A stretch of 64,000 nucleotides of DNA from Tsukamurella conjunctivitidis (GTDB taxonomy: Bacteria > Actinomycetota > Actinomycetes > Mycobacteriales > Mycobacteriaceae). The DNA lies in the NCBI RefSeq assembly GCF_007858475.1, contig NZ_VIGX01000022.1, positions 1 through 64,000 on the forward strand, given 5' to 3'. Shown piece after piece: positions 1 to 64,000 of the stretch. Each line of letters starts with the position of its first letter. The first letter of the stretch is position 1. The notes beneath the pieces are model-generated. The model made no database searches, had not been told where the DNA came from, and saw nothing but the letters and a program-made list of their open reading frames with translations. The position numbers and the translations under genes were made by a program.

Positions 1-102
1 AGCGGGGCAGGTGGGCGCGTGCAGCAGCAGGCCGCCGGAGCCGCCGCGCTCGACGGTGTCTACACGGATCCGCTCGGCGCGGTCTCCCGCGCGACCGCCT
101 GA
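1..102 (+). CDS. 3' end of an unidentified gene
   Basis: An open frame runs from the left edge to a TGA at 100-102 and encodes 33 residues ending in GAVSRATA. The visible part is Ala/Gly/Gln rich (contains VQQQAAGAAALDG) and shows no recognisable domain. Codon use is GC-rich at third positions like the genes further right, which supports coding. The gene body lies outside the window, so no function can be given. Confidence 0.45.
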   Translation, partial: SGAGGRVQQQAAGAAALDGVYTDPLGAVSRATA

Positions 103-581
103 TAGTTCTCCTCCTGCACGCATCGGCCCGACGTCCGTCCGCGTCCCCGTCCCGGCGGAGCATCGTGGGGCCGGTTGCACTGCGGGGCCGCTCCCGCCGG
201 CGCAGCGGGTGCCGATCGTGACGGGGAACGCTCCGATACGAAAATTACTGAACTGAATTCCTGTAGTCGGTGCGAATGCTCACGAAGCACGTGCGGATGA
301 GGATCGCCTCGCCGCCACGTCGCCGCGCCGGAGCGGGGAAGTAGGGCGCCGACCTGTGCTCTCGGCTCAAACCCGGCAGCGGTGCAACGTGTTCTCGCTG
401 ATCTCGTCGGCAGGGTCTCGGCGGCACCGCGCCGCGTCGAACCGCAGCGCGGGTCAGCGGCCCGGCGCCGTGCACAACGTGATCGACAACCAGAATTGTC
501 AATGATGATCCTGTGGGGTCTGACCTGCCCGTCTTGCAATCGAACAACGATGACTTCAAAGAAGTGCAGTTGCAATGCGGG
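103..581. other. Intergenic stretch, no convincing gene
   Basis: About 480 bases without a convincing reading frame on either strand: the frames present have poor codon bias and atypical composition. The stretch from about 470 onward is clearly more AT-rich than the surroundings, as expected for a regulatory region upstream of the ESX locus. On the minus strand positions 491-502 read TTGACAATTCTG, a 12-mer that recurs upstream of the PE gene at 12393-12404. Confidence 0.5.
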
Positions 582-590
582 TGGTACATT
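582..590 (+). promoter_or_regulatory. Putative extended -10 promoter of the ESX locus
   Basis: TGGTACATT is an extended -10 (TGn-TANNNT) in an AT-rich patch, about 65 bases before the first gene of the locus. No good -35 is visible. An imperfect palindrome around ACGTACGT (613-628) lies between it and the start codon and could be an operator. This is an inference from sequence only. Confidence 0.35.
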
Positions 591-656
591 CTTTTGCGAC
601 AACGAATTCAGTCGGTACGTACGTGCCGTCTGGCTGGGCAGGACGGGAGGGTGGCA

Positions 657-974
657 TTGAGTTCCGACAAGGACGCCGGTGCGAACCTCGGCCAGAGCGC
701 AGGTGCGCGTGCCATCGAGGCACGCGCGGCGATCGCGACGGCGCAGTTGCGATCGACCGTGACATCGATCAGCTCGTCGGTGGGCTGGACGAGCTCGCAC
801 GGCGAACGGATCGTCGAGACGATCGACGGTCTCATCGACGACGTCGTGCCCGAGCTCGAGGCAGCCGAGGCGATCACCGCCGCAGGCAGGTCCGGCCGCG
901 CGGCCGACGGCGGCTCCACGTCGCGCTCGTCGCTGTGGGTCGAGACCCAGTCGACCGTGGGGGCCTCGTCGTGA
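657..974 (+). CDS. Small hypothetical protein at the head of the ESX locus
   Basis: 105 residues from a TTG start chosen because GGGAGG (645-650) lies six bases upstream; a GTG at 651 is the alternative. The product is Ala/Ser-rich with a predicted helical middle (residues about 20-80), one Trp-Thr-Ser-Ser turn and acidic stretch DGLIDDVVPELEAAEAI, and a Ser-rich tail. The size and helical character recall WXG100/Esp-type small substrates, but there is no WXG motif and no clear YxxxD/E signal, so this is only a suggestion. It sits 55 bases before the EspK-like gene on the same strand and probably shares its transcript. Confidence 0.5.
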   Translation: MSSDKDAGANLGQSAGARAIEARAAIATAQLRSTVTSISSSVGWTSSHGERIVETIDGLIDDVVPELEAAEAITAAGRSGRAADGGSTSRSSLWVETQSTVGASS

Positions 975-1029
975 GCACGTCGTTCGCCGCGGCGGTCGCG
1001 CCGCGCCCGGCCTGAAGTGAGGTGTCGAA

Positions 1030-4000
1030 GTGATCGAACGTCCTGATACCCCCCACGCCGACGTCCTCCTCGAAGGGATCTGGGAGGACGAGGTGACGCC
1101 CGACGACCTCGCGTCGCGCGCGTTGTCCGCCGCCCAGGCATCGTCGTACGCCTTCCGCGTCGCGAGCGAGGGCACCACCGCCACCGCCCAGTTGGGCGAG
1201 GTCGACGTCGCCGAGTTCCTCGAGTCCGAGACGGGCAAGTGGGCGCAGGGCTTCATCGGCATCGTCCGCGTGGGCGAGTCGTTGGTCCACGTCTCGCACG
1301 CGCTGGGTGAGCTCGCGCGCAGCCTGCAGCAGGTGAACCTCGAGCAGTCCGAGATCGTCTACCAGGTCGAGGCCGAGATCGAGGCGGCCCAGCGGCAGTC
1401 CGCGCAGGCGGGTGTCGATCCGGCCGACCAGATCGCCCGGCTCATCGCCGGCGCCCGGGCGCGCGCGGCAGAGGTCGCCGAGAAGATGACGACGCCCGAG
1501 ACCACGAGCGCCACCAAGAAGCCCGCCGCCGGCCTGGTCAGCGGATTCATGGCCTTTGGGCGGGTACCCGGTGCCAGCGCCGGGGCCACCGAGCGCAACG
1601 GCCGCGTGGCCCGCAACGGGCATGCGCGCAACGGCTACTCGATCCGCACGACGCGCACCGACCAGAACGGCCACGACGCGGCCGACGCGCGCGCTGCGGC
1701 GGATGGCCACGACATCGTGAACGGCCATGCCGGGACGAACGGTCACGAGACCGTGAACGGGTACGCCGGGACGAGCGATCACCGGATCGGCGAACGTCCT
1801 GCGGACGCCGCGCGTGCGAACGGCACCGAGCAGGACGCTGCCGCCGCGGCACAGGACGCCTTCGCGAACTCCGGCGACGACACCGCCATGGACCTCGGCT
1901 TCATGGGCTTCGGCCGGACACCGTCGACCTCGGTCCCGCGGGCCGAGGAGCTCGCGACGCCGGGCGCCGAGTCCCGCGACGAGACCGCCGCCGCACCGCT
2001 CGACGAGGCGGTGGCCGAGGCGGGCGATCATCGCACCGACGACGACGTCTCCACGGGGGATTCCGGCCAGGCGGATGCCCCGATCGTGGCGAACGGCTTC
2101 CTCGGACTGGGCCGCGTGCCGTCGACGGGGGTCGCGCCGACCGACGATGCCGCGGTCCCCGTGGTGCCGCAGCCGCTGGTCAACGGATTCATGTCCTTCG
2201 GGCGTACCCCCGGCGCGGACGAGCCCGGTGCGCCGCAGGGGCCCAGCAGCGGTCCGATCCCCGTCGCGGGGCCGACGCAGTTCCTGCCGATCCCCACGAC
2301 GCCGGCCGAGATCGTCGCCGGCGAGATGGGGGAGTCCGCGGGTATCGAGCTCGGCGCCCCGATGCCCCTGTCCGGGGCCACGGGCGGACCGTCGAGCGAG
2401 CGCGAGGAGGCGATGGACGACGGCTTCCTCTCCTTCGGTCGCGTCCCCGGTGGCGCCTGGAGCGGTGCGGGGGCCCTCCCGACGGTGCCCGTCGCGCCCG
2501 AGCCCGTTCCCGATGCGGAGACCCGTGACGAGGCCGACGCCGTGATCGCGGAGCCCGTCGAGGACGGTGCCCAGATCGAGCGCGCCGAGGCCGACGACAC
2601 CACGGACGGCGCGGAATCCGGCGATGCTCCGGACGAGGCCGACGGCGCGGTCGGCGACGCCGACGAGGGCGACGCCGACGAACCCGGGGCCACGTCCCCC
2701 GTCGACGAGGGCGACGGGGTGGCGCAGGTGGCGGACGAATCGGCCGCCGTCGATGAGGCCACGGCTGACGTCGATGAGGACGTGGCCGATCAGGCGGAGG
2801 AGACCGACGAGGGCGCTCTTGAAGAGGTCGCTCTCGAGGACGTCGAGGACGTCGACGGCGAGGTCGCCGATGAGCAGGCGGACACCGAGGTGGACTTCGC
2901 CGAGGAACTGGACGCCGACGACGTTCCCGCTCAGGACGAGCACGATGCGCTGGAGGGCGACGTGATCGCCGAGGTCGAGGAGCCCGAGGAGCCCGACGCC
3001 GCCGCGGGTCGGGCCGACGAGTCCCGCATCGACGAGGGCGCGACGGACGAGACCGCTGCGACCCCCGACGACCCCGCGTCCGGCGATCCGGCCGAGGACG
3101 CGGACGCACCGGTGGGCGCCGAGGACGCCGACGAGCCCGTGGTCGCTGCCGACCTCGCGAAGGCGGAGGGCGAGGAGCCCGCCGCAGGCGATTCCGCGGA
3201 TGCTGCCGAAGCCGAAGCCGAAGCCGAAGCCGAAGCCGAAGCCGAAGCCGATGCCGAAGCTGAAGCTGAAGCGGAGGCGGACGCCGAAACAGCCCCGGAC
3301 GCCGACGATGAAGCGGACGCCGACCTCACCGAGGGCGACGTCGCCGACGCCGTGCACACGGAATCGGCTGCGGTCGAGGAGGCGACCTCCGACGACGCGG
3401 ACACCGTCGAACCCGCCGCCGAGGAGCGCTCCACCGACGAGCCCGCCGCGGCCGCGACCACGCGCGCGTTCGCGGCGCCGCGGCCGGTGCGCAAGTCCGG
3501 CCCGGTCAAGTTCTCGGATCTGCTCAAGGCGGCGAACGCGTCCAAGATCGACCCCGCGCACATGGCGCCCGCCGCGCTCGTGGCGTCGGCGGAGATTCCC
3601 GCCGCGGAGCCCGCTCCCGCCGCGACCACGGAGCCCGCTCCCGCCGCGCCGGATGCGCCGGGTGCGCCGGATGCGCCCGCGAAACCGAAGGCCCCGACGA
3701 AGCCGGCGCCGGTGCTCGCCACCGGGCCCGCGATCCTCGGCCGCGCGGAGCCCCTGGTGCTGCGCCGGCGGGCGTCGCCGGCCGTGCAGCAGGTGCACGA
3801 CGCGGTGGCGTCGATCCTCGGCTCGCTCCGCGGCGGGCCCCACGGGCCCGAGTCCGGCCTGCACTGGGCCGCCGGCCTGCTGGTCAAGGACGCGGAGACG
3901 ATCATGGCCGTCACCACCTCGGACGCGGGCTGGTTGCCGCCCGGCGTGGTGATCCCGGCCGGCGTGCGGGTGCTGTGGAACGTGCCCTCGGGCTTCCGCT

Positions 4001-4623
4001 GGGCGTCGATCGACGACCCGGTGCGCCAGCTCATCGAGTACGCCCGGCAGGACGGGTACACGCTCTCCGCCGTCGCGACGACCCATCCGAGCCGCGCGTA
4101 CGCCCCCGTCGTGGGGGAGGAGAACCTCGTCGGCGTGCTCCGCCCCGGTGCGGTGCTCCCCGGCGGCCGCAGCAGGCTCGAGGCCACGGTCTCGCCGGCC
4201 CGCCTGCAGCACGTCCGGTCGCTCGATCCCGAGCAGGCCGAGCGGCAGGCCCGGGCGCTGATCCGCGACCTGGAGACGCAGCCGATCGCGCCCGAGCACG
4301 CCATCGGCATCGAGGCGGCGCGGATCGACGCCCGCTGCTTCCTCGACGAGCGCGACGAGGTGCCGCCCGCGGTCCTCGAGCAACTGCACACCGACGAGCG
4401 GGCGCTCGCCGACGCGTTGACCCTGGATCGGACGCCGGCCTCCGCCGCCGACCTGACGGCCCCCGCGCCCGAGGCGGCGCGGCTGCGCGACCGGATGTTG
4501 GAGCGGGCGATCCTCGTCGCCACGCTCGCCGCGGCGTACCACGACATCGAGTCGGCGCTGTACGCCTGGACGTACGCACGGTTCCTCTCGAGCCAGGATC
4601 AGGATCCCAAGCAAGCACGATGA
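1030..4623 (+). CDS. Giant EspK-like ESX-associated protein with FGR repeats
   Basis: 1197 residues from GTG. Four regions are visible. Residues 1-150 are helical and could pack like an Esp/PPE-type substrate. Residues 168-475 hold five copies of a short motif GF(M/L)xFGR(V/T)P(G/S), at 172, 290, 356, 386 and 465, plus Asn-Gly repeats at about 196-250. Residues about 495-830 are extremely acidic and Ala-rich, including an Ala-Glu run encoded by a GCCGAA microsatellite. Residues about 830-1197 form a folded domain (motifs TSDAGWLPPGV, AIGIEAARIDARCF) that resembles, from memory, the C-terminal region of EspK/Rv3879c-type proteins. Its stop overlaps the eccA start (ATGA), so the two are co-translated. 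The EspK assignment is tentative. Confidence 0.6.
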   Translation: MIERPDTPHADVLLEGIWEDEVTPDDLASRALSAAQASSYAFRVASEGTTATAQLGEVDVAEFLESETGKWAQGFIGIVRVGESLVHVSHALGELARSLQQVNLEQSEIVYQVEAEIEAAQRQSAQAGVDPADQIARLIAGARARAAEVAEKMTTPETTSATKKPAAGLVSGFMAFGRVPGASAGATERNGRVARNGHARNGYSIRTTRTDQNGHDAADARAAADGHDIVNGHAGTNGHETVNGYAGTSDHRIGERPADAARANGTEQDAAAAAQDAFANSGDDTAMDLGFMGFGRTPSTSVPRAEELATPGAESRDETAAAPLDEAVAEAGDHRTDDDVSTGDSGQADAPIVANGFLGLGRVPSTGVAPTDDAAVPVVPQPLVNGFMSFGRTPGADEPGAPQGPSSGPIPVAGPTQFLPIPTTPAEIVAGEMGESAGIELGAPMPLSGATGGPSSEREEAMDDGFLSFGRVPGGAWSGAGALPTVPVAPEPVPDAETRDEADAVIAEPVEDGAQIERAEADDTTDGAESGDAPDEADGAVGDADEGDADEPGATSPVDEGDGVAQVADESAAVDEATADVDEDVADQAEETDEGALEEVALEDVEDVDGEVADEQADTEVDFAEELDADDVPAQDEHDALEGDVIAEVEEPEEPDAAAGRADESRIDEGATDETAATPDDPASGDPAEDADAPVGAEDADEPVVAADLAKAEGEEPAAGDSADAAEAEAEAEAEAEAEADAEAEAEAEADAETAPDADDEADADLTEGDVADAVHTESAAVEEATSDDADTVEPAAEERSTDEPAAAATTRAFAAPRPVRKSGPVKFSDLLKAANASKIDPAHMAPAALVASAEIPAAEPAPAATTEPAPAAPDAPGAPDAPAKPKAPTKPAPVLATGPAILGRAEPLVLRRRASPAVQQVHDAVASILGSLRGGPHGPESGLHWAAGLLVKDAETIMAVTTSDAGWLPPGVVIPAGVRVLWNVPSGFRWASIDDPVRQLIEYARQDGYTLSAVATTHPSRAYAPVVGEENLVGVLRPGAVLPGGRSRLEATVSPARLQHVRSLDPEQAERQARALIRDLETQPIAPEHAIGIEAARIDARCFLDERDEVPPAVLEQLHTDERALADALTLDRTPASAADLTAPAPEAARLRDRMLERAILVATLAAAYHDIESALYAWTYARFLSSQDQDPKQAR
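3205..3246 (+). repeat. GCCGAA microsatellite, seven perfect units
   Basis: Seven tandem GCCGAA hexamers, followed by decaying GCCGAT/GCTGAA/GCGGAG variants, encode an Ala-Glu run in the acidic linker of the EspK-like protein. Being a multiple of three, changes in copy number would keep the frame and vary linker length. Confidence 0.9.
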
Positions 4624-6551
4624 CCACCTCGAATCCCACTGCCCAGCGGTACTTCTCGCTCGGGCTGCGATCGCTCGCGGCCCGCACGGACAGCCGCGAA
4701 CCGGCCCAGGCGTTCCGGCTCGCCGTCGAAGCCGACCCCACGATGTGCGATGCGTGGATCGGCCTCATGGCGGTCGACCGCACCCAGCTCAGCGATCCGG
4801 CCGCCGCCCGCGGACTCCTGAACTCGGCCCGCAACTTCGGCGCGGAGCTGCGCCGCAACGGAATGGTCGTCGACCCGGCGGAGGGGGCGCTCGGGCTGAA
4901 GATCCCGGTGCACATGGGCGTCGTCGAGCTCGGGATGCCCGTCACCGACGTGATCTACGCCCGCGCGGGCGCGGCGGTGATCCTCGCTCAGGCCGGTCAC
5001 CTCACCGAGGCGGCCGCCGAACTCACCCGCCTCCAGCGGGAGGTGAGCGCGGATTCGCCGGCACAACGGAACTACCTGCGCTACCTGTGGATCTGCCTGC
5101 TCGGGATGGCGCACCGCTGGCCCGAGGTGCTCTCCACGGTGGCCGACAGCCGCGAGCCCCTCTGGATCTCCGCCGAGACCGACGGTGCCGTCCGCTTCTG
5201 GCAGCTGGGCGTCACCGCGCTGACCGCGCGCGCCCTCGTCGGCACCGGCGACGCCCACCAGGCGCTGTCCGCCACCAAGACCGCGCTCGCCTCCGAGGAC
5301 TTCAAGCTGGTGCAGGCGAGCCTGCTGGTCACGCAGGCCTACGCGCTGCGGGCGACGGGCGACGAGGAGGGCGCCGCCAAGCTGCTCCGTGACGCGCGCG
5401 CCTGGATCTCCGCGCGTCCCGACCTCGATCACGCCGCCGCCGGCGGCTCCCTCGAGGTGGTCACCGCCCAGTCGATGAACACGCGCACCGACCCGTGGGA
5501 CCCGGCCACGGGCACCACGGCCCAGGAGATCGAGCAGGAGAGCCTGGATCGGCAACGGGACGTGGTGCTCGCCGACGCGTGGCGCGAACTCGACGCCCTC
5601 GTCGGCAGCCCCGACGTGAAGTCGCAGATCCGCCGCCTGGCCTCGAAGGTCGAGATGGACCGCGAGCGCCAGGAGCTCAGCGAGGAACTCGGCGAGGAGT
5701 ACAGCGAGGAGGAGATGCGCCTCTCCGCGATCATCACCGGGCCGCCCGGCACCGGCAAGACCACGGGCGTGCGGATCCTCGCGAAGCTGTACTACGGGCT
5801 CGGTGTGATCGCCAAGCCCGAGGTGTACGAGCACCAGCCCAGCGACATGATGACCGGCTACGTGGGACAGGCCGGTATCCGCACCAACAAGCTGGTCGAC
5901 GAGTCCCGCGGCGGCCTGTTCTTCCTCGACGAGGCGTACGGCCTCGTCGCCGGCGACGGTGAGGACCAGGCCTCCCGCTTCGGCCGCGAAGCGCTCGAGG
6001 CACTGCTCGCCCGGATCGAGAACGAGGGCGATAAGCCCCTGCGTGACAAGGTCGTCGTGGTGCTCGCGGGGTACGACGACGACATGAACCGCCTGCTGCA
6101 GGTGAACGCGGGTCTCCCGCTGCGCTTTCCGACCCGGATATCGTTCAGCTCCTTCACCGCGGAGGAGCTGGTGGAGATCGCCGAGTCCGTCGCCGCCAGG
6201 AATCGTGAGCAGCTCGGCGTCGGCGTGCGCAGCTATCTGGAGGAGCACAACAAGCGGCTCGCCGAGGTCAGCGCCCTCGACCTCAAGGGCCGCCTGTGCA
6301 CCGGCATCGACCTGATGTCGAACGCCCGGTTCATGCGCACCGTGATCTCCTCCGCGCGGGGATTCCGCGATTTCCGGGTCAGCGCGATCGACCGGTCGTC
6401 GCTCTCGTCGGAGGAGAAGCGGACGCTGCTGCGCACCCTCGAACTCGAGGATGTGCGCCTGGCGTACGAGGAGACGCTGCGCGTCTCGCCGAATTTCCCC
6501 TGGTCGCAGTGGCACCTCCTGGAGACGAGTTGGCAGGAATCGAATGGCTGA
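4620..6551 (+). CDS. eccA: ESX AAA+ ATPase EccA
   Basis: 643 residues, close to the usual EccA size. The N-terminal half (about 1-290) is a helical TPR-like domain. The C-terminal half is a CbbX-type AAA+ module with Walker A GPPGTGKT (Lys380) and Walker B LFFLDEAYG. EccA is the cytosolic ATPase of type VII secretion, thought to release substrates, particularly PE/PPE proteins, from EspG or to prepare them for EccC. The ATG overlaps the stop of the EspK-like gene by four bases and the gene's end overlaps eccB by eight, so translation is coupled along the operon. Confidence 0.93.
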   Translation: MTTSNPTAQRYFSLGLRSLAARTDSREPAQAFRLAVEADPTMCDAWIGLMAVDRTQLSDPAAARGLLNSARNFGAELRRNGMVVDPAEGALGLKIPVHMGVVELGMPVTDVIYARAGAAVILAQAGHLTEAAAELTRLQREVSADSPAQRNYLRYLWICLLGMAHRWPEVLSTVADSREPLWISAETDGAVRFWQLGVTALTARALVGTGDAHQALSATKTALASEDFKLVQASLLVTQAYALRATGDEEGAAKLLRDARAWISARPDLDHAAAGGSLEVVTAQSMNTRTDPWDPATGTTAQEIEQESLDRQRDVVLADAWRELDALVGSPDVKSQIRRLASKVEMDRERQELSEELGEEYSEEEMRLSAIITGPPGTGKTTGVRILAKLYYGLGVIAKPEVYEHQPSDMMTGYVGQAGIRTNKLVDESRGGLFFLDEAYGLVAGDGEDQASRFGREALEALLARIENEGDKPLRDKVVVVLAGYDDDMNRLLQVNAGLPLRFPTRISFSSFTAEELVEIAESVAARNREQLGVGVRSYLEEHNKRLAEVSALDLKGRLCTGIDLMSNARFMRTVISSARGFRDFRVSAIDRSSLSSEEKRTLLRTLELEDVRLAYEETLRVSPNFPWSQWHLLETSWQESNG

Positions 6552-8142
6552 GATGACGCCGGATCCGTCGAATCCGAAATCGGGCCTGCAGGAGCGGGTC
6601 CGCGGATTCCGCCTGACCTCGAAGTACCAGAAGTCGGGCGAGGCCTACCTGCAGCGGCGCAACGAGGAGGCGCTGGTGCGCCGCGACACGCGCTGGATCG
6701 ACGACGTCAAGAAGTTCCAGGGCTCGCCGCTCTACATGGCGCTCGCCGTCGGCCTGGTCGTGGCGCTCGGCTGCGTCATCGGCGCCGTGATCTTCCCCGC
6801 CGGCAAGGTCGGCGACGGCGAGATCATCCAGGACAGCCAGACCGGTGCCCTGTACGTCAAGGTCGGCGACGCACTGAGCCCGATCCCGAACGTGGTCTCC
6901 GGTCAGCTCATCATCGGTTCCCCCGCGAAGCCCGTGTTGGCGAAGTCGGGGGAGATCGAGAAGCTGCCGCGCGGCCCGATGGTGGGTATTCCTTACGCCC
7001 CCACGGTGATCCGCAACTCCGCCAGCCGCCTCTCGCAGTGGGCGGTCTGCGACACGACGGCCACCGGCTCCGCAGTGCCGCTCGACCCGTCGACCGGCCT
7101 GCCCACCACCGCGACGTCCGCCGTGAAGGTCAGCGTCATCGGGGGACCGCTGACACCCGCCGACGGCACCGACGAGCTCAGCGGCGACCGCGCCCGCGTC
7201 GTCGCCTTCGACAATCAGACCTGGCTGGTCTACGAGGACGACGGCGTCGTCGCCCGCGCCCGGCTCGATCTGGGCAACTCGGCGATCCGCGAGGCGCTGG
7301 GGATCGGCATCGACCAGCGGGTCATCCCGATGTCGTCGGGGCTGTTCAACGCGCTCGCCGCGCGGGAGCCCATCGACGTACCGCAGATCACGGATCTCGG
7401 TAAGCCCGTGCGGTTCCCGAACACCGAGAAGCTCCTCGTGGGCACCACGCTGCGCGTCGCCACCGTCGACGGCGGGTGGACCTACTACGTCGTCGCGGCC
7501 GAGGGGATTCAGCAGATCAGCCAGACCGCCGCGTCGATCCTGCAGACGGTCTCGCCCGTCAAGAGCGGGGTCGTCGAGACGGAGGCGTCGAAGGCGAACC
7601 AGTGGCCCAAGGTGGGCAAGCAGATCGCCGTCGACCACTTCCCGTCCGGCAAGGTGCGGGTCGAGGACGCCACGAGTGACCCCGTCACCTGCATGACCTG
7701 GTCGCACGACGGTTCCGCACCCACCGCCGACCAGCGGGTGCTGGTGGCGGGCACGCTGCCGCTCACCGCGGAGCAGAACGCCGCGCGGATCCCCCTGATC
7801 GGTGCCGCCGGCTCGGCGGGCACCATCGCCGACGACGTCTACCTCCCGGCGAACAGTGGGCGCTACGTCTACGCCACGGGCTCCGCCAAGGACTCGCGCG
7901 AGCACAGCGGCGAGTTCTGGATCGCCGACACCGGCATCCGCTACGGCATCGACGACCAGGGCTCGAACGAACCGGGATCGTCCGCGAAGGCCCTCGGCCT
8001 GAGCGACCCGGTGCCCGCACCGTGGACGATCGTCAGCCTGTTCGCGCCGGGCCCCACGCTCTCCCAGGCCAGCGCGTCCATCAAGCACGACGGCGGCGCC
8101 CAGGACCCCGTCGTCGCGAAGTTCGACCCGAAGGGGAAGTAG
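6544..8142 (+). CDS. eccB: ESX core membrane protein EccB
   Basis: 532 residues with the family layout: short basic cytosolic N-terminus (begins MAEMTPD; a second ATG at 6553 is possible), one transmembrane helix at about residues 60-82, and a large extracytoplasmic domain of repeats ending in a flexible tail. Two cysteines in the external domain (AVCDTT and VTCMTW) are placed like the conserved disulfide pair of EccB. EccB is part of the inner-membrane EccBCDE complex and projects into the periplasm. The stop overlaps the eccC start by one base. Confidence 0.93.
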   Translation: MAEMTPDPSNPKSGLQERVRGFRLTSKYQKSGEAYLQRRNEEALVRRDTRWIDDVKKFQGSPLYMALAVGLVVALGCVIGAVIFPAGKVGDGEIIQDSQTGALYVKVGDALSPIPNVVSGQLIIGSPAKPVLAKSGEIEKLPRGPMVGIPYAPTVIRNSASRLSQWAVCDTTATGSAVPLDPSTGLPTTATSAVKVSVIGGPLTPADGTDELSGDRARVVAFDNQTWLVYEDDGVVARARLDLGNSAIREALGIGIDQRVIPMSSGLFNALAAREPIDVPQITDLGKPVRFPNTEKLLVGTTLRVATVDGGWTYYVVAAEGIQQISQTAASILQTVSPVKSGVVETEASKANQWPKVGKQIAVDHFPSGKVRVEDATSDPVTCMTWSHDGSAPTADQRVLVAGTLPLTAEQNAARIPLIGAAGSAGTIADDVYLPANSGRYVYATGSAKDSREHSGEFWIADTGIRYGIDDQGSNEPGSSAKALGLSDPVPAPWTIVSLFAPGPTLSQASASIKHDGGAQDPVVAKFDPKGK

Positions 8143-11100
8143 TGAGTAGGCAGGTCTTCGAGCCCCCGCTCCACCCGAAGAAGGAGCCCCGGGTCGTCAA
8201 GAAGGAGGTGGAGGTCCGCACGCCGGACACCATCGACGAGGTCGACCCGCCCGGCAAGTGGCGCACCGTGATGATGCCCGTCATCATGGTGGTCGCCGTG
8301 CTCGGCATGCTGTTCATGATGATCCGCATGAACCGGGGCTTCAACCCGGTCATGCTGCTCATGCCGATGATGCTGCTGTTCGGCATGTTCGCCTACATGG
8401 GCGGCGGGCCCGGCGGCAGCGGCAGCAAGTCGAAGGCCCAGCTGCTGCACGACCGCAAGCAGGCCAGCCGATCGATCGGCACCTCGCGTGAGAAGGCGCT
8501 CTCCCGCGGCCGCAACTACTTCGACGCCCTCGCTCACGCGTACCCCGATCCGTCGGTCGTGGCTTCTCTCATCGGCACCGAGCGGATGTGGGAGGTCGGC
8601 GGCGGCGACTCCGAGCGCAAGGCCCGGTTCACCGCGGCGCGGTACGGCCGTGGCCGCATCGTGCCGAAGGCCAAGCTGCTCACGCCCGAGGCGCCCGACG
8701 GGGAGTTCCTCGATCCCGTGCAGTGGACCGAGACGGTGAAGTTCCTGCACACCCACTCGACCATCGCGGACATGCCGCTGGCCTTCACCCTGCGCAACGT
8801 CCCCGTGCTGGGCGTGGGGGGCGATCCCGAGCGGGCCGCGGGCATGGTGCGCGCGATGCTCAATCACCTCGCCATCACGCACGGCCCGGACCGGCTGCGC
8901 TTCGCGGTCGTCGCGGACACCCCCGACGGGGGCCGGTGGGAGTATCTGAAATGGCTTCCGCAGACGCAGCATCCGTCGCTCATCGACGCGCTGGGTTCGC
9001 GGCGGATGATCTACGGCAACTGGACGGACTTCCTCGACGAACTCGCCGGGAGCGAGGAGCAGCCGACCGCCGAGGCCGACCGCATCGTCGACTACTCCCG
9101 CCCGTTCACCACCGAGTCCGAGGTCACCGGCCGCACCCGGCACACCGTCGTGATCGTGGAATCCGCTGAGCGCGCACGGATGACCGACCAGGCGATCGCC
9201 TCGCTCGCCGACGTCACCTGGATCCTGATGTCGCCGCCCGACGGCGTGATCGACTCCTTCCCGCACGCGGTCCTGCTCGACGTGGCCCCCACGGGCATCG
9301 TGACCCGGTGGGACTCGGACCTGCCGCTGGAGGCGCCCAAGGAGATCGCGCGGGCCGATCAGCTCGACCTCATCGACGCGCACAGCCACGCGCGCAAGCT
9401 CGCCCGGTGGGAGCTCGAGACCACCGCCTCGCTGCTGTCGAAGGAGCGCCAGGACACCGGCCGGGACTGGGCCAACCTGGTGCAGGTCGACGACCCCGGC
9501 GCCATCGACGTCGTCGACTTCTGGCAGCGCATCAAGCGATTCGACGATCCGCGCCGCCTCAACTTCCCGATCGGCTTCGGGCCCGACGGCACGCGGATCT
9601 TCCTCAACATGCGCGAGGCCAGCCAGGGCGGCACCGGGCCGCACGGCGAGATGATCGGCACCTCGGGATCCGGCAAGTCGGAGTTCCTGCGCTGTCTCGT
9701 CCTCGACGCCTGCCTGTTCCACTCGCCGACGATGCTCAACCTGCTGCTCGTGGACTTCAAGGGCGGCGCGACCTATCAGGGGATGGAGGACATCCCGCAC
9801 GTCGCCGCGGTGGTCACCAATCTCGAGAAGTCCGAGAGCATGGTCGACCGCATGATGGAGGTCATCACCGGTGAGCTCAAGCGGCGCCAGCAGCTCTTCG
9901 ACAGTGCCGCAGCGCGATACCCGTCGTTCAACATCATCGGACTGACCGAGTACGAGAAGGCCCGCGAGTCGGGGCACTGCCCCGACCTCGAGCCCATGCC
10001 CGCGCTGCTGGTGCTCATCGACGAGTACACCGAGCTGCTCGAGGCGAAGCCCGAGTTCGTCAACATCTTCAGCCAGATCGGCCGCGTCGGCCGGTCCGTG
10101 GGCGTGCACCTGCTGCTCGCCTCGCAGAACGCGGAGATGGCGCGATCGCGGGGCCTTGAATCGAACATCCACTACCACATCGCTCTTCGTACCGGCACCG
10201 CCGGAGACTCACGTGCCGTGATCGGTGTCCCCGACGCCAAGAACCTGCCCGGCAAGCCCGGAAACGGCCTCATCAAGACGCTCCACGAGGATGAGTTGAT
10301 CCGGTTCTACGCGGGTTTCACGGGCAAGCCCTACTTCGCCCCCGAGGCGGCCCCCGAGCCCGTCGTCCGCGAGATCGTGCAGCCCACCGCCGACGACCTC
10401 TCCTCGCGGGCCTTCACCGCACGGCGGGTGGACATCCCTGACCTCGAGGCCGAGATCGTCGAGGACGACGAGATCGTGCGCACCGAGGAGGAGATCCTCG
10501 CCGCGCCCACCGTCTTCACCGTCGTCAAGGAGCTCCTCACCGCGGCGCCGGCGCGCCCGGCCTACAAGCCGTGGCTTCCCGAACTCACGTCCACCACGCT
10601 GGACGTGCTGGCGCCGTCGCTCGCGGCCGGCGAGTGGGTCGCGCCCGCGGTGACCACCCCGGCCACCCTGAAGACGCCCTTCGGCGTCTTCGACGACCCC
10701 GCCAAGCACCAGCAGCCCGTGTGGGAGCTGGACCTGTCGGGCGGCCAGGGCAACGTGCTGATCTACGGTGCGCCCCAGAAGGGCAAGACCACCGCTGCGA
10801 TGACCCTGGTGACGTCCCTCGCGCTCACCCACGCGCCCGAACAGGTGCAGTTCTTCATCGTCGACTACACCGGCGGCGGTTGGATGCGACTCGAGGACCT
10901 GCCGCACGTCTCCCGGATCGCGACCCGGTCCGAGGAGGATGCGATCAACCGGATCATCTCGCAGATGTCCGACCTGATCGATCAGCGCGTCAAGCTCTTC
11001 CGCAAGTACCGCGTCAACTCGATGGCGGAGTACCGCCGCCTGCGCAGCGATCCGGGCGCGGAGGTCATCACCGAGGACGCCTTCGGCGACGTCTTCATCG

Positions 11101-12362
11101 TGATCGACGGCTTCGACGCGGCGGTCACCGAGGGCGGCGTCTTCGAGGACAAGGTGCCGGTGCTCGAGGCGCTCGCCTCGGGCGCCCTGAACTACGGCAT
11201 CCACTTCGTGATCACGACCGCGCGCAACACCGTGCTCCGCGGCCTCGCGAGTCACATGCACACGATCATCGAGGGCCGCGTGTCCACCGCCAGTTACGAC
11301 ATGTCCGTCGTGAACTCGCAGCGGAACAAGGCGGTGCCCGACAAGGCGGGTCACGTCATCACCACGGACCGGGAACTGCTGGCCCTGGTCTCGCTGCCCC
11401 GCGCCGACGGGGACTCCTCGCCCGAGACCCTCAGCGACGGCATCGAGGAGGTCGTGGAGCGGATCCGCCGCGCCAACACCTCGGGCGCCGAGGCGCCGAA
11501 GCTCCTGGCGCTGCCCGAGGTGGTCTTGCAGGACGACCTGTTCTCGGTGCTCCCCGCGGAGGCCGGCGCGCGCGAGCGCGTGCGCCTGCCGTTCGGCGTC
11601 CGCGAGACCGACGCCGGCCTCGCCGTCGCGGACTTCGGCCGCGAGGCGCACATGTACGTGGTCGGCGAGAGCGGCTCCGGCCGGTCCGCCTTCGTGCACA
11701 CGCTCATCGAGGCGATCAGCCGCCGGTACCCGACCATCGACGACGGTGCCATCGCGCTCCTCGACCCGAAGCGCGTGCACCGCGGCGCGTTCGCCCCCAA
11801 CCCGAAGAACCTCGGGCTGCACGGCTCCGACCTCTACGACTTCCTGCGCCGCTGGCAGGACAAGCTCGTGGACTGGATGGGCGAGGGGGAGACCGACCCG
11901 GAGAAGGTGACCTACCGCCGGGTGCCCGATGCCGCCGACAGCGCCGCGCTCGCGCGCCGCGACTGGTGGACGGGGCCGGAGGTCTTCCTCATCATCGACG
12001 ACTACGACGCCGTGGTCGCCCGCGGGGACCGCACCAACCCCATCACCCAGACCGTGAAGCTGATGAACGACGGCGTCATTCGCGGCTTCCACGTGATCGT
12101 GGTGCTCAACGATTCCGAGTACCTCTACAAGGCCAGCTCGGACCCGCTGATCCAGTACCTCGACACGCACAGCTCGATGGCGTTGGCCCTGTCCGCGGAC
12201 AAGTTCAACGTCAACATCGCAGGTGAGCGCGGGCAGCGCTTCGGTGTTCCGGGCCGCGGCCGTTTCCATCCCGGGCGCGGGGCCCCGTCGGACATCGTCC
12301 AAGTGGCCTGGAACGGCGTGCGCAGGGACGAAGCGGAGGCCGACGAGGATGTTTGGGGGTGA
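8142..12362 (+). CDS. eccC: ESX motor ATPase EccC (single chain)
   Basis: 1406 residues in one unbroken chain, as in ESX-3/-4/-5 rather than the split EccCa/EccCb of ESX-1. Two N-terminal transmembrane helices (about residues 42-90) precede three FtsK/SpoIIIE ATPase modules. Module 1 has GTSGSGKS (Lys512) with LLLVDFKGG and VLIDEY. Module 2 has GAPQKGKT (Lys882). Module 3 has GESGSGRS, where the P-loop Lys is Arg1181. EccC is the motor that recognises the C-terminal signal of Esx substrates and drives export. The GTG start overlaps the eccB stop. Confidence 0.95.
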   Translation: MSRQVFEPPLHPKKEPRVVKKEVEVRTPDTIDEVDPPGKWRTVMMPVIMVVAVLGMLFMMIRMNRGFNPVMLLMPMMLLFGMFAYMGGGPGGSGSKSKAQLLHDRKQASRSIGTSREKALSRGRNYFDALAHAYPDPSVVASLIGTERMWEVGGGDSERKARFTAARYGRGRIVPKAKLLTPEAPDGEFLDPVQWTETVKFLHTHSTIADMPLAFTLRNVPVLGVGGDPERAAGMVRAMLNHLAITHGPDRLRFAVVADTPDGGRWEYLKWLPQTQHPSLIDALGSRRMIYGNWTDFLDELAGSEEQPTAEADRIVDYSRPFTTESEVTGRTRHTVVIVESAERARMTDQAIASLADVTWILMSPPDGVIDSFPHAVLLDVAPTGIVTRWDSDLPLEAPKEIARADQLDLIDAHSHARKLARWELETTASLLSKERQDTGRDWANLVQVDDPGAIDVVDFWQRIKRFDDPRRLNFPIGFGPDGTRIFLNMREASQGGTGPHGEMIGTSGSGKSEFLRCLVLDACLFHSPTMLNLLLVDFKGGATYQGMEDIPHVAAVVTNLEKSESMVDRMMEVITGELKRRQQLFDSAAARYPSFNIIGLTEYEKARESGHCPDLEPMPALLVLIDEYTELLEAKPEFVNIFSQIGRVGRSVGVHLLLASQNAEMARSRGLESNIHYHIALRTGTAGDSRAVIGVPDAKNLPGKPGNGLIKTLHEDELIRFYAGFTGKPYFAPEAAPEPVVREIVQPTADDLSSRAFTARRVDIPDLEAEIVEDDEIVRTEEEILAAPTVFTVVKELLTAAPARPAYKPWLPELTSTTLDVLAPSLAAGEWVAPAVTTPATLKTPFGVFDDPAKHQQPVWELDLSGGQGNVLIYGAPQKGKTTAAMTLVTSLALTHAPEQVQFFIVDYTGGGWMRLEDLPHVSRIATRSEEDAINRIISQMSDLIDQRVKLFRKYRVNSMAEYRRLRSDPGAEVITEDAFGDVFIVIDGFDAAVTEGGVFEDKVPVLEALASGALNYGIHFVITTARNTVLRGLASHMHTIIEGRVSTASYDMSVVNSQRNKAVPDKAGHVITTDRELLALVSLPRADGDSSPETLSDGIEEVVERIRRANTSGAEAPKLLALPEVVLQDDLFSVLPAEAGARERVRLPFGVRETDAGLAVADFGREAHMYVVGESGSGRSAFVHTLIEAISRRYPTIDDGAIALLDPKRVHRGAFAPNPKNLGLHGSDLYDFLRRWQDKLVDWMGEGETDPEKVTYRRVPDAADSAALARRDWWTGPEVFLIIDDYDAVVARGDRTNPITQTVKLMNDGVIRGFHVIVVLNDSEYLYKASSDPLIQYLDTHSSMALALSADKFNVNIAGERGQRFGVPGRGRFHPGRGAPSDIVQVAWNGVRRDEAEADEDVWG

Positions 12363-12382
12363 GAATATCGGACAACCAGGGA

Positions 12383-12411
12383 TTGACGAAGTTTGACAAT
12401 TCTGTTTTAGT
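12383..12411 (+). promoter_or_regulatory. Putative promoter for the PE-PPE-esx genes
   Basis: TTGACG (12383-12388), a 17-base gap and TTTAGT (12406-12411) make a plausible sigma-A type promoter in an AT-rich island between eccC and the PE gene. A second TTGACA at 12393 is also present. An internal promoter here would let substrates be made in excess over the membrane machinery. Prediction only. Confidence 0.45.
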
Positions 12412-12430
12412 TGCAACTTGAAAATCAAGT
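12409..12430. promoter_or_regulatory. Nested palindromes, candidate operator
   Basis: AGTTGCAACT (12409-12418) is a perfect 10-base palindrome that overlaps ACTTGAAAATCAAGT (12416-12430), two 6-base inverted arms around AAA. They cover the -10/start region of the promoter just upstream and end 14 bases before the GTG of the PE gene. The TGAAAATCA core recalls half of a mycobacterial Zur site, but the full site is not there. Confidence 0.4.
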
Positions 12431-12444
12431 AAAGGGGATAGCAG

Positions 12445-12732
12445 GTGGGCCTGAACGTGGCGCCTATACAGCTCTTGGCAGGAACCAACGAGGTCATGGC
12501 GAATGTCGCCACCACCTCGGGCTTGATCGGTGGCGCCGCCGGGGCCATCGGCGCCGTCGTGCCCGCGGGCGCCGACGACGTCTCGCTGCTGGTCTCGGCC
12601 AGTTCCGCGGCGCACGCGGCGAACTTCCTCGCGACGTCGATCATCGACCACGCCGAGGTCGCGCAGTACGCGGTGAGCCTCTCGGCGGTCGCCTCGACGT
12701 ACATCATGGCCGACAACGCCGTGCAGTTCTGA
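12445..12732 (+). CDS. PE-like ESX substrate
   Basis: 95 residues from a GTG with AAAGGGGA upstream. The length, the helix-turn-helix pattern rich in Ala/Ser, and the position immediately before a PPE gene identify a PE-family protein, the usual heterodimer partner of PPE. The N-terminal Pro-Glu that names the family is not evident (VAPIQLL in its place). Tyr-Ile-Met-Ala-Asp near the C-terminus fits the YxxxD/E type VII export signal. Lies on the same strand 13 bases before the PPE gene. Confidence 0.75.
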   Translation: MGLNVAPIQLLAGTNEVMANVATTSGLIGGAAGAIGAVVPAGADDVSLLVSASSAAHAANFLATSIIDHAEVAQYAVSLSAVASTYIMADNAVQF

Positions 12733-12745
12733 CGAGCGTGACGTC

Positions 12746-14122
12746 GTGACCTTCCCAGCGCTTCCCCCCGAGGTCAACGTGGGGCGCCTCATGTCGGGAG
12801 CGGGCCCCGCGCCGGCGACCGCTGCGGCCGCGGCGTGGGCCTCGGTCGCAGCCTCCGTCAGCGCGCGGTCCGTCTTCCTGCAGTCGCTGCTGCCGCGTCT
12901 CGCCGCGTCGTGGCAGGCGCCGGAGACGGCGCTGATGACGCGCAACGTCGCGATGTACCTCGCGCACAACGAGGCGCTGCGCACGCAGGCGCTGCTCGCC
13001 TCCACGCGGCACACCAAGCAGGCGGCCGACTACTCGGCGGCGCTGGCCGGGATGGCGCAGTTGCCCGAGATCGCGCTGAACCACGTCACGCACGCGGTCC
13101 TGGAGGCCACCAACTTCCTGGGCGTCAACACCGGCGCGATCGCCGCGAACGAGGCGCAGTACGCCGCGATGTGGGCGCAGAACGCCACGATGATGCTGAC
13201 CTATCTCGCGAACTCCACCGCGAACATGACCTTCGAGCCCTTCATCCCGCCGAAGCCCATGGCCACCTCCATCGGCGTGCCGATCCCCGCGGCCGCCGCG
13301 GGAGCGGCATCGGTCGGCGACGCCGTGGTCACCAAGATGACCCTCGCCGCGCAGGGCGCGCAGGCCACCGCGAGCATGCTCTGGATGCGCACCGCGGGTG
13401 GCGTGCTCTCGACCACGAAGCTCGGGCAGACCGTCGTCGTGCAGGCCCAGCGCCTCGAGCAGGCCGCCTCCAACGCGGCGACCGCGGGGTCCCAGTCGCG
13501 CGAGAACAGCCTCGCGCGTCCCACCACCGGTCAGCAGCTGGGCCAGAGTCTGGTGCAGCAGCTCGGCGGTGCCGGCGGTGTGGCCGCCGGCGTCGGCGGC
13601 GGCGTGGTGGGTGCCGCGGTGTCGGGCGGCGGTCAGGCGCTGCAGACCGGCGTGAGCGCGGGCACGGCGACGACCGGCGGCGGCGTGGTCTACCAGCCGA
13701 TGAGCGCGCTGCTCGCCAACGTGCACTCCGAGAACCGCACCAGCACCGTCGGCTACTTCGGCGCCCGCCCCGGCTCGCCCACGCTCGAGCGGATGTCCCG
13801 CGGCGAGCAGGCGCGGCCGACCGCCTCCGCGCTCCGCGCCGAGCCCGGCACCGCGGCGCTGCCCCAGGTGGCCGCCCCCGCCAACTGGGCGACCGACGGC
13901 CTCACCGTCGCGCCGCCGCCCCCGCCGGTCCCGCGCGTGGCGGCCGAGCCGCTGCGTCCGGTCCTCCCCACCGGCTCCAGCGCGCCGGTCGCGCGGTCGA
14001 AGGGCAAGCAGCGCGAGCGCATCGTCGTCCCCGACACCGCCGCGATCCCCGTCTACCAGGACTCGGCGCCCGAGTACGAGTCCGTTCCCGTCGACGTCCC
14101 GTCGAGTGGGGAGGGACGCTGA
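12746..14122 (+). CDS. PPE-family ESX substrate
   Basis: 458 residues. The N-terminus carries PALPPEVN with the Pro-Pro-Glu signature, and the roughly 170-residue PPE domain ends with the typical block FLGVNTGAIAANEAQYAAMW. The remainder is Ala/Gly/Val-rich with a Gly-rich stretch (about 270-320) and a Pro-rich tail; no PPE-SVP or MPTR repeats were seen. PPE proteins pair with PE and are held by EspG for export through the ESX channel. This is the only PPE gene in the window. Confidence 0.9.
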   Translation: MTFPALPPEVNVGRLMSGAGPAPATAAAAAWASVAASVSARSVFLQSLLPRLAASWQAPETALMTRNVAMYLAHNEALRTQALLASTRHTKQAADYSAALAGMAQLPEIALNHVTHAVLEATNFLGVNTGAIAANEAQYAAMWAQNATMMLTYLANSTANMTFEPFIPPKPMATSIGVPIPAAAAGAASVGDAVVTKMTLAAQGAQATASMLWMRTAGGVLSTTKLGQTVVVQAQRLEQAASNAATAGSQSRENSLARPTTGQQLGQSLVQQLGGAGGVAAGVGGGVVGAAVSGGGQALQTGVSAGTATTGGGVVYQPMSALLANVHSENRTSTVGYFGARPGSPTLERMSRGEQARPTASALRAEPGTAALPQVAAPANWATDGLTVAPPPPPVPRVAAEPLRPVLPTGSSAPVARSKGKQRERIVVPDTAAIPVYQDSAPEYESVPVDVPSSGEGR

Positions 14123-14175
14123 TCCCCACCTCGCACTCGACCCACCACGACCACCCCTGAACTGGAGGAACACTC

Positions 14176-14481
14176 ATGCCCCCGCAGATCTACGAGATGA
14201 ACACCGGCGCACACGCCGCCGGTACCGCGAAGACCCACGACGTGGCCGCGACGACCCTCGCCAACATCAAGTTCGTCCGCACCACCGCCGAGGCGTACCG
14301 CGCCGCGAACGCCGGTGACACCACCAACAAGGCGAGCGCCCACATGGAGGAGCTCATCGCCGTGTGCAACGCCGAGCAGCAGAAGCTCGAGGCCGTCGCC
14401 GAGGCCCTCGGCCGCAACGGCGGCCTCATCACCAGCACCGACGGCGACGCCGGCGGCCTGTTCACCGGCTACGTCATCTAG
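14176..14481 (+). CDS. EsxG-position WXG100-like protein lacking WXG
   Basis: 101 residues, right length and position for the first Esx partner (EsxG in ESX-3). AACTGGAGGAA upstream is a strong ribosome site. The protein is helical, with the segment DTTNKASAHMEEL where the central turn should be. It contains no tryptophan, so the WXG motif is absent, and has a Gly-rich end (GGLFTGYVI) reminiscent of the EsxG C-terminus (TYTGF). EsxG homologues also lack a strict WXG, which fits. Likely partner of the next gene, 29 bases downstream. Confidence 0.75.
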   Translation: MPPQIYEMNTGAHAAGTAKTHDVAATTLANIKFVRTTAEAYRAANAGDTTNKASAHMEELIAVCNAEQQKLEAVAEALGRNGGLITSTDGDAGGLFTGYVI

Positions 14482-14510
14482 CCCGCCACCATCCACGAAG
14501 GGTCACGAAC

Positions 14511-14813
14511 ATGACTTCACCGCTGATCAAGGTCGATTACGCGAGCTACGACATCACGTCGGCGAGCCTCGGCAAGGCCTCCGCCGTCGCGGACGCGAAC
14601 ATCGCCGAGCTGACCGCGAACAACACCGCGAACCTCAACCTGGGCAACTGGGTGGGCGTCGACCAGGAGAGCTACCAGCACGTCCACGAGATCTGCCTCA
14701 AGGCGAACGAGAACCTCTCGATGGCGATCCGCAAGACGGGCGTGAACCTGCAGACGGCCGCCACGATCCATCAGGCCGGTCAGGCGCAGGCCGCGGGCCT
14801 CTACGGCATCTAG
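14511..14813 (+). CDS. EsxH-position WXG100-like protein
   Basis: 100 residues. The central Asn-Trp-Val-Gly (W at about residue 47) is the WXG motif between two helices, and the second helix runs through YQHVHEICLKANENL. One cysteine and several His/Glu residues are present in that helix; zinc binding has been described for EsxG/EsxH of mycobacteria but cannot be judged here. The small size, order and spacing make this the second member of the Esx heterodimer exported by this system. A GC-rich hairpin follows its stop. Confidence 0.82.
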   Translation: MTSPLIKVDYASYDITSASLGKASAVADANIAELTANNTANLNLGNWVGVDQESYQHVHEICLKANENLSMAIRKTGVNLQTAATIHQAGQAQAAGLYGI

Positions 14814-14827
14814 TACGACGAGGACGG

Positions 14828-14859
14828 GGCCCGGCCACCGCACCTGCGGGGGCCGGGCC
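14828..14859 (+). terminator. GC-rich hairpin after the esx pair
   Basis: GGCCCGGCC (14828-14836) pairs with GGCCGGGCC (14851-14859) around a 14-base loop, between the esx pair and espG. There is no T-run, so it may act as an attenuator or RNA-stabilising stem that keeps esx mRNA above the level of espG and later genes. Confidence 0.45.
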
Positions 14860-14880
14860 GCTCTGGAAGAGGAGGGGCGA

Positions 14881-15747
14881 GTGGCCGTGCTGCGCGAGGA
14901 ACCGGCGAAGCTGTCCGCCTTCGCCGCCGACATCGACGAGTTGTTGCTGCTCATGCGGCTCGCGGACGTCACTGAGCTGGCACCGGTGGTGCTGGCGGTG
15001 CATCCCAACGTCTACCGGCCCGACGACCAGCTGGTGGTGGACCTCGCGGTCCTGCCGGGGCTGGTCGACGCGGGGCTCGTGGATGCCGACGGGGCCGTCG
15101 ATCCGCAGGTGGGGCACTGGCTGCGCGCGCTCCAGGCGCCCGCCGCCGAGGTCGCGATCCGCGTCTTCGACGGTGACGCGGTGCTCCGGGGCGCGGTCGT
15201 GCGCCGTGACGAGCTGGTGGTCGTCGCCTTCCGCAACGACGATCAGTTCACCGTGCAGGGCTTCCGCACCGATCGCGAGGATTTCGAATCGACCGTGGTC
15301 GAACCCCTGTGGCGGGTGCTGGGGGCGCGTGATCCCGCGGACTTCGAATCGTTGACCGTCGAGGCCGGGGAGCTGGCGGAGATCGTCGCGAGCTTCGACC
15401 CGCAGGTCGCGGGACCCCGCGGCGAGCGCGAGGTGCGCAGTCGGCTGCGCGAGCACGATCTGTCGCAGCAGACCGTCGACGTCCTCCTCGACGCGGCGCG
15501 CTACTCGGGCCGGCGGGCCGAGATCGTTTATCACCGTACGGATTCCAGTGGTGTGCGGACGCGGGCCGGGTGGGCCGTCGGAGTGATGGACACGGCCGCC
15601 GGCCGGGTGCTGTCGACCACGGAGCGCGGCTCGCAGGGCGTGCTCGACGTGACGCTGAGCCCCGGTACCCGGAGACGGTTCTCCGAGGGGATCGCCGCGC
15701 TCGTCGAGCGCGGGGGTTGCACCGGATGGTTCGACACAGCAAACTGA
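14881..15747 (+). CDS. espG: EspG-type PE/PPE chaperone
   Basis: 288 residues from GTG, with GAAGAGGAGG just upstream. Family size is 270-300. The alternating beta-strand/helix pattern (PDDQLVVDLAVLP, LVVVAFRNDD, CTGWFDT at the end) and its place after the esx genes match the EspG family (ESX-1 EspG1, ESX-3 EspG3). EspG is a cytosolic chaperone that binds the tip of the cognate PPE protein and keeps PE-PPE dimers soluble until export. A single EspG with a single PE-PPE pair suggests a dedicated match. Confidence 0.88.
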   Translation: MAVLREEPAKLSAFAADIDELLLLMRLADVTELAPVVLAVHPNVYRPDDQLVVDLAVLPGLVDAGLVDADGAVDPQVGHWLRALQAPAAEVAIRVFDGDAVLRGAVVRRDELVVVAFRNDDQFTVQGFRTDREDFESTVVEPLWRVLGARDPADFESLTVEAGELAEIVASFDPQVAGPRGEREVRSRLREHDLSQQTVDVLLDAARYSGRRAEIVYHRTDSSGVRTRAGWAVGVMDTAAGRVLSTTERGSQGVLDVTLSPGTRRRFSEGIAALVERGGCTGWFDTAN

Positions 15748-15824
15748 TAGCCGACCCTGGTGCTCATCTGACCAGCACGAGTATTAGACTGCAAACAATT
15801 CTTCCATCGAGAGAGGTGCGATCC

Positions 15825-17612
15825 ATGAGCGACGCAGCTACGAACGTTCGGGTGCCTTTCGTGCCGCAAAACAGTCACGACGAGAACGACTCGTCGGCGA
15901 TCCTGCCCTCGACCGATTCCGCCGTGCCGGTGGTCCGCCCGTCCGTTCCCACGGGTGCGCCGCTGTCCGAGCCCGTGAGCGGCGAGTGGGAGGAGCCGGA
16001 CCTGCCGGAGGTCGACGACCTCGACGGCTCCGCGGCGGTGCCGACCGCTCCCGCCGTCGCGCCCGTGATCGTGGCCGCCGACGAGCGCCCCACCGCCGAG
16101 CAGCCGGCCGTGGTCGACGACAGGGCCGACGCCGCGAAGACCGGTGCGCCGAAGAACGGCGCGCCGGCGAGCGACGCTCCGAAGGCGGACGCCCCGAAGG
16201 CCGACGCTCCGAAGAGCGAGGCGCCGAAGGCGGACGCCACCAACGGGACGCCGAAGGCCGACACCGCGAAGGCGGAGGGCCCCGCGGCGGAGGCCGCGAA
16301 GGCCGATGCCGCGAAGCCCGCGGCACCGTCGGCCCCGCAGTCGGCCAAGCCCGTCCCCGCGCCCGTGCCGCAGCTGCAGCAGCAGTGGCAGGGTGGACAG
16401 AACGGCTTCGTCCCCGCTGCCGCGCAGCACGCGCAGGTCCCGAACGGCCAGGTCCAGGCCCCGTTCCAGGGCACCCCGCAGGCCGGCCAGTTCCAGTCCC
16501 CGCAGGCCTCCGGCCAGCTCCAGCGCCCGAGCGCTCCGCAGCCCTTCGGGCAGGCACCCGCGCAGGGCGCTCCGGCGCCGATGGTGCCGCAGCACCAGCA
16601 GGCCCCGATGCGCCCCATGGGCGAGTCGCTCTCGGCGCCCATGTCGACCGCCTCGTCGTCCTTCAACCAGCAGATCCGCTTCTCGGACGCCGCCGTGCGC
16701 GTCTCCGGCTGGCGCGCCTGGCTGCGCAAGATGGGCCTCGACGTGGGGCCCAGCGCGAACGACCAGGAGCACGCCGAGCTCGTGCACCGCATCCGCGTCC
16801 CGAAGCACAAGTTCCATGTGACCAGCGTCTTCGCGGACAACGCCGGCGGCACCCTGCTCGTGGGCGTGCTCGGCCAGATCCTCGAGCGCACCCGCGCGGA
16901 CAACGTGGTCGCGCTCGACCTCGATCCCGACGGCGGCGACCTGGACCAGGTGACCGCGTGGCACCAGGGCGGGTCGACGGCCCGCACCTTGATCCAGCAG
17001 AGCGATCTCTCGGACCGCAACCAGGTGGACAAGCACCTCGCGGTGACGGCGACCAACCTGCACGTGCTGCCCACGCCGTGGCGCTTCAACGGCCGCGACG
17101 TGACGGACTACGACGACGTGCTCGACCTGTACTCGATCTTCCGCCCGCACTACAGCCTCGCGCTGGTCGACGCCGGCCGCGGCCTGCAGACCCAGACGGG
17201 CACCGGCGTGCTCGAGATCTCATCGGCGCTGATCCTGCCCGCCTCGGCCACCACCCGCGGCGTGCGCAAGGTGGCGGCGACCATCGACTGGCTGCGCCAC
17301 CACGGCTGGCACGGCCTGCTAGCGAACACCATCGTCGTCATCAACCACACGAAGCGCCGGGGCAGCGTCTCCGTCGAGCAGTTCGACGAGCTCTTCCGCG
17401 CCGGACAGAAGCTGCGCGTGCACGAGATCCCGTACGACCCGCACCTGGACTCGGATCAGCCGATCGACATCGACCAGCTCCGCAAGCGCACGATCCGTGC
17501 CTTCGAGGAGCTGGCCGCGGACCTGGCGGACGGCTTCAACTCGGGCTACGAGCCCCCGGCCGCCCAGAAGCTCGCCGAGCTGCAGCAGGTGCGCACGACA
17601 GAGGGACGCTGA
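15825..17612 (+). CDS. EspI-like MinD/ParA-fold protein, degenerate P-loop
   Basis: 595 residues from ATG with GAGAGG upstream. Residues 1-280 are disordered: Pro/Ala/Lys-rich with repeated APKADAPK units, then Gln-rich. Residues about 285-590 are a MinD/ParA-like domain, with DLDPDGGDLDQ (Walker A-prime-like) and IVVINHTKRR typical of the fold. Where family members have KGGVGKT, this protein reads DNAGGTLL (residues 338-345), without a P-loop lysine. EspI (Rv3876) lies between esxA and eccD in ESX-1, where its ATP-binding site has been linked to shutdown of secretion at low ATP. Here it occupies the same slot in an ESX-3-ordered locus and probably cannot bind ATP the same way. Confidence 0.8.
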   Translation: MSDAATNVRVPFVPQNSHDENDSSAILPSTDSAVPVVRPSVPTGAPLSEPVSGEWEEPDLPEVDDLDGSAAVPTAPAVAPVIVAADERPTAEQPAVVDDRADAAKTGAPKNGAPASDAPKADAPKADAPKSEAPKADATNGTPKADTAKAEGPAAEAAKADAAKPAAPSAPQSAKPVPAPVPQLQQQWQGGQNGFVPAAAQHAQVPNGQVQAPFQGTPQAGQFQSPQASGQLQRPSAPQPFGQAPAQGAPAPMVPQHQQAPMRPMGESLSAPMSTASSSFNQQIRFSDAAVRVSGWRAWLRKMGLDVGPSANDQEHAELVHRIRVPKHKFHVTSVFADNAGGTLLVGVLGQILERTRADNVVALDLDPDGGDLDQVTAWHQGGSTARTLIQQSDLSDRNQVDKHLAVTATNLHVLPTPWRFNGRDVTDYDDVLDLYSIFRPHYSLALVDAGRGLQTQTGTGVLEISSALILPASATTRGVRKVAATIDWLRHHGWHGLLANTIVVINHTKRRGSVSVEQFDELFRAGQKLRVHEIPYDPHLDSDQPIDIDQLRKRTIRAFEELAADLADGFNSGYEPPAAQKLAELQQVRTTEGR

Positions 17613-17618
17613 CGCCAG

Positions 17619-19187
17619 ATGGTCTTCCCGATCACCCCGGAGCCCGCCGGAACCGAGAACGCGGGCCCCGGGCGATCCGCCGTCCCCGAGCAGGTGCGCG
17701 TCCTGGTCGAGGTCGGCGAGAACTCGGTCGAGCGGAGCCTGCTCGCCCGCCGGCGGCTGTCGGTCGTGATGGATTCCGTGATTCCCGGGCTGGAGCAGAT
17801 CTTCCCGGACCACGACTTCGCGACGACCGGCGCCTGGACCTTCGCCCGGGAGGGCGGAACGCCGCTCGCGCGCGACAAGTCCCTCGCCGATGCGGGCGTG
17901 CTCGACGGTGACCGGCTGATCCTCGCCGAGACCTTCTCGACCCAGACCTTCCGGCCGCTCATCGAGAGCACCGCCGACGCGATCCAGGAGTTCTGCCGCC
18001 AGCGCTTCCGCCGGTTCGAGTCGGCGACGGCACGGGCGCTGGGGCTCCTCGCGCTGGTGCTCGGCGCGACCGTCTTCTCCGCGCTGGTGCTGATCGCCTG
18101 GTTCGAGCACTCCAGTGTGCTGTGGTGGTTCCCGGTGGCGGCGCTGGCCTCGATCGCCGTGGTGCTCGCCGCGCTGTCCGCGGACCGGCAGTACCGCGCG
18201 CCGCAGGTGGCGTACGCGCTGCAACTCGCGGCGGTCCCGGTGCTGTTCTCCGCCGGGTTCGTGCTCATCCCCCCGGACGGCGGGGTCGACGGTGCCTTCA
18301 CCGCCGCGAACGTCCTCACGGGGTCGACCTTCGCGCTCATCGGCGTGGTGGTGCTCGGCCGCGCCAGCCGCCTGGGCGCGACGGTGCTCGCCGCGCTCGG
18401 CCTCACCGCCGCCGCGGTCGTCGTCGCGAGCGCCCTGTTCGCGTACACGCCGCTCGGCCGGCCCGCGATCCCCGCCATCGGCGTGATCGCGGGGCTGCTG
18501 CTGGCGAACTGGGCGCAGGGCTGGGCACTCATGCTCGCCGGTGTCCGGCCGGACCCGCTCCCACCGCCCGGTGAGGACATCGACCGCAGCGAGCTCGACG
18601 CGGCGTACCACGTCGACACCTTCGACGACGAGAGCACGACCGAGCTGGCGCGCGCGCAGGAGAACACCGGACTCGAGCGCAAGGCCCGCACCGCGGCCAA
18701 GCTGCTCACCGGCTTCTACGTCGCGATCGCCGGGATCCTGGTGGTCTCCGCGCTCACCGTGATCGTGCCGGACAGCCACTACTTCTGGGGTGAGGTGGCG
18801 ATCGCGGTCCTGACCTCCGTGATCTGCGTGCTGCGCGGCCGCACCCTCGATGACCGGGTGCACGCCACCGTCTTCTTCGTGGCCGGCTTCGTCATCGCCG
18901 CGGGCCTCGCGGTGGTCCTCGTCGAGGCGCTCGACTCGGACCTCGGCCGGCTCGTCGTGATCGTGCTCAGTGCCGCCGTTCTGGCGGGCTTCGGCGCGGC
19001 CGGCCTGCTGCTCGCGGACCGCGTCGCCACCGACGCCGGCGGCCACGGCCGCCCGCTGTCGGCGCGGCTCCTCGGCCGCATCGAGGCCGGCGAGAAGCTC
19101 GCGATCTTCGCGGTCGTCCTGCTCGCGCTGTGGTGCACCCGCCTGTTCGCCGCCATGCGCGAACTCGACCTGTCGTTCCTGAAGTAG
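17619..19187 (+). CDS. eccD: ESX membrane channel protein EccD
   Basis: 522 residues. Residues about 22-110 form the ubiquitin-like cytosolic domain (QVRVLVEVGENSVERSLL) and the rest contains about eleven transmembrane helices, the family pattern. EccD forms the bulk of the inner-membrane channel of the EccBCDE complex, two copies per protomer in solved mycobacterial structures. It starts six bases after the EspI-like gene and is followed by mycP after 14 bases. Confidence 0.94.
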   Translation: MVFPITPEPAGTENAGPGRSAVPEQVRVLVEVGENSVERSLLARRRLSVVMDSVIPGLEQIFPDHDFATTGAWTFAREGGTPLARDKSLADAGVLDGDRLILAETFSTQTFRPLIESTADAIQEFCRQRFRRFESATARALGLLALVLGATVFSALVLIAWFEHSSVLWWFPVAALASIAVVLAALSADRQYRAPQVAYALQLAAVPVLFSAGFVLIPPDGGVDGAFTAANVLTGSTFALIGVVVLGRASRLGATVLAALGLTAAAVVVASALFAYTPLGRPAIPAIGVIAGLLLANWAQGWALMLAGVRPDPLPPPGEDIDRSELDAAYHVDTFDDESTTELARAQENTGLERKARTAAKLLTGFYVAIAGILVVSALTVIVPDSHYFWGEVAIAVLTSVICVLRGRTLDDRVHATVFFVAGFVIAAGLAVVLVEALDSDLGRLVVIVLSAAVLAGFGAAGLLLADRVATDAGGHGRPLSARLLGRIEAGEKLAIFAVVLLALWCTRLFAAMRELDLSFLK

Positions 19188-19201
19188 AGGGGCTGGGGTC
19201 C

Positions 19202-20623
19202 GTGCTCCGTTTCCCGAGGGCGGCCGCGGTCGCGGCCGTCTCCGTCACCGTCGTCGTGGCCGGTTCCTGGGCCCCGGCCCTCTCCGGCGCCGTCGTGCCG
19301 CCGGTCGCCGACATCGGCGGCGCGCCGCCCGACACCGACGGCCCGGAACGGCCGCTGCGCAACAACAACCCGCGGTGCGTCGAGCCCGGCGTCCTGCCGA
19401 ACTCGAACCTGGCCGCGGCCCCCGCGCCGGCGAACACCCTGCGGATCGACGAGGCGCACCGGTTCTCCACCGGCGCCGGCGTCACCGTCGCGGTGCTGAG
19501 CACCGGCGTGCGCCCCCAGGCCCGCCTGCGCGGCCTCGACGGTGCCGGCGACAACATGGTGGCCGCCGACCGCGGGCTCCTGGACTGCGATTCCACCGGC
19601 ACGCTGGTCGCCGGGATCGTGGGCGCGCAGCCCGCCGCGGGCGACGGCTTCGTGGGCATGGCCCCGGACGCGCGGCTCCTCTCGATCCGCGTCGACTCCG
19701 CCGGCTTCGCGCTGCAGAACAATCCCGCGGACGACGCGGACCCGAACCTCGGCCGCCCCGCGGTCAACGCCCGCAGCATCGCGCGCGCGATCGTGCGCGC
19801 CGCGAACCGCGGCGCCAAGGTGATCGTCGTGCCCGAGCCGGTGTGCATGGCCGCCGACGACCAGTTCCGCCAGCGGGAGATCGGCGGCGCCGTCGCCTAC
19901 GCGCTCCGGGCCAAGGACGCGCTGGTCGTGGTCGGCGCGGGCGCGACGGACCGCCAGGGCGGCACCGTCGGCGGAGGTGACTGCAAGGCCAACCCCGACC
20001 CGGACCCCGGCCAGCCCGACGATCCGCGCGGCTGGCGGCGCGTGACGACCGTCGCGACCCCGAACTGGTTCGACGGGCAGGTGCTCTCGGTCGGCGCCAC
20101 CACGGCCGAGGGCACGCCGCTGCCCGGATCGCTGAACGGTCCCTGGCTCGACGTCTCGGCGCCCGGCGCGGGCATCGTCTCGCTGAGCTCCCGCGGGGGT
20201 GACGGCGTGATCAACGGCGCCCCCTTCGAGCGGAACCTCGTGCCCTTCGCCGGACCCGAGTTCGCGGCGGCCTACGCGGCGGGCGCGGCGGCGCTGGTGC
20301 GCTCGCGGTACCCGCAGCTCTCGGCGAATCAGGCGGCGGCGCGGCTCGTCGCCACGGCGCACGCCCCCGGCCGGGGCACGGACAACAAGGTGGGGCGCGG
20401 GCTCATCGACCCGGTGGCGGCCCTGACCGCGAAGGTCCCCGACATCGATGCGGACATCGACCCGCAGTCGGTGGAGAAGCTGCTCGTCCCGCCGCCCCCG
20501 CCCGACCCCGATACCCGGCCGCGGCGGACGGCGGCGATCGTGGCCGGTGCGGGTGCGGTGGCGCTCCTGGTGATCGGTGGCGTGGTCGCGCTGACGCGGC
20601 CCGGCCGGAAGCGGAGGTCGTGA
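19202..20623 (+). CDS. mycP: Mycosin-type subtilase, catalytic residues lost
   Basis: 473 residues with mycosin architecture: signal peptide, N-terminal extension, subtilase domain, Pro-rich linker and C-terminal transmembrane helix (about 443-466) with basic tail. The canonical sites are all replaced: VAVLSTG has Ser100 for the catalytic Asp; DCDSTGTLVAG has Thr132 for His; GPEFAAAYAAG has Glu353 for the nucleophile Ser; and GAGATD has Ala248 for the oxyanion Asn. The surrounding blocks are well kept, so the fold is probably intact but the enzyme dead. Mycosins also stabilise the ESX complex independently of proteolysis, which this copy may retain. Stop overlaps eccE by one base (TGATG). Confidence 0.92.
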   Translation: MLRFPRAAAVAAVSVTVVVAGSWAPALSGAVVPPVADIGGAPPDTDGPERPLRNNNPRCVEPGVLPNSNLAAAPAPANTLRIDEAHRFSTGAGVTVAVLSTGVRPQARLRGLDGAGDNMVAADRGLLDCDSTGTLVAGIVGAQPAAGDGFVGMAPDARLLSIRVDSAGFALQNNPADDADPNLGRPAVNARSIARAIVRAANRGAKVIVVPEPVCMAADDQFRQREIGGAVAYALRAKDALVVVGAGATDRQGGTVGGGDCKANPDPDPGQPDDPRGWRRVTTVATPNWFDGQVLSVGATTAEGTPLPGSLNGPWLDVSAPGAGIVSLSSRGGDGVINGAPFERNLVPFAGPEFAAAYAAGAAALVRSRYPQLSANQAAARLVATAHAPGRGTDNKVGRGLIDPVAALTAKVPDIDADIDPQSVEKLLVPPPPPDPDTRPRRTAAIVAGAGAVALLVIGGVVALTRPGRKRRS

Positions 20624-22782
20624 TGACGGAGACCCTGACGACGGGCGCCCCGACGGCGGCCCCCTCGCGGCCCGAGGTCCCGACCCACCCCGAGGTCGCG
20701 CGGCTGCGCCGGCCGGTCGGCGTCCGGATCTCGTTGCGCCGTGCGCTGGTCTGGGCGGTGCTCTCGGCCAGCCTGTTCGCGCTGGTGGGCGCCACATGGC
20801 CGCTGTGGTCGGTGATCACCCTCATCGTGCTGGGCGCCCTGGTCGCGTTCGTCTCGCTGCACGGCACCGTGCTCAGCGAGAAGATCGGGGCCCGCTACCG
20901 GTACCTGCGCCGACGGCGTCGCGGGTCCGGGGGCATCCCCGGCCGCGTCATCGACGTAGACGGGGTCGGCGTGCGGCAGGGCGACGGCTTCGAACTGGTC
21001 TCGGCGATCGAGCTCACCGCGGATCCGGCCGAGACCCGGCTGCGCGAGGGCCGCGCCTTCGCGGCCGAGACCGTGCCTCTCGACCTGCTCGCGACCATGA
21101 TGACCCAGTACGGGCTCGACGTGGACATCGACATCGTCTCCGCGGGCCGGCGCGTGCCGCCCGGTCCCGCGTACCGCGCCTCGTACTCGCAGGGCGTCCG
21201 GTTCTACGCCGCGATGGCGGAGCGCTCGACCTGGCTGATCCTGCGCGTGGACACGCAGCGCAACCTCGCCGGCATCGTGCGCCGCGGGCCGTCGCGCACG
21301 GCCGGCCCCCAGGCACTCATGGCCGCGACCCGGCGGCTCGAGCAGCGCCTGCAGGAGCGGCTGATCCGCGCCCGCGTGCTGCCCGCCGACGAGCTCACCG
21401 GGCTCGGCGCGCGCATGACCTTCGGTGCGGATCCGCTCGGCGGCACCGAGAACTGGCAGAACATCGAGCACGACGCCGAATTCGCCACCACCTATCTCGT
21501 CGACCCCGTCCGCACGTCCACGGAGAAGCTCGACCGCTGGTGGGGCCTCGACAGTGACAGCACCTCGGTCGTGCTGCGGATGCGCAAGGCCGACGCCCAG
21601 GCGCCCGTGGAGATCAGCGGCCTGGTCCGTTACGACACCGCGGTGCCGATCGTGGACAACCTCGACGACGCGCTCGTCCCGATGCCGGGCCGCCAGCTGG
21701 AACTCGCGCGCGGCACCCTTCCGGGCGGCGGATCGAGCGTCGTCGACCTGCCGTCGGCGCCGCTGGAGGACCTCGGCGCCGTGGAGATCCCGGTGGGACC
21801 CGCGGGACCCGTGTGGGGCGTCTCCGGCATCGACGCCGTCGCGCTGCCGCTGTTCGACGGGTCGCCGGTCCCCGAGACGCTGGTCGTGGACTTCGCGACC
21901 GAGCTGATCCCGCTGCAGCTCGTGTTGCTGCGGTCCGTCGGTGCGGGGGCGTCCGTCGCGGTGCACACCGACCGGCCCGCCCAGTGGGCCACGCTCGCCG
22001 CGACCCTGGCCGACCCCGCCCGGTTCCGGATCGCCGACGGCCCCGGCGGCCGGCCGGCCGACATCACCGTCTTCGACGGTGCGCCGGCCGATTCCGTGCC
22101 CGAGCGCACCATGCTCACCCTGCGCGCGCCCGGCAGCGCCCCGCTGCGCGCGAACGCGGACCTCGTGATCGAGCAGGTGTCACCGTCCGCCGTGCGCGTG
22201 CGGATCGGGCACCGCGATCCCTTCGACGTGGTGCTCAACCCGACGGACGAGGAACTGCGCTACTGCGACGTGCAGGCGCAGCCCATCGCGGCCGCCGCGC
22301 CGCCGCAGCCGGCGCACCGCCAGCCGCGTCAGGTGCCCGCGCCGCCGCGGCTCGCCCCCGGCATCGCGGCGCAGCCCGTCGTGCCGCCGTCCGCGCCGCA
22401 GGTCCCGGTGCCGCCCGCCGGGAGGCACGCCCAGCCGGGCGGCCCGCGGCCCCCCGCGCCCTATCCCGCGGCGCCCGCCGCGCAGGCCCCGGGCGCCCAT
22501 ACCGCGGCGCCCGGCGTCCCGATGCAGCAGCCCGCGCCGTACCCGGCGCCCCCGCAGACGCCGCCCCCGCGGCCGCCCCGCCCGGTGCGGCCGCTGCCCC
22601 CGCCGCCCTACGAGCGGGGCAGCGGCGCCCAGCGCAAGCAGGGCGGGGACCGTTGGGTGCGACCCTCGCAGGACCAGGACGACCGCGGCCCGCGGCGCCG
22701 TCCGCTGCAGCCGCCGAGCGCGCCCCGGTGGGGCAAGACGGGCGAGCCGCCCTCGTCCGACGAGCCGCCAACCCCACGTTAA
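20623..22782 (+). CDS. eccE: ESX membrane protein EccE, extended
   Basis: 719 residues, well above the 330-460 of mycobacterial EccE. Two N-terminal transmembrane helices (about 39-82) are followed by the EccE soluble region (GVGVRQGDGFE, WWGLDSDSTSVVLRM) up to about residue 540. The final 180 residues are a Pro/Ala/Gln-rich tail with PPPRPPRPVRPLPPPP and a basic/acidic end. EccE sits on the outside of the EccBCD complex. ATG 20623 was chosen because it overlaps the mycP stop; a GTG three bases earlier is in frame. It is the last gene of the contiguous ESX operon. Confidence 0.86.
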   Translation: MTETLTTGAPTAAPSRPEVPTHPEVARLRRPVGVRISLRRALVWAVLSASLFALVGATWPLWSVITLIVLGALVAFVSLHGTVLSEKIGARYRYLRRRRRGSGGIPGRVIDVDGVGVRQGDGFELVSAIELTADPAETRLREGRAFAAETVPLDLLATMMTQYGLDVDIDIVSAGRRVPPGPAYRASYSQGVRFYAAMAERSTWLILRVDTQRNLAGIVRRGPSRTAGPQALMAATRRLEQRLQERLIRARVLPADELTGLGARMTFGADPLGGTENWQNIEHDAEFATTYLVDPVRTSTEKLDRWWGLDSDSTSVVLRMRKADAQAPVEISGLVRYDTAVPIVDNLDDALVPMPGRQLELARGTLPGGGSSVVDLPSAPLEDLGAVEIPVGPAGPVWGVSGIDAVALPLFDGSPVPETLVVDFATELIPLQLVLLRSVGAGASVAVHTDRPAQWATLAATLADPARFRIADGPGGRPADITVFDGAPADSVPERTMLTLRAPGSAPLRANADLVIEQVSPSAVRVRIGHRDPFDVVLNPTDEELRYCDVQAQPIAAAAPPQPAHRQPRQVPAPPRLAPGIAAQPVVPPSAPQVPVPPAGRHAQPGGPRPPAPYPAAPAAQAPGAHTAAPGVPMQQPAPYPAPPQTPPPRPPRPVRPLPPPPYERGSGAQRKQGGDRWVRPSQDQDDRGPRRRPLQPPSAPRWGKTGEPPSSDEPPTPR

Positions 22783-22801
22783 GCAGCACGCAACCTGCAT
22801 C

Positions 22802-22819
22802 GCGGTAGATTCTTACCGC
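22802..22819 (+). promoter_or_regulatory. Inverted repeat with embedded -10, kinase gene
   Basis: GCGGTA and TACCGC (6-base arms, 6-base loop) surround TAGATT (22806-22811), a good TANNNT -10, about 30 bases before the kinase start. The arrangement would let a repressor cover the promoter. No convincing -35 was seen, and the 60-base gap after eccE is the only sizeable break here. Prediction only. Confidence 0.35.
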
Positions 22820-22842
22820 TGTACACGTACAGGAGCGGAGGT

Positions 22843-24924
22843 GTGTTCGTGGCGTCGGAACCCGGTGAGTCGATCGCTGGCTACGTGATCGAGTCGATCC
22901 TCGGTACCGGAGGCATGGGCACGGTGTACCGCGTGCGGCACCGCACGCTGCCCCGGTCCGTCGCGCTCAAGGTGCTGCAGACCCAGCTCTCCGCCGATCC
23001 GTCGGTGCGGGCGCGGTTCGACCGCGAGGCCGACCTGATCGCCGGGCTCAAGCACCCGCACATCGTCGACGTCTACGACCGCGGCGAATCCGATGGGCAT
23101 CTGTGGATCGCCATGGAGCTCGTGGAGGGCGGCAACCTCGCCACGACGGTGCAGCGCGAGGGCCCGTTCAGCCTGGACCGCACGGTCGCCGTGATCGAGC
23201 AGGTGGCGGACGCGCTCGACTACGCGCACCAGCACGGCATCCTCCACCGCGACGTCAAGCCCGCCAACTTCCTCGTCGACCGTGGCCGCCGCGGCGAACA
23301 GGTCAAACTCGCCGACTTCGGGATCGGCGCCGCCCAGACCGAGGTCGGTCAGAACACGCAGGCGGGCACGGTTGTCGGCACCCTGGCCTACACCGCGCCC
23401 GAGGCGCTGCTCGGGCACCCGGTGGACCACCGTGCCGACGTCTACTCGCTGGCCTGCGCCACCGTCGTGCTGCTCACGGGCGCGCCGCCCTTCACGACCA
23501 CGGTCTCGGGTCAGCTGATGCTGGCGCACATCAGCCAGAACCCGCCCAGCGTGCGGCTCAAGCGGCCGGACCTGTCGCCGGAGATCGACCACGTGCTCGG
23601 CCGCGCGATGGCGAAGAACCCCGCGGACCGGTTCTCCACCGCCGGCGAGTTCGCCGATGCCCTGGCCGCGGCCGCGCGCCGCATGTCGGGTGCCTCGGGC
23701 ATGGCCCCGCCGGCGGCGCCGCAGGGCGTCAACTGGCAGGGCACGCCGTCGAATCCCGCGCTCGCGACCGGCTACAACCAACCCGGCCCGCCGGTGGCCG
23801 GCGGGCAGGGACTGCCGCCCGGCGCGCCGACGGGGCTGCTGGGCCCCGTCGGCCCGGCCGGCGCCCGCGGACCGGGCGGACCCGGCGGACCGATGGGGCC
23901 GAGCTCGCCGTCGATGCCGGTGCTCGGCGGGGGCGGCGCGCCGGCGACGAACCGGAAGAAGCTGTTGATCGGCGGGGCCGCCGCTCTGGTCGTGATCCTG
24001 GCGGCGGTGTTGACCATCGTGGTCGTCCGCGGCGGTGGCGACGACGACGGCCGGCCCGGCCTCGACGCCTGGAGCGCCCGCACCGTCACCGACGTCAACG
24101 GCTCGACCGAACTCGCGGAGCGGCCGCAGCGGATCGTCGCGCTCGGCCCGGGGGACGCGGAGCTCGTCTCGGCGCTCGGCTTCGAGGTGGTCGCGGGGGC
24201 GAACGGCCCGAAGTCGGAGCTGCCCTCGTGGGTGTCCGCCTTCTCGGGCGTGCCGACCGCGGGTACGTCGACCAACCCGGACAGGTCGGTGATCGAGAAG
24301 GCGAACCCGGACCTGATCCTGGATACCGATCCGGACGCGGCCGACAAGGTCAAGGAGCTCAAGTCCCTGGCCGGCGGCCGCGCGATCGCGGTCTCCGGCG
24401 AGGGGAAGTCGGGGTGGACGTGGCAGCAGCAGCTCGCGTTCATCGCGGAGGCCCTCGGGGCGAAGGACCGCGCCGAGGCCGTGAAGAAGACCTACGAGGG
24501 CCGCATCACGGCGCTGCGTTCCGCGCACCCGGAGTTCTCGGGGAAGAAGCTCGACGTCGTGCACTACGACGGCAAGGCGACGAAGCTGGCCGGCAGCTCG
24601 GCGAACGCGCTGCAGCTGATGGGCCAGCTCGGCTTCGCGACGCAGACCCCCGTCGACGGGTCCGGTTCGTGGCTTCCGCTGGCGTCCGGCGACATCTACA
24701 AGGCGGTCAACTCGAGCACGGTGGACCGGACGGTCGTGGCGCGTACCGATCCGGCGGGCGGCAACGGCGGCTTCGACGGCGTCCCCTCGTCGTTGACCTA
24801 CGGCGTGCCGATCATCATCCTGGACAAGACGAACGGCGTGGACGCACTCCTGTACGGTGGGCCGCTCGCCATCGACACGATCGAGCAGTCGGTGGTGCCC
24901 GCGCTGGTGAAGGGAATCAAGTGA
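22843..24924 (+). CDS. Ser/Thr kinase fused to FecB-like binding domain
   Basis: 693 residues. Residues 1-275 are a PknB-type kinase with intact glycine loop (GTGGMGTVYR), Lys43, HRDVKPAN (Asp137), DFG (Asp158) and APEA. A Gly/Pro-rich juxtamembrane stretch leads to one transmembrane helix (about 374-395). The extracytoplasmic part (404-693) looks like the periplasmic-binding fold of siderophore/haem receptors (FecB/TroA type): QRIVALGPGDAELVSALG, then SVIEKANPDLILDT, a long helix, and GVPIIILD near the end. So a cytosolic kinase appears wired to an iron-chelate-binding sensor, directly after an ESX-3-type locus. GTG 22843 and GTG 22849 both have ribosome sites at good spacing. The kinase call is firm; the sensor family is from motif recognition; the ligand is inference. 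Confidence 0.85.
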   Translation: MFVASEPGESIAGYVIESILGTGGMGTVYRVRHRTLPRSVALKVLQTQLSADPSVRARFDREADLIAGLKHPHIVDVYDRGESDGHLWIAMELVEGGNLATTVQREGPFSLDRTVAVIEQVADALDYAHQHGILHRDVKPANFLVDRGRRGEQVKLADFGIGAAQTEVGQNTQAGTVVGTLAYTAPEALLGHPVDHRADVYSLACATVVLLTGAPPFTTTVSGQLMLAHISQNPPSVRLKRPDLSPEIDHVLGRAMAKNPADRFSTAGEFADALAAAARRMSGASGMAPPAAPQGVNWQGTPSNPALATGYNQPGPPVAGGQGLPPGAPTGLLGPVGPAGARGPGGPGGPMGPSSPSMPVLGGGGAPATNRKKLLIGGAAALVVILAAVLTIVVVRGGGDDDGRPGLDAWSARTVTDVNGSTELAERPQRIVALGPGDAELVSALGFEVVAGANGPKSELPSWVSAFSGVPTAGTSTNPDRSVIEKANPDLILDTDPDAADKVKELKSLAGGRAIAVSGEGKSGWTWQQQLAFIAEALGAKDRAEAVKKTYEGRITALRSAHPEFSGKKLDVVHYDGKATKLAGSSANALQLMGQLGFATQTPVDGSGSWLPLASGDIYKAVNSSTVDRTVVARTDPAGGNGGFDGVPSSLTYGVPIIILDKTNGVDALLYGGPLAIDTIEQSVVPALVKGIK

Positions 24925-25571
24925 TGGCGGAGCAGACGCTGACCGCGGCGGACCTCGAGCGGTACGCCGCGGCCCTCGCCGAGGGCAAGAAGCCGCTGGT
25001 CTACCTCGTCGAGGGCGTGCCGAGCCTGGGGCTGGACGCCGGTGCGTCCGCCCGGGTCGTCGAGGTCGACGGTGCCGTCGTCACGGTCAAGCCGACGGGT
25101 GTCGACGACCAGTTGCCTTACGACGCACGAGAACTGCGCGCCACCAAGCAGCCGAAGCCGGTGAAGCGGGCGGCGCAGCCGGCCGGGGCGGCGAAGGCGG
25201 CCGGGGCGGCGAAGGCGGCGGGTGCGGGGAAGCAGGCGGGCGCGGGGAAGCCGGCGGCGAAGGCCAGGGCGGCCCGGTCCGTCGCGATCACCGTGTACGT
25301 GGGCGCCGACAACACCGCCTCGCTCAAGGTGACTCGGAACGCGCAGAAGCCCGCCGGGGCGCAGGAGATCCCGCTGCCGGCCCTGCACAAGGCGCTCGCC
25401 GGACTCGGCGACAAGGAGGCGCAGGCCGCGGTCGACGAGGTGCTCTCCGCCGCCCGCGACGCCGCCGCGGATCGCGTGGCGGCGCTGCAGGCGGAGCTCG
25501 CCGCCGCCAAGAAGTCGCTCGCGACCCTCGATCGCGCCAAGCGGGGAAGCGGCTCGGCCCGCGCCCGCTAG
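24924..25571 (+). CDS. Hypothetical protein with Ala/Lys linker
   Basis: 215 residues; the ATG overlaps the kinase stop (TGATG), implying co-translation. Residues 1-75 look like a small folded domain (LVYLVEGVPSLGLDAGASARVV). Residues about 80-120 are an Ala/Gly/Lys linker built from AKAAG units. The rest has a strand-rich piece (SVAITVYVGADNTASLKV) and ends in a coiled-coil-like helix. I do not recognise the family. Coupling to the kinase makes it a candidate substrate, partner or DNA/envelope-associated factor, but no Thr-rich phosphorylation cluster stands out. Confidence 0.7.
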   Translation: MAEQTLTAADLERYAAALAEGKKPLVYLVEGVPSLGLDAGASARVVEVDGAVVTVKPTGVDDQLPYDARELRATKQPKPVKRAAQPAGAAKAAGAAKAAGAGKQAGAGKPAAKARAARSVAITVYVGADNTASLKVTRNAQKPAGAQEIPLPALHKALAGLGDKEAQAAVDEVLSAARDAAADRVAALQAELAAAKKSLATLDRAKRGSGSARAR

Positions 25572-25593
25572 GTCCACTCGCTAGGGTCGAGGC

Positions 25594-26250
25594 ATGGCCT
25601 TCGACTTCCCGCACCTGGACCTGTCCGCCGACGAGGTACTGACCACCACCCGGTCGGTGCGCAAGCGTCTCGACCTGGAGCGGCCGGTGCCGCTGGAGGT
25701 GATCACCGACGCCCTGGAGGTGGCCCTGCAGGCACCGTCGGGCAGCAACGCGCAGGGCTGGCACTGGATCGTGCTCACCGATCCCGAGCCCAAGAAGATC
25801 GTCGCTGAGTACTACCGCAAGTCCTACTTCGCCTACGCCGAGGCCGGTGCGGCGGCGCGGGCCGCGAAGCCGCCGAAGGACCTGGAGACGGCGGAGAAGG
25901 TGGCCTCGAGCGCCACGTACCTCGCCGAGATCATGGAGCAGGTGCCCGCACTGGTGATCGGCGCCATCCACGTGCCCGGCGGCGAACTGCCCGAGGGCAA
26001 CCAGGCCGGCCTGTGGGGATCGCTGCTCCCCGGCGCGTGGAGCCTGGCGCTCGCCCTGCGCGAGCGCGGCCTCGGATCCGCATGGACCACACTGCATCTC
26101 GGGTACGAGCGCGAGGTCGCCGAGGCGCTCGGCATCCCCGCCACCGTCCGCCAGGGCGTGCTGCTCCCCGTCGCGTACACCAAGGGCACCGACTTCAAGC
26201 CCGCCAAGCGCGCCCCGCTGGAGACGGTCCTGCACGTCAACGGCTGGTAG
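25594..26250 (+). CDS. Nitroreductase-family FMN oxidoreductase
   Basis: 218 residues. The N-terminal TTRSVRKRLDLERPVP and LQAPSGSNAQGWHWIVL blocks are the FMN-phosphate and dimer-interface signatures of the nitroreductase family, and LGIPATVRQGVLLPVAYTKG is the usual C-terminal block. Such enzymes use NAD(P)H to reduce nitro compounds, quinones or flavins; the natural substrate cannot be told. It starts 22 bases after the previous gene on the same strand and may be the end of that transcript. Confidence 0.88.
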   Translation: MAFDFPHLDLSADEVLTTTRSVRKRLDLERPVPLEVITDALEVALQAPSGSNAQGWHWIVLTDPEPKKIVAEYYRKSYFAYAEAGAAARAAKPPKDLETAEKVASSATYLAEIMEQVPALVIGAIHVPGGELPEGNQAGLWGSLLPGAWSLALALRERGLGSAWTTLHLGYEREVAEALGIPATVRQGVLLPVAYTKGTDFKPAKRAPLETVLHVNGW

Positions 26251-26275
26251 CCCGACGGTCCGCCGTCGCCCGCTC

Positions 26276-26337
26276 GATCTTCGGTGCGTTCCGGCGGGGC
26301 GTCGACGGCGTGTCGTCGCCGACACGCACCGAGGATC
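26276..26337. repeat. Inverted repeat left of the DUF559 gene
   Basis: GATCTTCGGTGCGT (26276-26289) and ACGCACCGAGGATC (26324-26337) pair over 14 bases with one mismatch. The right part, GTCGCCGACACGCACCGA (26315-26332), is an exact 18-base copy of part of the repeat at the other side of the DUF559 gene (27268-27285). Its edge overlaps the gene's stop codon. It could serve as a terminator for the convergent genes or as a boundary element. Confidence 0.7.
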
Positions 26338-27193
26338 AGGGGCGCCACCCGCGGTCGTGCAGGGCTTTGCGCGTCTGCCGGAGCAGTTCGGGCCGGCCCG
26401 CGGTCGAGAGCGACCAGTCGTTCGCCAGAACGACGGTCCACCCGTGGTCGTTCTGGAGGCGGTTCCAGCGTTGCACGTCGGCGCGGTGTTGCTCGCGATC
26501 GCGGTGGTGACCGCCGTCGTATTCGACGGCCACCTTGAACCGCTCCGCACCCAGGTCCACGCGGAATCGGCCGTGCGCGATCCGGACCTGCGGGACGAGC
26601 ACGCTGAGCCCGGCGCGGTGCAGCAGCAGGCGGGCGTGCGTCTCCTGCGGCGACTCCGCGCGACCGTCGACTTCCGCGATGACCTCCCTGATGCGCGTCG
26701 ACCGGTGCAGCCGCGGGTGCGTGTCGAGGTAGCGCTCCATCTCCTCGACCGAGGTGACCTGCCGGCCGTAGCGATCGATCCGCGTGCACTGGTCGACGGC
26801 TGCGACGGCGTCGTCGCCGGGGATGAATCGGGCTTGGTCGATCGCGGTGCGCACCTCGGTCGTGAGCGCGAACCCTTTCCTGCGCACGATGTCCGAGGCG
26901 GGAAGCGCGCACCGTCGGATCACGACGCCGGAGCGCTTGCGGTGCTCGGGGAGCCACAGCTCGATCGGGTACGCGTCGTCGTTCGCGTACGGGACCGCGT
27001 GCATCCGCGCAGCAGTCCATCCGCAGAAGACCGCGTCGGGATAGACTTGCAGGACGGCGCGCCGCCGCTCCGCGAAGGTGATCTCCTCGTCCCACGGCAG
27101 TCGGATACCGTGCAGGACCTTCTGGTAGTCCCTGCGGATCGCGTGCTCGGTGAGCGTGGATGCGAGTGCGGACCGTCTGCTCCCCATGTTCAT
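26336..27193 (-). CDS. DUF559/Vsr-like endonuclease-fold protein
   Basis: 285 residues from ATG 27193 (27187 also possible); longer in-frame starts fall within a palindrome and are unlikely. The N-terminal half resembles the winged-helix/AbiEi-like part often found in actinobacterial DUF559 proteins (CGWTAARMHAVPY, IELWLPEHRKRSGVVIRR). The C-terminal half has the PD-(D/E)XK-like block FRVDLGAERFKVAVEYDGGHHRDREQ-type signature and WTVVLANDW (the first is abbreviated here as residues from about 205). The substrate is unknown; such genes are common, scattered orphans in mycobacteria and relatives. Flanking near-identical repeats suggest it was inserted as a unit. Confidence 0.75.
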   Translation of the reverse strand: MNMGSRRSALASTLTEHAIRRDYQKVLHGIRLPWDEEITFAERRRAVLQVYPDAVFCGWTAARMHAVPYANDDAYPIELWLPEHRKRSGVVIRRCALPASDIVRRKGFALTTEVRTAIDQARFIPGDDAVAAVDQCTRIDRYGRQVTSVEEMERYLDTHPRLHRSTRIREVIAEVDGRAESPQETHARLLLHRAGLSVLVPQVRIAHGRFRVDLGAERFKVAVEYDGGHHRDREQHRADVQRWNRLQNDHGWTVVLANDWSLSTAGRPELLRQTRKALHDRGWRP

Positions 27194-27232
27194 TAGACGC
27201 ACCGGCCCCGTCGAACGGATCCCGCCCGGACA

Positions 27233-27286
27233 TTCGGTGCGTGTCGGCGACGACACGCCGGGCGATTGTCGCCGACACGCACCGAA
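27233..27286. repeat. Perfect 19-base inverted repeat
   Basis: TTCGGTGCGTGTCGGCGAC (27233-27251) is exactly complementary to 27268-27286, with a 16-base spacer, between the starts of the DUF559 gene and the end of the tandem-TetR gene. It shares 18 identical bases with the repeat at 26315-26332. As an RNA it would make a very stable hairpin downstream of the TetR gene. Confidence 0.85.
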
Positions 27287-27305
27287 GATCGGGAGGGGTG
27301 CCGGG

Positions 27306-28490
27306 TCAGATGCCGAGGGCGGCGTCGACGAGGTGGACGAGCTCGTCGTGGAAGCGCGGGCGGCGGCGGAGGCGGCGGGTGCGGGCGAAATCGTTGGCGA
27401 TCGTCATGGCGGCGCCGACGGCGATGCGTGCGCCCGCGGGATCGAGGGCCGCGCCGGACCCCTCGGCGAGCAGGGCCACCCAGCGCGCCACGTACGCCTT
27501 CTGCGCGGCGAGCAGTGCCTCGCCGCCCGACTCGATGACGACCTCGCGCCCGACGGTGAAGGCGACGGCGAGGTCGGTGGAGCTGACCAGGTTCGCGGCG
27601 TACGAGCGGACCAGCGAGCGCAGTTCGGTGAGCGGGTCACCGTCGGACACCCCGGCGGCGCCGACCACGCCGATCTCGAGCGCGGCGCGCGCCCGGGCCA
27701 CGATGCCCACCAGGATCGAGCCCTTCGACGGGAAGTGCCCGTACACGCTGGGGCCCGAGATGCCCACGGCCGCACCGATGTCGTCCATGCTCACGGTGCT
27801 GTAGCCGCGGGAGAAGAAGAGTTCCGAGGCGGCGTCGAGGATCTCGTCGCTGCGGACCACCGGGGCGCGCCGGGGCGGGGGCGCGGGCAGTTCCGGCGCG
27901 GTCGACGGTGCCGCGGCCAGCACGCGCTGCGCGATCACCTCGAGATCGTCGCGGTAGCGGCGGATCCCGATGCGGCCGCGGCTGGGCGGCACGGAACCAC
28001 CGACGGCGAGCACGGCCCAGGTGAGGACGCGGGCGTCGTCGTCGGTGAGCTCCGGGTGGTCGCGGCGGAGCACCTCGGTCCACGAGCCGAGCACCGACTC
28101 GCTGGCGGCGATCATCTCCCGCGCCTGTTCGGCGGTGAGGTGACGCCGGTTCCAGCGCCACAACGCCAGCGGCCCGGGCCGGGAGACCGCCATCGCGAAG
28201 ACCGCGGACGAGAGGTCGTCGAACGTGGCCCCGGGGCGGGCGAGCACCCGCGCGGTGGTCTCCGCCATCTCGTCCACCGCGGAGCGCATGGCCGCGGCGA
28301 GGATGGCCTCCTTGTCCGGGAAGTGCCGGTAGACGCTGGGGCCGCTGATCCCCGCGGCGCGCGCGATGTCCGACACCGAGACCTTGCCGTAGCCCTGCTC
28401 GAGGAACAACGCGGTGGCGACGTCGACCAGTTGTCGACGCCGCTCTGCGGGGCGCAGGCGGGTGCCCGCGGTACGTGCTGCTGCTGCCAT
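27306..28490 (-). CDS. Tandem TetR regulator (Mce3R-like architecture)
   Basis: 394 residues containing two complete TetR units. Each starts with a TetR helix-turn-helix: VSVSDIARAAGISGPSVYRHF at about residue 38 (shortened: SDIARAAGISGPSVYRHF) and MDDIGAAVGISGPSVYGHF at about residue 235. Two TetR units in one chain is the architecture of Mce3R (Rv1963c), which represses lipid-transport and lipid-metabolism genes in mycobacteria. Divergent orientation to fadA-fadB, with an inverted repeat over the fadA -10, suggests it represses beta-oxidation and senses an acyl-CoA or steroid intermediate. ATG 28490 is preferred; a GTG at 28502 is in frame. Confidence 0.85.
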   Translation of the reverse strand: MAAAARTAGTRLRPAERRRQLVDVATALFLEQGYGKVSVSDIARAAGISGPSVYRHFPDKEAILAAAMRSAVDEMAETTARVLARPGATFDDLSSAVFAMAVSRPGPLALWRWNRRHLTAEQAREMIAASESVLGSWTEVLRRDHPELTDDDARVLTWAVLAVGGSVPPSRGRIGIRRYRDDLEVIAQRVLAAAPSTAPELPAPPPRRAPVVRSDEILDAASELFFSRGYSTVSMDDIGAAVGISGPSVYGHFPSKGSILVGIVARARAALEIGVVGAAGVSDGDPLTELRSLVRSYAANLVSSTDLAVAFTVGREVVIESGGEALLAAQKAYVARWVALLAEGSGAALDPAGARIAVGAAMTIANDFARTRRLRRRPRFHDELVHLVDAALGI

Positions 28491-28559
28491 GATTAACGTC
28501 ACAATAGCCCATCGGGGAGCTTCAAGATGAACTTCTACCTGCCGGTCTAGCGAATTAAG

Positions 28560-28580
28560 CTACAGCCGGTTAGCCTGTAG
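28560..28580 (+). promoter_or_regulatory. fadA promoter with overlapping inverted repeat
   Basis: CTACAG (28560-28565) and CTGTAG (28575-28580) are inverted arms around the -10 TAGCCT (28571-28576) of fadA. A related element, CTACCTGCCGGTCTAGC, lies at 28535-28551, giving a repeated CTAC-GCCGGT-TAGC pattern. Two spaced similar sites suit a regulator with two DNA-binding domains, such as the divergent tandem TetR. Inference from sequence and position. Confidence 0.5.
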
Positions 28581-28646
28581 GGGTGACGGGCTCCGCGGCA
28601 TCCGTGGGGGCTGGAAACACCTTCTTCGAAAGGACGGGAAGACCAA

Positions 28647-29858
28647 GTGTCTGACGCATTCATCTACGAGGCGATCCGTACGCCCCGTGGCAAGCTCAAG
28701 AACGGCTCGCTGACCGCGATCAAGCCCACCGACCTGGTGGTCGGCCTGATCGACGAGATCAAGGACCGCAACGAGAACCTCGACCCGGCGGCCATCGACG
28801 ACATCGTGCTCGGCGTGGTCTCGCCCGTGGGTGAGCAGGGCGCGGACATCGCCCGCACCGCCTCCATCGTGGCCGGCCTGCCGGACACCGTCGCGGGCGT
28901 GCAGATCAACCGCTTCTGCGCCTCGGGCCTCGAGGCCACCAACATGGCGGCGCAGAAGGTCGGCTCGGCCCTCGGCGACGACCTCGTCCTCGCCGGTGGC
29001 GTGGAGTCGATGTCCCGCGTGCCCATGGGCTCCGACTTCGGCGCGCTGTTCTACGACCCGCAGTACAGCTACGACAACTACATCGCGCCCCAGGGCATCG
29101 GCGCCGACCTGATCGCCACCATCGAGGGCTTCTCCCGCGAGGACGTCGACCAGTACTCGGCCGAGTCGCAGGAGCTGGCAGCGAAGGCCTGGGACGAGGG
29201 GCGTTTCGCCAAGTCCGTCGTACCCGTCAAGGACCAGAACGGCCTCGTCGTGCTCGACAACGACGAGCACCGTCGCCCCGGCACCACCGCCGCGGACCTC
29301 GGCAAGCTGCGCCCCGCCTTCACCGTCGTCGGCGAGATGGGCGGCTTCGACGCCGTCGCGCTGCAGCGCTACACCACGGTCGAGAAGATCGATCACGTCC
29401 ACACCGGTGGCAACAGCTCGGGCATCGTCGACGGTGCCGCGCTGGTCCTCGTGGGCAACGAGGCCGGCGGCAAGAAGGCCGGCCTGACCGCGCGCGGCCG
29501 CATCGTCGCCACCGCGTCGACGGGCGCCGACCCCACGATCATGCTGACCGGCCCCACGCCGGCCACCGAGAAGGTCCTCGCCAAGGCGGGCCTGACCAAG
29601 GACGACATCGACGTCTGGGAGCTGAACGAGGCCTTCGCCTCGGTCGTCCTGAAGTGGATGAAGGACTTCAAGCTCGACCGCGAGCAGGTCAACGTCAACG
29701 GCGGCGCCATCGCGCTCGGCCACCCCCTCGGCGCCACCGGCGCCATGCTGGTGGGCACCGTGCTCGACGAGCTGGAGCGTACGGGCGGTCGCTACGGCCT
29801 CATCACGCTGTGCATCGCCGGCGGTATGGGCTCGGCCACCATCATCGAGCGCGTCTGA
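28647..29858 (+). CDS. fadA: Acetyl-CoA acyltransferase (thiolase)
   Basis: 403 residues. The active-site Cys is in [10 protein letters not shown] (about residue 91). The C-terminal [15 protein letters not shown] holds the catalytic His, and CIAGGMG the second Cys. It cleaves 3-ketoacyl-CoA to acetyl-CoA and a shortened acyl-CoA, the last step of beta-oxidation. The GTG start has AAGGACGGGAAG upstream. It is followed after 33 bases by fadB; the pair corresponds to FadA/FadB (Rv0859/Rv0860), the mycobacterial trifunctional complex. Confidence 0.95.
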
Positions 29859-29891
29859 CGCCCGCCGGAACAACAGGAGAGACAAGAACAC

Positions 29892-32084
29892 ATGTCTGAC
29901 AACATGATCCGCTGGGAGCAGGACGCCGACGGCATCGTCGTGCTGACGATGGACGATCCGACCAGCTCCGCGAACACCATGAACGAGCTGTACGGCACGT
30001 CGATGCGCGCCACCGTCGACCGCCTCGAGGCCGAGGTCGATTCGATCACCGGTGTCGTCATCACCTCCGCGAAGAAGACCTTCTTCGCCGGCGGCAACCT
30101 GACCGAGATCCGCAAGGCCACCAAGGCCGACGCGCAGCAGGTCTTCGACAACGTCCAGGAGATCAAGAAGGACCTCCGCCGCCTGGAGAAGCTGCCCAAG
30201 CCCGTCGTGGCCGCCATCAACGGCGCCGCGCTCGGCGGCGGCCTCGAGATCGCCCTCGCCGCCAACCACCGCATCGCGGCGGACGCCAAGGGCAGCAAGA
30301 TCGGCCTCCCCGAGGTCAGCCTGGGCCTGCTCCCCGGCGGCGGCGGCGTGACCCGCACCGTCCGGATGCTCGGTCTGCAGGGCGCGCTCATGGGCGTGCT
30401 GCTCCAGGGCACCCAGATGAACCCGACCAAGGCGCAGAAGACCGGCCTCGTCAACGAGGTCGTCGGCACCGTCGACGAGCTGCTCCCCGCCGCCAAGGCG
30501 TGGATCAAGGCCAACCCCGAGGGCGGCGTGCAGCCCTGGGACGTCAAGGGCTACCGCATCCCCGGCGGCTCGCCGATCGACAAGACGCTCGCCCCCAACG
30601 CCCCGGCCTTCCCGGCCAACCTGCGCAAGCAGCTCAAGGGCGCGCCGATGCCGGCGCCGGAGGCCATCATGGCCGCCGCGTTCGAGGGCACCTACGTCGA
30701 CTTCGACACCGCGCTCGAGATCGAGTCGCGCTACTTCACCAAGCTGGCCACCGGCCAGGTGTCGAAGAACATGATCAAGGCCTTCTTCTTCGACCTGCAG
30801 CACATCAACGGCGGCGGCTCGCGACCCGAGGGTTTCGACAAGTACACCGCCAAGAAGGTCGGTGTCATCGGCGCCGGCATGATGGGCGCGGCCATCGCGT
30901 ACGTCTCGGCGAAGGCCGGCATCGAGGTCGTCCTCAAGGACATCGACATCGAGGCCGCCAAGCGGGGCAAGGCGTACTCGGAGCAGCTCGAGGCGAAGGC
31001 GCTCGCCAAGGGCCGCACCACGCAGGAGAAGTCGGACGAGCTGCTCGCCCGGATCACCCCCACGATCGACCCGCAGGACTTCCAGGGCGTCGACCTCGTC
31101 ATCGAGGCCGCGTTCGAGTCCGTCGAGGTCAAGAACAAGGTCTTCCAGGAGATCGAGGACATCGTCGAGCCCGACGCCATCCTCGGCTCCAACACCTCCA
31201 CGCTGCCGATCACCATCCTCGCGGAGGGCGTGAAGCGCCAGGAGGACTTCATCGGCATCCACTTCTTCTCGCCGGTCGACAAGATGCCGCTGGTGGAGAT
31301 CATCCGCGGCGCGAAGACCTCGGATGCGGTGCTGGCCAAGGTCATCGACTACACGCTGCAGATCAAGAAGACCCCGATCGTCGTCCACGACAGCCGCGGC
31401 TTCTTCACCTCCCGCGTCATCGGCACGTTCATCAACGAGGCCCTCGCGGCCGTCGGTGAGGGCGTCGACCCGGTGTACCTGGAGCAGGCGGGCCAGCAGG
31501 CCGGTTACCCGGCGGCGCCGCTGCAGCTGGCGGACGAGCTGACGCTCACCCTGATGCAGAAGATCCGTCTCGCGACCGAGACCGCGCTCAAGGCCGAGGG
31601 CAAGGACGTGCCGCAGCACGGTGCCTTCGCCGTGGTCGACTGGATGGTCGAGAACGGCCGTCCGTCCAAGAAGGACGGCGCGGGCTTCTACGACTACGCC
31701 GAGGGCAAGCGCACCGGCCTGTCGAAGGGCTTCCAGGAGCACTTCAAGTCGGGCTCCGTGAAGCCGGACTTCGCCGAGCTCCAGGAGCGCATGCTCTTCA
31801 TCGAGTCGATCGAGACCGTCCGCTGCTTCGACGAGGGCGTCATGGACTCCGTCGCCGACGCCAACATCGGCTCGATCTTCGGCATCGGCTTCCCCGCCTG
31901 GACCGGCGGCGTGCTGCAGTACATCAACGGCTACGAGGGCCGCCCGGGCACGCCCGCCGAGGGCCTCACCGGTCCCAAGGCGTTCGTCGAGCAGGCGAAG
32001 TTCCTGGCCGGCAAGTACGGCGAGCAGTTCACCCCGCCCGCCTCGCTGGTCGCCAAGGCCGAGGCCGGCGAGACCTACGAGTAG
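29892..32084 (+). CDS. fadB: Multifunctional enoyl-CoA hydratase/3-hydroxyacyl-CoA dehydrogenase
   Basis: 730 residues. Residues 1-190 are a crotonase domain with the oxyanion loop NGAALGGGLEIALA and catalytic LPEVSLGLLPGGGG. Residues about 318-600 are the NAD-binding dehydrogenase with GVIGAGMMGAAIAY and catalytic His in IGIHFFSPVDKMPLVE. The remainder is the C-terminal HAD domain. It catalyses hydration and oxidation in beta-oxidation and partners with FadA in an alpha2beta2 complex. ATG with CAGGAGAGA upstream. The transcript ends at a strong terminator 27 bases after the stop. Confidence 0.95.
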   Translation: MSDNMIRWEQDADGIVVLTMDDPTSSANTMNELYGTSMRATVDRLEAEVDSITGVVITSAKKTFFAGGNLTEIRKATKADAQQVFDNVQEIKKDLRRLEKLPKPVVAAINGAALGGGLEIALAANHRIAADAKGSKIGLPEVSLGLLPGGGGVTRTVRMLGLQGALMGVLLQGTQMNPTKAQKTGLVNEVVGTVDELLPAAKAWIKANPEGGVQPWDVKGYRIPGGSPIDKTLAPNAPAFPANLRKQLKGAPMPAPEAIMAAAFEGTYVDFDTALEIESRYFTKLATGQVSKNMIKAFFFDLQHINGGGSRPEGFDKYTAKKVGVIGAGMMGAAIAYVSAKAGIEVVLKDIDIEAAKRGKAYSEQLEAKALAKGRTTQEKSDELLARITPTIDPQDFQGVDLVIEAAFESVEVKNKVFQEIEDIVEPDAILGSNTSTLPITILAEGVKRQEDFIGIHFFSPVDKMPLVEIIRGAKTSDAVLAKVIDYTLQIKKTPIVVHDSRGFFTSRVIGTFINEALAAVGEGVDPVYLEQAGQQAGYPAAPLQLADELTLTLMQKIRLATETALKAEGKDVPQHGAFAVVDWMVENGRPSKKDGAGFYDYAEGKRTGLSKGFQEHFKSGSVKPDFAELQERMLFIESIETVRCFDEGVMDSVADANIGSIFGIGFPAWTGGVLQYINGYEGRPGTPAEGLTGPKAFVEQAKFLAGKYGEQFTPPASLVAKAEAGETYE

Positions 32085-32110
32085 GACTCACCGCCCAGCG
32101 GCGTGAACAC

Positions 32111-32153
32111 CGAAAGGGCCGGCACCGTCATCGCGACGGTGCCGGCCCTTTCG
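32111..32153 (+). terminator. Strong rho-independent terminator after fadB
   Basis: CGAAAGGGCCGGCACCGTC (32111-32129) pairs perfectly with 32135-32153 around a 5-base loop: a 19-bp stem ending in CCCTTTCG. With fadB on the left and the convergent hdeD-like gene on the right, it may work in both directions. Confidence 0.9.
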
Positions 32154-32190
32154 TCCGCCGGGGTGAGGCCGGCGGGTCCGGGGAAGCGGA

Positions 32191-32817
32191 CTAGACCTGC
32201 GGATGCAGGCGGTTGATGTTCGAGCGGATCTGGATGCCGTGGAAGATCTCGACCAGGCCGAGCACGATCAGGACGATGCCGGTGGCCAGCACCAGCGACG
32301 GGATAGAGTCGTACGGGTAGATCACCACGAAGGCTCCCGCCGCGATCGAGATGATCGCGAGGATGATGCCCCAGACCTTGCCGGGCGCGCCCTTCGGGAA
32401 GTCGGTGTAGAGCGACAGGCCCGCGACGCCGCGGAAGATCCAGCCCACGCCGATCCAGATGGCGAGGAGCACCAGCGACTCGACGACGTCGCGGAACGCG
32501 ACGACGGCCAGCACGATCGAGACCGCGCCCGACAGGAAGGTGAGCAGGCGCCACCAGAAGCCCGACGACTGGAGGATGCCGAACGTGGAGACGACCTGCA
32601 GAACGCCCGTGATGAGCAGGTAGAGGGCGAACAGGATCGCCACGACGTGCAGGGTCGGCTGCGGCCAGGCCAGGAGCACGATGCCGAGGATCGCGGCGAT
32701 GGCGCCGATGGCGATCGCCGTCTGCCAGGAGCGCTTGGCGACGTCGGCGGCGAAGCCGCGGACGTCGTTGATGATCGAAGTGCCGGTATCGACCGGACCG
32801 TTCGGGTAGGTGGACAT
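32191..32817 (-). CDS. HdeD/DUF308-family membrane protein
   Basis: 208 residues with six predicted transmembrane helices in three hairpins (SWQTAIAIGAIAAILGIVLLA-type first helix, then GVGWIFRGVAGLSLY and IILAIISIAAGAFVV), the DUF308 short-repeat pattern of HdeD. Relatives are linked to acid or general envelope stress. ATG 32817 is chosen for GGGAG seven bases upstream. An 8-base inverted repeat (GTGAGACG/CGTCTCAC, 32833-32840 and 32873-32880) precedes it. No catalytic motif; function beyond stress association is unknown. Confidence 0.82.
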   Translation of the reverse strand: MSTYPNGPVDTGTSIINDVRGFAADVAKRSWQTAIAIGAIAAILGIVLLAWPQPTLHVVAILFALYLLITGVLQVVSTFGILQSSGFWWRLLTFLSGAVSIVLAVVAFRDVVESLVLLAIWIGVGWIFRGVAGLSLYTDFPKGAPGKVWGIILAIISIAAGAFVVIYPYDSIPSLVLATGIVLIVLGLVEIFHGIQIRSNINRLHPQV

Positions 32818-33041
32818 GATCTCCCTCTTCTCGTGAGACGTTCCCGGCGATGGATGGAGGTGAACCGGGGTTCGTCTCACTTCGCCGTCGACAGACAATC
32901 ACACCAGACCGAATTTTGCGATACGAACAGAGGGTAGGAATCGTCGCAGTTCGAACTCGGCTCCGCCCGCGTTGTGCGGGTCGCGGGAGGTTCGCGTTCT
33001 TCCCCCGGAGCGTGCCGGGGGCCGGCACGCGGACCGTCGGG

Positions 33042-33806
33042 CTACTCCGGTCCGGCCTCGATGACCTGCTCGGCGACCTCGGCGAGGCGGACGTTGCTGT
33101 CCTGGGAGAGCCGCGCGAGGAGGCGGAAGGCGGCATCGGAGTCCAGCTTGTAGCGCTCCATGATCATGCCCTTGGCCTGGCCGATCACGTCGCGCGTGGT
33201 CAGTGCCGCGCGGATCTGTTCCTTCTCGCGCACCGCGGAGAAGGCGACGGCCGCGTGCACGGCGTAGAGCGAGCCGATGGAGATCGACTCGGCGTCGAAG
33301 GCGTGCGGTTCGCGTGCCATGAGATCGAGCGTGCCGTAGGCCTCGTTCTGCACGTACAGGCAGAACGACAGGATCGAGCCGACGCCCGCGGCGTGCGCCG
33401 CGGAGGCGAAGCGCGGCCAGCGGTCGTCCGTGGACGTGTCCTCCAGCAGGAGGATCGTGGTCGACTCGAAAGTCGCGCCCACGCTGGGGCCCTCCTCCAG
33501 ATCCCGCTGCACGTCGGCGACGCGCTGCGCCTCCTCGCCGATCACCACGGGATGCGAGATGCCGCCCTTGGGGTCGACGAGGGTCACGCACGCGAAGTCG
33601 GCACCGGGGACCTGGTCGACCGCGAACTGGGTGGCGGCGGTGAGGAGCGATTCCGAATCCGACGACTGCTCTCGCAGCAGCCTCGCGATCTCGCCCATCC
33701 GCTCGCTGAGGGTCAGTTCCTCGAGCGGAACCTCGGGTGACTCGTGGACGACACCGAGGACGGAGGGGAGTTGTTCACTGGACTGCTTGCGTGAGTGCAC
33801 GGCCAC
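33042..33806 (-). CDS. GAF-ANTAR regulator
   Basis: 254 residues from GTG 33806, chosen for GGAGA upstream (an ATG at 33830 is in frame). A GAF sensor domain (about 45-180) is followed by the ANTAR RNA-binding domain, recognised by RDVIGQAKGMIMERYKLDSDAAFRLLARLSQ-type sequence (key block VIGQAKGMIMERY near residue 195). ANTAR proteins bind paired hexaloop hairpins in nascent mRNA and prevent termination. No phosphoacceptor domain, so the signal probably enters through GAF. Lies upstream of the hdeD-like gene on the same strand (224-base gap). A second such protein occurs at 47659-48360. Confidence 0.9.
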   Translation of the reverse strand: MAVHSRKQSSEQLPSVLGVVHESPEVPLEELTLSERMGEIARLLREQSSDSESLLTAATQFAVDQVPGADFACVTLVDPKGGISHPVVIGEEAQRVADVQRDLEEGPSVGATFESTTILLLEDTSTDDRWPRFASAAHAAGVGSILSFCLYVQNEAYGTLDLMAREPHAFDAESISIGSLYAVHAAVAFSAVREKEQIRAALTTRDVIGQAKGMIMERYKLDSDAAFRLLARLSQDSNVRLAEVAEQVIEAGPE

Positions 33807-33896
33807 CCGTTCTCCGTGCCGGATGGGCACGGGGTCACATCATGGGTATCCGCCGGTTGCTGGACGGGACGTTCGAAGGTCGTTACTGATCGGTTC

Positions 33897-35921
33897 TCAC
33901 CATATCGAGACCCGGCGGTCCGGGTCCAAAAACAGGCGATCCCCGGCATCGACGTCGAACGCGTCGTAGAACTCGGGCAGATTCGAGACGATGGCATTGC
34001 AACGGAATTCGGCCGGCGAGTGCGGGTCGATCGCGAGCCGCCGGATAGCCTCCTCGGGCCGCGACTTCCCCCGCCAGACCACGCCCCAGCTGAAGAACAG
34101 GCGCTGCAGGCCGGTCAGGCCGTCGATCCGCGTGGACTCGTCGTCGACGGTGCCGCCCGCTCGCTCCCGCGCGATCGCGTAGGCGACGAGCGCGATGCCG
34201 AGGCCGCCGAGGTCGCCGATGTTCTCACCCACCGTGAAGCCGCCGTTGACGTGGTGCTCGTCGGCGCCCGGCTCACCGGCCAGCTCGCGCGGCACGAGCG
34301 CGTCGTACTGCTCGATGAGCGCGGTGGTGCGCTTGCCGAACTCCTCCCGGTCGGCGTCGGTCCACCAGTCCTCGAGGTTGCCGTCACCGTCGTACTTGGC
34401 ACCCTGATCGTCGAAGCCGTGGCCGATCTCGTGCCCGATGACGGCGCCGATGCCGCCGTAGTTCACGGCGTCGTCGGCGTCGGGGGAGAAGAAGGGCGGC
34501 TGCAGGATCGCGGCCGGGAAGACGATCTCGTTCATGCCGGGGTTGTAGTAGGCGTTCACCGTCTGCGGGGTCATGAACCATTCGTCGCGATCGACGGGCG
34601 CACCGATCTTCGCGAATTCACGATCGTGCTCGAAGGCGTCGCCGCGGCGCAGGTTCCCGATCAGGTCGTCGCGGCGGATCTCCAGTGCCGAGTAGTCCCT
34701 CGAGACGTCCGGGTAGCCGATCTTGGGCGTGAACTTGCCCAGCTTCTCCAGGGCGCGCTCGCGGGTCGCCGGGGTCATCCACGGCAGGTCCGTGATCCGC
34801 CGGCGGTAGGCCTCCACGAGATCGGCGACCAGCGCCTGCATCCGCTCCTTGGAGTCCGCCGGGAAGTGCTCGGCCGTGTAGAGCTCACCGACCGCGAAGC
34901 CCAGGTACTGCTCGACCAGCGTCACGCCGCGCTTCCACCGGTCCCGGATCTCCGGGGTGCCCGTGAGGACGGTGCCGTAGAAGGCGAAGTGCTCGTCGAC
35001 GAGGGAGTCGGTGAGGAAGGGGCTGCGCGCGTGCAGGACCCGCCATGCGAGCCACGTCCGCCACTGCGCGAGCGGGCGGTCGGTGAGCAGGTTCGCGGCG
35101 AGCGTCGCGAAGGACGGCTGCCGGACGTTCACCTCGGCGAAGGCCGCGGACGCCTCGGTGCCGGTGACGGCGGCGACCCAGGCGGCGGGCGCGAGCCCCG
35201 GGGCCTCGGCCGACAGCTCCGCGAAGGTGCGGAGGTTGTAGCCCTTGTCGGCGTCGCGGCGGGCGACCACGTCCCAGTGCCCCGCGGCGATCGCCGTCTC
35301 CAGATCGAGGACCTGTGCGGCGGCGTCGTCCTCCTCGCCGGGTGTCACGATGCCCTCGAGGACGTCGCCGGCGAGGCGGAAGGTCGCGGCGACGTGCTGG
35401 GCGAACTTCTGCCGCACCGGCGCGTACTGCTCCTCGCGGTAATAGGCCTCGTCGGGCAGGGAGATGCCGCTCTGTACCAGGTTCACCAGGTAGCGGTCCG
35501 AGCGCTTGGCGTCGGTGTCCACGTAGTACCCGATCAGGCCGCTCACGCCCGTGCGCTGCAGGCGGCCGAGCACGGTGACCAGTTCCTCCTGCGATCCCGC
35601 CCAGCGGACCTCGGCGAGTTCGCCGGCCAGCGGGGAGAGCCCGGCCGCGGCGATCCCGGCGGTGTCCATGAAGCTGGCGTAGAGGTCACCGATCCGGGCG
35701 GTGTCGCCGGTCGCATCGGGACGGGCGGCGCAGTCCTCGATGATCGTGCGCACCGTCTCCTCCGCGGCGTCGCGGAGGGCGTAGAAGGCGCCGTCGGTGG
35801 AGCGGTCGGCAGGGATCTCGTGCGTGTCCAGCCAGGCGCCGTTGACGTGCCCGAACAGGTCGTCCTGCACGCGGATGCCGGCGTCGACGTGGCTGAGGTC
35901 CAGAGCGGGAGAGGTGGTCAC
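33897..35921 (-). CDS. M13-family zinc metallopeptidase (Zmp1-like)
   Basis: 674 residues, close to mycobacterial Zmp1 (Rv0198c). The zinc site is HEIGH (His497, His501), with the third ligand Glu566 in GENIGDLGG. The M13 substrate-binding block NAYYNPGMNEIVFPAAIL and the C-terminal arginine region are present. No signal peptide is visible, as in Zmp1, which still reaches the outside by an unclear route. GTG start with GGAG five bases upstream. Expected to cut short peptides; a role in virulence is known for M. tuberculosis Zmp1 but cannot be transferred without test. Confidence 0.93.
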   Translation of the reverse strand: MTTSPALDLSHVDAGIRVQDDLFGHVNGAWLDTHEIPADRSTDGAFYALRDAAEETVRTIIEDCAARPDATGDTARIGDLYASFMDTAGIAAAGLSPLAGELAEVRWAGSQEELVTVLGRLQRTGVSGLIGYYVDTDAKRSDRYLVNLVQSGISLPDEAYYREEQYAPVRQKFAQHVAATFRLAGDVLEGIVTPGEEDDAAAQVLDLETAIAAGHWDVVARRDADKGYNLRTFAELSAEAPGLAPAAWVAAVTGTEASAAFAEVNVRQPSFATLAANLLTDRPLAQWRTWLAWRVLHARSPFLTDSLVDEHFAFYGTVLTGTPEIRDRWKRGVTLVEQYLGFAVGELYTAEHFPADSKERMQALVADLVEAYRRRITDLPWMTPATRERALEKLGKFTPKIGYPDVSRDYSALEIRRDDLIGNLRRGDAFEHDREFAKIGAPVDRDEWFMTPQTVNAYYNPGMNEIVFPAAILQPPFFSPDADDAVNYGGIGAVIGHEIGHGFDDQGAKYDGDGNLEDWWTDADREEFGKRTTALIEQYDALVPRELAGEPGADEHHVNGGFTVGENIGDLGGLGIALVAYAIARERAGGTVDDESTRIDGLTGLQRLFFSWGVVWRGKSRPEEAIRRLAIDPHSPAEFRCNAIVSNLPEFYDAFDVDAGDRLFLDPDRRVSIW

Positions 35922-36014
35922 CGCTCCATCCTGCCAGTCTCTCCCCGCCGATCCCGGTGAGTGGGATGGACGATCGCCTGTGCTCGCCGGACCACAGTGG
36001 ATTCCAGGTTCAAG

Positions 36015-36043
36015 GTGACGCGAATCCCAATGCGGGTTAGTCT
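36015..36043 (+). promoter_or_regulatory. Promoter of first CocE-type hydrolase
   Basis: GTGACG (36015-36020), 17 bases, TAGTCT (36038-36043). The same layout (GTGACG-N17-TAGCCT) and the flanking AATGCGGGT are repeated before the second copy at 38257-38285, which supports both as real promoters. Confidence 0.6.
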
Positions 36044-36079
36044 GCTCGTGCAGCTGAAAAGTTAGAGGAGATTCTTTCG

Positions 36080-38152
36080 ATGAGGTTGACTCGTCCGCGC
36101 CTGCGGTTGACCCTGGCCGCGCTGTTCACGGCGATCCTGCTCGTCGGTACCGCGGTCCTGGTCCCCGGCCTGGCCTCCCGCGCGGCCGCGGAGCCGTGGA
36201 AGCCGGGTCCCGGCGTGGCGGGGATGATCAATCCCGAATGGATCGCCTCGCACGACGGTCCGACGCAGTACCCGGGCATGACCGTGGACTGGGACGTGCC
36301 GATCCGGATGTCCGATGGCACGGTCCTGAAGGCGAACGTCTTCCGTCCCGCCGATGCCGCGGGTCGGGCGATCACGACGAAGACGCCGACGGTCGTGAAC
36401 ATGACGCCGTACACGAAGTTCGTGAGCGCGCTGGCGCAGATCGCGGTGAACACGCCCGTGCTGTCCGACGCGCTCATCGGATTCCTCAACCTGTTCAATT
36501 TCGCCGGCACGCCGATCGCCGGGGTGAACGACCTGCGCGACGTGCTCAACGGCGGGGTGGCGAACTCGTTCACGGGTGTCGATCGCAAGCTCGTGCAGAA
36601 CGGCTACACGCAGGTCGTGGTCGATGTTCGCGGCACGGGCAATTCGCAGGGCGTGTGGCAGGTCTTCGCGGATCGTGAGCAGCAGGACACCGTCGAGGTG
36701 CTGGACTGGGTGCGCAACCAGCCGTGGACGAACGGCCGCATGGGCATGACCGGTGTGTCGTACTCCGGGATCAACCAGCTGCAGGTGGCGTCGAAGAACC
36801 CGAAGGGGCTGGAGGCGCTGTTCCCGGTGGTGCCCGGGGCGGACATCGCGGCCGACATCGTCGCTCCCGGCGGCGGACTCGGTGTCGGCTTCATCGGACC
36901 GTGGCTTGCGATCGTCAACATCCTCAAGTTCATCCCCGACCTGCGCTCGCTGCTCAACGGCACGTTCGACTGGAAATGGCTGCAGGACCGGATCCAGAAC
37001 CCCGCGGTCTTCGTGCCCGAACTCCTGTCCGGTGTCTTCTCGCCCACGGTGGAGGGGCTGACGCCCACGACCAAGCAGCTCATCGACAAGGATTCACCCT
37101 TGCGGGCCGCGTTCCGCACGCCGCTCGACAGGATCACCACACCGACTTTCACTCTCGGTGGGTGGAACGACCTGTTCACCAACACCGAGTGGCGCATGCC
37201 CAAGGACCTGAGTGCTCTGCCGCCGAGCAAGAAGAAGCTCATCATGGGGGACATCGCCCATGTCACCGTCTCCAGCGACATGGGCGGGGTGAACCAGCCG
37301 ACCCGCGCCGACGTGCTGCAGAAGGCGTGGTTCGACAAGTGGCTCAAGGACGTCGACAACGGGATCGACAACTACGCCCCGGTCACCGTGCACCGCAAGG
37401 GCGGCGGCTGGTGGCAGGGCGACACGTTCCCGGAGCCGGGGCAGAAGTACCAGCGCATGTACCTCTCCAGCCTGCCCTCGGGCACGGCGCCCACCGCGCT
37501 CTCCGACAACAGTCTGCAGACCGCGCCGCCGAAGATCACGGCGCGGCGCACCGTCGGCCCGGGATTGTCGACACTGTGCTCCGATGACACCGGCCAGGCG
37601 ATGTTCGGCCTCCTCGTCTTCACCGGGTGTACCAAGGACACCCGCGTCGCGGAGATGAACGGGCTCACGTTCACGTCGAAACCGGTCGGGAAGTCGACGG
37701 TCATCTCCGGTCCGATCAACCTCAGGCTCGCCACCACGCAGGATGCGCGCGACGCGTACTGGAGCGTGATCGTCACGGACGTCTCGCCCGACGGCCGGTC
37801 GGAGAAGATCAGTTCGGGTCAGCTCACCACCTCGCTGCGCCAGATCGACGAGTCCCGCAGCATCCGGACGGCGAACGGCGACTACGCCTCGCCGTACTAC
37901 CAGCTCGACATCAAGCAGCGGGAACTGGTCGCGCCGGGGCAGGTGGTCGAGCTCGACATCGGTACCCACGCCGTCAGCGCGGTCCTCAAGCCGGGACACC
38001 GGCTGCGGGTCGACGTCTTCGCGCTGAACCTGATCAAGTCGATGACCGTCGGGCCGGTGACGGCGGAGACGCTGTTGCGGCCGCAGCACGTGGTCATCGA
38101 TCCCCAGCGGCCCAGCTACCTGGTGGTGCCCTCGGACACCCCGCTGCCGTAA
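36080..38152 (+). CDS. Secreted CocE/NonD X-Pro dipeptidyl-peptidase-like hydrolase, copy 1
   Basis: 690 residues: signal peptide (hydrophobic 10-37, cleavage likely after ASRAAA), alpha/beta-hydrolase domain with nucleophile Ser227 in GVSYSG, Asp364 in GGWNDLF and His394 in DIAHVT, then the C-terminal jelly-roll typical of X-Pro dipeptidyl peptidases and cocaine esterase. Catalytic triad complete. The substrate could be an ester, amide or X-Pro peptide; unknown. Part of a tandem pair with the gene at 38321; the first 255 residues of the two are almost the same. Confidence 0.9.
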   Translation: MRLTRPRLRLTLAALFTAILLVGTAVLVPGLASRAAAEPWKPGPGVAGMINPEWIASHDGPTQYPGMTVDWDVPIRMSDGTVLKANVFRPADAAGRAITTKTPTVVNMTPYTKFVSALAQIAVNTPVLSDALIGFLNLFNFAGTPIAGVNDLRDVLNGGVANSFTGVDRKLVQNGYTQVVVDVRGTGNSQGVWQVFADREQQDTVEVLDWVRNQPWTNGRMGMTGVSYSGINQLQVASKNPKGLEALFPVVPGADIAADIVAPGGGLGVGFIGPWLAIVNILKFIPDLRSLLNGTFDWKWLQDRIQNPAVFVPELLSGVFSPTVEGLTPTTKQLIDKDSPLRAAFRTPLDRITTPTFTLGGWNDLFTNTEWRMPKDLSALPPSKKKLIMGDIAHVTVSSDMGGVNQPTRADVLQKAWFDKWLKDVDNGIDNYAPVTVHRKGGGWWQGDTFPEPGQKYQRMYLSSLPSGTAPTALSDNSLQTAPPKITARRTVGPGLSTLCSDDTGQAMFGLLVFTGCTKDTRVAEMNGLTFTSKPVGKSTVISGPINLRLATTQDARDAYWSVIVTDVSPDGRSEKISSGQLTTSLRQIDESRSIRTANGDYASPYYQLDIKQRELVAPGQVVELDIGTHAVSAVLKPGHRLRVDVFALNLIKSMTVGPVTAETLLRPQHVVIDPQRPSYLVVPSDTPLP

Positions 38153-38256
38153 TCGTGCGGCGTCGCCCGGCCGACGCACCGGGGCGAGAATCCCACATGA
38201 TGGGAGAAGTGACTCGTCAGTATTCCCTATGACGCAGCACACCGTTAGCGTGCGGG

Positions 38257-38285
38257 GTGACGCAAACCGCAATGCGGGTTAGCCT
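38257..38285 (+). promoter_or_regulatory. Promoter of second CocE-type hydrolase
   Basis: GTGACG (38257-38262), 17 bases, TAGCCT (38280-38285), matching the promoter of copy 1 in spacing and flanks; the region through the ribosome site and start codon is also duplicated. Confidence 0.6.
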
Positions 38286-38320
38286 GATGCGGTGCTGAGA
38301 AGTTAAAGGGGATTCTTTTC

Positions 38321-40393
38321 ATGAGGTTGACTCGTCCGCGCCTGCGGCTGACCCTGGCCGCGCTGTTCACAGCGATCCTGCTCGTCGGTACCGCGGTCGT
38401 GGTCCCCGGCCTGGCCTCCCGCGCGGCCGCGGAGCCGTGGAAGCCGGGTCCCGGCGTGGCGGGGATGATCAATCCCGAATGGATCGCCTCGCACGACGGT
38501 CCGACGCAGTACCCGGGCATGACCGTGGACTGGGACGTGCCGATCCGGATGTCCGATGGCACGGTCCTGAAGGCGAACGTCTTCCGTCCCGCCGATGCCG
38601 CGGGTCGGGCGATCACGACGAAGACGCCGACGGTCGTGAACATGACGCCGTACACGAAGTTCGTGAGCGCTTTGGCGCAGATCGCGGTGAACACGCCCGT
38701 GCTCTCCGACGCGCTCATCGGGATCCTCAACGTCTTCAATTTCGCCGGCACGCCGATCGCCGGGGTGAACGACCTGCGCGACGTGCTCAACGGCGGCATG
38801 GCGAACTCGTTCACGGGCGTCGACCGCAAGCTCGTGCAGAACGGCTACACGCAGGTCGTGGTCGATGTTCGCGGCACGGGCAATTCGCAGGGCGTGTGGC
38901 AGGTCTTCGCGGATCGTGAGCAGCAGGACACCGTCGAGGTGCTGGACTGGGTGCGCAACCAGCCGTGGACGAACGGCCGCATGGGCATGACCGGTGTGTC
39001 GTACTCCGGGATCAACCAGCTGCAGGTGGCGTCGAAGAACCCGAAGGGGCTGCAGGCGCTGTTCCCGGTGGTGCCCGGTGCCGACCTCGCGGCCGACATC
39101 ATCGCTCCGGGCGGCGGACTCGGCGTCGGCTTCCTCGGGCCGTGGCTCGCCCTGGTGAACATCCTCAAGTTCGTGCCCGACGTGCGCTCGATGCTCAACG
39201 GCACGTTCGATTGGACCTGGCTGCGCGACCGGATCCAGAACCCCGCCGTCTTCGTACCCCAACTGCTCTCCGGCGTCTTCTCACCCACCGTGGAACAACT
39301 GGACCCGAAGACCAAGGAGCTGATCGACAAGAACTCGCCGCTCCGGCAGGCCTATCGCACGCCGCTCGACAAGATCACCACACCGACCTTCGCGCTCGGC
39401 GGCTGGCACGACCTGTTCACCAACACCGAGTGGCGGCTCCCGACGGAGCTGAGCAGTCTGCCGCCGAGCAAGAAGAAGCTCATCATGGGCGACGCCTACC
39501 ACGTCACGGTCACCCACGACATGGGTGGAGTGAACCAGCCGACCCGCGCCGACGTGCTGCAGAAGGCGTGGTTCGACAAGTGGCTCAAGGACGTCGACAA
39601 CGGGATCGACAACTACGCCCCGGTCACCGTGCACCGCAAGGGCGGCGGCTGGTGGCAGGGCGATACGTTCCCGGAGCCGGGGCAGAAGTACCAGCGCATG
39701 TACCTCTCCAGCCTCGCGTCGGGCTCGGCGCCCGGCTCGCTCAGCGACAACAGTCTGCAGACCGCGCCGCCGAAGATCGCGGCGCGGCGCACCGTCGGCC
39801 CCGGCCTGACGACCCTGTGCTCCAACGACACCGGGCAGGCGATGTTCGGCCTCCTGGTCTTCCAGGGCTGCGCCGCCGACAACCGGGTGGCGGAGATGAA
39901 CGGGCTCACGTTCAGCTCGAAACCGGTCGCGAAACCGACGGTGATCTCGGGCCCGATCAACCTGCACCTGACCACCACGCAGGACGCGAAGGACGCCTAC
40001 TGGAGCGTCATGGTCACCGACGTCTCGCCCGACGGCCGGTCCGAGGTCATCAGCTCCGGCCAGCTCACCACCTCGCTCCGGCAGATCGACGAATCGCGCA
40101 GCATCCGCACCGCGGGTGGCGATTACACGGCGCCCTACTACCAGCTGGACATCAAGCAGCGGCAGCTGGTCAAGCCAGGTCAGGTGGTCGAGCTCGACAT
40201 CGCGACCCACGCGACGAGCGCGGTCCTCAAGCCCGGGCACCGGCTGCGGGTCGACGTCTTCGCGCTGAACCTGATCAAGTCGATGACCGTCGGGCCCGTG
40301 ACCTCGGAGACGCAGTTCCGGCCGCAGCACGTCGTCATCGACCCGAAGCGGCCCAGCTACCTCGTGGTGCCCTCGGACCGCCCGCTGGCGTAG
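38321..40393 (+). CDS. Secreted CocE/NonD hydrolase, copy 2
   Basis: 690 residues, same length and architecture as copy 1: signal peptide, GVSYSG nucleophile (Ser227), GGWHDLF Asp and GDAYHVTVTHD His, jelly-roll C-terminus. Identity to copy 1 is patchy: residues 1-255 and the block around 398-465 are nearly identical, while about 256-395 and 466-690 differ at many positions. In the variable part the residue before the catalytic Asp is His instead of Asn, so specificity may differ. Own promoter; ends 19 bases from the convergent pirin gene. Confidence 0.9.
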   Translation: MRLTRPRLRLTLAALFTAILLVGTAVVVPGLASRAAAEPWKPGPGVAGMINPEWIASHDGPTQYPGMTVDWDVPIRMSDGTVLKANVFRPADAAGRAITTKTPTVVNMTPYTKFVSALAQIAVNTPVLSDALIGILNVFNFAGTPIAGVNDLRDVLNGGMANSFTGVDRKLVQNGYTQVVVDVRGTGNSQGVWQVFADREQQDTVEVLDWVRNQPWTNGRMGMTGVSYSGINQLQVASKNPKGLQALFPVVPGADLAADIIAPGGGLGVGFLGPWLALVNILKFVPDVRSMLNGTFDWTWLRDRIQNPAVFVPQLLSGVFSPTVEQLDPKTKELIDKNSPLRQAYRTPLDKITTPTFALGGWHDLFTNTEWRLPTELSSLPPSKKKLIMGDAYHVTVTHDMGGVNQPTRADVLQKAWFDKWLKDVDNGIDNYAPVTVHRKGGGWWQGDTFPEPGQKYQRMYLSSLASGSAPGSLSDNSLQTAPPKIAARRTVGPGLTTLCSNDTGQAMFGLLVFQGCAADNRVAEMNGLTFSSKPVAKPTVISGPINLHLTTTQDAKDAYWSVMVTDVSPDGRSEVISSGQLTTSLRQIDESRSIRTAGGDYTAPYYQLDIKQRQLVKPGQVVELDIATHATSAVLKPGHRLRVDVFALNLIKSMTVGPVTSETQFRPQHVVIDPKRPSYLVVPSDRPLA

Positions 40394-40412
40394 CCGAGCC
40401 GCCCGGGCGGGA

Positions 40413-41138
40413 TCAGCCGCCCAGGCGGGTCCGCATGCGCCAGAACAGGAGCTCGGCCCCGTCGGGTCCGGCGGTCACGCGCCGGGAGTCCCCGACGGTG
40501 CGCAGCGAGTCCCCGTCGGACAAGGGCCCCGGGCCCTCGACCTCGGCGGCGCCGGCGGCGAGATAGAGGTGCCCGAAGGGCGCGTCGGGCAGGTCGACGA
40601 CGCCGCCGGGCGCGAGCCGCGCCGCGAACAGGGTGGCGCCGCGGTTGCCGATCCGGATCGCGGCGTCCTGCGTCGGCTCGCCCGAGGCGACGGGGACGAG
40701 CCCGCCCGCGGCGAGGTCGGCATCCACCTCCCGCTGCTCGTACGACGGTGCGCCGCCCGGCTCGTCGGGCAGGATCCACATCTGGACGAACCGGACGTCG
40801 GCGCCGGCCGGGTCGGGCCGGTCGTTGCGCTCGGAGTGCAGGACGCCCGTGCCCGCGCTCATCCGCTGCGCGAGGCCCGGATGCACCAGCCCGGCGTGTC
40901 CCTCGCTGTCCTGATGGACGAGGGACCCGGACAGCACCCAGGTGACGATCTCGACGGCGCGATGCGGATGCGTGTCGAAGCCCGTACCCGCCGCGACCTG
41001 CTCGGCGTTGCAGGCGAGGAGCACGCCGTGGTGCGTATTGTCCGGATCGTAGTGGTCGCCGAACGAGAAGCAGTGCCGCGACTGCACGCCGCTCATCGAC
41101 GATGCCGTGCGGTCCTCGGAGCGCATCAACCGATCCAT
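40413..41138 (-). CDS. Pirin-family bicupin
   Basis: 241 residues. The N-terminal cupin contains FDTHPHRAVEIVTWVLSG and HSERN, the metal-binding His/Glu set of pirins (His-Pro-His plus a later His). The second cupin is degenerate. Members can be quercetinase-like dioxygenases or redox-responsive co-regulators; neither can be chosen here. A GC palindrome, CCGCCCGGGCGG (40399-40410), lies between its stop and that of the convergent hydrolase and may help terminate both. Confidence 0.88.
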   Translation of the reverse strand: MDRLMRSEDRTASSMSGVQSRHCFSFGDHYDPDNTHHGVLLACNAEQVAAGTGFDTHPHRAVEIVTWVLSGSLVHQDSEGHAGLVHPGLAQRMSAGTGVLHSERNDRPDPAGADVRFVQMWILPDEPGGAPSYEQREVDADLAAGGLVPVASGEPTQDAAIRIGNRGATLFAARLAPGGVVDLPDAPFGHLYLAAGAAEVEGPGPLSDGDSLRTVGDSRRVTAGPDGAELLFWRMRTRLGG

Positions 41139-41217
41139 ATCCCAAGGATGACATGTGCGGACCGGTAAACTCCGCGGCCAGGGATGCCGAACGCACCATG
41201 AGCAGCGAGGAGACCAC

Positions 41218-42849
41218 GTGAGACGCAGCGGCCGGGCACGGTACGGCGCCGCCGCGGTGGTCTCCGCGCTCCTGCTCGCGCTCGGCTCCGGGCTGGCCGC
41301 GTGCGGCGACAGCGCCGTCGAAGAGGTGCAGAAGATGCTCGACGGCTACGGCTCGGCGCTGGGCGAGGGCAAGGCCGTCGCGGCCGCCGCGTTCACCTCC
41401 TCGCCCGACGCGGCGGGCGGCGTCATCGGCCGGACGCTGCGCGACATGAACGCCAAGTCCGTGGAGGTCAAGGCCTCCAACGTGCAGCGCTACTCCGGCG
41501 GCAACGCCACCTTCGACGTCAAGACGCACTGGAACTTCGGTGACGGCCGCGACTGGGACTACACCACCAAGGGCAGCGCTTCGCAGCTCTCGATCGGCTG
41601 GCGCATCTCCTGGGACCCCGCCGTGCTCGCGCCCGGCCTCACCCCCGAGACGGCCATCCGGCAGATCCGCACCGACGCGAAGCCGCCGAAGGTCTTCGGC
41701 GCCGACAAGTCCGAGCTGATGTTCGCCGGCACCGTGCACCGGCTCACCGTCGACCCGAACAAGACCAAGAATCTCACCGACAGCCTGAACCGGGTCGCGA
41801 AGATCGTCTCCCAGGTCGCGCCCCTGGTGACGCCCGAGGCGCTCGCCGCGCGGGCGAAGGCGGACCCCGGCAAGCCGGTGCCCGTCGTGGACCTGCGCGA
41901 CGACGACTACGGCGTCCTGGGCGACGCCCTCACCGCCGTGCCGGGCCTGCAGGACACCACCGCGGGCGACCTGCTCATCGCCAACCGGCAATTGTTCTCC
42001 CCGCTCTTCGACGGCATCAAGGGCGCCTGGCAGGCCAACCGCGATGCGACCGCCGGCTGGGAGGTGCAGCTACTCACGAACGGGAAGCCGGCCACCAAGA
42101 TCGTCGGCTTCCAGGGCCCGCCCGGACCCGATCTGCGGGCCGCGATGGATCCCAAGGTGCAGCTCGACGCCGAGAACGCCGTGGTCCAGCTCGGCCAGCC
42201 CGCAGCCATGGTGGTGCTCTCGGTCTCGACGGGCGCCGTGCTCGCCGCCGCCCAGAACACGCAGGCCAGCGGCATAGCGACGGACTGGGCACTCAACGGC
42301 CTTTCGACCACCGGCCCGGTTCTCGAGCCGCTGTACAGCGAGGTCAACGCCGCCGCGGGCAACGACGCCGGGAAGCAGTCGAAGCTGCTCGCGCCGCTCG
42401 GCATGGGCACCGAGTTCGCCATGACCGGCGTGAAGACGACGACCGCCCAGCTGCCCGGTACGGGCGGCCGGGGCGCGTCGGAGCTCGGCGCCGACTCGGT
42501 CAAGGCGAGCCCGTTCGGGATGGCCGTCTTCGCCTCCGCCATCGCCAAGGGCAAGACCACTGCGCCCTACGTGGTGCAGGGCCAGACCGCGAAGCCCAGT
42601 GCGCCGCTCGGCGACGTCGACGAGAAGATCCTCAAGGCGGTCCGCGCCAAGATGGACGCCACCGTCTCCCCGTCCGGCGACGGCAGCGACCTGGTCTCGA
42701 CCAAGGCCAAGGGGCTCGTGGGCACGAACGGCCCCGAGGGGCCGGGCTGGTTCATCGGCTATCGCGGCGACCAGGCCTTCGCGATCATGGTGAGCGGCGA
42801 GCGCTCGGGCGCCGGCTCGCTGCAGGTCGCGGGCTCGTACCTGAAGTAG
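41218..42849 (+). CDS. Penicillin-binding-like lipoprotein, active site lost
   Basis: 543 residues from GTG with GAGGAG upstream. Lipoprotein signal with lipobox Leu-Ala-Ala-Cys (Cys29). Residues about 30-150 resemble the NTF2-like MecA N-terminal domain, then a dimerisation-type region, then a transpeptidase-like C-terminus, the layout of Rv2864c-type penicillin-binding lipoproteins. The STFK-type SxxK is missing: the aligned segment reads GLSTTGPVLEPL. The KTG box region reads GLVGTNGPEGPGWFIGY, with WFIGY kept. It is probably a non-catalytic cell-wall protein. Some 60 residues shorter than usual. Confidence 0.75.
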   Translation: MRRSGRARYGAAAVVSALLLALGSGLAACGDSAVEEVQKMLDGYGSALGEGKAVAAAAFTSSPDAAGGVIGRTLRDMNAKSVEVKASNVQRYSGGNATFDVKTHWNFGDGRDWDYTTKGSASQLSIGWRISWDPAVLAPGLTPETAIRQIRTDAKPPKVFGADKSELMFAGTVHRLTVDPNKTKNLTDSLNRVAKIVSQVAPLVTPEALAARAKADPGKPVPVVDLRDDDYGVLGDALTAVPGLQDTTAGDLLIANRQLFSPLFDGIKGAWQANRDATAGWEVQLLTNGKPATKIVGFQGPPGPDLRAAMDPKVQLDAENAVVQLGQPAAMVVLSVSTGAVLAAAQNTQASGIATDWALNGLSTTGPVLEPLYSEVNAAAGNDAGKQSKLLAPLGMGTEFAMTGVKTTTAQLPGTGGRGASELGADSVKASPFGMAVFASAIAKGKTTAPYVVQGQTAKPSAPLGDVDEKILKAVRAKMDATVSPSGDGSDLVSTKAKGLVGTNGPEGPGWFIGYRGDQAFAIMVSGERSGAGSLQVAGSYLK

Positions 42850-42939
42850 CGCGCCGCCCCGGCACCGACTACTTCCCGGCCGCCTGCAGGATCAGGTACT
42901 GCTCGGCGGCGCAGGAGCGGAGCGCGCCGACCGGAACGG

Positions 42940-43344
42940 TCAGGCGTGGGCCCGGCGCGAGCGGATCACGGTGGCGATCGCGCGCCAGCCCAGCAGGAAG
43001 ACGCCGAGGGCGATGGTCGCGACGATGACGAAGCTGACCTCGACGCCCTTCGACGTGAGCAGGCCCCGGGCCGTCATGCCGAAGGCCACCGTCGAGATCC
43101 AGATGATGACGCCGGCGGGGAAGACGCGCCCCGGGGCGAAGGTCGCGGCGCGGCCCGGCTCGTGGCCGCGCAGGGCCGCGAGCACGTAGGTGAACGCCCA
43201 GCCCACGGCCAGCGCGAGCAGGAAGGGCCACGCGGTCTCGGCGAAGCCGGACGGAGAGAAGGCCTCGTTGTGGTTGAACCGGCCGATCACCACGAACAGC
43301 AGGACGAAGACCACGTCGAGCGCGGCGATGACCGGTATACGCAT
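42940..43344 (-). CDS. DUF3054 membrane protein
   Basis: 134 residues, four predicted transmembrane helices. FVVIGRFNHNEAF after helix 1 and AFGMTARGL in helix 3 are typical of the DUF3054 family found across Actinobacteria. Function unknown. ATG 43344 is the only sensible start; longer in-frame extensions contain atypical Arg-rich sequence. Confidence 0.8.
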   Translation of the reverse strand: MRIPVIAALDVVFVLLFVVIGRFNHNEAFSPSGFAETAWPFLLALAVGWAFTYVLAALRGHEPGRAATFAPGRVFPAGVIIWISTVAFGMTARGLLTSKGVEVSFVIVATIALGVFLLGWRAIATVIRSRRAHA

Positions 43345-43407
43345 ACGGCAACGGTAATTGATCTGCAGCTCCTGCCGGGAATCCGATCGCGGGGCTGTGA
43401 CGGCACG

Positions 43408-43444
43408 CGGCCGGGGCGCGGTCCTCCCACCGCGGCCCCGGCCG
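43408..43444 (-). terminator. GC-rich hairpin after the flippase-like gene
   Basis: CGGCCGGGGCGCGG (43408-43421) pairs with 43430-43444 with one bulged base. It lies in the 208-base gap downstream of the gene ending at 43553 on the minus strand. A second stem, GTGAGCG/CGCTCAC (43482-43488 and 43501-43507), is closer to the stop. Either could end that transcript; neither has a T-run. Confidence 0.5.
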
Positions 43445-43552
43445 GGCCTGACCCCCTCGCCCCCCTCCACTCCGGGGCGCCGTGAGCGCTACGGGTCTCT
43501 CGCTCACAGGACAGACGATGCCCGCGAGCCCTTGAGGGCCGGTTGGGCTGCG

Positions 43553-44833
43553 CTAAATGCGCTGATCAGGGCCTGTCTCGCCGGTCGACGGGCCGTCCCC
43601 GTCGTGCGGTCCTTCCGTGCCGAGCGGGCCGGGGTTAGGGGGTTCGTCGTCCAGCGACGGTGTCCCCTCGGCCTCCGCAACGGCGGGAGTGTCGCCCTCC
43701 GTGGGGGTTTCGGGTGCCTTCTCGCCGTTCTTGTCCACGGCGTCCGGATCGACGTCCAGGGTGGCGCGGTAGCTGCGGTAGCCCGCGAAGATGACGATCC
43801 AGCCGACCACGACGACGAGCACGTAGCTGATCAGCCGGTAGAGGATCGTGGCGGTGAAGGCCTGGCTGGCGGGCATGCCCGCCAGCACCAGCGCGGGGAC
43901 CAGGGCAGCCTCGACGAGGCCGAGTCCACCGGGTATCGGGCTGATGGTGTTGACGACCTTGGACGCGGCGTAGGCCCCGGCGAGGGCGGCGAGCCCCGGC
44001 GCATCGCCCACGGCGTAGCAGGCGAAGGCCAGGCAGGCCACGTCGGCGACCCAGTTGAACATCGACCAGCCGAAGGCCTCCGCGCCGTAGCGGCGGCTCA
44101 TCTTCACGGCCTGGAGCTGCTCGATGACCTCGCGCAGTCGGGCCAGCCCGGTGTCCTCCGGCTTGTTGCGCAGGTCGTTGATCCACCGGATCAGGCGCGC
44201 GCCCACCACGTACAGGCCGTCGGGGTGCGAGGCCACGTACTGCACGAGCACGATGAAGACCACGAGCATGCCGACCGAGAACATCACGGAGTACGGGCTC
44301 GACTTGGCGCCGGCGAGCAGCGCGCCGACCAGGCCCAGGACCGCGAGACCGGCGGACATGAGCAGGCCGCTCATCACGATCTGCCACGCGGCCACCACCC
44401 GCGAGGCGCCCCACAGACGGGTCCGGCGGTAGACCAGCGTCGGCGCGAGCACCTGGCCGCCGGGCAGGGTCTGGGAGACCGAGTTCGAGGCCAGCTGCAG
44501 GCTCAACGCCTGCCGCTGGGTGACCCTCACGCCGGCCGAGCGGAGCAGCACGCGGGTCACCTGGGCGAACGAGTCCATCGAGAAGAACACGGCGATCACG
44601 CAGGCCACGACCCACTCCCAGCGGATGTGCTCCAGCTCGCGGATCGACTTGGAGACCGTCGGGCCGAACAGGTAGGCCTCGACGCCGAGGATGATCGCGA
44701 TGACGACGAGGAGTACGCGGCGCACCCAGCGCAGTCGCCGCCGGGTCGCCGCGACGTCCTTCGAGGGGGCGCTCACCGAGGGCGCGTCCCCGGAGGGCTC
44801 GGCGCCGGAGGGCGCGTCGTCGTCTGCCTGCAT
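43553..44833 (-). CDS. Flippase-like/LPG-synthase transmembrane-region protein
   Basis: 426 residues. About eight transmembrane helices with the UPF0104/AglD-like blocks (QVTRVLLRSAGVRVTQRQAL, LPGGQVLAPTLVYRR, NTISPIPGGLGLVEAALVPAL). The short N-terminus and a long acidic, Pro-rich C-terminal tail (about 355-426) are cytosolic by prediction. This is the membrane part of lysyl-phosphatidylglycerol synthases without the aminoacyl-transferase domain, so it may move a lipid or polyprenyl-linked sugar rather than modify it. Divergent from the sensor kinase, 34 bases apart. Confidence 0.85.
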   Translation of the reverse strand: MQADDDAPSGAEPSGDAPSVSAPSKDVAATRRRLRWVRRVLLVVIAIILGVEAYLFGPTVSKSIRELEHIRWEWVVACVIAVFFSMDSFAQVTRVLLRSAGVRVTQRQALSLQLASNSVSQTLPGGQVLAPTLVYRRTRLWGASRVVAAWQIVMSGLLMSAGLAVLGLVGALLAGAKSSPYSVMFSVGMLVVFIVLVQYVASHPDGLYVVGARLIRWINDLRNKPEDTGLARLREVIEQLQAVKMSRRYGAEAFGWSMFNWVADVACLAFACYAVGDAPGLAALAGAYAASKVVNTISPIPGGLGLVEAALVPALVLAGMPASQAFTATILYRLISYVLVVVVGWIVIFAGYRSYRATLDVDPDAVDKNGEKAPETPTEGDTPAVAEAEGTPSLDDEPPNPGPLGTEGPHDGDGPSTGETGPDQRI

Positions 44834-44867
44834 CGGCGCCAGCCTACTCAGCGGTTACGTTGAGAAC

Positions 44868-46076
44868 ATGCAAGGCCTCGCATCCCGGCTGCGGCGCGTC
44901 GAACCTTCGGGCGCCGCCGCCGCTGTGCGCGCCTCCGACGGCGACCCCCGGGCGCCGCTCTGGCGCGGCGCGCAGTGGTTCCGCGCGCTGTCCGTCGTCT
45001 ACGCGGTGGGCCGGCAGGTCGACGAGGCCGACCGGTACCAGCGCATCGGGTGGAGCTGGGTGATGATCGGCGCCGTCGTGGCGGTCAGTCTCCTCGCCGG
45101 GATCGGCTACGCCCGGGGCTTCGGGCGCAACCGGTGGTTCGTGATCGGCGAGTTCGCCGCGGCCGCGGTGCTGGCTCTGGGCACGGTCTGGGTGGCCTCG
45201 CCCGAGTTCACCGCCCACAACCAGACGCTCCCGACCACGCTCTGGCTCACCAATCCGGTGGTGTCGGCCGCGATCCTCGGCGGCCCCGTCGCGGGTGTGG
45301 CCGGCGGCATCGCCATCGCGGTGGTGAACGCGATCTACCGCGGCACCTTTCCGGAGACCGTGCTCCGCGACGCCAACTACCCCGTCTTCATGGCCGTCGG
45401 TCTCGGGCTCGGCGTCGCCGCCCGGGTCGCGATCCGATCGCAGGAGCAGCTGCGCGAGGCCGAGCGGGTCGCCGCCGAGGCGCGTGCCCGGGAGCGCCTC
45501 GCCCGCGAGGTGCACGACGGGGTGTTGCAGGCCCTCGCCTTCCTCGCCCGACGGTGCGCCGCCCTGGGCGGCCCCGGGACGGAGCTGGGTGCGCTGGGCG
45601 AACTCGCGGCGCAGCAGGAGCGGGCGCTGCGGCACCTGATCGCGGAGACGCCGTCCGGCACCGTCGAACCGGAGGACGGCGACGGGGACCTCGTGGACCT
45701 GAGGGACCTGCTGCGGCCCCTCGCGTCGTCGACGGTGACCCTCGCCGAGCCCGGCCGCGCCGTGCCCCTCCCGGCGGCGCCCGCGGCCGAGGTGGCAGCG
45801 GCCGTGCGGAACGCGCTCGACAACACGGCACGGCACGCCGGGCCGGCCGCGCGGTCGTACCTGCTTCTCGAGGACGTCGGCGACGCCGTGCTCGTCACCG
45901 TGCGCGACGACGGCACCGGAATAGCCCCGGGACGCCTCGACGCGGCGCGGGCGGAGGGCAGACTGGGGGTGTCGGAGTCGATCGTCGGGAGGATGCGCGC
46001 GCTCGGCGGCCGCGCCGACCTGACCACGGACGTGGGAGAAGGGGTGGAATGGGAACTGTGGATACCGCGAACGTAG
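44868..46076 (+). CDS. MacS-type sensor histidine kinase
   Basis: 402 residues. Five predicted transmembrane helices (about 66-205) form an input domain without a large external loop. HisKA_3 dimerisation domain with EVHDGVLQAL (phospho-His216) and a HATPase domain (NALDNTARHAG, RDDGTGI) follow. The start at 44868 is ATG. The stop falls inside the response regulator gene (28-base overlap), which fixes them as an operon. The signal is unknown; embedded sensors of this type often watch the membrane itself, which fits the envelope genes around it. Confidence 0.9.
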   Translation: MQGLASRLRRVEPSGAAAAVRASDGDPRAPLWRGAQWFRALSVVYAVGRQVDEADRYQRIGWSWVMIGAVVAVSLLAGIGYARGFGRNRWFVIGEFAAAAVLALGTVWVASPEFTAHNQTLPTTLWLTNPVVSAAILGGPVAGVAGGIAIAVVNAIYRGTFPETVLRDANYPVFMAVGLGLGVAARVAIRSQEQLREAERVAAEARARERLAREVHDGVLQALAFLARRCAALGGPGTELGALGELAAQQERALRHLIAETPSGTVEPEDGDGDLVDLRDLLRPLASSTVTLAEPGRAVPLPAAPAAEVAAAVRNALDNTARHAGPAARSYLLLEDVGDAVLVTVRDDGTGIAPGRLDAARAEGRLGVSESIVGRMRALGGRADLTTDVGEGVEWELWIPRT

Positions 46077-46717
46077 ACCCGGCCGGCATCTCCGTACTGG
46101 TGGTGGACGACCATCCGATGTGGCGCGAGGCCGTGGCCCGCGATCTCGAGGCGCGGGGCTTCGCCGTCGCCGGCACCGCCGATTCGGTGGCCGCCGCCGG
46201 ACGGATCGCGAAGGCCGTGCAGCCGGGGGTCGTCCTCATGGACATGTCGCTGCCCGACGGCAACGGCGCCGCCGGCACCGCGCTGGTGCTGCAGGCCGCG
46301 CCGCAGGCGCAGGTGTTGATCCTCTCCGCGTCCGACGAGCGCGACGACGTGGTCGAGGCCGTCAAGGCAGGCGCCTGCGGCTACTTGGTCAAGAGCGCCT
46401 CCGCCGAGGAACTGGTGGCCGCCGTGCACGCGACCGCCGCCGGACAACCCGTGTTCACCCCCGGCCTCGCCGGGCTGGTGCTCGGCGAGTTCCGGCGCAT
46501 GGCGTCGGCGCCCGAACCCGCCGGCCCCGCGCTCACCGCCCGCGAGACCGAGGTGCTGCGGCTCGTGGCGAAGGGGCTGTCCGCCAAGCAGATCGCCACC
46601 CGGCTGCACCTGAGCCACCGCACCGTCGAGAACCACGTGCAGGCCACACTGCGCAAGCTCCAGCTCGGCAACCGGGTGGAGCTGGCGCGCTACGCCCTGG
46701 AGAACGGTCTCGACTAG
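46049..46717 (+). CDS. NarL/LuxR-type response regulator
   Basis: 222 residues. Receiver domain with acidic pair in VVDDHPMW, phosphoacceptor Asp65 in LMDMSLPDG and Lys in YLVKSAS. LuxR-type helix-turn-helix at the C-terminus (LTARETEVLRLVAKGLSAKQIA, key block GLSAKQIATRLHLSHRTVENH shortened here). Cognate regulator of the overlapping kinase. Targets not evident. Confidence 0.92.
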   Translation: MGTVDTANVDPAGISVLVVDDHPMWREAVARDLEARGFAVAGTADSVAAAGRIAKAVQPGVVLMDMSLPDGNGAAGTALVLQAAPQAQVLILSASDERDDVVEAVKAGACGYLVKSASAEELVAAVHATAAGQPVFTPGLAGLVLGEFRRMASAPEPAGPALTARETEVLRLVAKGLSAKQIATRLHLSHRTVENHVQATLRKLQLGNRVELARYALENGLD

Positions 46718-46786
46718 GGAGCGCGCCGGCGAGCGGGATCGCCCCGCCCGCCGGCGACCGGACCGCGTGCACGCTGCCGCGGTCGA

Positions 46787-47068
46787 TCAGGAGATCGGGA
46801 CCTCCTTGATCTTGGTGTCCTCCTTGCCCGCCGTCTTGCAGTAGGCGAGCGCCTCCGCGCGCAGTGCGGTCGCCGCACCCGCGGCCGGCTCCTCGCCGTG
46901 CTTGTCCTTGTACATCTTCTGGACCTGCTCGTTCTGGTCGGCCTCGGACATCGCGACGAAGTCCTTGCAGGTGGTGTCGGCACCGGCCTTCGCGCACCCG
47001 CCGAGCGCGAGCGTCACTGCGAGCGCGGCGATCACGAGCACGGACCGGATCGATCGCAGCATTCTCAT
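46787..47068 (-). CDS. Small lipoprotein
   Basis: 93 residues. Lipobox Leu-Gly-Gly-Cys follows an 18-residue hydrophobic stretch. The mature part is short, charged and helical with two further cysteines (TTCKDF and AYCKTA), a spacing similar to the single disulfide of HdeA-like acid chaperones, though that is only a resemblance. GAGGGG ten bases upstream of ATG 47068. It begins 14 bases after the GlsB-like gene, as part of the same operon. Confidence 0.65.
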   Translation of the reverse strand: MRMLRSIRSVLVIAALAVTLALGGCAKAGADTTCKDFVAMSEADQNEQVQKMYKDKHGEEPAAGAATALRAEALAYCKTAGKEDTKIKEVPIS

Positions 47069-47081
47069 CGTCGATCGCCCC

Positions 47082-47387
47082 TCAGCCACGTCGTCCGGTC
47101 ACCAGGCCCACGACGAACAGCAGGAGGCACGCTCCCGCGAGGGCGGTGAGCAGCGTGAGGATCCATCCGGCGCCGGCGGTGGAGACACCGAGGACCCGGA
47201 GGATGATGCCGCCGACGACCCCGCCGATGACACCGACCGCGACGTTGAGGAACAGGCCCTGCTGCGCATCGGTTCCCATGATCTTGCTCGCGAGCCACCC
47301 CGCGATGCCGCCGATGATGATCCATGCGATCCAGCCGATGCCGTCGAATCCGAGGCTCGCCTCGACCACCGTTGTTGAGAGCTGCAT
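47082..47387 (-). CDS. GlsB/YeaQ/YmgE-type membrane protein
   Basis: 101 residues with three transmembrane helices and the family block WIIIGGIAGWLASKIMG, then GVIGGVVGGIILR. AAGGAG seven bases before ATG 47387. These small proteins are general-stress membrane components of unknown activity. First gene of a two-gene unit with the small lipoprotein. Confidence 0.85.
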   Translation of the reverse strand: MQLSTTVVEASLGFDGIGWIAWIIIGGIAGWLASKIMGTDAQQGLFLNVAVGVIGGVVGGIILRVLGVSTAGAGWILTLLTALAGACLLLFVVGLVTGRRG

Positions 47388-47658
47388 CTGTCTTCTCCTT
47401 CTTGCTGGGCACACCTCGGCGAGGCCACTCAGTCGGAGAACGCGCACGGAGACCGGTGATCCGTGATGCTCTGCGGGGGAAGTACCGACGGCGCGCGTCC
47501 GTACCGACGGGCGTGAAACGCCGGTCGGTTGAGCGGTCGCACCGTGGTCTCAATGCGGAATGCACTCGAAGCGATCATCGCTTCGGTACGGGCGGAACAC
47601 TAGCACGTGGCCTTCGCGGGGAGAAGCGTTCCGATGCGCAGCGGACGGCGTCGCCGGA

Positions 47659-48360
47659 TCACGCGGGATCGCGGCTCGCGGAACCCTTCTCCACCACGCG
47701 CTCCGCGATCTCGGCCAGCGGAACGTTGCTGTCGCTGGATACCCGGGCCAGCAACTCGAAGGCACGCACCGCATCCACGTCGAACCGCTCCATGAGCATT
47801 CCCTTGGCCTGTCCGATGACGTCACGGCTGGCCAGGGCGGAACGGAACTGCAACGCACGATCGTTGGCGATGAGCGCGGTCGCGGCCTGCGTCGCCAACA
47901 CGCCGCCGACGGTCTCCGACTCGTCGCTGAACGCGTCGACCTTGGCCGAGAACAGGTTCAACGCGCCGACCCGGGAATCGAAGGTGAACAGCCGGAAGGA
48001 GAGCATGCTGACGATCCCCGCTTCTACTGCGGCGGGGGCGAAGTCGGGCCAGCGCTCGTCGGCCCGAAGGTCGGGAGCGCGGGTCGCGGGGTTGGTGGTC
48101 GCCGCGTCCCAGCAGGGGCCCTGCTGGAAGTGGTGCTGCAGCGCGTCGAGCCTCTCCGTCAGTTCCGAGGTGGGGGCGAGGGAGCCGTACTTCTCCGGTC
48201 CCTCGACGATCAGGATCGAGGCGCCCGCCACATCGGGGATCAGCTGGACGCACGCGGAGGTGACACTCTCGAGTGTGCTGTCGAGAGAACTCGTCTGCGC
48301 GATGTTGCGGGACATCTCCGCCATCGTCGACAGGAGGCTCTCGAACGCCTCGTCAGTCAC
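47659..48360 (-). CDS. GAF-ANTAR regulator, second copy
   Basis: 233 residues. GAF domain (about 25-165) with GPCWDA and LRADERWPDF, then ANTAR (RDVIGQAKGMLMERF, AFELLARVSSDSN). Similar in architecture to the protein at 33042-33806 but clearly a different paralogue. No receiver domain. Expected to act as an RNA-binding antiterminator for a stress operon; the adjacent downstream gene on this strand is the GlsB-like unit, 270 bases away. Confidence 0.9.
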   Translation of the reverse strand: MTDEAFESLLSTMAEMSRNIAQTSSLDSTLESVTSACVQLIPDVAGASILIVEGPEKYGSLAPTSELTERLDALQHHFQQGPCWDAATTNPATRAPDLRADERWPDFAPAAVEAGIVSMLSFRLFTFDSRVGALNLFSAKVDAFSDESETVGGVLATQAATALIANDRALQFRSALASRDVIGQAKGMLMERFDVDAVRAFELLARVSSDSNVPLAEIAERVVEKGSASRDPA

Positions 48361-48482
48361 TGTTCTCGTCCTCCGGTGCCGGCGGTGGTCGCTCTACCGT
48401 GAGAAAATAGCACGGTGAACGGGGCCCTCCCCCGGAGCCGACGAGGCCGGTGGACCGGCGGACTCGCGGTCGGTTGAGGAGG

Positions 48483-49022
48483 TCAGCTGATGATCAGTGC
48501 GAGAGCGGAGCCGGCCACGGCGACCGCGGCCGCCGCCGCCCGGGCGCTCGGTCGGTCCCACCACCGTCCGCGGTCGGGCGAGTAGGCGCCCGGACCCGCG
48601 ACGGTGAGCGCGAAGGTCATCAGCCCCATGAAGAGCGGGAACTCGTACCCGCCTTCGGTGTTGAAGAACCGGAAGTCGTTGTTGGACGCCATCGCCCAGG
48701 CCGCACCCGCCATCGTGGCGGTGAGGACAGCGGCCGCGGCGGAGGTGAACAGGCCCGCCATCACCAGGATGCCGCCGCCGAATTCGGCGATCCCCGAGTA
48801 CCAGGCGAAGGCGGTGGGCATCGAGAGACCGAGGTTCCCGAATCCACGTGCGGTCGCATCGAGGCCGGGACCGTTGAACCAGCCGAAGAGCTTCTGCGCG
48901 CCGTGCATCATCAGGAAGAAGCCGACGAACAGGCGGAACAGCAACAGCCCCACCGACGTGGCGTCGAAGGAGCCGGCGCGCGGTTGTCGCGCGGCGGTGT
49001 GCGGTGGCGTGGTGGCGGTCAC
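48483..49022 (-). CDS. DoxX-family membrane protein
   Basis: 179 residues from GTG 49022 (GGAG upstream). Four transmembrane helices with the DoxX pattern: LLFRLFVGFFLMMHGAQKLFG-type first helix (key HGAQKLF), GIAEFGGGILVMAGL, and a final pair. DoxX proteins in mycobacteria join a membrane-associated oxidoreductase complex (with SodA and SseA) in thiol defence; whether this one does is unknown. Preceded by a lipoprotein gene on the same strand. Confidence 0.85.
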   Translation of the reverse strand: MTATTPPHTAARQPRAGSFDATSVGLLLFRLFVGFFLMMHGAQKLFGWFNGPGLDATARGFGNLGLSMPTAFAWYSGIAEFGGGILVMAGLFTSAAAAVLTATMAGAAWAMASNNDFRFFNTEGGYEFPLFMGLMTFALTVAGPGAYSPDRGRWWDRPSARAAAAAVAVAGSALALIIS

Positions 49023-49053
49023 GGGAACTCCTCTCCGTTCTTCGGCGCCCGGG

Positions 49054-49608
49054 TCACGGGGTGACTCCGCGCGGCACCGCACGGACGAAGTCGGCGTCAC
49101 CGAACCCCGCTCCGGCGCTCGTGCATTCCACGCGGGTAGCGCCAGCGGTCGGGGTGAAGGTGCGGAACGTCAACCACTCCGCGCCGCCGGCGGCCGTTTC
49201 GGGCTTCTCGTTCGCGGGGCCGGGTCTGAGCGGAAGCTGCTTTCCCGTGGCGTCGGTCGCGGTGCACCGCAGGTCGGTCTCGGCCTGCTTCGTGGAGCGA
49301 GCGACGACCTTGATGTCGATCACGGCGTCGGCGATCGCGGGAATCAACCGGGACTCACCGATGGGGATGCGCACTCCGCCCGCAGCCTCCTCCCCGTGGT
49401 CTCCGGCGTTCTCCGGTGCGATGGTCGCGGAGGGGACGGGGGCGGTCGAGGGCGGTGCGGGCTGCGATGGGGAGGACTGCGCCGGCGTGGGTGCGGCCGT
49501 CGATGTGGAGGCGCCGCAGCCGGCCAGCAGGAGCGCCGCGGCCGCCACCCCCGAGATCGCGGCCGCGGACCGCCACGGCGATGACGGGGAGAGGGCGAGC
49601 TTCGTCAT
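49054..49608 (-). CDS. Hypothetical lipoprotein
   Basis: 184 residues. Lipobox Leu-Ala-Gly-Cys after a hydrophobic stretch, then a 40-residue Pro/Ser/Thr-rich spacer and a compact C-terminal domain with two cysteines (LRCTATD, VECTSAG). No family recognised. It starts at ATG 49608 and lies 31 bases before the doxX-like gene, probably in one operon. Confidence 0.7.
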   Translation of the reverse strand: MTKLALSPSSPWRSAAAISGVAAAALLLAGCGASTSTAAPTPAQSSPSQPAPPSTAPVPSATIAPENAGDHGEEAAGGVRIPIGESRLIPAIADAVIDIKVVARSTKQAETDLRCTATDATGKQLPLRPGPANEKPETAAGGAEWLTFRTFTPTAGATRVECTSAGAGFGDADFVRAVPRGVTP

Positions 49609-49789
49609 ACGAGAACCGTCGCACGTGCTCCGTGCCGTTGCAGCCGGCCGCAACGGCCTTACCCAGTACGGTATTCCGTTCGCAACTGCATACGCTGGGT
49701 GTTTCTGCGAATGTGAAGATCTCGTGAATGCGCGGACGACCGGTGACCGCCGGACGAGGTCGCTCGGAACGGGCTCCGGCGATGGTCGG

Positions 49790-51235
<1,446 letters not shown>

Positions 51236-51311
51236 CCGTCGATCGTTCCGCACCGTCGGCCGGGCCGCGGGCGCTTCACCGGATACCCGGCGCGCCAAGC
51301 CCGTGCCGGCG

Positions 51312-51599
51312 CTACGCGGGGGACGACGAGGTGGTGAGCGGGACGCCCGAGGTGGAGAAGACGTCGACCACCTCGGCGTACAGCTTCGCGCCGAGCGCGC
51401 TGCGCACATCGTCGGCGTGCGTGATGCGGAAGCCGAAGGGCTCGTCCTCGGGCGTGCCGAAACCGCCGCGCAGGCAGTCGACGAGCGCGTCGAGATTGCT
51501 GCCGAAATAGCCGTCGGGCCCGTTCACGGCGCGGCCGAGCTCGGTGTAGAAGTCCTCGACGTCGGCCACGCGGCGGCCGTCCACGATGTAGGTCTTCAC
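51312..51599 (-). CDS. Barstar-type ribonuclease inhibitor
   Basis: 95 residues. The barstar family block FYTELGRAVNGPDGYFGSNLDALVDCL (key residues YFGSNLDAL) and the acidic surface expected to plug an RNase active site are present. It lies three bases after the secreted RNase gene on the same strand, so inhibitor and enzyme are made together. Expected role: protect the cytosol from the RNase before export. Confidence 0.9.
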   Translation of the reverse strand: MKTYIVDGRRVADVEDFYTELGRAVNGPDGYFGSNLDALVDCLRGGFGTPEDEPFGFRITHADDVRSALGAKLYAEVVDVFSTSGVPLTTSSSPA

Positions 51600-51602
51600 G
51601 TC

Positions 51603-51983
51603 TCAGGCTCCCGTCACGATGCAGAAGGAGGCGTAGTGGTCGCCGGTGTAGTACCAGTTCGGCGGCGAGGTGAGCGGGGTGCCGCCGGTCACGATCCGGC
51701 GCGCGCCGCGGGTCGAGGAGCCGGGCGTGATCACGGTGTACTCGTGGTAGTAGCCGGAGGCCTTCGCGGGGAGGATGCCCTCGCGATTCTGGAAGACCAC
51801 CCCGTCGTTGCGGGGGTACGGGAACGGCCCGCCCTGGTGGATGAGGTTCGCGGTGTCGGTGGCCTCGGCGGGCAGGGACGACAGCGCGCAGGTGGGCAGG
51901 GCGGCGGAGGCGGGGGAGACGGTCGCGACGGTGACGCCGAGCGCCACGACGACCGAGCCCGCGAGGCGGGTTGTGGTGCGCAT
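51603..51983 (-). CDS. Secreted guanyl-specific ribonuclease (RNase Sa type)
   Basis: 126 residues with a signal peptide (cleavage after ASA, about residue 28). The mature sequence is strikingly like Streptomyces RNase Sa: GPFPY, DGVVFQNRE, YYHEYTVITPG and YYTGDHYASF are all present. Catalytic Glu81, Arg96 and His116 and the terminal cysteine pair (Cys32, Cys121) are kept. Cleaves RNA after guanosine outside the cell. An insertion of four or so residues (TPLTSPPNW) lies just before YYTGDHY. No clear ribosome site. Confidence 0.93.
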   Translation of the reverse strand: MRTTTRLAGSVVVALGVTVATVSPASAALPTCALSSLPAEATDTANLIHQGGPFPYPRNDGVVFQNREGILPAKASGYYHEYTVITPGSSTRGARRIVTGGTPLTSPPNWYYTGDHYASFCIVTGA

Positions 51984-52096
51984 AAGCGGAAAGTTAGCCG
52001 AAGTAGATGATCGTCGGGTGGCGGCCGGGTGAAATGCGCGTTCAGTAGCGCCGGTGCGCCGCGGCCCGCTGACCGCGGACAGCCGCTGGCCCGCGA

Positions 52097-52756
52097 CTAG
52101 CGCTCGCGGGGTTTGTACGACGCCAGGCCCAGCGCGACGACGGCGAGCTGCCGGGTGGTGCGGTCGATCAGCTCGTCCTCGTCACGGGTGTTGCGGGCGT
52201 CGATGCGCACGAGCTCGGCGACGAAGCCCAGCATGATCGTGACGTAGAGATCGGCGACCATGTCGAGGTCCTCGACGCTCCAGTCGGAGAGCGGCGGGAT
52301 GCGCGAGAGGTCGTGGGTGAGCTCCTTGGCGAACAGCCGCAGTTCCACGTCGATCGCGCGCTGCAGCTCGGGGGATCCGCCGTAGCGCTCGCGCACCAGG
52401 AACTGGAACTCGGCATCGTTGGCGCGGGCCTGTCTGGCGACGATGCGGATCGCCTCGGCGCCGCTGGGGGCCACGCCCTCGCGCCGGCCCTCGCGGAGCA
52501 TGCGGCGCAGCACACGCATCGCGTCCTCGACGAGCGTGACGCCGAGGTCGTCCATCGACGCGAAGTGGCGGTAGAAGGCGGTGGGCACGACGCCGGCGGC
52601 CTTGGCGACCTCGCGGAGCGACAGGCTCGCGAACGAGCGTTCACCGGCCAGGGCCAGCGCCTCGTCGAGCAGGGTCTGCCGCGTGCGCTCCTTGGCCTCC
52701 GCCCGCGACGGACCCGGCGTGTGCCGTTCGACGGCGCGCGGGGTCGGTCTGGGCAT
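52097..52756 (-). CDS. TetR regulator of the desaturase operon
   Basis: 219 residues. N-terminal TetR helix-turn-helix (LSLREVAKAAGVVPTAFYRHF, key VAKAAGVVPTAFYRHF). Divergent from the reductase-desaturase operon, with a palindrome on that side. Similar in position to DesT-type regulators of acyl desaturases, which sense acyl-CoA saturation. ATG 52756 lies 144 bases from the divergent start. Confidence 0.88.
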   Translation of the reverse strand: MPRPTPRAVERHTPGPSRAEAKERTRQTLLDEALALAGERSFASLSLREVAKAAGVVPTAFYRHFASMDDLGVTLVEDAMRVLRRMLREGRREGVAPSGAEAIRIVARQARANDAEFQFLVRERYGGSPELQRAIDVELRLFAKELTHDLSRIPPLSDWSVEDLDMVADLYVTIMLGFVAELVRIDARNTRDEDELIDRTTRQLAVVALGLASYKPRER

Positions 52757-52864
52757 GTCCGCAAGTCTATCGCCCCTGCGTTTCGGGATGGGCCGCGCCG
52801 AGGTTGTGTCCGAGGTCACGGAACACGTCCTTGACGGCGGGCTGCTGATTGCGTGCATACTGTG

Positions 52865-52882
52865 AGTGTACAAGCGTGCACT
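52865..52882 (+). promoter_or_regulatory. Palindromic operator before the desaturase operon
   Basis: AGTGTAC (52865-52871) and GTGCACT (52876-52882) are inverted arms with one mismatch and a 4-base spacer. They sit just after a possible promoter (TTGACG 52831; GCATAC/TACTGT near 52855-52863) and 19 bases before the reductase ATG. A likely site for the divergent TetR. Confidence 0.55.
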
Positions 52883-52900
52883 GAACGGAGATACACAGCC

Positions 52901-53953
52901 ATGAGCCGCTTCACCCGATTCGCCGGATCCGTCATCGAGGCGGTGCTGACCCCACACGCCGTGGACCGCTACCTCGAGCTCGTCGATCCGATGGTCACGT
53001 GGACGGAGATCCGCGGTCGCGTCACCGCGGTCAGCCGCCGTACCGATCGCACCGTGACGTTCACCGTGACCCCCACCCGACAGTTCGAGGGCTTCGAGGC
53101 CGGACAGTTCATCCAGGTCAGCACCGTGATCGACGGTGTCCGCCAGACCCGCTGCTTCTCGCCCGCCGGCTCGCACCACCAGAGCGGCGACCTCGAGTTC
53201 ACCGTGACCGCGGACGCCGAGGGCCACGTCAGCAAGCACCTGCGCGAGAACCTCGCGGTCGGCGACGTGCTGGGTCTCACGCCCGCCGCAGGCACCTTCA
53301 CGCTGCCCGGAACGCCCGGGGACCGCCCCGAGCGGATCCGCCTCATCAGCGGCGGCAGTGGCATCACACCCGTACTCTCGATCGTGCGCACGCTCGTGGA
53401 CGAGCAGCACGAGGGCACGATCGACGTACTGCACTTCTGCCGCGACTCCGCCGACAACCCGTACCGCGAGGAGCTCGAGCGTCTCGCCCGTGTGCGGAAC
53501 GTCTCGGTCACCTACGTGTACACCCGCGCGGGCGGCCGCCACCTCGGCCCCGAGCATCTGGAGGACCTCGGCGACATCGGCTTCGCCTGCGGCCCGGCCC
53601 CGTTGCTCGAGACCGCGAAACAGCTGTACTCCGACGCCGGCGTCGAGCTCCGCGTCGAGGAGTTCACCCCGCCGGTCGCGGCGGCACCGTCGGGCGAGGC
53701 GACCGGCACCCTGCGCTTCACCGAGGCCGGCACCGCCGTCGACAACGACGGCCGCAGCATTCTCGACCAGGCCGAGTCGTCGGGCCTGTTCCCCGAGAGC
53801 GGCTGCCGCATGGGCATCTGCTTCTCCTGCACCGCCGTCCGCAAGTCCGGCTGCACCACCAACATCCTCACGGGCGAGTCCGACGACGAGCCCGACCAGC
53901 ACATCCAGCTCTGCGTGAGCGCGCCCGTCGGCGACGTCGAGATCGCGCTCTAG
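52901..53953 (+). CDS. Ferredoxin-NADPH reductase for acyl desaturase (Rv3230c-like)
   Basis: 350 residues. FAD-binding barrel (ARG-type RCFSPAGS), NAD(P)-binding domain (ISGGSGITPVLSIV), and a C-terminal plant-type [2Fe-2S] ferredoxin with SGCRMGICFSC and a final Cys in QLCVS. Single-chain electron supplier. Together with the next gene it matches Rv3230c-DesA3, in which the reductase passes NADPH electrons to the membrane desaturase. ATG 52901 has ACGGAG upstream. Confidence 0.93.
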   Translation: MSRFTRFAGSVIEAVLTPHAVDRYLELVDPMVTWTEIRGRVTAVSRRTDRTVTFTVTPTRQFEGFEAGQFIQVSTVIDGVRQTRCFSPAGSHHQSGDLEFTVTADAEGHVSKHLRENLAVGDVLGLTPAAGTFTLPGTPGDRPERIRLISGGSGITPVLSIVRTLVDEQHEGTIDVLHFCRDSADNPYREELERLARVRNVSVTYVYTRAGGRHLGPEHLEDLGDIGFACGPAPLLETAKQLYSDAGVELRVEEFTPPVAAAPSGEATGTLRFTEAGTAVDNDGRSILDQAESSGLFPESGCRMGICFSCTAVRKSGCTTNILTGESDDEPDQHIQLCVSAPVGDVEIAL

Positions 53954-53984
53954 CCACCACGACCACACAACCAGGGGAGACATC

Positions 53985-55157
53985 ATGACCGAACAGATCA
54001 CCCTCACCGCCGAGCAGGTCGAGGCCATCGGCGAGCGCTTCGACGCCATCCGCACCCGCATCCTGAACGATCTCGGCGAGAAGGACCGCGAGTACATCTA
54101 CAAGATCGTGCGCGCGCAGCGCGGTTTCGAGATCGCCGGCCGCGCCATGATGTACCTGCCGCCGCTGTGGCCGGTCGCCGTCGGCTCGCTCGGCGTCTCG
54201 AAGATCCTCGACAACATGGAGATCGGCCACAACGTCATGCACGGCCAGTACGACTGGATGCGTGAGCCGGGCCTGAACTCCCGCGAGTTCGAGTGGGACA
54301 CCGTGTGCCCCGCCGACCAGTGGAAGCACAGCCACAACTACCTGCACCACACGTTCACCAACGTCCTCGACATGGACCGCGACATCGGCTACGGCATCCT
54401 GCGCATGGCGCCCGAGCAGAAGTGGCACCCCTACTACCTCGGCAACCTCGCCTACGCGAGCGCGCTCATGGTGCTCTTCCAGTGGGGCGTCATGCTGCAC
54501 GACCTCGAGGCCGAGCGGATCGTCAAGGGCGAGCGCAAATGGGGCGACATCAAGGAGCTCGTCGCCGGCATGCGCCGGAAGGCCGGCAAGCAGGTGCTCA
54601 AGGACTACGTCATCTTCCCGGCGCTCACCGGGCCGCTGTTCCCGCTGACCTTCCTGGGCAACATGTCCGCGAACCTGATCCGCAACCTGTGGACCTTCTC
54701 CATCATCTTCTGCGGCCACTTCCCGTCGGGCGTGCAGACCTTCACCAAGGAGGAGACGGCCGACGAGACCCGCGGCGAGTGGTACGTCCGCCAGATGCTG
54801 GGATCGGCCAACATCGACGGCGGCCGCCTGTTCCACATCATGAGCGGCAACCTGAGCTTCCAGATCGAGCACCACCTGTTCCCCGACATCCCCGCGAACC
54901 GCTACCCGGAGATCGCCGCCGAGGTCCGCGCGACGTGCGAGGAGTTCGGCCTGCCCTACAACACGGGCTCGCTGCGCGGCCAGCTCGGGTCGACGTGGAA
55001 GAAGATCGCCAAGCTCTCGCTGCCGAACCGCTGGACCAAGCAGGAACCCGACCTGGCGGTGACGATCGAGCGCGCCCGGCACCAGGACGCCGCATCGAAG
55101 GCCCTCGCCAAGGCGGGCTGGCAGCGCGCCGCCGAGCGTGAGATGGTGTCGGTCTAG
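53985..55157 (+). CDS. Membrane acyl-CoA desaturase (DesA3-like)
   Basis: 390 residues. Three His boxes of membrane fatty-acid desaturases: HNVMH (82-86), HSHNYLHH (115-122) and QIEHHLF. Hydrophobic stretches between them fit the di-iron membrane enzyme. Introduces a delta-9 double bond into stearoyl-CoA (oleate for phospholipids and triacylglycerols) with electrons from the upstream reductase. AGGGGAGA precedes the ATG. In an operon with the reductase (31-base gap) and perhaps the small gene after it. Confidence 0.93.
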   Translation: MTEQITLTAEQVEAIGERFDAIRTRILNDLGEKDREYIYKIVRAQRGFEIAGRAMMYLPPLWPVAVGSLGVSKILDNMEIGHNVMHGQYDWMREPGLNSREFEWDTVCPADQWKHSHNYLHHTFTNVLDMDRDIGYGILRMAPEQKWHPYYLGNLAYASALMVLFQWGVMLHDLEAERIVKGERKWGDIKELVAGMRRKAGKQVLKDYVIFPALTGPLFPLTFLGNMSANLIRNLWTFSIIFCGHFPSGVQTFTKEETADETRGEWYVRQMLGSANIDGGRLFHIMSGNLSFQIEHHLFPDIPANRYPEIAAEVRATCEEFGLPYNTGSLRGQLGSTWKKIAKLSLPNRWTKQEPDLAVTIERARHQDAASKALAKAGWQRAAEREMVSV

Positions 55158-55193
55158 GCCGGACGCACCGGATCGCACCAGGAGGAGGCGTAC

Positions 55194-55502
55194 GTGGGCA
55201 AGCTCGAGCGGCGTAAGGACGCGGCGCAGGACGCGATCGAGTCGACCTCCATCCGCGTCGGTCGGATCGCGACCATCATCACGACCGCGGTCGCCGATGT
55301 CGCGCGGGAGATCGGCGACGCCGTGAGCGACGCGCTCGAGATGCGGCAGGCCGCCAAGGCCGCCGCCGCCGACGAAGCCCGGCAGGCCGGCCCGCAGGAG
55401 CGGCAGGCCCCGCAGGAACGGGCCGAGGCGGCGGAGACGACCTCCCCGGTGACCGGGTCCCCCGCCGCGGCGCCCGACTCGCCGGAACCCGACCGGGGCT
55501 GA
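55194..55502 (+). CDS. Small hypothetical protein
   Basis: 102 residues from GTG with AGGAGG upstream. The N-terminal half is amphipathic helical (GRIATIITTAVADVAREIGDAV), the C-terminal half Ala/Glu/Pro-rich and disordered. No family recognised. It follows the desaturase by 36 bases and may be co-transcribed. Confidence 0.6.
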   Translation: MGKLERRKDAAQDAIESTSIRVGRIATIITTAVADVAREIGDAVSDALEMRQAAKAAAADEARQAGPQERQAPQERAEAAETTSPVTGSPAAAPDSPEPDRG

Positions 55503-55681
55503 CGGCACCCCCGTCACGACGACCGGATCCGGTCCCCGAGCACGCACAGCGGCTCGGCGGGCCGGATTTCGTCGTTCCGGTGGCCGGATCGCCGTCGACG
55601 CGGCCACCGTGATGAGAACGGTGGCAGCGCACCCTCCGCCGTGAGAAGGTTGCAATCCAACAATCTCCCGGAGGTGTGGTC

Positions 55682-56155
55682 ATGAGCGCGATCGAGCAGG
55701 GCAAGGCCGTAGTGAAGAAGATCAGCGAGATCGTCGGCGGGCTGACTCGCGCGCGGGGCGCGGCCGACCGCGCCGCGGACGAGAAGACCCGGATCGCCAC
55801 CGACGTCGGCGACGTGAAGTCCGCGGGGGAGGAGGTCGCCGAGGGCCTGTCCAACCTGAAGTCGGCGGGGTCGAAGCTCGACTCCGACGTGAAGGCCACC
55901 GCGGCGAACGTCACCGCCGACGTCGCGGCCGTGAAGGGCGTGACGGCCCCTGCCGCGCCGAAGGCCGGTGCCACGCCGGTGCCGACGAGCGCGCCACCGA
56001 CGAGCGTGGGGCCGAAGGCGGGGTCCACCGCCGCGGGGCCGGGACCCGCCGCGGCGAAGACGCCCGCCCCGAAGCCCGTGCCGAAGCCCGAGACGACGAA
56101 GGCCGCCGCGCCGAAGCCGGCACCGTCGGCCCCGAAGAAGGACACCAAGGCCTGA
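55682..56155 (+). CDS. Hypothetical helical protein with Pro/Lys tail
   Basis: 157 residues; GGAGG six bases before ATG 55682. The first 90 residues are heptad-like helix (GKAVVKKISEIVGGLTRARG). The rest is a Pro/Ala/Lys-rich tail, with APKPVPKPETTKA. No signal peptide. Function unknown. Ends 93 bases from the convergent mmpL3 gene with a strong hairpin between. Confidence 0.6.
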   Translation: MSAIEQGKAVVKKISEIVGGLTRARGAADRAADEKTRIATDVGDVKSAGEEVAEGLSNLKSAGSKLDSDVKATAANVTADVAAVKGVTAPAAPKAGATPVPTSAPPTSVGPKAGSTAAGPGPAAAKTPAPKPVPKPETTKAAAPKPAPSAPKKDTKA

Positions 56156-56205
56156 CCCGGGGCCCGCGCCGGCTACCGCGCGGCGATCCCGACCCGCACG
56201 ACGAA

Positions 56206-56238
56206 GCGAGCCCCGATCCGGAGTGGATCGGGGCTCGC
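56206..56238. terminator. Bidirectional terminator hairpin
   Basis: GCGAGCCCCGATCC (56206-56219) pairs perfectly with 56225-56238 around GGAGT. It sits between convergent genes and can end transcripts from both sides. Confidence 0.85.
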
Positions 56239-56248
56239 TCGTCGGTGA

Positions 56249-59200
56249 TCAGTCCTGGTGCGGGGGACGCTGCTGGGGGCGCGGCCCCTCACCGGTCGGG
56301 CCCTGCGGGCGCGGGCCCTGCGGCCCACCCGGCCCCTGCGGGCGCGGCGGATAGGGCTGGCGCGGGCCCTGCGGTCCGCCCTGGGGACCCTGCGGTCCCC
56401 CCGGGCGGGGCATCTGTCCGCTCGGGCGGGGCATCTGCCCGCTCGGCCGCGGCGCACCGGGACCCTGTGGGCCGCCGGGGCCCTGCGGGCCGGGAGGCGG
56501 GCCCTGACGGTGCCGCGAGGGCTGGCCGGGAGCCTGTCCCGGGCCCTGCTGCGGCCCGCGGCCCGGAACGGGCTGCTGGTAGCTGCGGGGATCCTGCGGC
56601 GGGCGCTGCACGGGCGCCGACGGGCGCGGCGGCAGCTCCAGCCGGCCCGAGAAGCCGGGCGGCGGGCCGGGGCGGCGCGGACCGGGACCGACCGGGGTCG
56701 GGCGGGCCGGACGCACGTCGGGCAGGTTCGCCGGCGGGTGCAGCCGGCCGTCCTCCGGCGCCGAGGTCGCGCGCGCGGCGGACGCCGGCGCCCCCGCCCC
56801 GACGAGCTCGGGGGCGGCCTTACCCGGTGCCGCGGTCGCGGGCTTGACCGACGACAGCGGGCGGCCGTCGCGGGTCTCGGCCGGCAGCGAGGTCTCGCCG
56901 AGGCCGACGGCCTCCTGGATCTTGCGCATCCAGGTCGGCGCCCACCAGGAGTCGTCGCCGAGCAGCTTCATCACCGCGGGCACGAGCACCATGCGGACCA
57001 CGGTCGCGTCGATGAGCAGCGCGAACATCAGGCCGAAGGAGACGTACTTCAGCATCACCAGGTCGGAGGTCGCGAAGGCCGCCGCGACGCACGCGAGCAG
57101 CACGGCCGCCGCGGTGATGATCCGGCCGGTGTTGGCCGTACCGGCGCGGATCGCCTGATTCGTCGTCGCGCCGCCCGCGCGTTCCTCGATCATGCGGGAG
57201 ATCACGAAGACCTCGTAGTCCGTACTGAGGCCGAAGACCACCGCGATCACCAGCACCAGGACGGGCGCCATCATCGGGCCGCCGGTGAAGTTGAACAGGT
57301 CGCCGCCGTGGCCGTCGACGAACATCCAGGTCAGGAAGCCCAGCGTCGAGCCCAGGGACAGCAGCGACATGAGCACGGCCTTGAGCGGCAGCGTCAACGA
57401 GCCGAAGGCCAGGAACATCGCGATCGTGGTGACCACCACGAGGAGCACCATGAGCAGCGGGAGCAGGCCGAGCATCGAATCGATCGAGTCCTGCTGCAGC
57501 ACCGGCATGCCGCCCACCAGGAAGCCGATGCCCTTGCTGGCGTCGGCGCCGTCCATCTTGATGCCGCGGAGCGCCGTCACGGCCTCGCCCACGGCCTCGG
57601 TGTCGTTGGGGTCCTGCATGCTGCCGTTCGACGTGCGGACCGACACCTGCTGCCCGCGGACCTCGAGCTTGTCCGAGGTGCCCTTGGCGGTGTCGACGGC
57701 CGCGGTCGCCGGGCTGAACCGGGCGGAGTTCGGGTCCGCGGGGTTCGAGTGTGTGAAGCCGGGGATCTTGTTCGCCTCGTCGAGCACCTGCTTGATCTGG
57801 GCATCGCTCGCGTTGGTGAAGACGATCTTCACCGGCTGCCCGGTGTTGTCCGGGAAGAGCTCCTGGAACTTGTCCTGTGCCTGGCGGGTCTCGTTGGTCG
57901 GCGGCAGATAGGTCTGCGAGATGCCGCCGAACTGCAGGCCGACGATCGGGATGCAGATCGCGAGGAGCAGCGTGACGACGCCGACGATGGCGGTCTTCGG
58001 GCGCTTCATGACCGCATCGGTCACCTTGCCCCACATGCCGGCCTCGATGTTGGCCTTCGTCTTCGCGCGGCCCGTCTTCTCTGCGGCCCAGTGGATGACG
58101 CCGCCGATGAGCGGGAGCTTCCACGAATCGAAGATGGTGAGGAACCAGTGGAAGCTCAGCGCGAAGACCCGCGGCCCCAGCACCGCGAGCATCGCGGGGA
58201 GCAGGATCAGCGAGAGCAGCGCGGCGATGAAGACGCCGAGCAGCGCGCCCGTCGCCATCGAGGTGAGCAGGCCGAGCGGCGAGATGTAGAGGCACGCGAG
58301 GGCCGCGACGATGAGCAACGAGGACATGATGACCGTTCTGCCCGCCGTCATGACCGTGCGTTTGACCGCCGTCGGTGTGTCGTAGCCCTCGTCCAGTTCC
58401 TCTCGGAATCTGGACACCATGAACAGGCCGTAGTCGTGGGCGATGCCCAGGCCGATCAGCGAGATGATCGGGCCGACGAACAGGTTGACGTCCGTGAAGT
58501 CGGCCATCACCGAGGCGATCGCCATCGACGCGCCGATCGTCAGGACGCCGATGATCATCGGCAGTACCGCGGCGACGATGCCGCCGTAGACGAAGAAGAG
58601 CACGATCGCGACCAGCGGCAGCGCGATGATCTCGGCCTTCTTCTGGTCCTTCTGCACGCCCTCGGTGACCTCGGAGGTCACGGGGACGAGCCCGGCCACC
58701 TGGGCGTGGAAGACGGGCTTGTTCGCGTCCGCCCGGAGGATGTCCATGAGCGGCTGCTGGATCTCCACCCAGTCCTTGCCGCGCTGCGTGTCGTCCGCCG
58801 AGCGCATGGGCAGCGTGAAGAACCCCCAGGTGCCGCCGTCGGCGTCGGTGCGGGTGAACTTCTCGAAGAGCGGTTCCGAGGCCTGCGGGGCTCCGGGGGC
58901 GAACATCGTGTAGCTGAGCGAGCTCTCCTGCGGGTCCTTCTCGTTGCTCGGGTTCAGCTTGGAATCGGGGCCCGTCGCGTACTTCGCCAGCACGTCCTGG
59001 CGCGTCTTCTCGACGGCCTGCTGGACGTCCGGGTCGGTGATCTTCTTGCCGTCCGCCGGCTTGATCAGGACGAGGATGTCGGGCTGCATCTCGCGGCCGT
59101 TGGCCTTGTCGGTGACCTGCGCGGCCGCCACGGAGTCGCTGGCCTCGTCGTAGAGGCCGTTCATCTTCGTCTTCGCCCCGAGGCCGAGGAAGCCCCAGGC

Positions 59201-59284
59201 GCCGGTGACGGCGATCGACACGAAGAGGACCGCGACGATCGTGTATCGGAACGCGTACGTGAAGCGTCCTATCGCTGCGAACAA
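56249..59284 (-). CDS. mmpL3: MmpL3-type trehalose monomycolate flippase/exporter
   Basis: 1011 residues, RND/MMPL fold with 12 transmembrane helices and two periplasmic porter domains. The two Asp-Tyr pairs that relay protons in MmpL3 are present: Asp284-Tyr285 (HDYGLF) and Asp689-Tyr690 (TDYEVF). The C-terminal 190 residues are a disordered Pro/Gln/Gly tail rich in GPQGP repeats. Synteny with an NYN gene and trmB matches Rv0206c-Rv0207c-Rv0208c, which supports MmpL3 over other MmpLs. Exports trehalose monomycolate for outer-membrane assembly. Confidence 0.93.
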   Translation of the reverse strand: MFAAIGRFTYAFRYTIVAVLFVSIAVTGAWGFLGLGAKTKMNGLYDEASDSVAAAQVTDKANGREMQPDILVLIKPADGKKITDPDVQQAVEKTRQDVLAKYATGPDSKLNPSNEKDPQESSLSYTMFAPGAPQASEPLFEKFTRTDADGGTWGFFTLPMRSADDTQRGKDWVEIQQPLMDILRADANKPVFHAQVAGLVPVTSEVTEGVQKDQKKAEIIALPLVAIVLFFVYGGIVAAVLPMIIGVLTIGASMAIASVMADFTDVNLFVGPIISLIGLGIAHDYGLFMVSRFREELDEGYDTPTAVKRTVMTAGRTVIMSSLLIVAALACLYISPLGLLTSMATGALLGVFIAALLSLILLPAMLAVLGPRVFALSFHWFLTIFDSWKLPLIGGVIHWAAEKTGRAKTKANIEAGMWGKVTDAVMKRPKTAIVGVVTLLLAICIPIVGLQFGGISQTYLPPTNETRQAQDKFQELFPDNTGQPVKIVFTNASDAQIKQVLDEANKIPGFTHSNPADPNSARFSPATAAVDTAKGTSDKLEVRGQQVSVRTSNGSMQDPNDTEAVGEAVTALRGIKMDGADASKGIGFLVGGMPVLQQDSIDSMLGLLPLLMVLLVVVTTIAMFLAFGSLTLPLKAVLMSLLSLGSTLGFLTWMFVDGHGGDLFNFTGGPMMAPVLVLVIAVVFGLSTDYEVFVISRMIEERAGGATTNQAIRAGTANTGRIITAAAVLLACVAAAFATSDLVMLKYVSFGLMFALLIDATVVRMVLVPAVMKLLGDDSWWAPTWMRKIQEAVGLGETSLPAETRDGRPLSSVKPATAAPGKAAPELVGAGAPASAARATSAPEDGRLHPPANLPDVRPARPTPVGPGPRRPGPPPGFSGRLELPPRPSAPVQRPPQDPRSYQQPVPGRGPQQGPGQAPGQPSRHRQGPPPGPQGPGGPQGPGAPRPSGQMPRPSGQMPRPGGPQGPQGGPQGPRQPYPPRPQGPGGPQGPRPQGPTGEGPRPQQRPPHQD

Positions 59285-59317
59285 GCGAGAATTCCTTTCC
59301 GGTGGCCGGTTCTGGGG

Positions 59318-59980
59318 CTAGGCCCGGCTCGAAAGTAGCGAAGACAGGGGACGGAACGGCTGCAGCCACGCACCCTCGTCGGGCAGCGAATCCAGGCTCA
59401 CCCGTGGCAGCGGCTCGCGGAACACCCCGGCGATGTCTTCGAGATCGACGAACTCCAGAGTAGGGGACGCCAGCGCCCAGGCGGCGTGCTCGCGGAACCC
59501 GAGGACGGTTACCGGTACACCGCTTGCGGAGATCTCCTCCAGCGGTTCCCGGAAGGCCTGGCCGTCCGCGGAGGCGACGATGAGGCCACCGAGGCCCGGC
59601 GAGTACCGCCGGACGTCGATGTGGTCGAGCATGTCCTCGTCGACGTCGCTGTCCTCGTCGACCTTGGGCTTGGCGAAGACGGCGTAGCCCACGTTGCGCA
59701 GGGCCTCGACCCAGGGGCGGACCACATCGGCGGTACCGGGGGCGATGTTGGTGAAGACGGTGGCCTCGGGTTCGAGCCGGGCGTCCGTGTCCGATTCCAG
59801 GGTCGCCGTGTACTCGAGCAACCAGCGGCCGAGGGCGTCGAACCGCGGGCGGTGGGCGGCCGTCGGGCGGCCGCCGAGGATCGAGCCCAACCCCATGTCG
59901 AGGTTGGGCGCGTCCCAGACGAGCAGGACACGCGCGGCCGCGTCGGGCTGCGAGTCGGCGGGTGCGTCGAGCGGAGTCAC
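59318..59980 (-). CDS. NYN-domain protein (Rv0207c-like)
   Basis: 220 residues from GTG 59980. Starts with VLLVWDAPNLDMGLGS, the first acidic site of the NYN/PIN-like RNase fold; IVASADGQAF and VDEDSDVDEDMLDHID contribute further acidic residues. Expected to be a metal-dependent RNase or RNA-binding domain. The GTG overlaps the trmB stop by four bases, and mmpL3 follows after 33 bases, so the three genes likely form one transcript. Confidence 0.88.
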   Translation of the reverse strand: MTPLDAPADSQPDAAARVLLVWDAPNLDMGLGSILGGRPTAAHRPRFDALGRWLLEYTATLESDTDARLEPEATVFTNIAPGTADVVRPWVEALRNVGYAVFAKPKVDEDSDVDEDMLDHIDVRRYSPGLGGLIVASADGQAFREPLEEISASGVPVTVLGFREHAAWALASPTLEFVDLEDIAGVFREPLPRVSLDSLPDEGAWLQPFRPLSSLLSSRA

Positions 59981-60777
59981 CGCACCTCTCCTTCCTCCAC
60001 GCGTTCCCAGACGAACTCGTGGATGTCGCGGCCCACCTGCGCGGCCTTGTCCTGGAACTTGGTCACCGGGCGGTCGACGGAGATCGGCAGCCCGGCATCG
60101 GCGAGCCGCGGGGGCAGCACCACGGGCCGCAGCAGCGGCTCCAAGGGTGCGGTCTCCGCAATCGCCTCTGCATAGTCTGCATGATCCGTAGCCACGTGCA
60201 GAATCCCTCCGACACGCAGACGGTCGGCGATCAGCGCGAACATGCGCGGCTGCAGCAGCCGGCGCTTGTGGTGGCGGGCCTTCGGCCACGGGTCCGGGAA
60301 GTAGACGCGCACGCCGGTGAGCGAGCCCGGCTCGATCATGTCCTCCAGCATCGCGACCCCGTCGCCCCGCACGACCCGCACGTTGGTCAGGCCGGCGCGC
60401 TGCACGGCGCCCACGAGCTGGGCGATGCCGGGCAGGTAGACCTCCACGGCCACCACGTCGCGCTCCGGCTCGGCCTGCGCCATCGCCCAGGTCGACGTGC
60501 CGGTGCCGGACCCGATCTCGACGATGAGCGGGGCCTTCCGTCCGAACCAGGCCTCGGCGTCCAGCGGGTGCGACGGTGCCGGGAAGGCGCCGCCGGGCGC
60601 ACCGTCGGGCAGCGGGGAGGCGGGCGGGATGTCGCGGCCGAGGGTCTCCCAGCCCGTGTCCATCGCCAGCTGCTGGGCGGGGGTGAGGGAGGCGCGGCGG
60701 GACCGGAAACTCGTCACGCGGGGGTACAGCCGACGGTGCTCGGCGCGGGGATCCTGGGACTGGGGCACGCTCTCCAT
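59977..60777 (-). CDS. trmB: tRNA (guanine-N7)-methyltransferase
   Basis: 266 residues. SAM site VEIGSGTGTSTW and the TrmB signature PDPWPKARHHKRRLL, with ATDHADYAEAI further on. Methylates G46 of tRNA. The N-terminal 75 residues (TSFRSRRASLTPAQQLAM) are typical of actinobacterial TrmB. ATG 60777 is 37 bases from the divergent lprG start. Confidence 0.95.
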   Translation of the reverse strand: MESVPQSQDPRAEHRRLYPRVTSFRSRRASLTPAQQLAMDTGWETLGRDIPPASPLPDGAPGGAFPAPSHPLDAEAWFGRKAPLIVEIGSGTGTSTWAMAQAEPERDVVAVEVYLPGIAQLVGAVQRAGLTNVRVVRGDGVAMLEDMIEPGSLTGVRVYFPDPWPKARHHKRRLLQPRMFALIADRLRVGGILHVATDHADYAEAIAETAPLEPLLRPVVLPPRLADAGLPISVDRPVTKFQDKAAQVGRDIHEFVWERVEEGEVR

Positions 60778-60801
60778 CGTCCCAGCTTTGCGCCTGTGAC
60801 T

Positions 60802-60807
60802 TAGCAT
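60802..60807 (+). promoter_or_regulatory. Candidate leaderless promoter of lprG
   Basis: TAGCAT (TANNNT -10) ends seven bases before the ATG of lprG, and no ribosome site lies between. This is the pattern of leaderless transcripts common in mycobacteria. Prediction only. Confidence 0.45.
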
Positions 60808-60814
60808 TGGCCGC

Positions 60815-61543
60815 ATGATCGTGCGTAACTCTCGCCACACGGCGCTCCGCATCGCCTCCACGGTGGTGGCCCTGCTCGCCGTCGTCGGTCTCCTCGCCGC
60901 GTGCTCGGGCAGCGACGGGGAGAAGGTGAACGACGCGCCGCTCCCCGACGCCAAGACCCTGATCGACGCCTCGTCGAAGGCCGCCCGCGACCTGCACGAC
61001 GTGCAACTGGACCTGTCGGTCGAGGGCACCGTGCCGAACCTGCCCGTCAAGAGCGTCTCCGCCTACCTCACCAACCAGCCGAAGGTCTCCGGCCAGGGCG
61101 ACGCCGAGGTCACCTTCAACGGCACCCAGGTCAAGGCCAAGTTCGTGGTCGTCGACGCGCACCTGTGGGCGCAGTTCGGCGCCGGCCAGTCCTACCAGGA
61201 CATGGGCCTCGCCGCGGACATCTACGACGCCTCGGCCATCCTCGACCCGGAGAAGGGCATCGCGAACCTCATCGCCTCCGTCCGCGACCCCAAGGTCGAG
61301 GGCCGGGAGCAGATCGGTGGCACCGAGGCCGTCCGCGTCTCCGGGATCATCCCGGGCACGGCGCTGGCGGGCATCGTCCCGAAGGCCGCGCTCGGCGATC
61401 GACCGCTCACCTTCTGGGTGCAGGAGGCCGCGCCGAACAACCTGGTCCGCGCCAACGTCGGCTTTGACTCGGGCACCCTGACGGTGACCCTCTCCGACTG
61501 GGGCAAGAAGGTCACGCTGCTCGATCCGAAGACCGCGAAGTGA
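60815..61543 (+). CDS. lprG: LppX/LprAFG-family lipoprotein LprG
   Basis: 242 residues. Lipobox Leu-Ala-Ala-Cys at Cys30; mature domain with the LppX_LprAFG fold (LDLSVEGTVPNLPVKSVSAYLT-type strands, GIIPGTALAGIVPKA). Binds triacylated lipids in a hydrophobic cavity. The next gene overlaps by four bases (GTGA), reproducing the lprG-Rv1410c operon of mycobacteria, in which LprG and P55 move triacylglyceride and lipoarabinomannan to the outer envelope. Confidence 0.93.
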   Translation: MIVRNSRHTALRIASTVVALLAVVGLLAACSGSDGEKVNDAPLPDAKTLIDASSKAARDLHDVQLDLSVEGTVPNLPVKSVSAYLTNQPKVSGQGDAEVTFNGTQVKAKFVVVDAHLWAQFGAGQSYQDMGLAADIYDASAILDPEKGIANLIASVRDPKVEGREQIGGTEAVRVSGIIPGTALAGIVPKAALGDRPLTFWVQEAAPNNLVRANVGFDSGTLTVTLSDWGKKVTLLDPKTAK

Positions 61544-63120
61544 CGATCACCGCGGCGCCGTCCGCGCCGGGCCGCGTGCGCGGTCGCGGCGTCGCCATGG
61601 GCGCCGCGGGACTCGCCGTACTCCTCGGCGCGCTCGACACCTACGTGGTGGTCTCGGTCCTCGAGGACATCATGCGCAGCGTCGAGATCCCCATCAACCG
61701 GATCCAGCTCGCCACCCCGATCATCACCTGGTACCTGCTGGGCTACATCGCGGCGATGCCGCTCCTGGGCCGCCTGTCCGACCGTTTCGGGCGCCGGCTG
61801 GTGCTGCAGGCCAGCCTGGCGCTGTTCATCGTCGGCTCCGTGCTGACGGCGCTCGCGCACACCGTGCCGGAGGTCCTCGCGGGCCGCGTCGTCCAGGGCG
61901 TCGCGAGCGGCGCCCTGCTCCCGGTGACGCTCGCGCTGGCGGCCGACCTGTGGTCCGCCCGCCGACGGGCCGCCGTCCTCGGCTGGGTCGGCGCGGCGCA
62001 GGAACTCGGCAGCGTGCTCGGTCCCATCGTGGGTGTCGGGGTGGTCACGCTGGTGCAGAACCACGTCTCGTCCGTGCCGCGCGAGGACGCCTGGCGAGTG
62101 GTCTTCTGGGTGAACGTCCCGCTCGCGCTCATCGCGATGGTGCTGTTGCAGCTGACGGTCCCGAAACGCGCGGTGTCGAAGCAGAAGGTCGACGTCGTCG
62201 GCGGGCTGCTCCTCGCGGTCGCCCTGGGCCTGTCGGTGATCGGCCTCTACAACCCCGAGCCCGACGGCGAGCACATCCTGCCGCCGAACGGGGCGTGGCT
62301 GCTCCTCGGCGCCGCCGTCGCGTTCGTCCTGTTCGCCCTCTGGGAGCGGTTCGCACGGGTCACGCTGATCGAGACGGCCGGGATGCGCGTGACGCCCTTC
62401 CTCGCCGCCTGCGCCGCGTCGGTGTGCGCGGGCGCGGCCCTGATGGTGACGCTCGTCGACATCGAGATCTACGCGCGGATGGTGCTGCAGCGCGACGGGG
62501 TCGCCGCGGTGCTCACGCTGGTCCGCTTCCTGCTCGCGCTGCCGGTCGGCGCGATCCTCGGCGGCTTCCTCGCCACGCGCTTCGGCGATCGGATCGTCTC
62601 GGTCGTGGGCCTGATCGTGGCCGCGGGCGGGTACGTGCTGATCGCGCAGTGGCCGACCGACGTGCTGGCCGCCCGGTACCTGGGCTTCCTCCCCGCGCTC
62701 GACACCTCGCTGGCGATCGCGGGCTTCGGACTCGGCGTGGTGATCGGCCCGCTCTCGTCGGCCGCGCTGCGCGCGGTGCCGCTGTCGCAGGCGGGCATCG
62801 CCTCGGCGCTGCTCGTCGTGGCCCGGATGAGCGGCATGCTCATCGGTGTGGCGGCCCTGACCACCTTCGGCTTCTACCGCCTGAACGCGATCATGGACTC
62901 GATGCCCCCGATCGCGCCGCAGGGGAGCTTCATCGAGACCGGGCTGGCCGTCTTCCGGCAGACCCAGGAGGCCTACGGCCGGATGTTCGGCGAGGTCTTC
63001 GGCGTGACGGCCGTGATCTGCCTGGTCGGCGCCGTCATCGCGGTCTTCGTGGCCGGCGGCCGGGACCAATCGGAGCAATCGCCCACCGACGACGACGGCG
63101 CGCTCGTACCCTCCCGGTAG
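61540..63120 (+). CDS. P55-type MFS transporter
   Basis: 526 residues, about 14 transmembrane helices. MFS motif A GRLSDRFGRR after helix 2, and TM1 acidic residue in GALDTYVVVSVL. Matches Rv1410c/P55 by length and by its translational coupling to lprG. P55 exports triacylglyceride and affects drug tolerance and envelope integrity together with LprG. Confidence 0.92.
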   Translation: MTITAAPSAPGRVRGRGVAMGAAGLAVLLGALDTYVVVSVLEDIMRSVEIPINRIQLATPIITWYLLGYIAAMPLLGRLSDRFGRRLVLQASLALFIVGSVLTALAHTVPEVLAGRVVQGVASGALLPVTLALAADLWSARRRAAVLGWVGAAQELGSVLGPIVGVGVVTLVQNHVSSVPREDAWRVVFWVNVPLALIAMVLLQLTVPKRAVSKQKVDVVGGLLLAVALGLSVIGLYNPEPDGEHILPPNGAWLLLGAAVAFVLFALWERFARVTLIETAGMRVTPFLAACAASVCAGAALMVTLVDIEIYARMVLQRDGVAAVLTLVRFLLALPVGAILGGFLATRFGDRIVSVVGLIVAAGGYVLIAQWPTDVLAARYLGFLPALDTSLAIAGFGLGVVIGPLSSAALRAVPLSQAGIASALLVVARMSGMLIGVAALTTFGFYRLNAIMDSMPPIAPQGSFIETGLAVFRQTQEAYGRMFGEVFGVTAVICLVGAVIAVFVAGGRDQSEQSPTDDDGALVPSR

Positions 63121-63121
63121 G

Positions 63122-63143
63122 GATCGGCGCGGGGGCGCCGATC
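63122..63143 (+). terminator. Small hairpin after the P55 gene
   Basis: GATCGGCG (63122-63129) pairs with CGCCGATC (63136-63143) over a 6-base loop. No T-run. Possibly a weak terminator or just GC-rich secondary structure in the 40-base gap. Confidence 0.35.
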
Positions 63144-63160
63144 GTGGAGCGGGGGCTCTC

Positions 63161-63877
63161 ATGGGGGATCTGTCCGTGCGCCGCGGGGCGCCGTGCGTGC
63201 GGCTGCTGGGCCGCGAGGGAGTCGGGCGTGCGACGCTCGGTGCGGCGCTGCGAGCGCGCGGGGTCGCGGCCGTCGACGACGGCGACGCCGATGCGCTGCT
63301 CTACTGCTTCGCCGGTGGCCTCCGCGCGACCGACCGCGCCGCGATCGAGGCGCTCGACGCCGACTCGGCGGGGCCGGCCGTGCTCGCGTGGACGAAGGCC
63401 GACGCCGCGGGCTCCTGGCGCGCCGCCGACGACTACGCCGCGCGCCTCGGGGAGGTGCTCGGCCGGCCCGTGGTCGCGGTCGTGGCGCTGCTCGACGGCG
63501 CGGACCCGGCCGATATCCCCGTGATCCGGCGGATCGCCGCGTCCGGGCTGGCACTGCCGGAGTCGGCGCTCGCCGCCGCGGAGGCGTTGGGCGAGGACGC
63601 ACCCCTGCTGCGCCGGTTCGGCGGCTACGGCCTGGCGTGCGCGCTGGGCGCGCTGCGCGAGACCCCGTCGATGCCCGACGAGGTGCTGCTGGCGAGCCTG
63701 CGTGAGCTGAGCGGCGTCGACGCGCTGCTGCCGTCGCTGGCCACGGCCCTGCAGGGCTTCGAGGAGCGCCGGGAGGCGCGGTTCGACGGAGCGCTGCGCG
63801 CCGCGGCCGCGACGGACTGCGCGCGCCGCGACGAGGCCGAGCACCTCCTGCTGGACCGGTTGGGACGGGCCTCGTGA
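63161..63877 (+). CDS. Hypothetical protein with degenerate P-loop-like motif
   Basis: 238 residues. GREGVGRAT near residue 17 looks like a P-loop in which Lys and Ser/Thr are replaced by Arg and Ala. AVLAWTKAD at about residue 72 resembles the (N/T)KxD specificity motif of GTPases, and the order (P-loop, then TKAD) fits a degenerate small GTPase domain. The C-terminal half is helical. Overlaps the next gene (GTGA). Function unknown; a pseudo-GTPase partner of a downstream GTPase is one possibility. Confidence 0.6.
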   Translation: MGDLSVRRGAPCVRLLGREGVGRATLGAALRARGVAAVDDGDADALLYCFAGGLRATDRAAIEALDADSAGPAVLAWTKADAAGSWRAADDYAARLGEVLGRPVVAVVALLDGADPADIPVIRRIAASGLALPESALAAAEALGEDAPLLRRFGGYGLACALGALRETPSMPDEVLLASLRELSGVDALLPSLATALQGFEERREARFDGALRAAAATDCARRDEAEHLLLDRLGRAS

Positions 63878-64000
63878 CCGCGTTGGTGGCGGGCCAGGAC
63901 CCGGCCGGCGCAGCCGCCGTCGCGGACCGCCTCGGTGGGGACGCCGCGGCCGTCGGAGCCGACGGCGTGCCGGTGCCGCTGGGCGCGCACCGGGGCGAGC
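63874..64000 (+). CDS. 5' end of an unidentified gene
   Basis: Begins with a GTG overlapping the previous stop and runs off the right edge after 42 codons (starts VTALVAGQDPAG, Ala/Gly/Val-rich). Close coupling to the previous gene suggests related function. The visible part is too short to assign. Confidence 0.5.
   Translation, partial: MTALVAGQDPAGAAAVADRLGGDAAAVGADGVPVPLGAHRGE

Follow-up and report, generated by a model that had tools for sequence, protein, structure and literature searches.

Class III siderophore-binding proteins such as SirA, FepB and FecB are free or lipid-anchored, and in importers of the class III SBP type an acidic residue on each of the two lobes docks the FecCD permease, as in BtuF/BtuCD. 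A protein kinase carrying a domain of this kind has been described before, as PknQ (mup011) of the Mycobacterium ulcerans plasmid pMUM001, for which Arora et al. reported in 2014 an extracellular "FepB-like iron transporter module" (PMC4238996). According to that paper, PknQ is Mn2+-dependent, is inhibited by Fe3+ and hemin, and has MupFHA and MupDivIVA as substrates; inhibition by hemin was seen with the full-length protein and with its kinase domain alone, that by Fe3+ with the kinase domain, and the authors call for further study (PMC4238996). The fact that the isolated kinase domain is itself inhibited by hemin and Fe3+ means that these effects are not creditable to the outer sensor. The idea of fusing SBP folds to regulators also appears in a survey of siderophore gene clusters (PMC13293324), where a table, in the portion of the article consulted, pairs Peripla_BP_2 with HTH_18 and SBP_bac_3 with Pkinase; the latter follows the same principle with an SBP of a different class, whereas Pkinase is not listed there with Peripla_BP_2. 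The literature searched, which covered few subscription papers, gave no other useful description of a kinase/Peripla_BP_2 fusion, and others may exist.

The gene that we analyzed lies in a 64-kb window of Tsukamurella conjunctivitidis DNA (the window being the whole stretch of 64,000 nucleotides; Table 1), and it is a PknQ-type receptor kinase, a design that was already known. Both proteins have the same order of a kinase domain, one membrane helix and an outer Peripla_BP_2 or FepB-like domain (PMC4238996 for PknQ). Since that design was published in 2014, the central novelty claim of the first-pass annotation, namely that no STPK sensor of this fold had been described, falls. We identify PknQ with MUL_RS00060, recovered as a relative of the window kinase, because it is the sole STPK annotated in the stretch of pMUM001 that was read and is also 660 aa long. 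Its sensor shares 30% identity with the Tsukamurella sensor over 97% of the domain. Unlike PknQ, the Tsukamurella kinase is chromosomal in the complete genomes seen, stands mostly after eccE instead of a DUF7373 gene, has a 213-aa partner, and carries a kinase domain not clearly sister to the mycobacterial ones. What is added here to the known PknQ design is evidence for a dedicated sensor, the pairing with DUF7373 and the spread over two genera.

Table 1. Features of the kinase locus and the adjacent ESX genes, in window positions
Feature	Position	Strand	Basis or remark
eccB	6451..8142	+	TIGR03919
eccC, ORF as listed; true start probably nearer the eccB stop	8022..12362	+	TIGR03924, TIGR03925
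PPE gene	12746..14122	+	PF00823
espG	14881..15747	+	PF14011
EspI-like gene between espG and eccD	15825..17612	+	named by position and reading
eccD	17619..19187	+	TIGR03920
mycP	19130..20623	+	TIGR03921
eccE, 60 bp upstream of the kinase	20620..22782	+	TIGR03923
PknQ-type receptor Ser/Thr kinase gene	22843..24924	+	693 aa, GTG start
Hanks-type kinase domain (Pkinase, residues 14-266)	22882..23640	+	Pfam
Single membrane helix, about residues 374-395; basic residues on the kinase side	23962..24027	+	hydropathy scan
Outer sensor domain, class III SBP fold (predicted), residues 399-693	24037..24921	+	Pfam, profile, fold prediction
Peripla_BP_2 match inside the outer domain, residues 431-620	24133-24702	+	Pfam
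Ser482, column of the first permease-docking acidic residue in free-standing SBPs	24286..24288	+	48 sensors and 11 SBPs aligned
Lys620, column of the second docking Glu; alignment less sure in this lobe	24700..24702	+	same 59-sequence alignment (48 sensors and 11 SBPs)
213-aa partner gene, one-base overlap with the kinase stop	24924..25562	+	sub-cut-off Pfam matches only

The ORF coordinates and kinase motifs given for this gene in the first-pass annotation were all correct by the ORF listing and motif reading, with Lys43, the HRD Asp137, the DFG Asp158 and APEA at 185 all intact. The Pfam scan of the 693-aa ORF gave Pkinase at 176.6 bits and Peripla_BP_2 at 30.4 bits against a cut-off of 27.5. 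The one membrane helix proposed earlier agrees with the hydropathy scan, which shows a single hydrophobic stretch (19-residue windows starting at 371-383) behind the residues NRKK. The proposed architecture of a membrane-spanning STPK whose outer domain is of the FecB/FepB type, encoded directly after an ESX locus, was borne out by Pfam, hydropathy and gene context. The same is true of the reading of the outer domain as a FecB/TroA-type binding fold: its alignment profile, searched against the PDB, returned siderophore-binding proteins (SirA, E 5e-30), and its predicted fold is that of a class III SBP of the siderophore/haem type, two lobes joined by a long helix. In both fold and sequence profile the Tsukamurella sensor is like SirA, YfiY, PiaA, FepB, M. 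tuberculosis FecB and MhuP. The predicted fold fits siderophore binders and MhuP, which binds haem, equally well, and therefore does not pick the ligand. Comparing the window gene with five other Tsukamurella, dN/dS was 0.06-0.14 for the kinase and 0.13-0.42 for the sensor, that is, purifying selection on both domains, with a looser linker. The profile matches, the predicted class III SBP fold and the dN/dS of both domains together argue that the kinase-sensor fusion is more than chance.

If the fold is that of FecCD-type importers, it can be asked whether the outer domain continues to serve a FecCD permease, with the kinase reporting on transport. We regard this as highly improbable, since neither docking position has kept its acidic residue, the domain is anchored to a helix, and no FecCD permease was found in the scanned ORFs near the gene in the window, nor in the annotation of T. 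tyrosinosolvens, where some genes are hypothetical. The docking sites were read from an alignment of 48 sensors with 11 free-standing SBPs presumed to feed permeases (eight out of 13 in this genome besides the sensor, and three from other Tsukamurella). The first site is acidic in 11/11 SBPs (10 Glu, 1 Asp) but in none of the 16 Tsukamurella sensors and only 2 of the 32 mycobacterial ones; the second, in a lobe where the alignment is less certain, is Glu in 10/11 SBPs (one gap), in 0/16 Tsukamurella and in 4/32 mycobacterial sensors (two gaps). Thus, in this alignment, free-standing Tsukamurella SBPs keep the docking acidic residues, whereas the kinase-fused sensors are without them. The sensors of Tsukamurella and Mycobacterium form one clade together (support 98/97, in a tree using 25 of the 48), and 16 sensor columns are invariant in 45 sensors, including D40, R236 and D238, with W127 and W129 nearly so (sensor numbering). 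The loss of the docking residues suggests, from sequence comparison, an iron-binding fold that gave up its part in import and was retained for sensing; the single sensor clade, the invariant columns and the purifying selection fit this as well.

The reading that we favour, and hold to be somewhat probable, is that the gene encodes a PknQ-type receptor kinase whose class III SBP outer domain no longer delivers cargo and acts as an iron-chelate-type sensor. The layout would be, from the N-terminus, a cytosolic Hanks kinase, a linker rich in Pro and Gly, a single membrane helix and the class III SBP domain outside, the last apparently descended from iron-chelate-binding proteins and, with both FecCD-docking acidic residues lost, presumably unable to deliver cargo. 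Beyond the computed architecture, fold, relationship, selection and docking-residue loss, we infer that an iron chelate, or a similarly shaped molecule, would enter the cleft, and that cleft closure or dimerisation across the membrane would alter kinase autophosphorylation. We know of no ligand for any PknQ-type kinase. The output is probably the 213-aa partner directly behind the kinase and, by analogy with PknQ, may extend to FHA- or DivIVA-type proteins; the ESX machinery would be a possible target only because it is adjacent in most Tsukamurella. The partner gene follows the kinase at -4 to +25 bases in every one of the 11 loci compared (the BOG_194 contig and 10 named Tsukamurella); its structural model has a pTM of 0.35, a low confidence from which we draw no claim. 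Further along, the window holds tandem 690-aa genes (36080-38152 and 38321-40393) with 91% protein identity, whose counterpart by position in T. tyrosinosolvens is annotated as a CocE/NonD family hydrolase.

The sensor was found in 16/16 Tsukamurella genomes searched, with the gene split in one, and in 28 of 148 Mycobacterium genomes. Across the family it occurred in 23/301 genomes and in 2 of 31 genera, Tsukamurella and Mycobacterium. An order-wide sample (298 genomes, 76 genera) gave 12 matches at or above 348.9 bits, 3 from Tsukamurella and 9 from Mycobacterium, the next match being at 157.6; in two long-frame matches read below this 348.9-157.6 bit gap the kinase was absent. Kinase and sensor share one frame in 46/48 loci; of the other two, Tsukamurella sp. 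PLM1 has a split gene and one mycobacterial locus a short frame. The PLM1 split over two frames may be decay or a sequencing error. The closest named record is T. tyrosinosolvens NZ_LR134454, with 88% identity across the whole gene; this record is labelled "plasmid 12", and its stretch 118000-158000, which carries pntB, Ku and numerous genes of metabolism, resembles a piece of chromosome. A further record, CAJCHX010000306.1, is titled Acidobacteriaceae bacterium BOG_194 and holds a Tsukamurella-type locus, so that its title is probably wrong. One Nocardioides relative of the sensor was also recovered. At least 80% of the sensor was matched in 24 plasmid records, namely one from Tsukamurella, 22 mycobacterial and one Planococcus SBP, and pMUM001 of M. 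ulcerans and pRAW of M. marinum are among the plasmid matches.

The first kinase tree was built from 45 of the 48 fused kinases (three were dropped for want of a clean domain) and 26 others, including a miscut one, L105; the second used 25 of those 45 and 21 of the 26 others, leaving out L105 and four long-branch rows. In the best trees the fused kinases of Tsukamurella and Mycobacterium form two groups, and a single clade is not rejected in the second tree (p-AU 0.197); with two groups in the best trees, a single fusion event is not shown. One kinase, L132, groups beside the PknQ-like kinases and, read by eye, has a different outer sequence, which suggests, from this one sequence, that sensors may be swapped on mycobacterial plasmids.

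The PknQ-like kinases on pRAW (M. marinum E11) and pS2b (M. avium) are the same fusion as in Tsukamurella. Unlike the Tsukamurella genes, kinases of the pRAW/pS2b type follow immediately upon a DUF7373 gene, and many of their loci also have FHA genes close by. Of 23 mycobacterial kinase loci, 20 have DUF7373 as the next gene upstream in the same orientation, the exceptions being L081, L087 (only 1.6 kb of sequence) and L099, where an FHA gene takes its place. As a control, 30 kinases out of the 45 that three genomes yielded were checked for DUF7373 in their 1.5-kb flanks, a somewhat shorter reach than in the main count; DUF7373 was found with all three mycobacterial fused kinases and with only one of 26 others (17 mycobacterial, 9 from this genome). 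That one is the mycobacterial L132, which stands beside the fused mycobacterial kinases in the trees. In the literature searched, which covered few subscription papers, we found no paper on DUF7373.

This pairing raises the alternative that the outer domain is a protein-docking surface, for instance for the DUF7373 lipoprotein in mycobacteria or for a wall protein in Tsukamurella, so that the kinase would read contact or the state of the envelope and no small molecule. The contrast between 20/23 loci and 1/26 other kinases' flanks (1/17 among mycobacterial ones) argues for it, as do the lipobox-like LAGC start of the pRAW DUF7373 protein and the solved complex of M. tuberculosis FecB, itself an SBP, with Rv3035 (9p3f). 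A DUF7373-like ORF is also found upstream in Tsukamurella sp. PLM1, in one frame with a ROK regulator. However, the 16 invariant columns, with D40, R236 and D238 among them, fit a kept pocket, and two mycobacterial DUF7373 queries gave no match in the window or in the other Tsukamurella loci searched. We thus hold protein docking to be rather unlikely, though the most serious of the alternatives, and retain the iron-chelate-type sensor.

The position of the kinase beside eccE invites another explanation, in which its main job would be switching the neighbouring ESX machine on or off. The spacing in the window (Table 1) speaks for such coupling, and eccE is the nearest upstream ESX gene in 13/16 Tsukamurella: ten share the contig and the spacing of the window (match starts 3.1-3.5 kb apart), two break off at a contig edge with the end of eccE immediately ahead of the kinase, and in T. 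asaccharolytica the two genes are separated by about 1.7 kb (470-2140 of the locus) that has no match in the window and may be an insertion. This last case argues against coupling, as do the three loci that have the kinase and its downstream partner without ESX (Tsukamurella sp. PLM1, sp. 8F and the BOG_194 contig). In these three a ROK regulator gene lies upstream of the kinase, in PLM1 with a DUF7373-like stretch between them, and T. tyrosinosolvens has a ROK gene on the far side of its ESX block. The comparison indicates that the ESX block comes or goes while the kinase stays. In Tsukamurella sp. 8F a different contig carries an EccE match above the cut-off (C16:43087-44121), away from the kinase.

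The mycobacterial loci bear on the same question. At least 9 of the 22 mycobacterial plasmid records with 80% or more of the sensor also carry ESX, which favours coupling; they are five in the EccC list (best 60 of 112 records), two with eccE on the matching contig, and pRAW and pS2b, whose ESX genes are placed elsewhere on the plasmids by the available parts of two papers (PMC4791881, PMC12803027). In the stretches of pRAW and pS2b read around the kinase no ESX gene is annotated, and against coupling the same holds for the 22 kb of pMUM001 read. Of 20 mycobacterial loci fetched, some of them short contigs, five had eccC or eccD, a sixth (L093) matched only an EspI-like query, and none had eccE beside the kinase. 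The expectation that the fusion would be conserved next to eccE therefore held for 13/16 Tsukamurella and not for these mycobacterial loci. We make no claim of physical linkage between kinase and ESX in Mycobacterium, where eccE was on the same contig in 20/32 loci with mostly unremarkable chance values. In the plasmid collection, the nearest EccC outside Tsukamurella, among the best 60 of 112 records, are on plasmids of M. avium (p1-JPH1, 41.5% identity) and Nocardia (35%); the two ESX loci read there have the same gene order, with a MinD/ParA gene between espG and eccD, but no kinase annotated after eccE. Placement beside ESX is a local arrangement, and ESX switching as the main job of the kinase seems unlikely to us.

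The adjacent locus had also been called ESX-3-type, which would have tied the kinase to iron. Mycobacterial ESX-3 is under iron regulation through an IdeR-type box. Compared with solved structures, EccB is narrowly best matched by EccB3 (221.7 bits, against 217.8 bits for EccB5), MycP is closest to MycP1, and EccE matches only EccE5, while EccC is uninformative for the type because the EccC3 chains are short. No IdeR-type box was found in the 64-kb window with the consensus and up to 3 mismatches, and looser matches were no better than shuffles. Given the near tie of EccB, the MycP and EccE matches and the missing box, the ESX-3 label is not supported. Elsewhere in the genome there are 3 IdeR-type sites, one of them about 250 bp before a match to an SBP on contig C300.

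A wider proposal, which we offer as speculation and consider doubtful, is that a mobile signalling module is common to Tsukamurella and the mycobacterial ESX plasmids, in which the kinase would read a siderophore-like envelope molecule, presented or gated in mycobacteria by the DUF7373 lipoprotein, and would time plasmid or ESX functions (conjugation, secretion) to the iron state or to neighbouring cells. Considering our findings here, PknQ, described as a feature of an M. ulcerans plasmid, is a family in two genera, present in 16 Tsukamurella and on mycobacterial plasmids including pRAW. DUF7373 gains a functional lead from its pairing with the kinase, and the sensor reading makes a direct test possible, of what the outer domain binds and whether binding changes the kinase.
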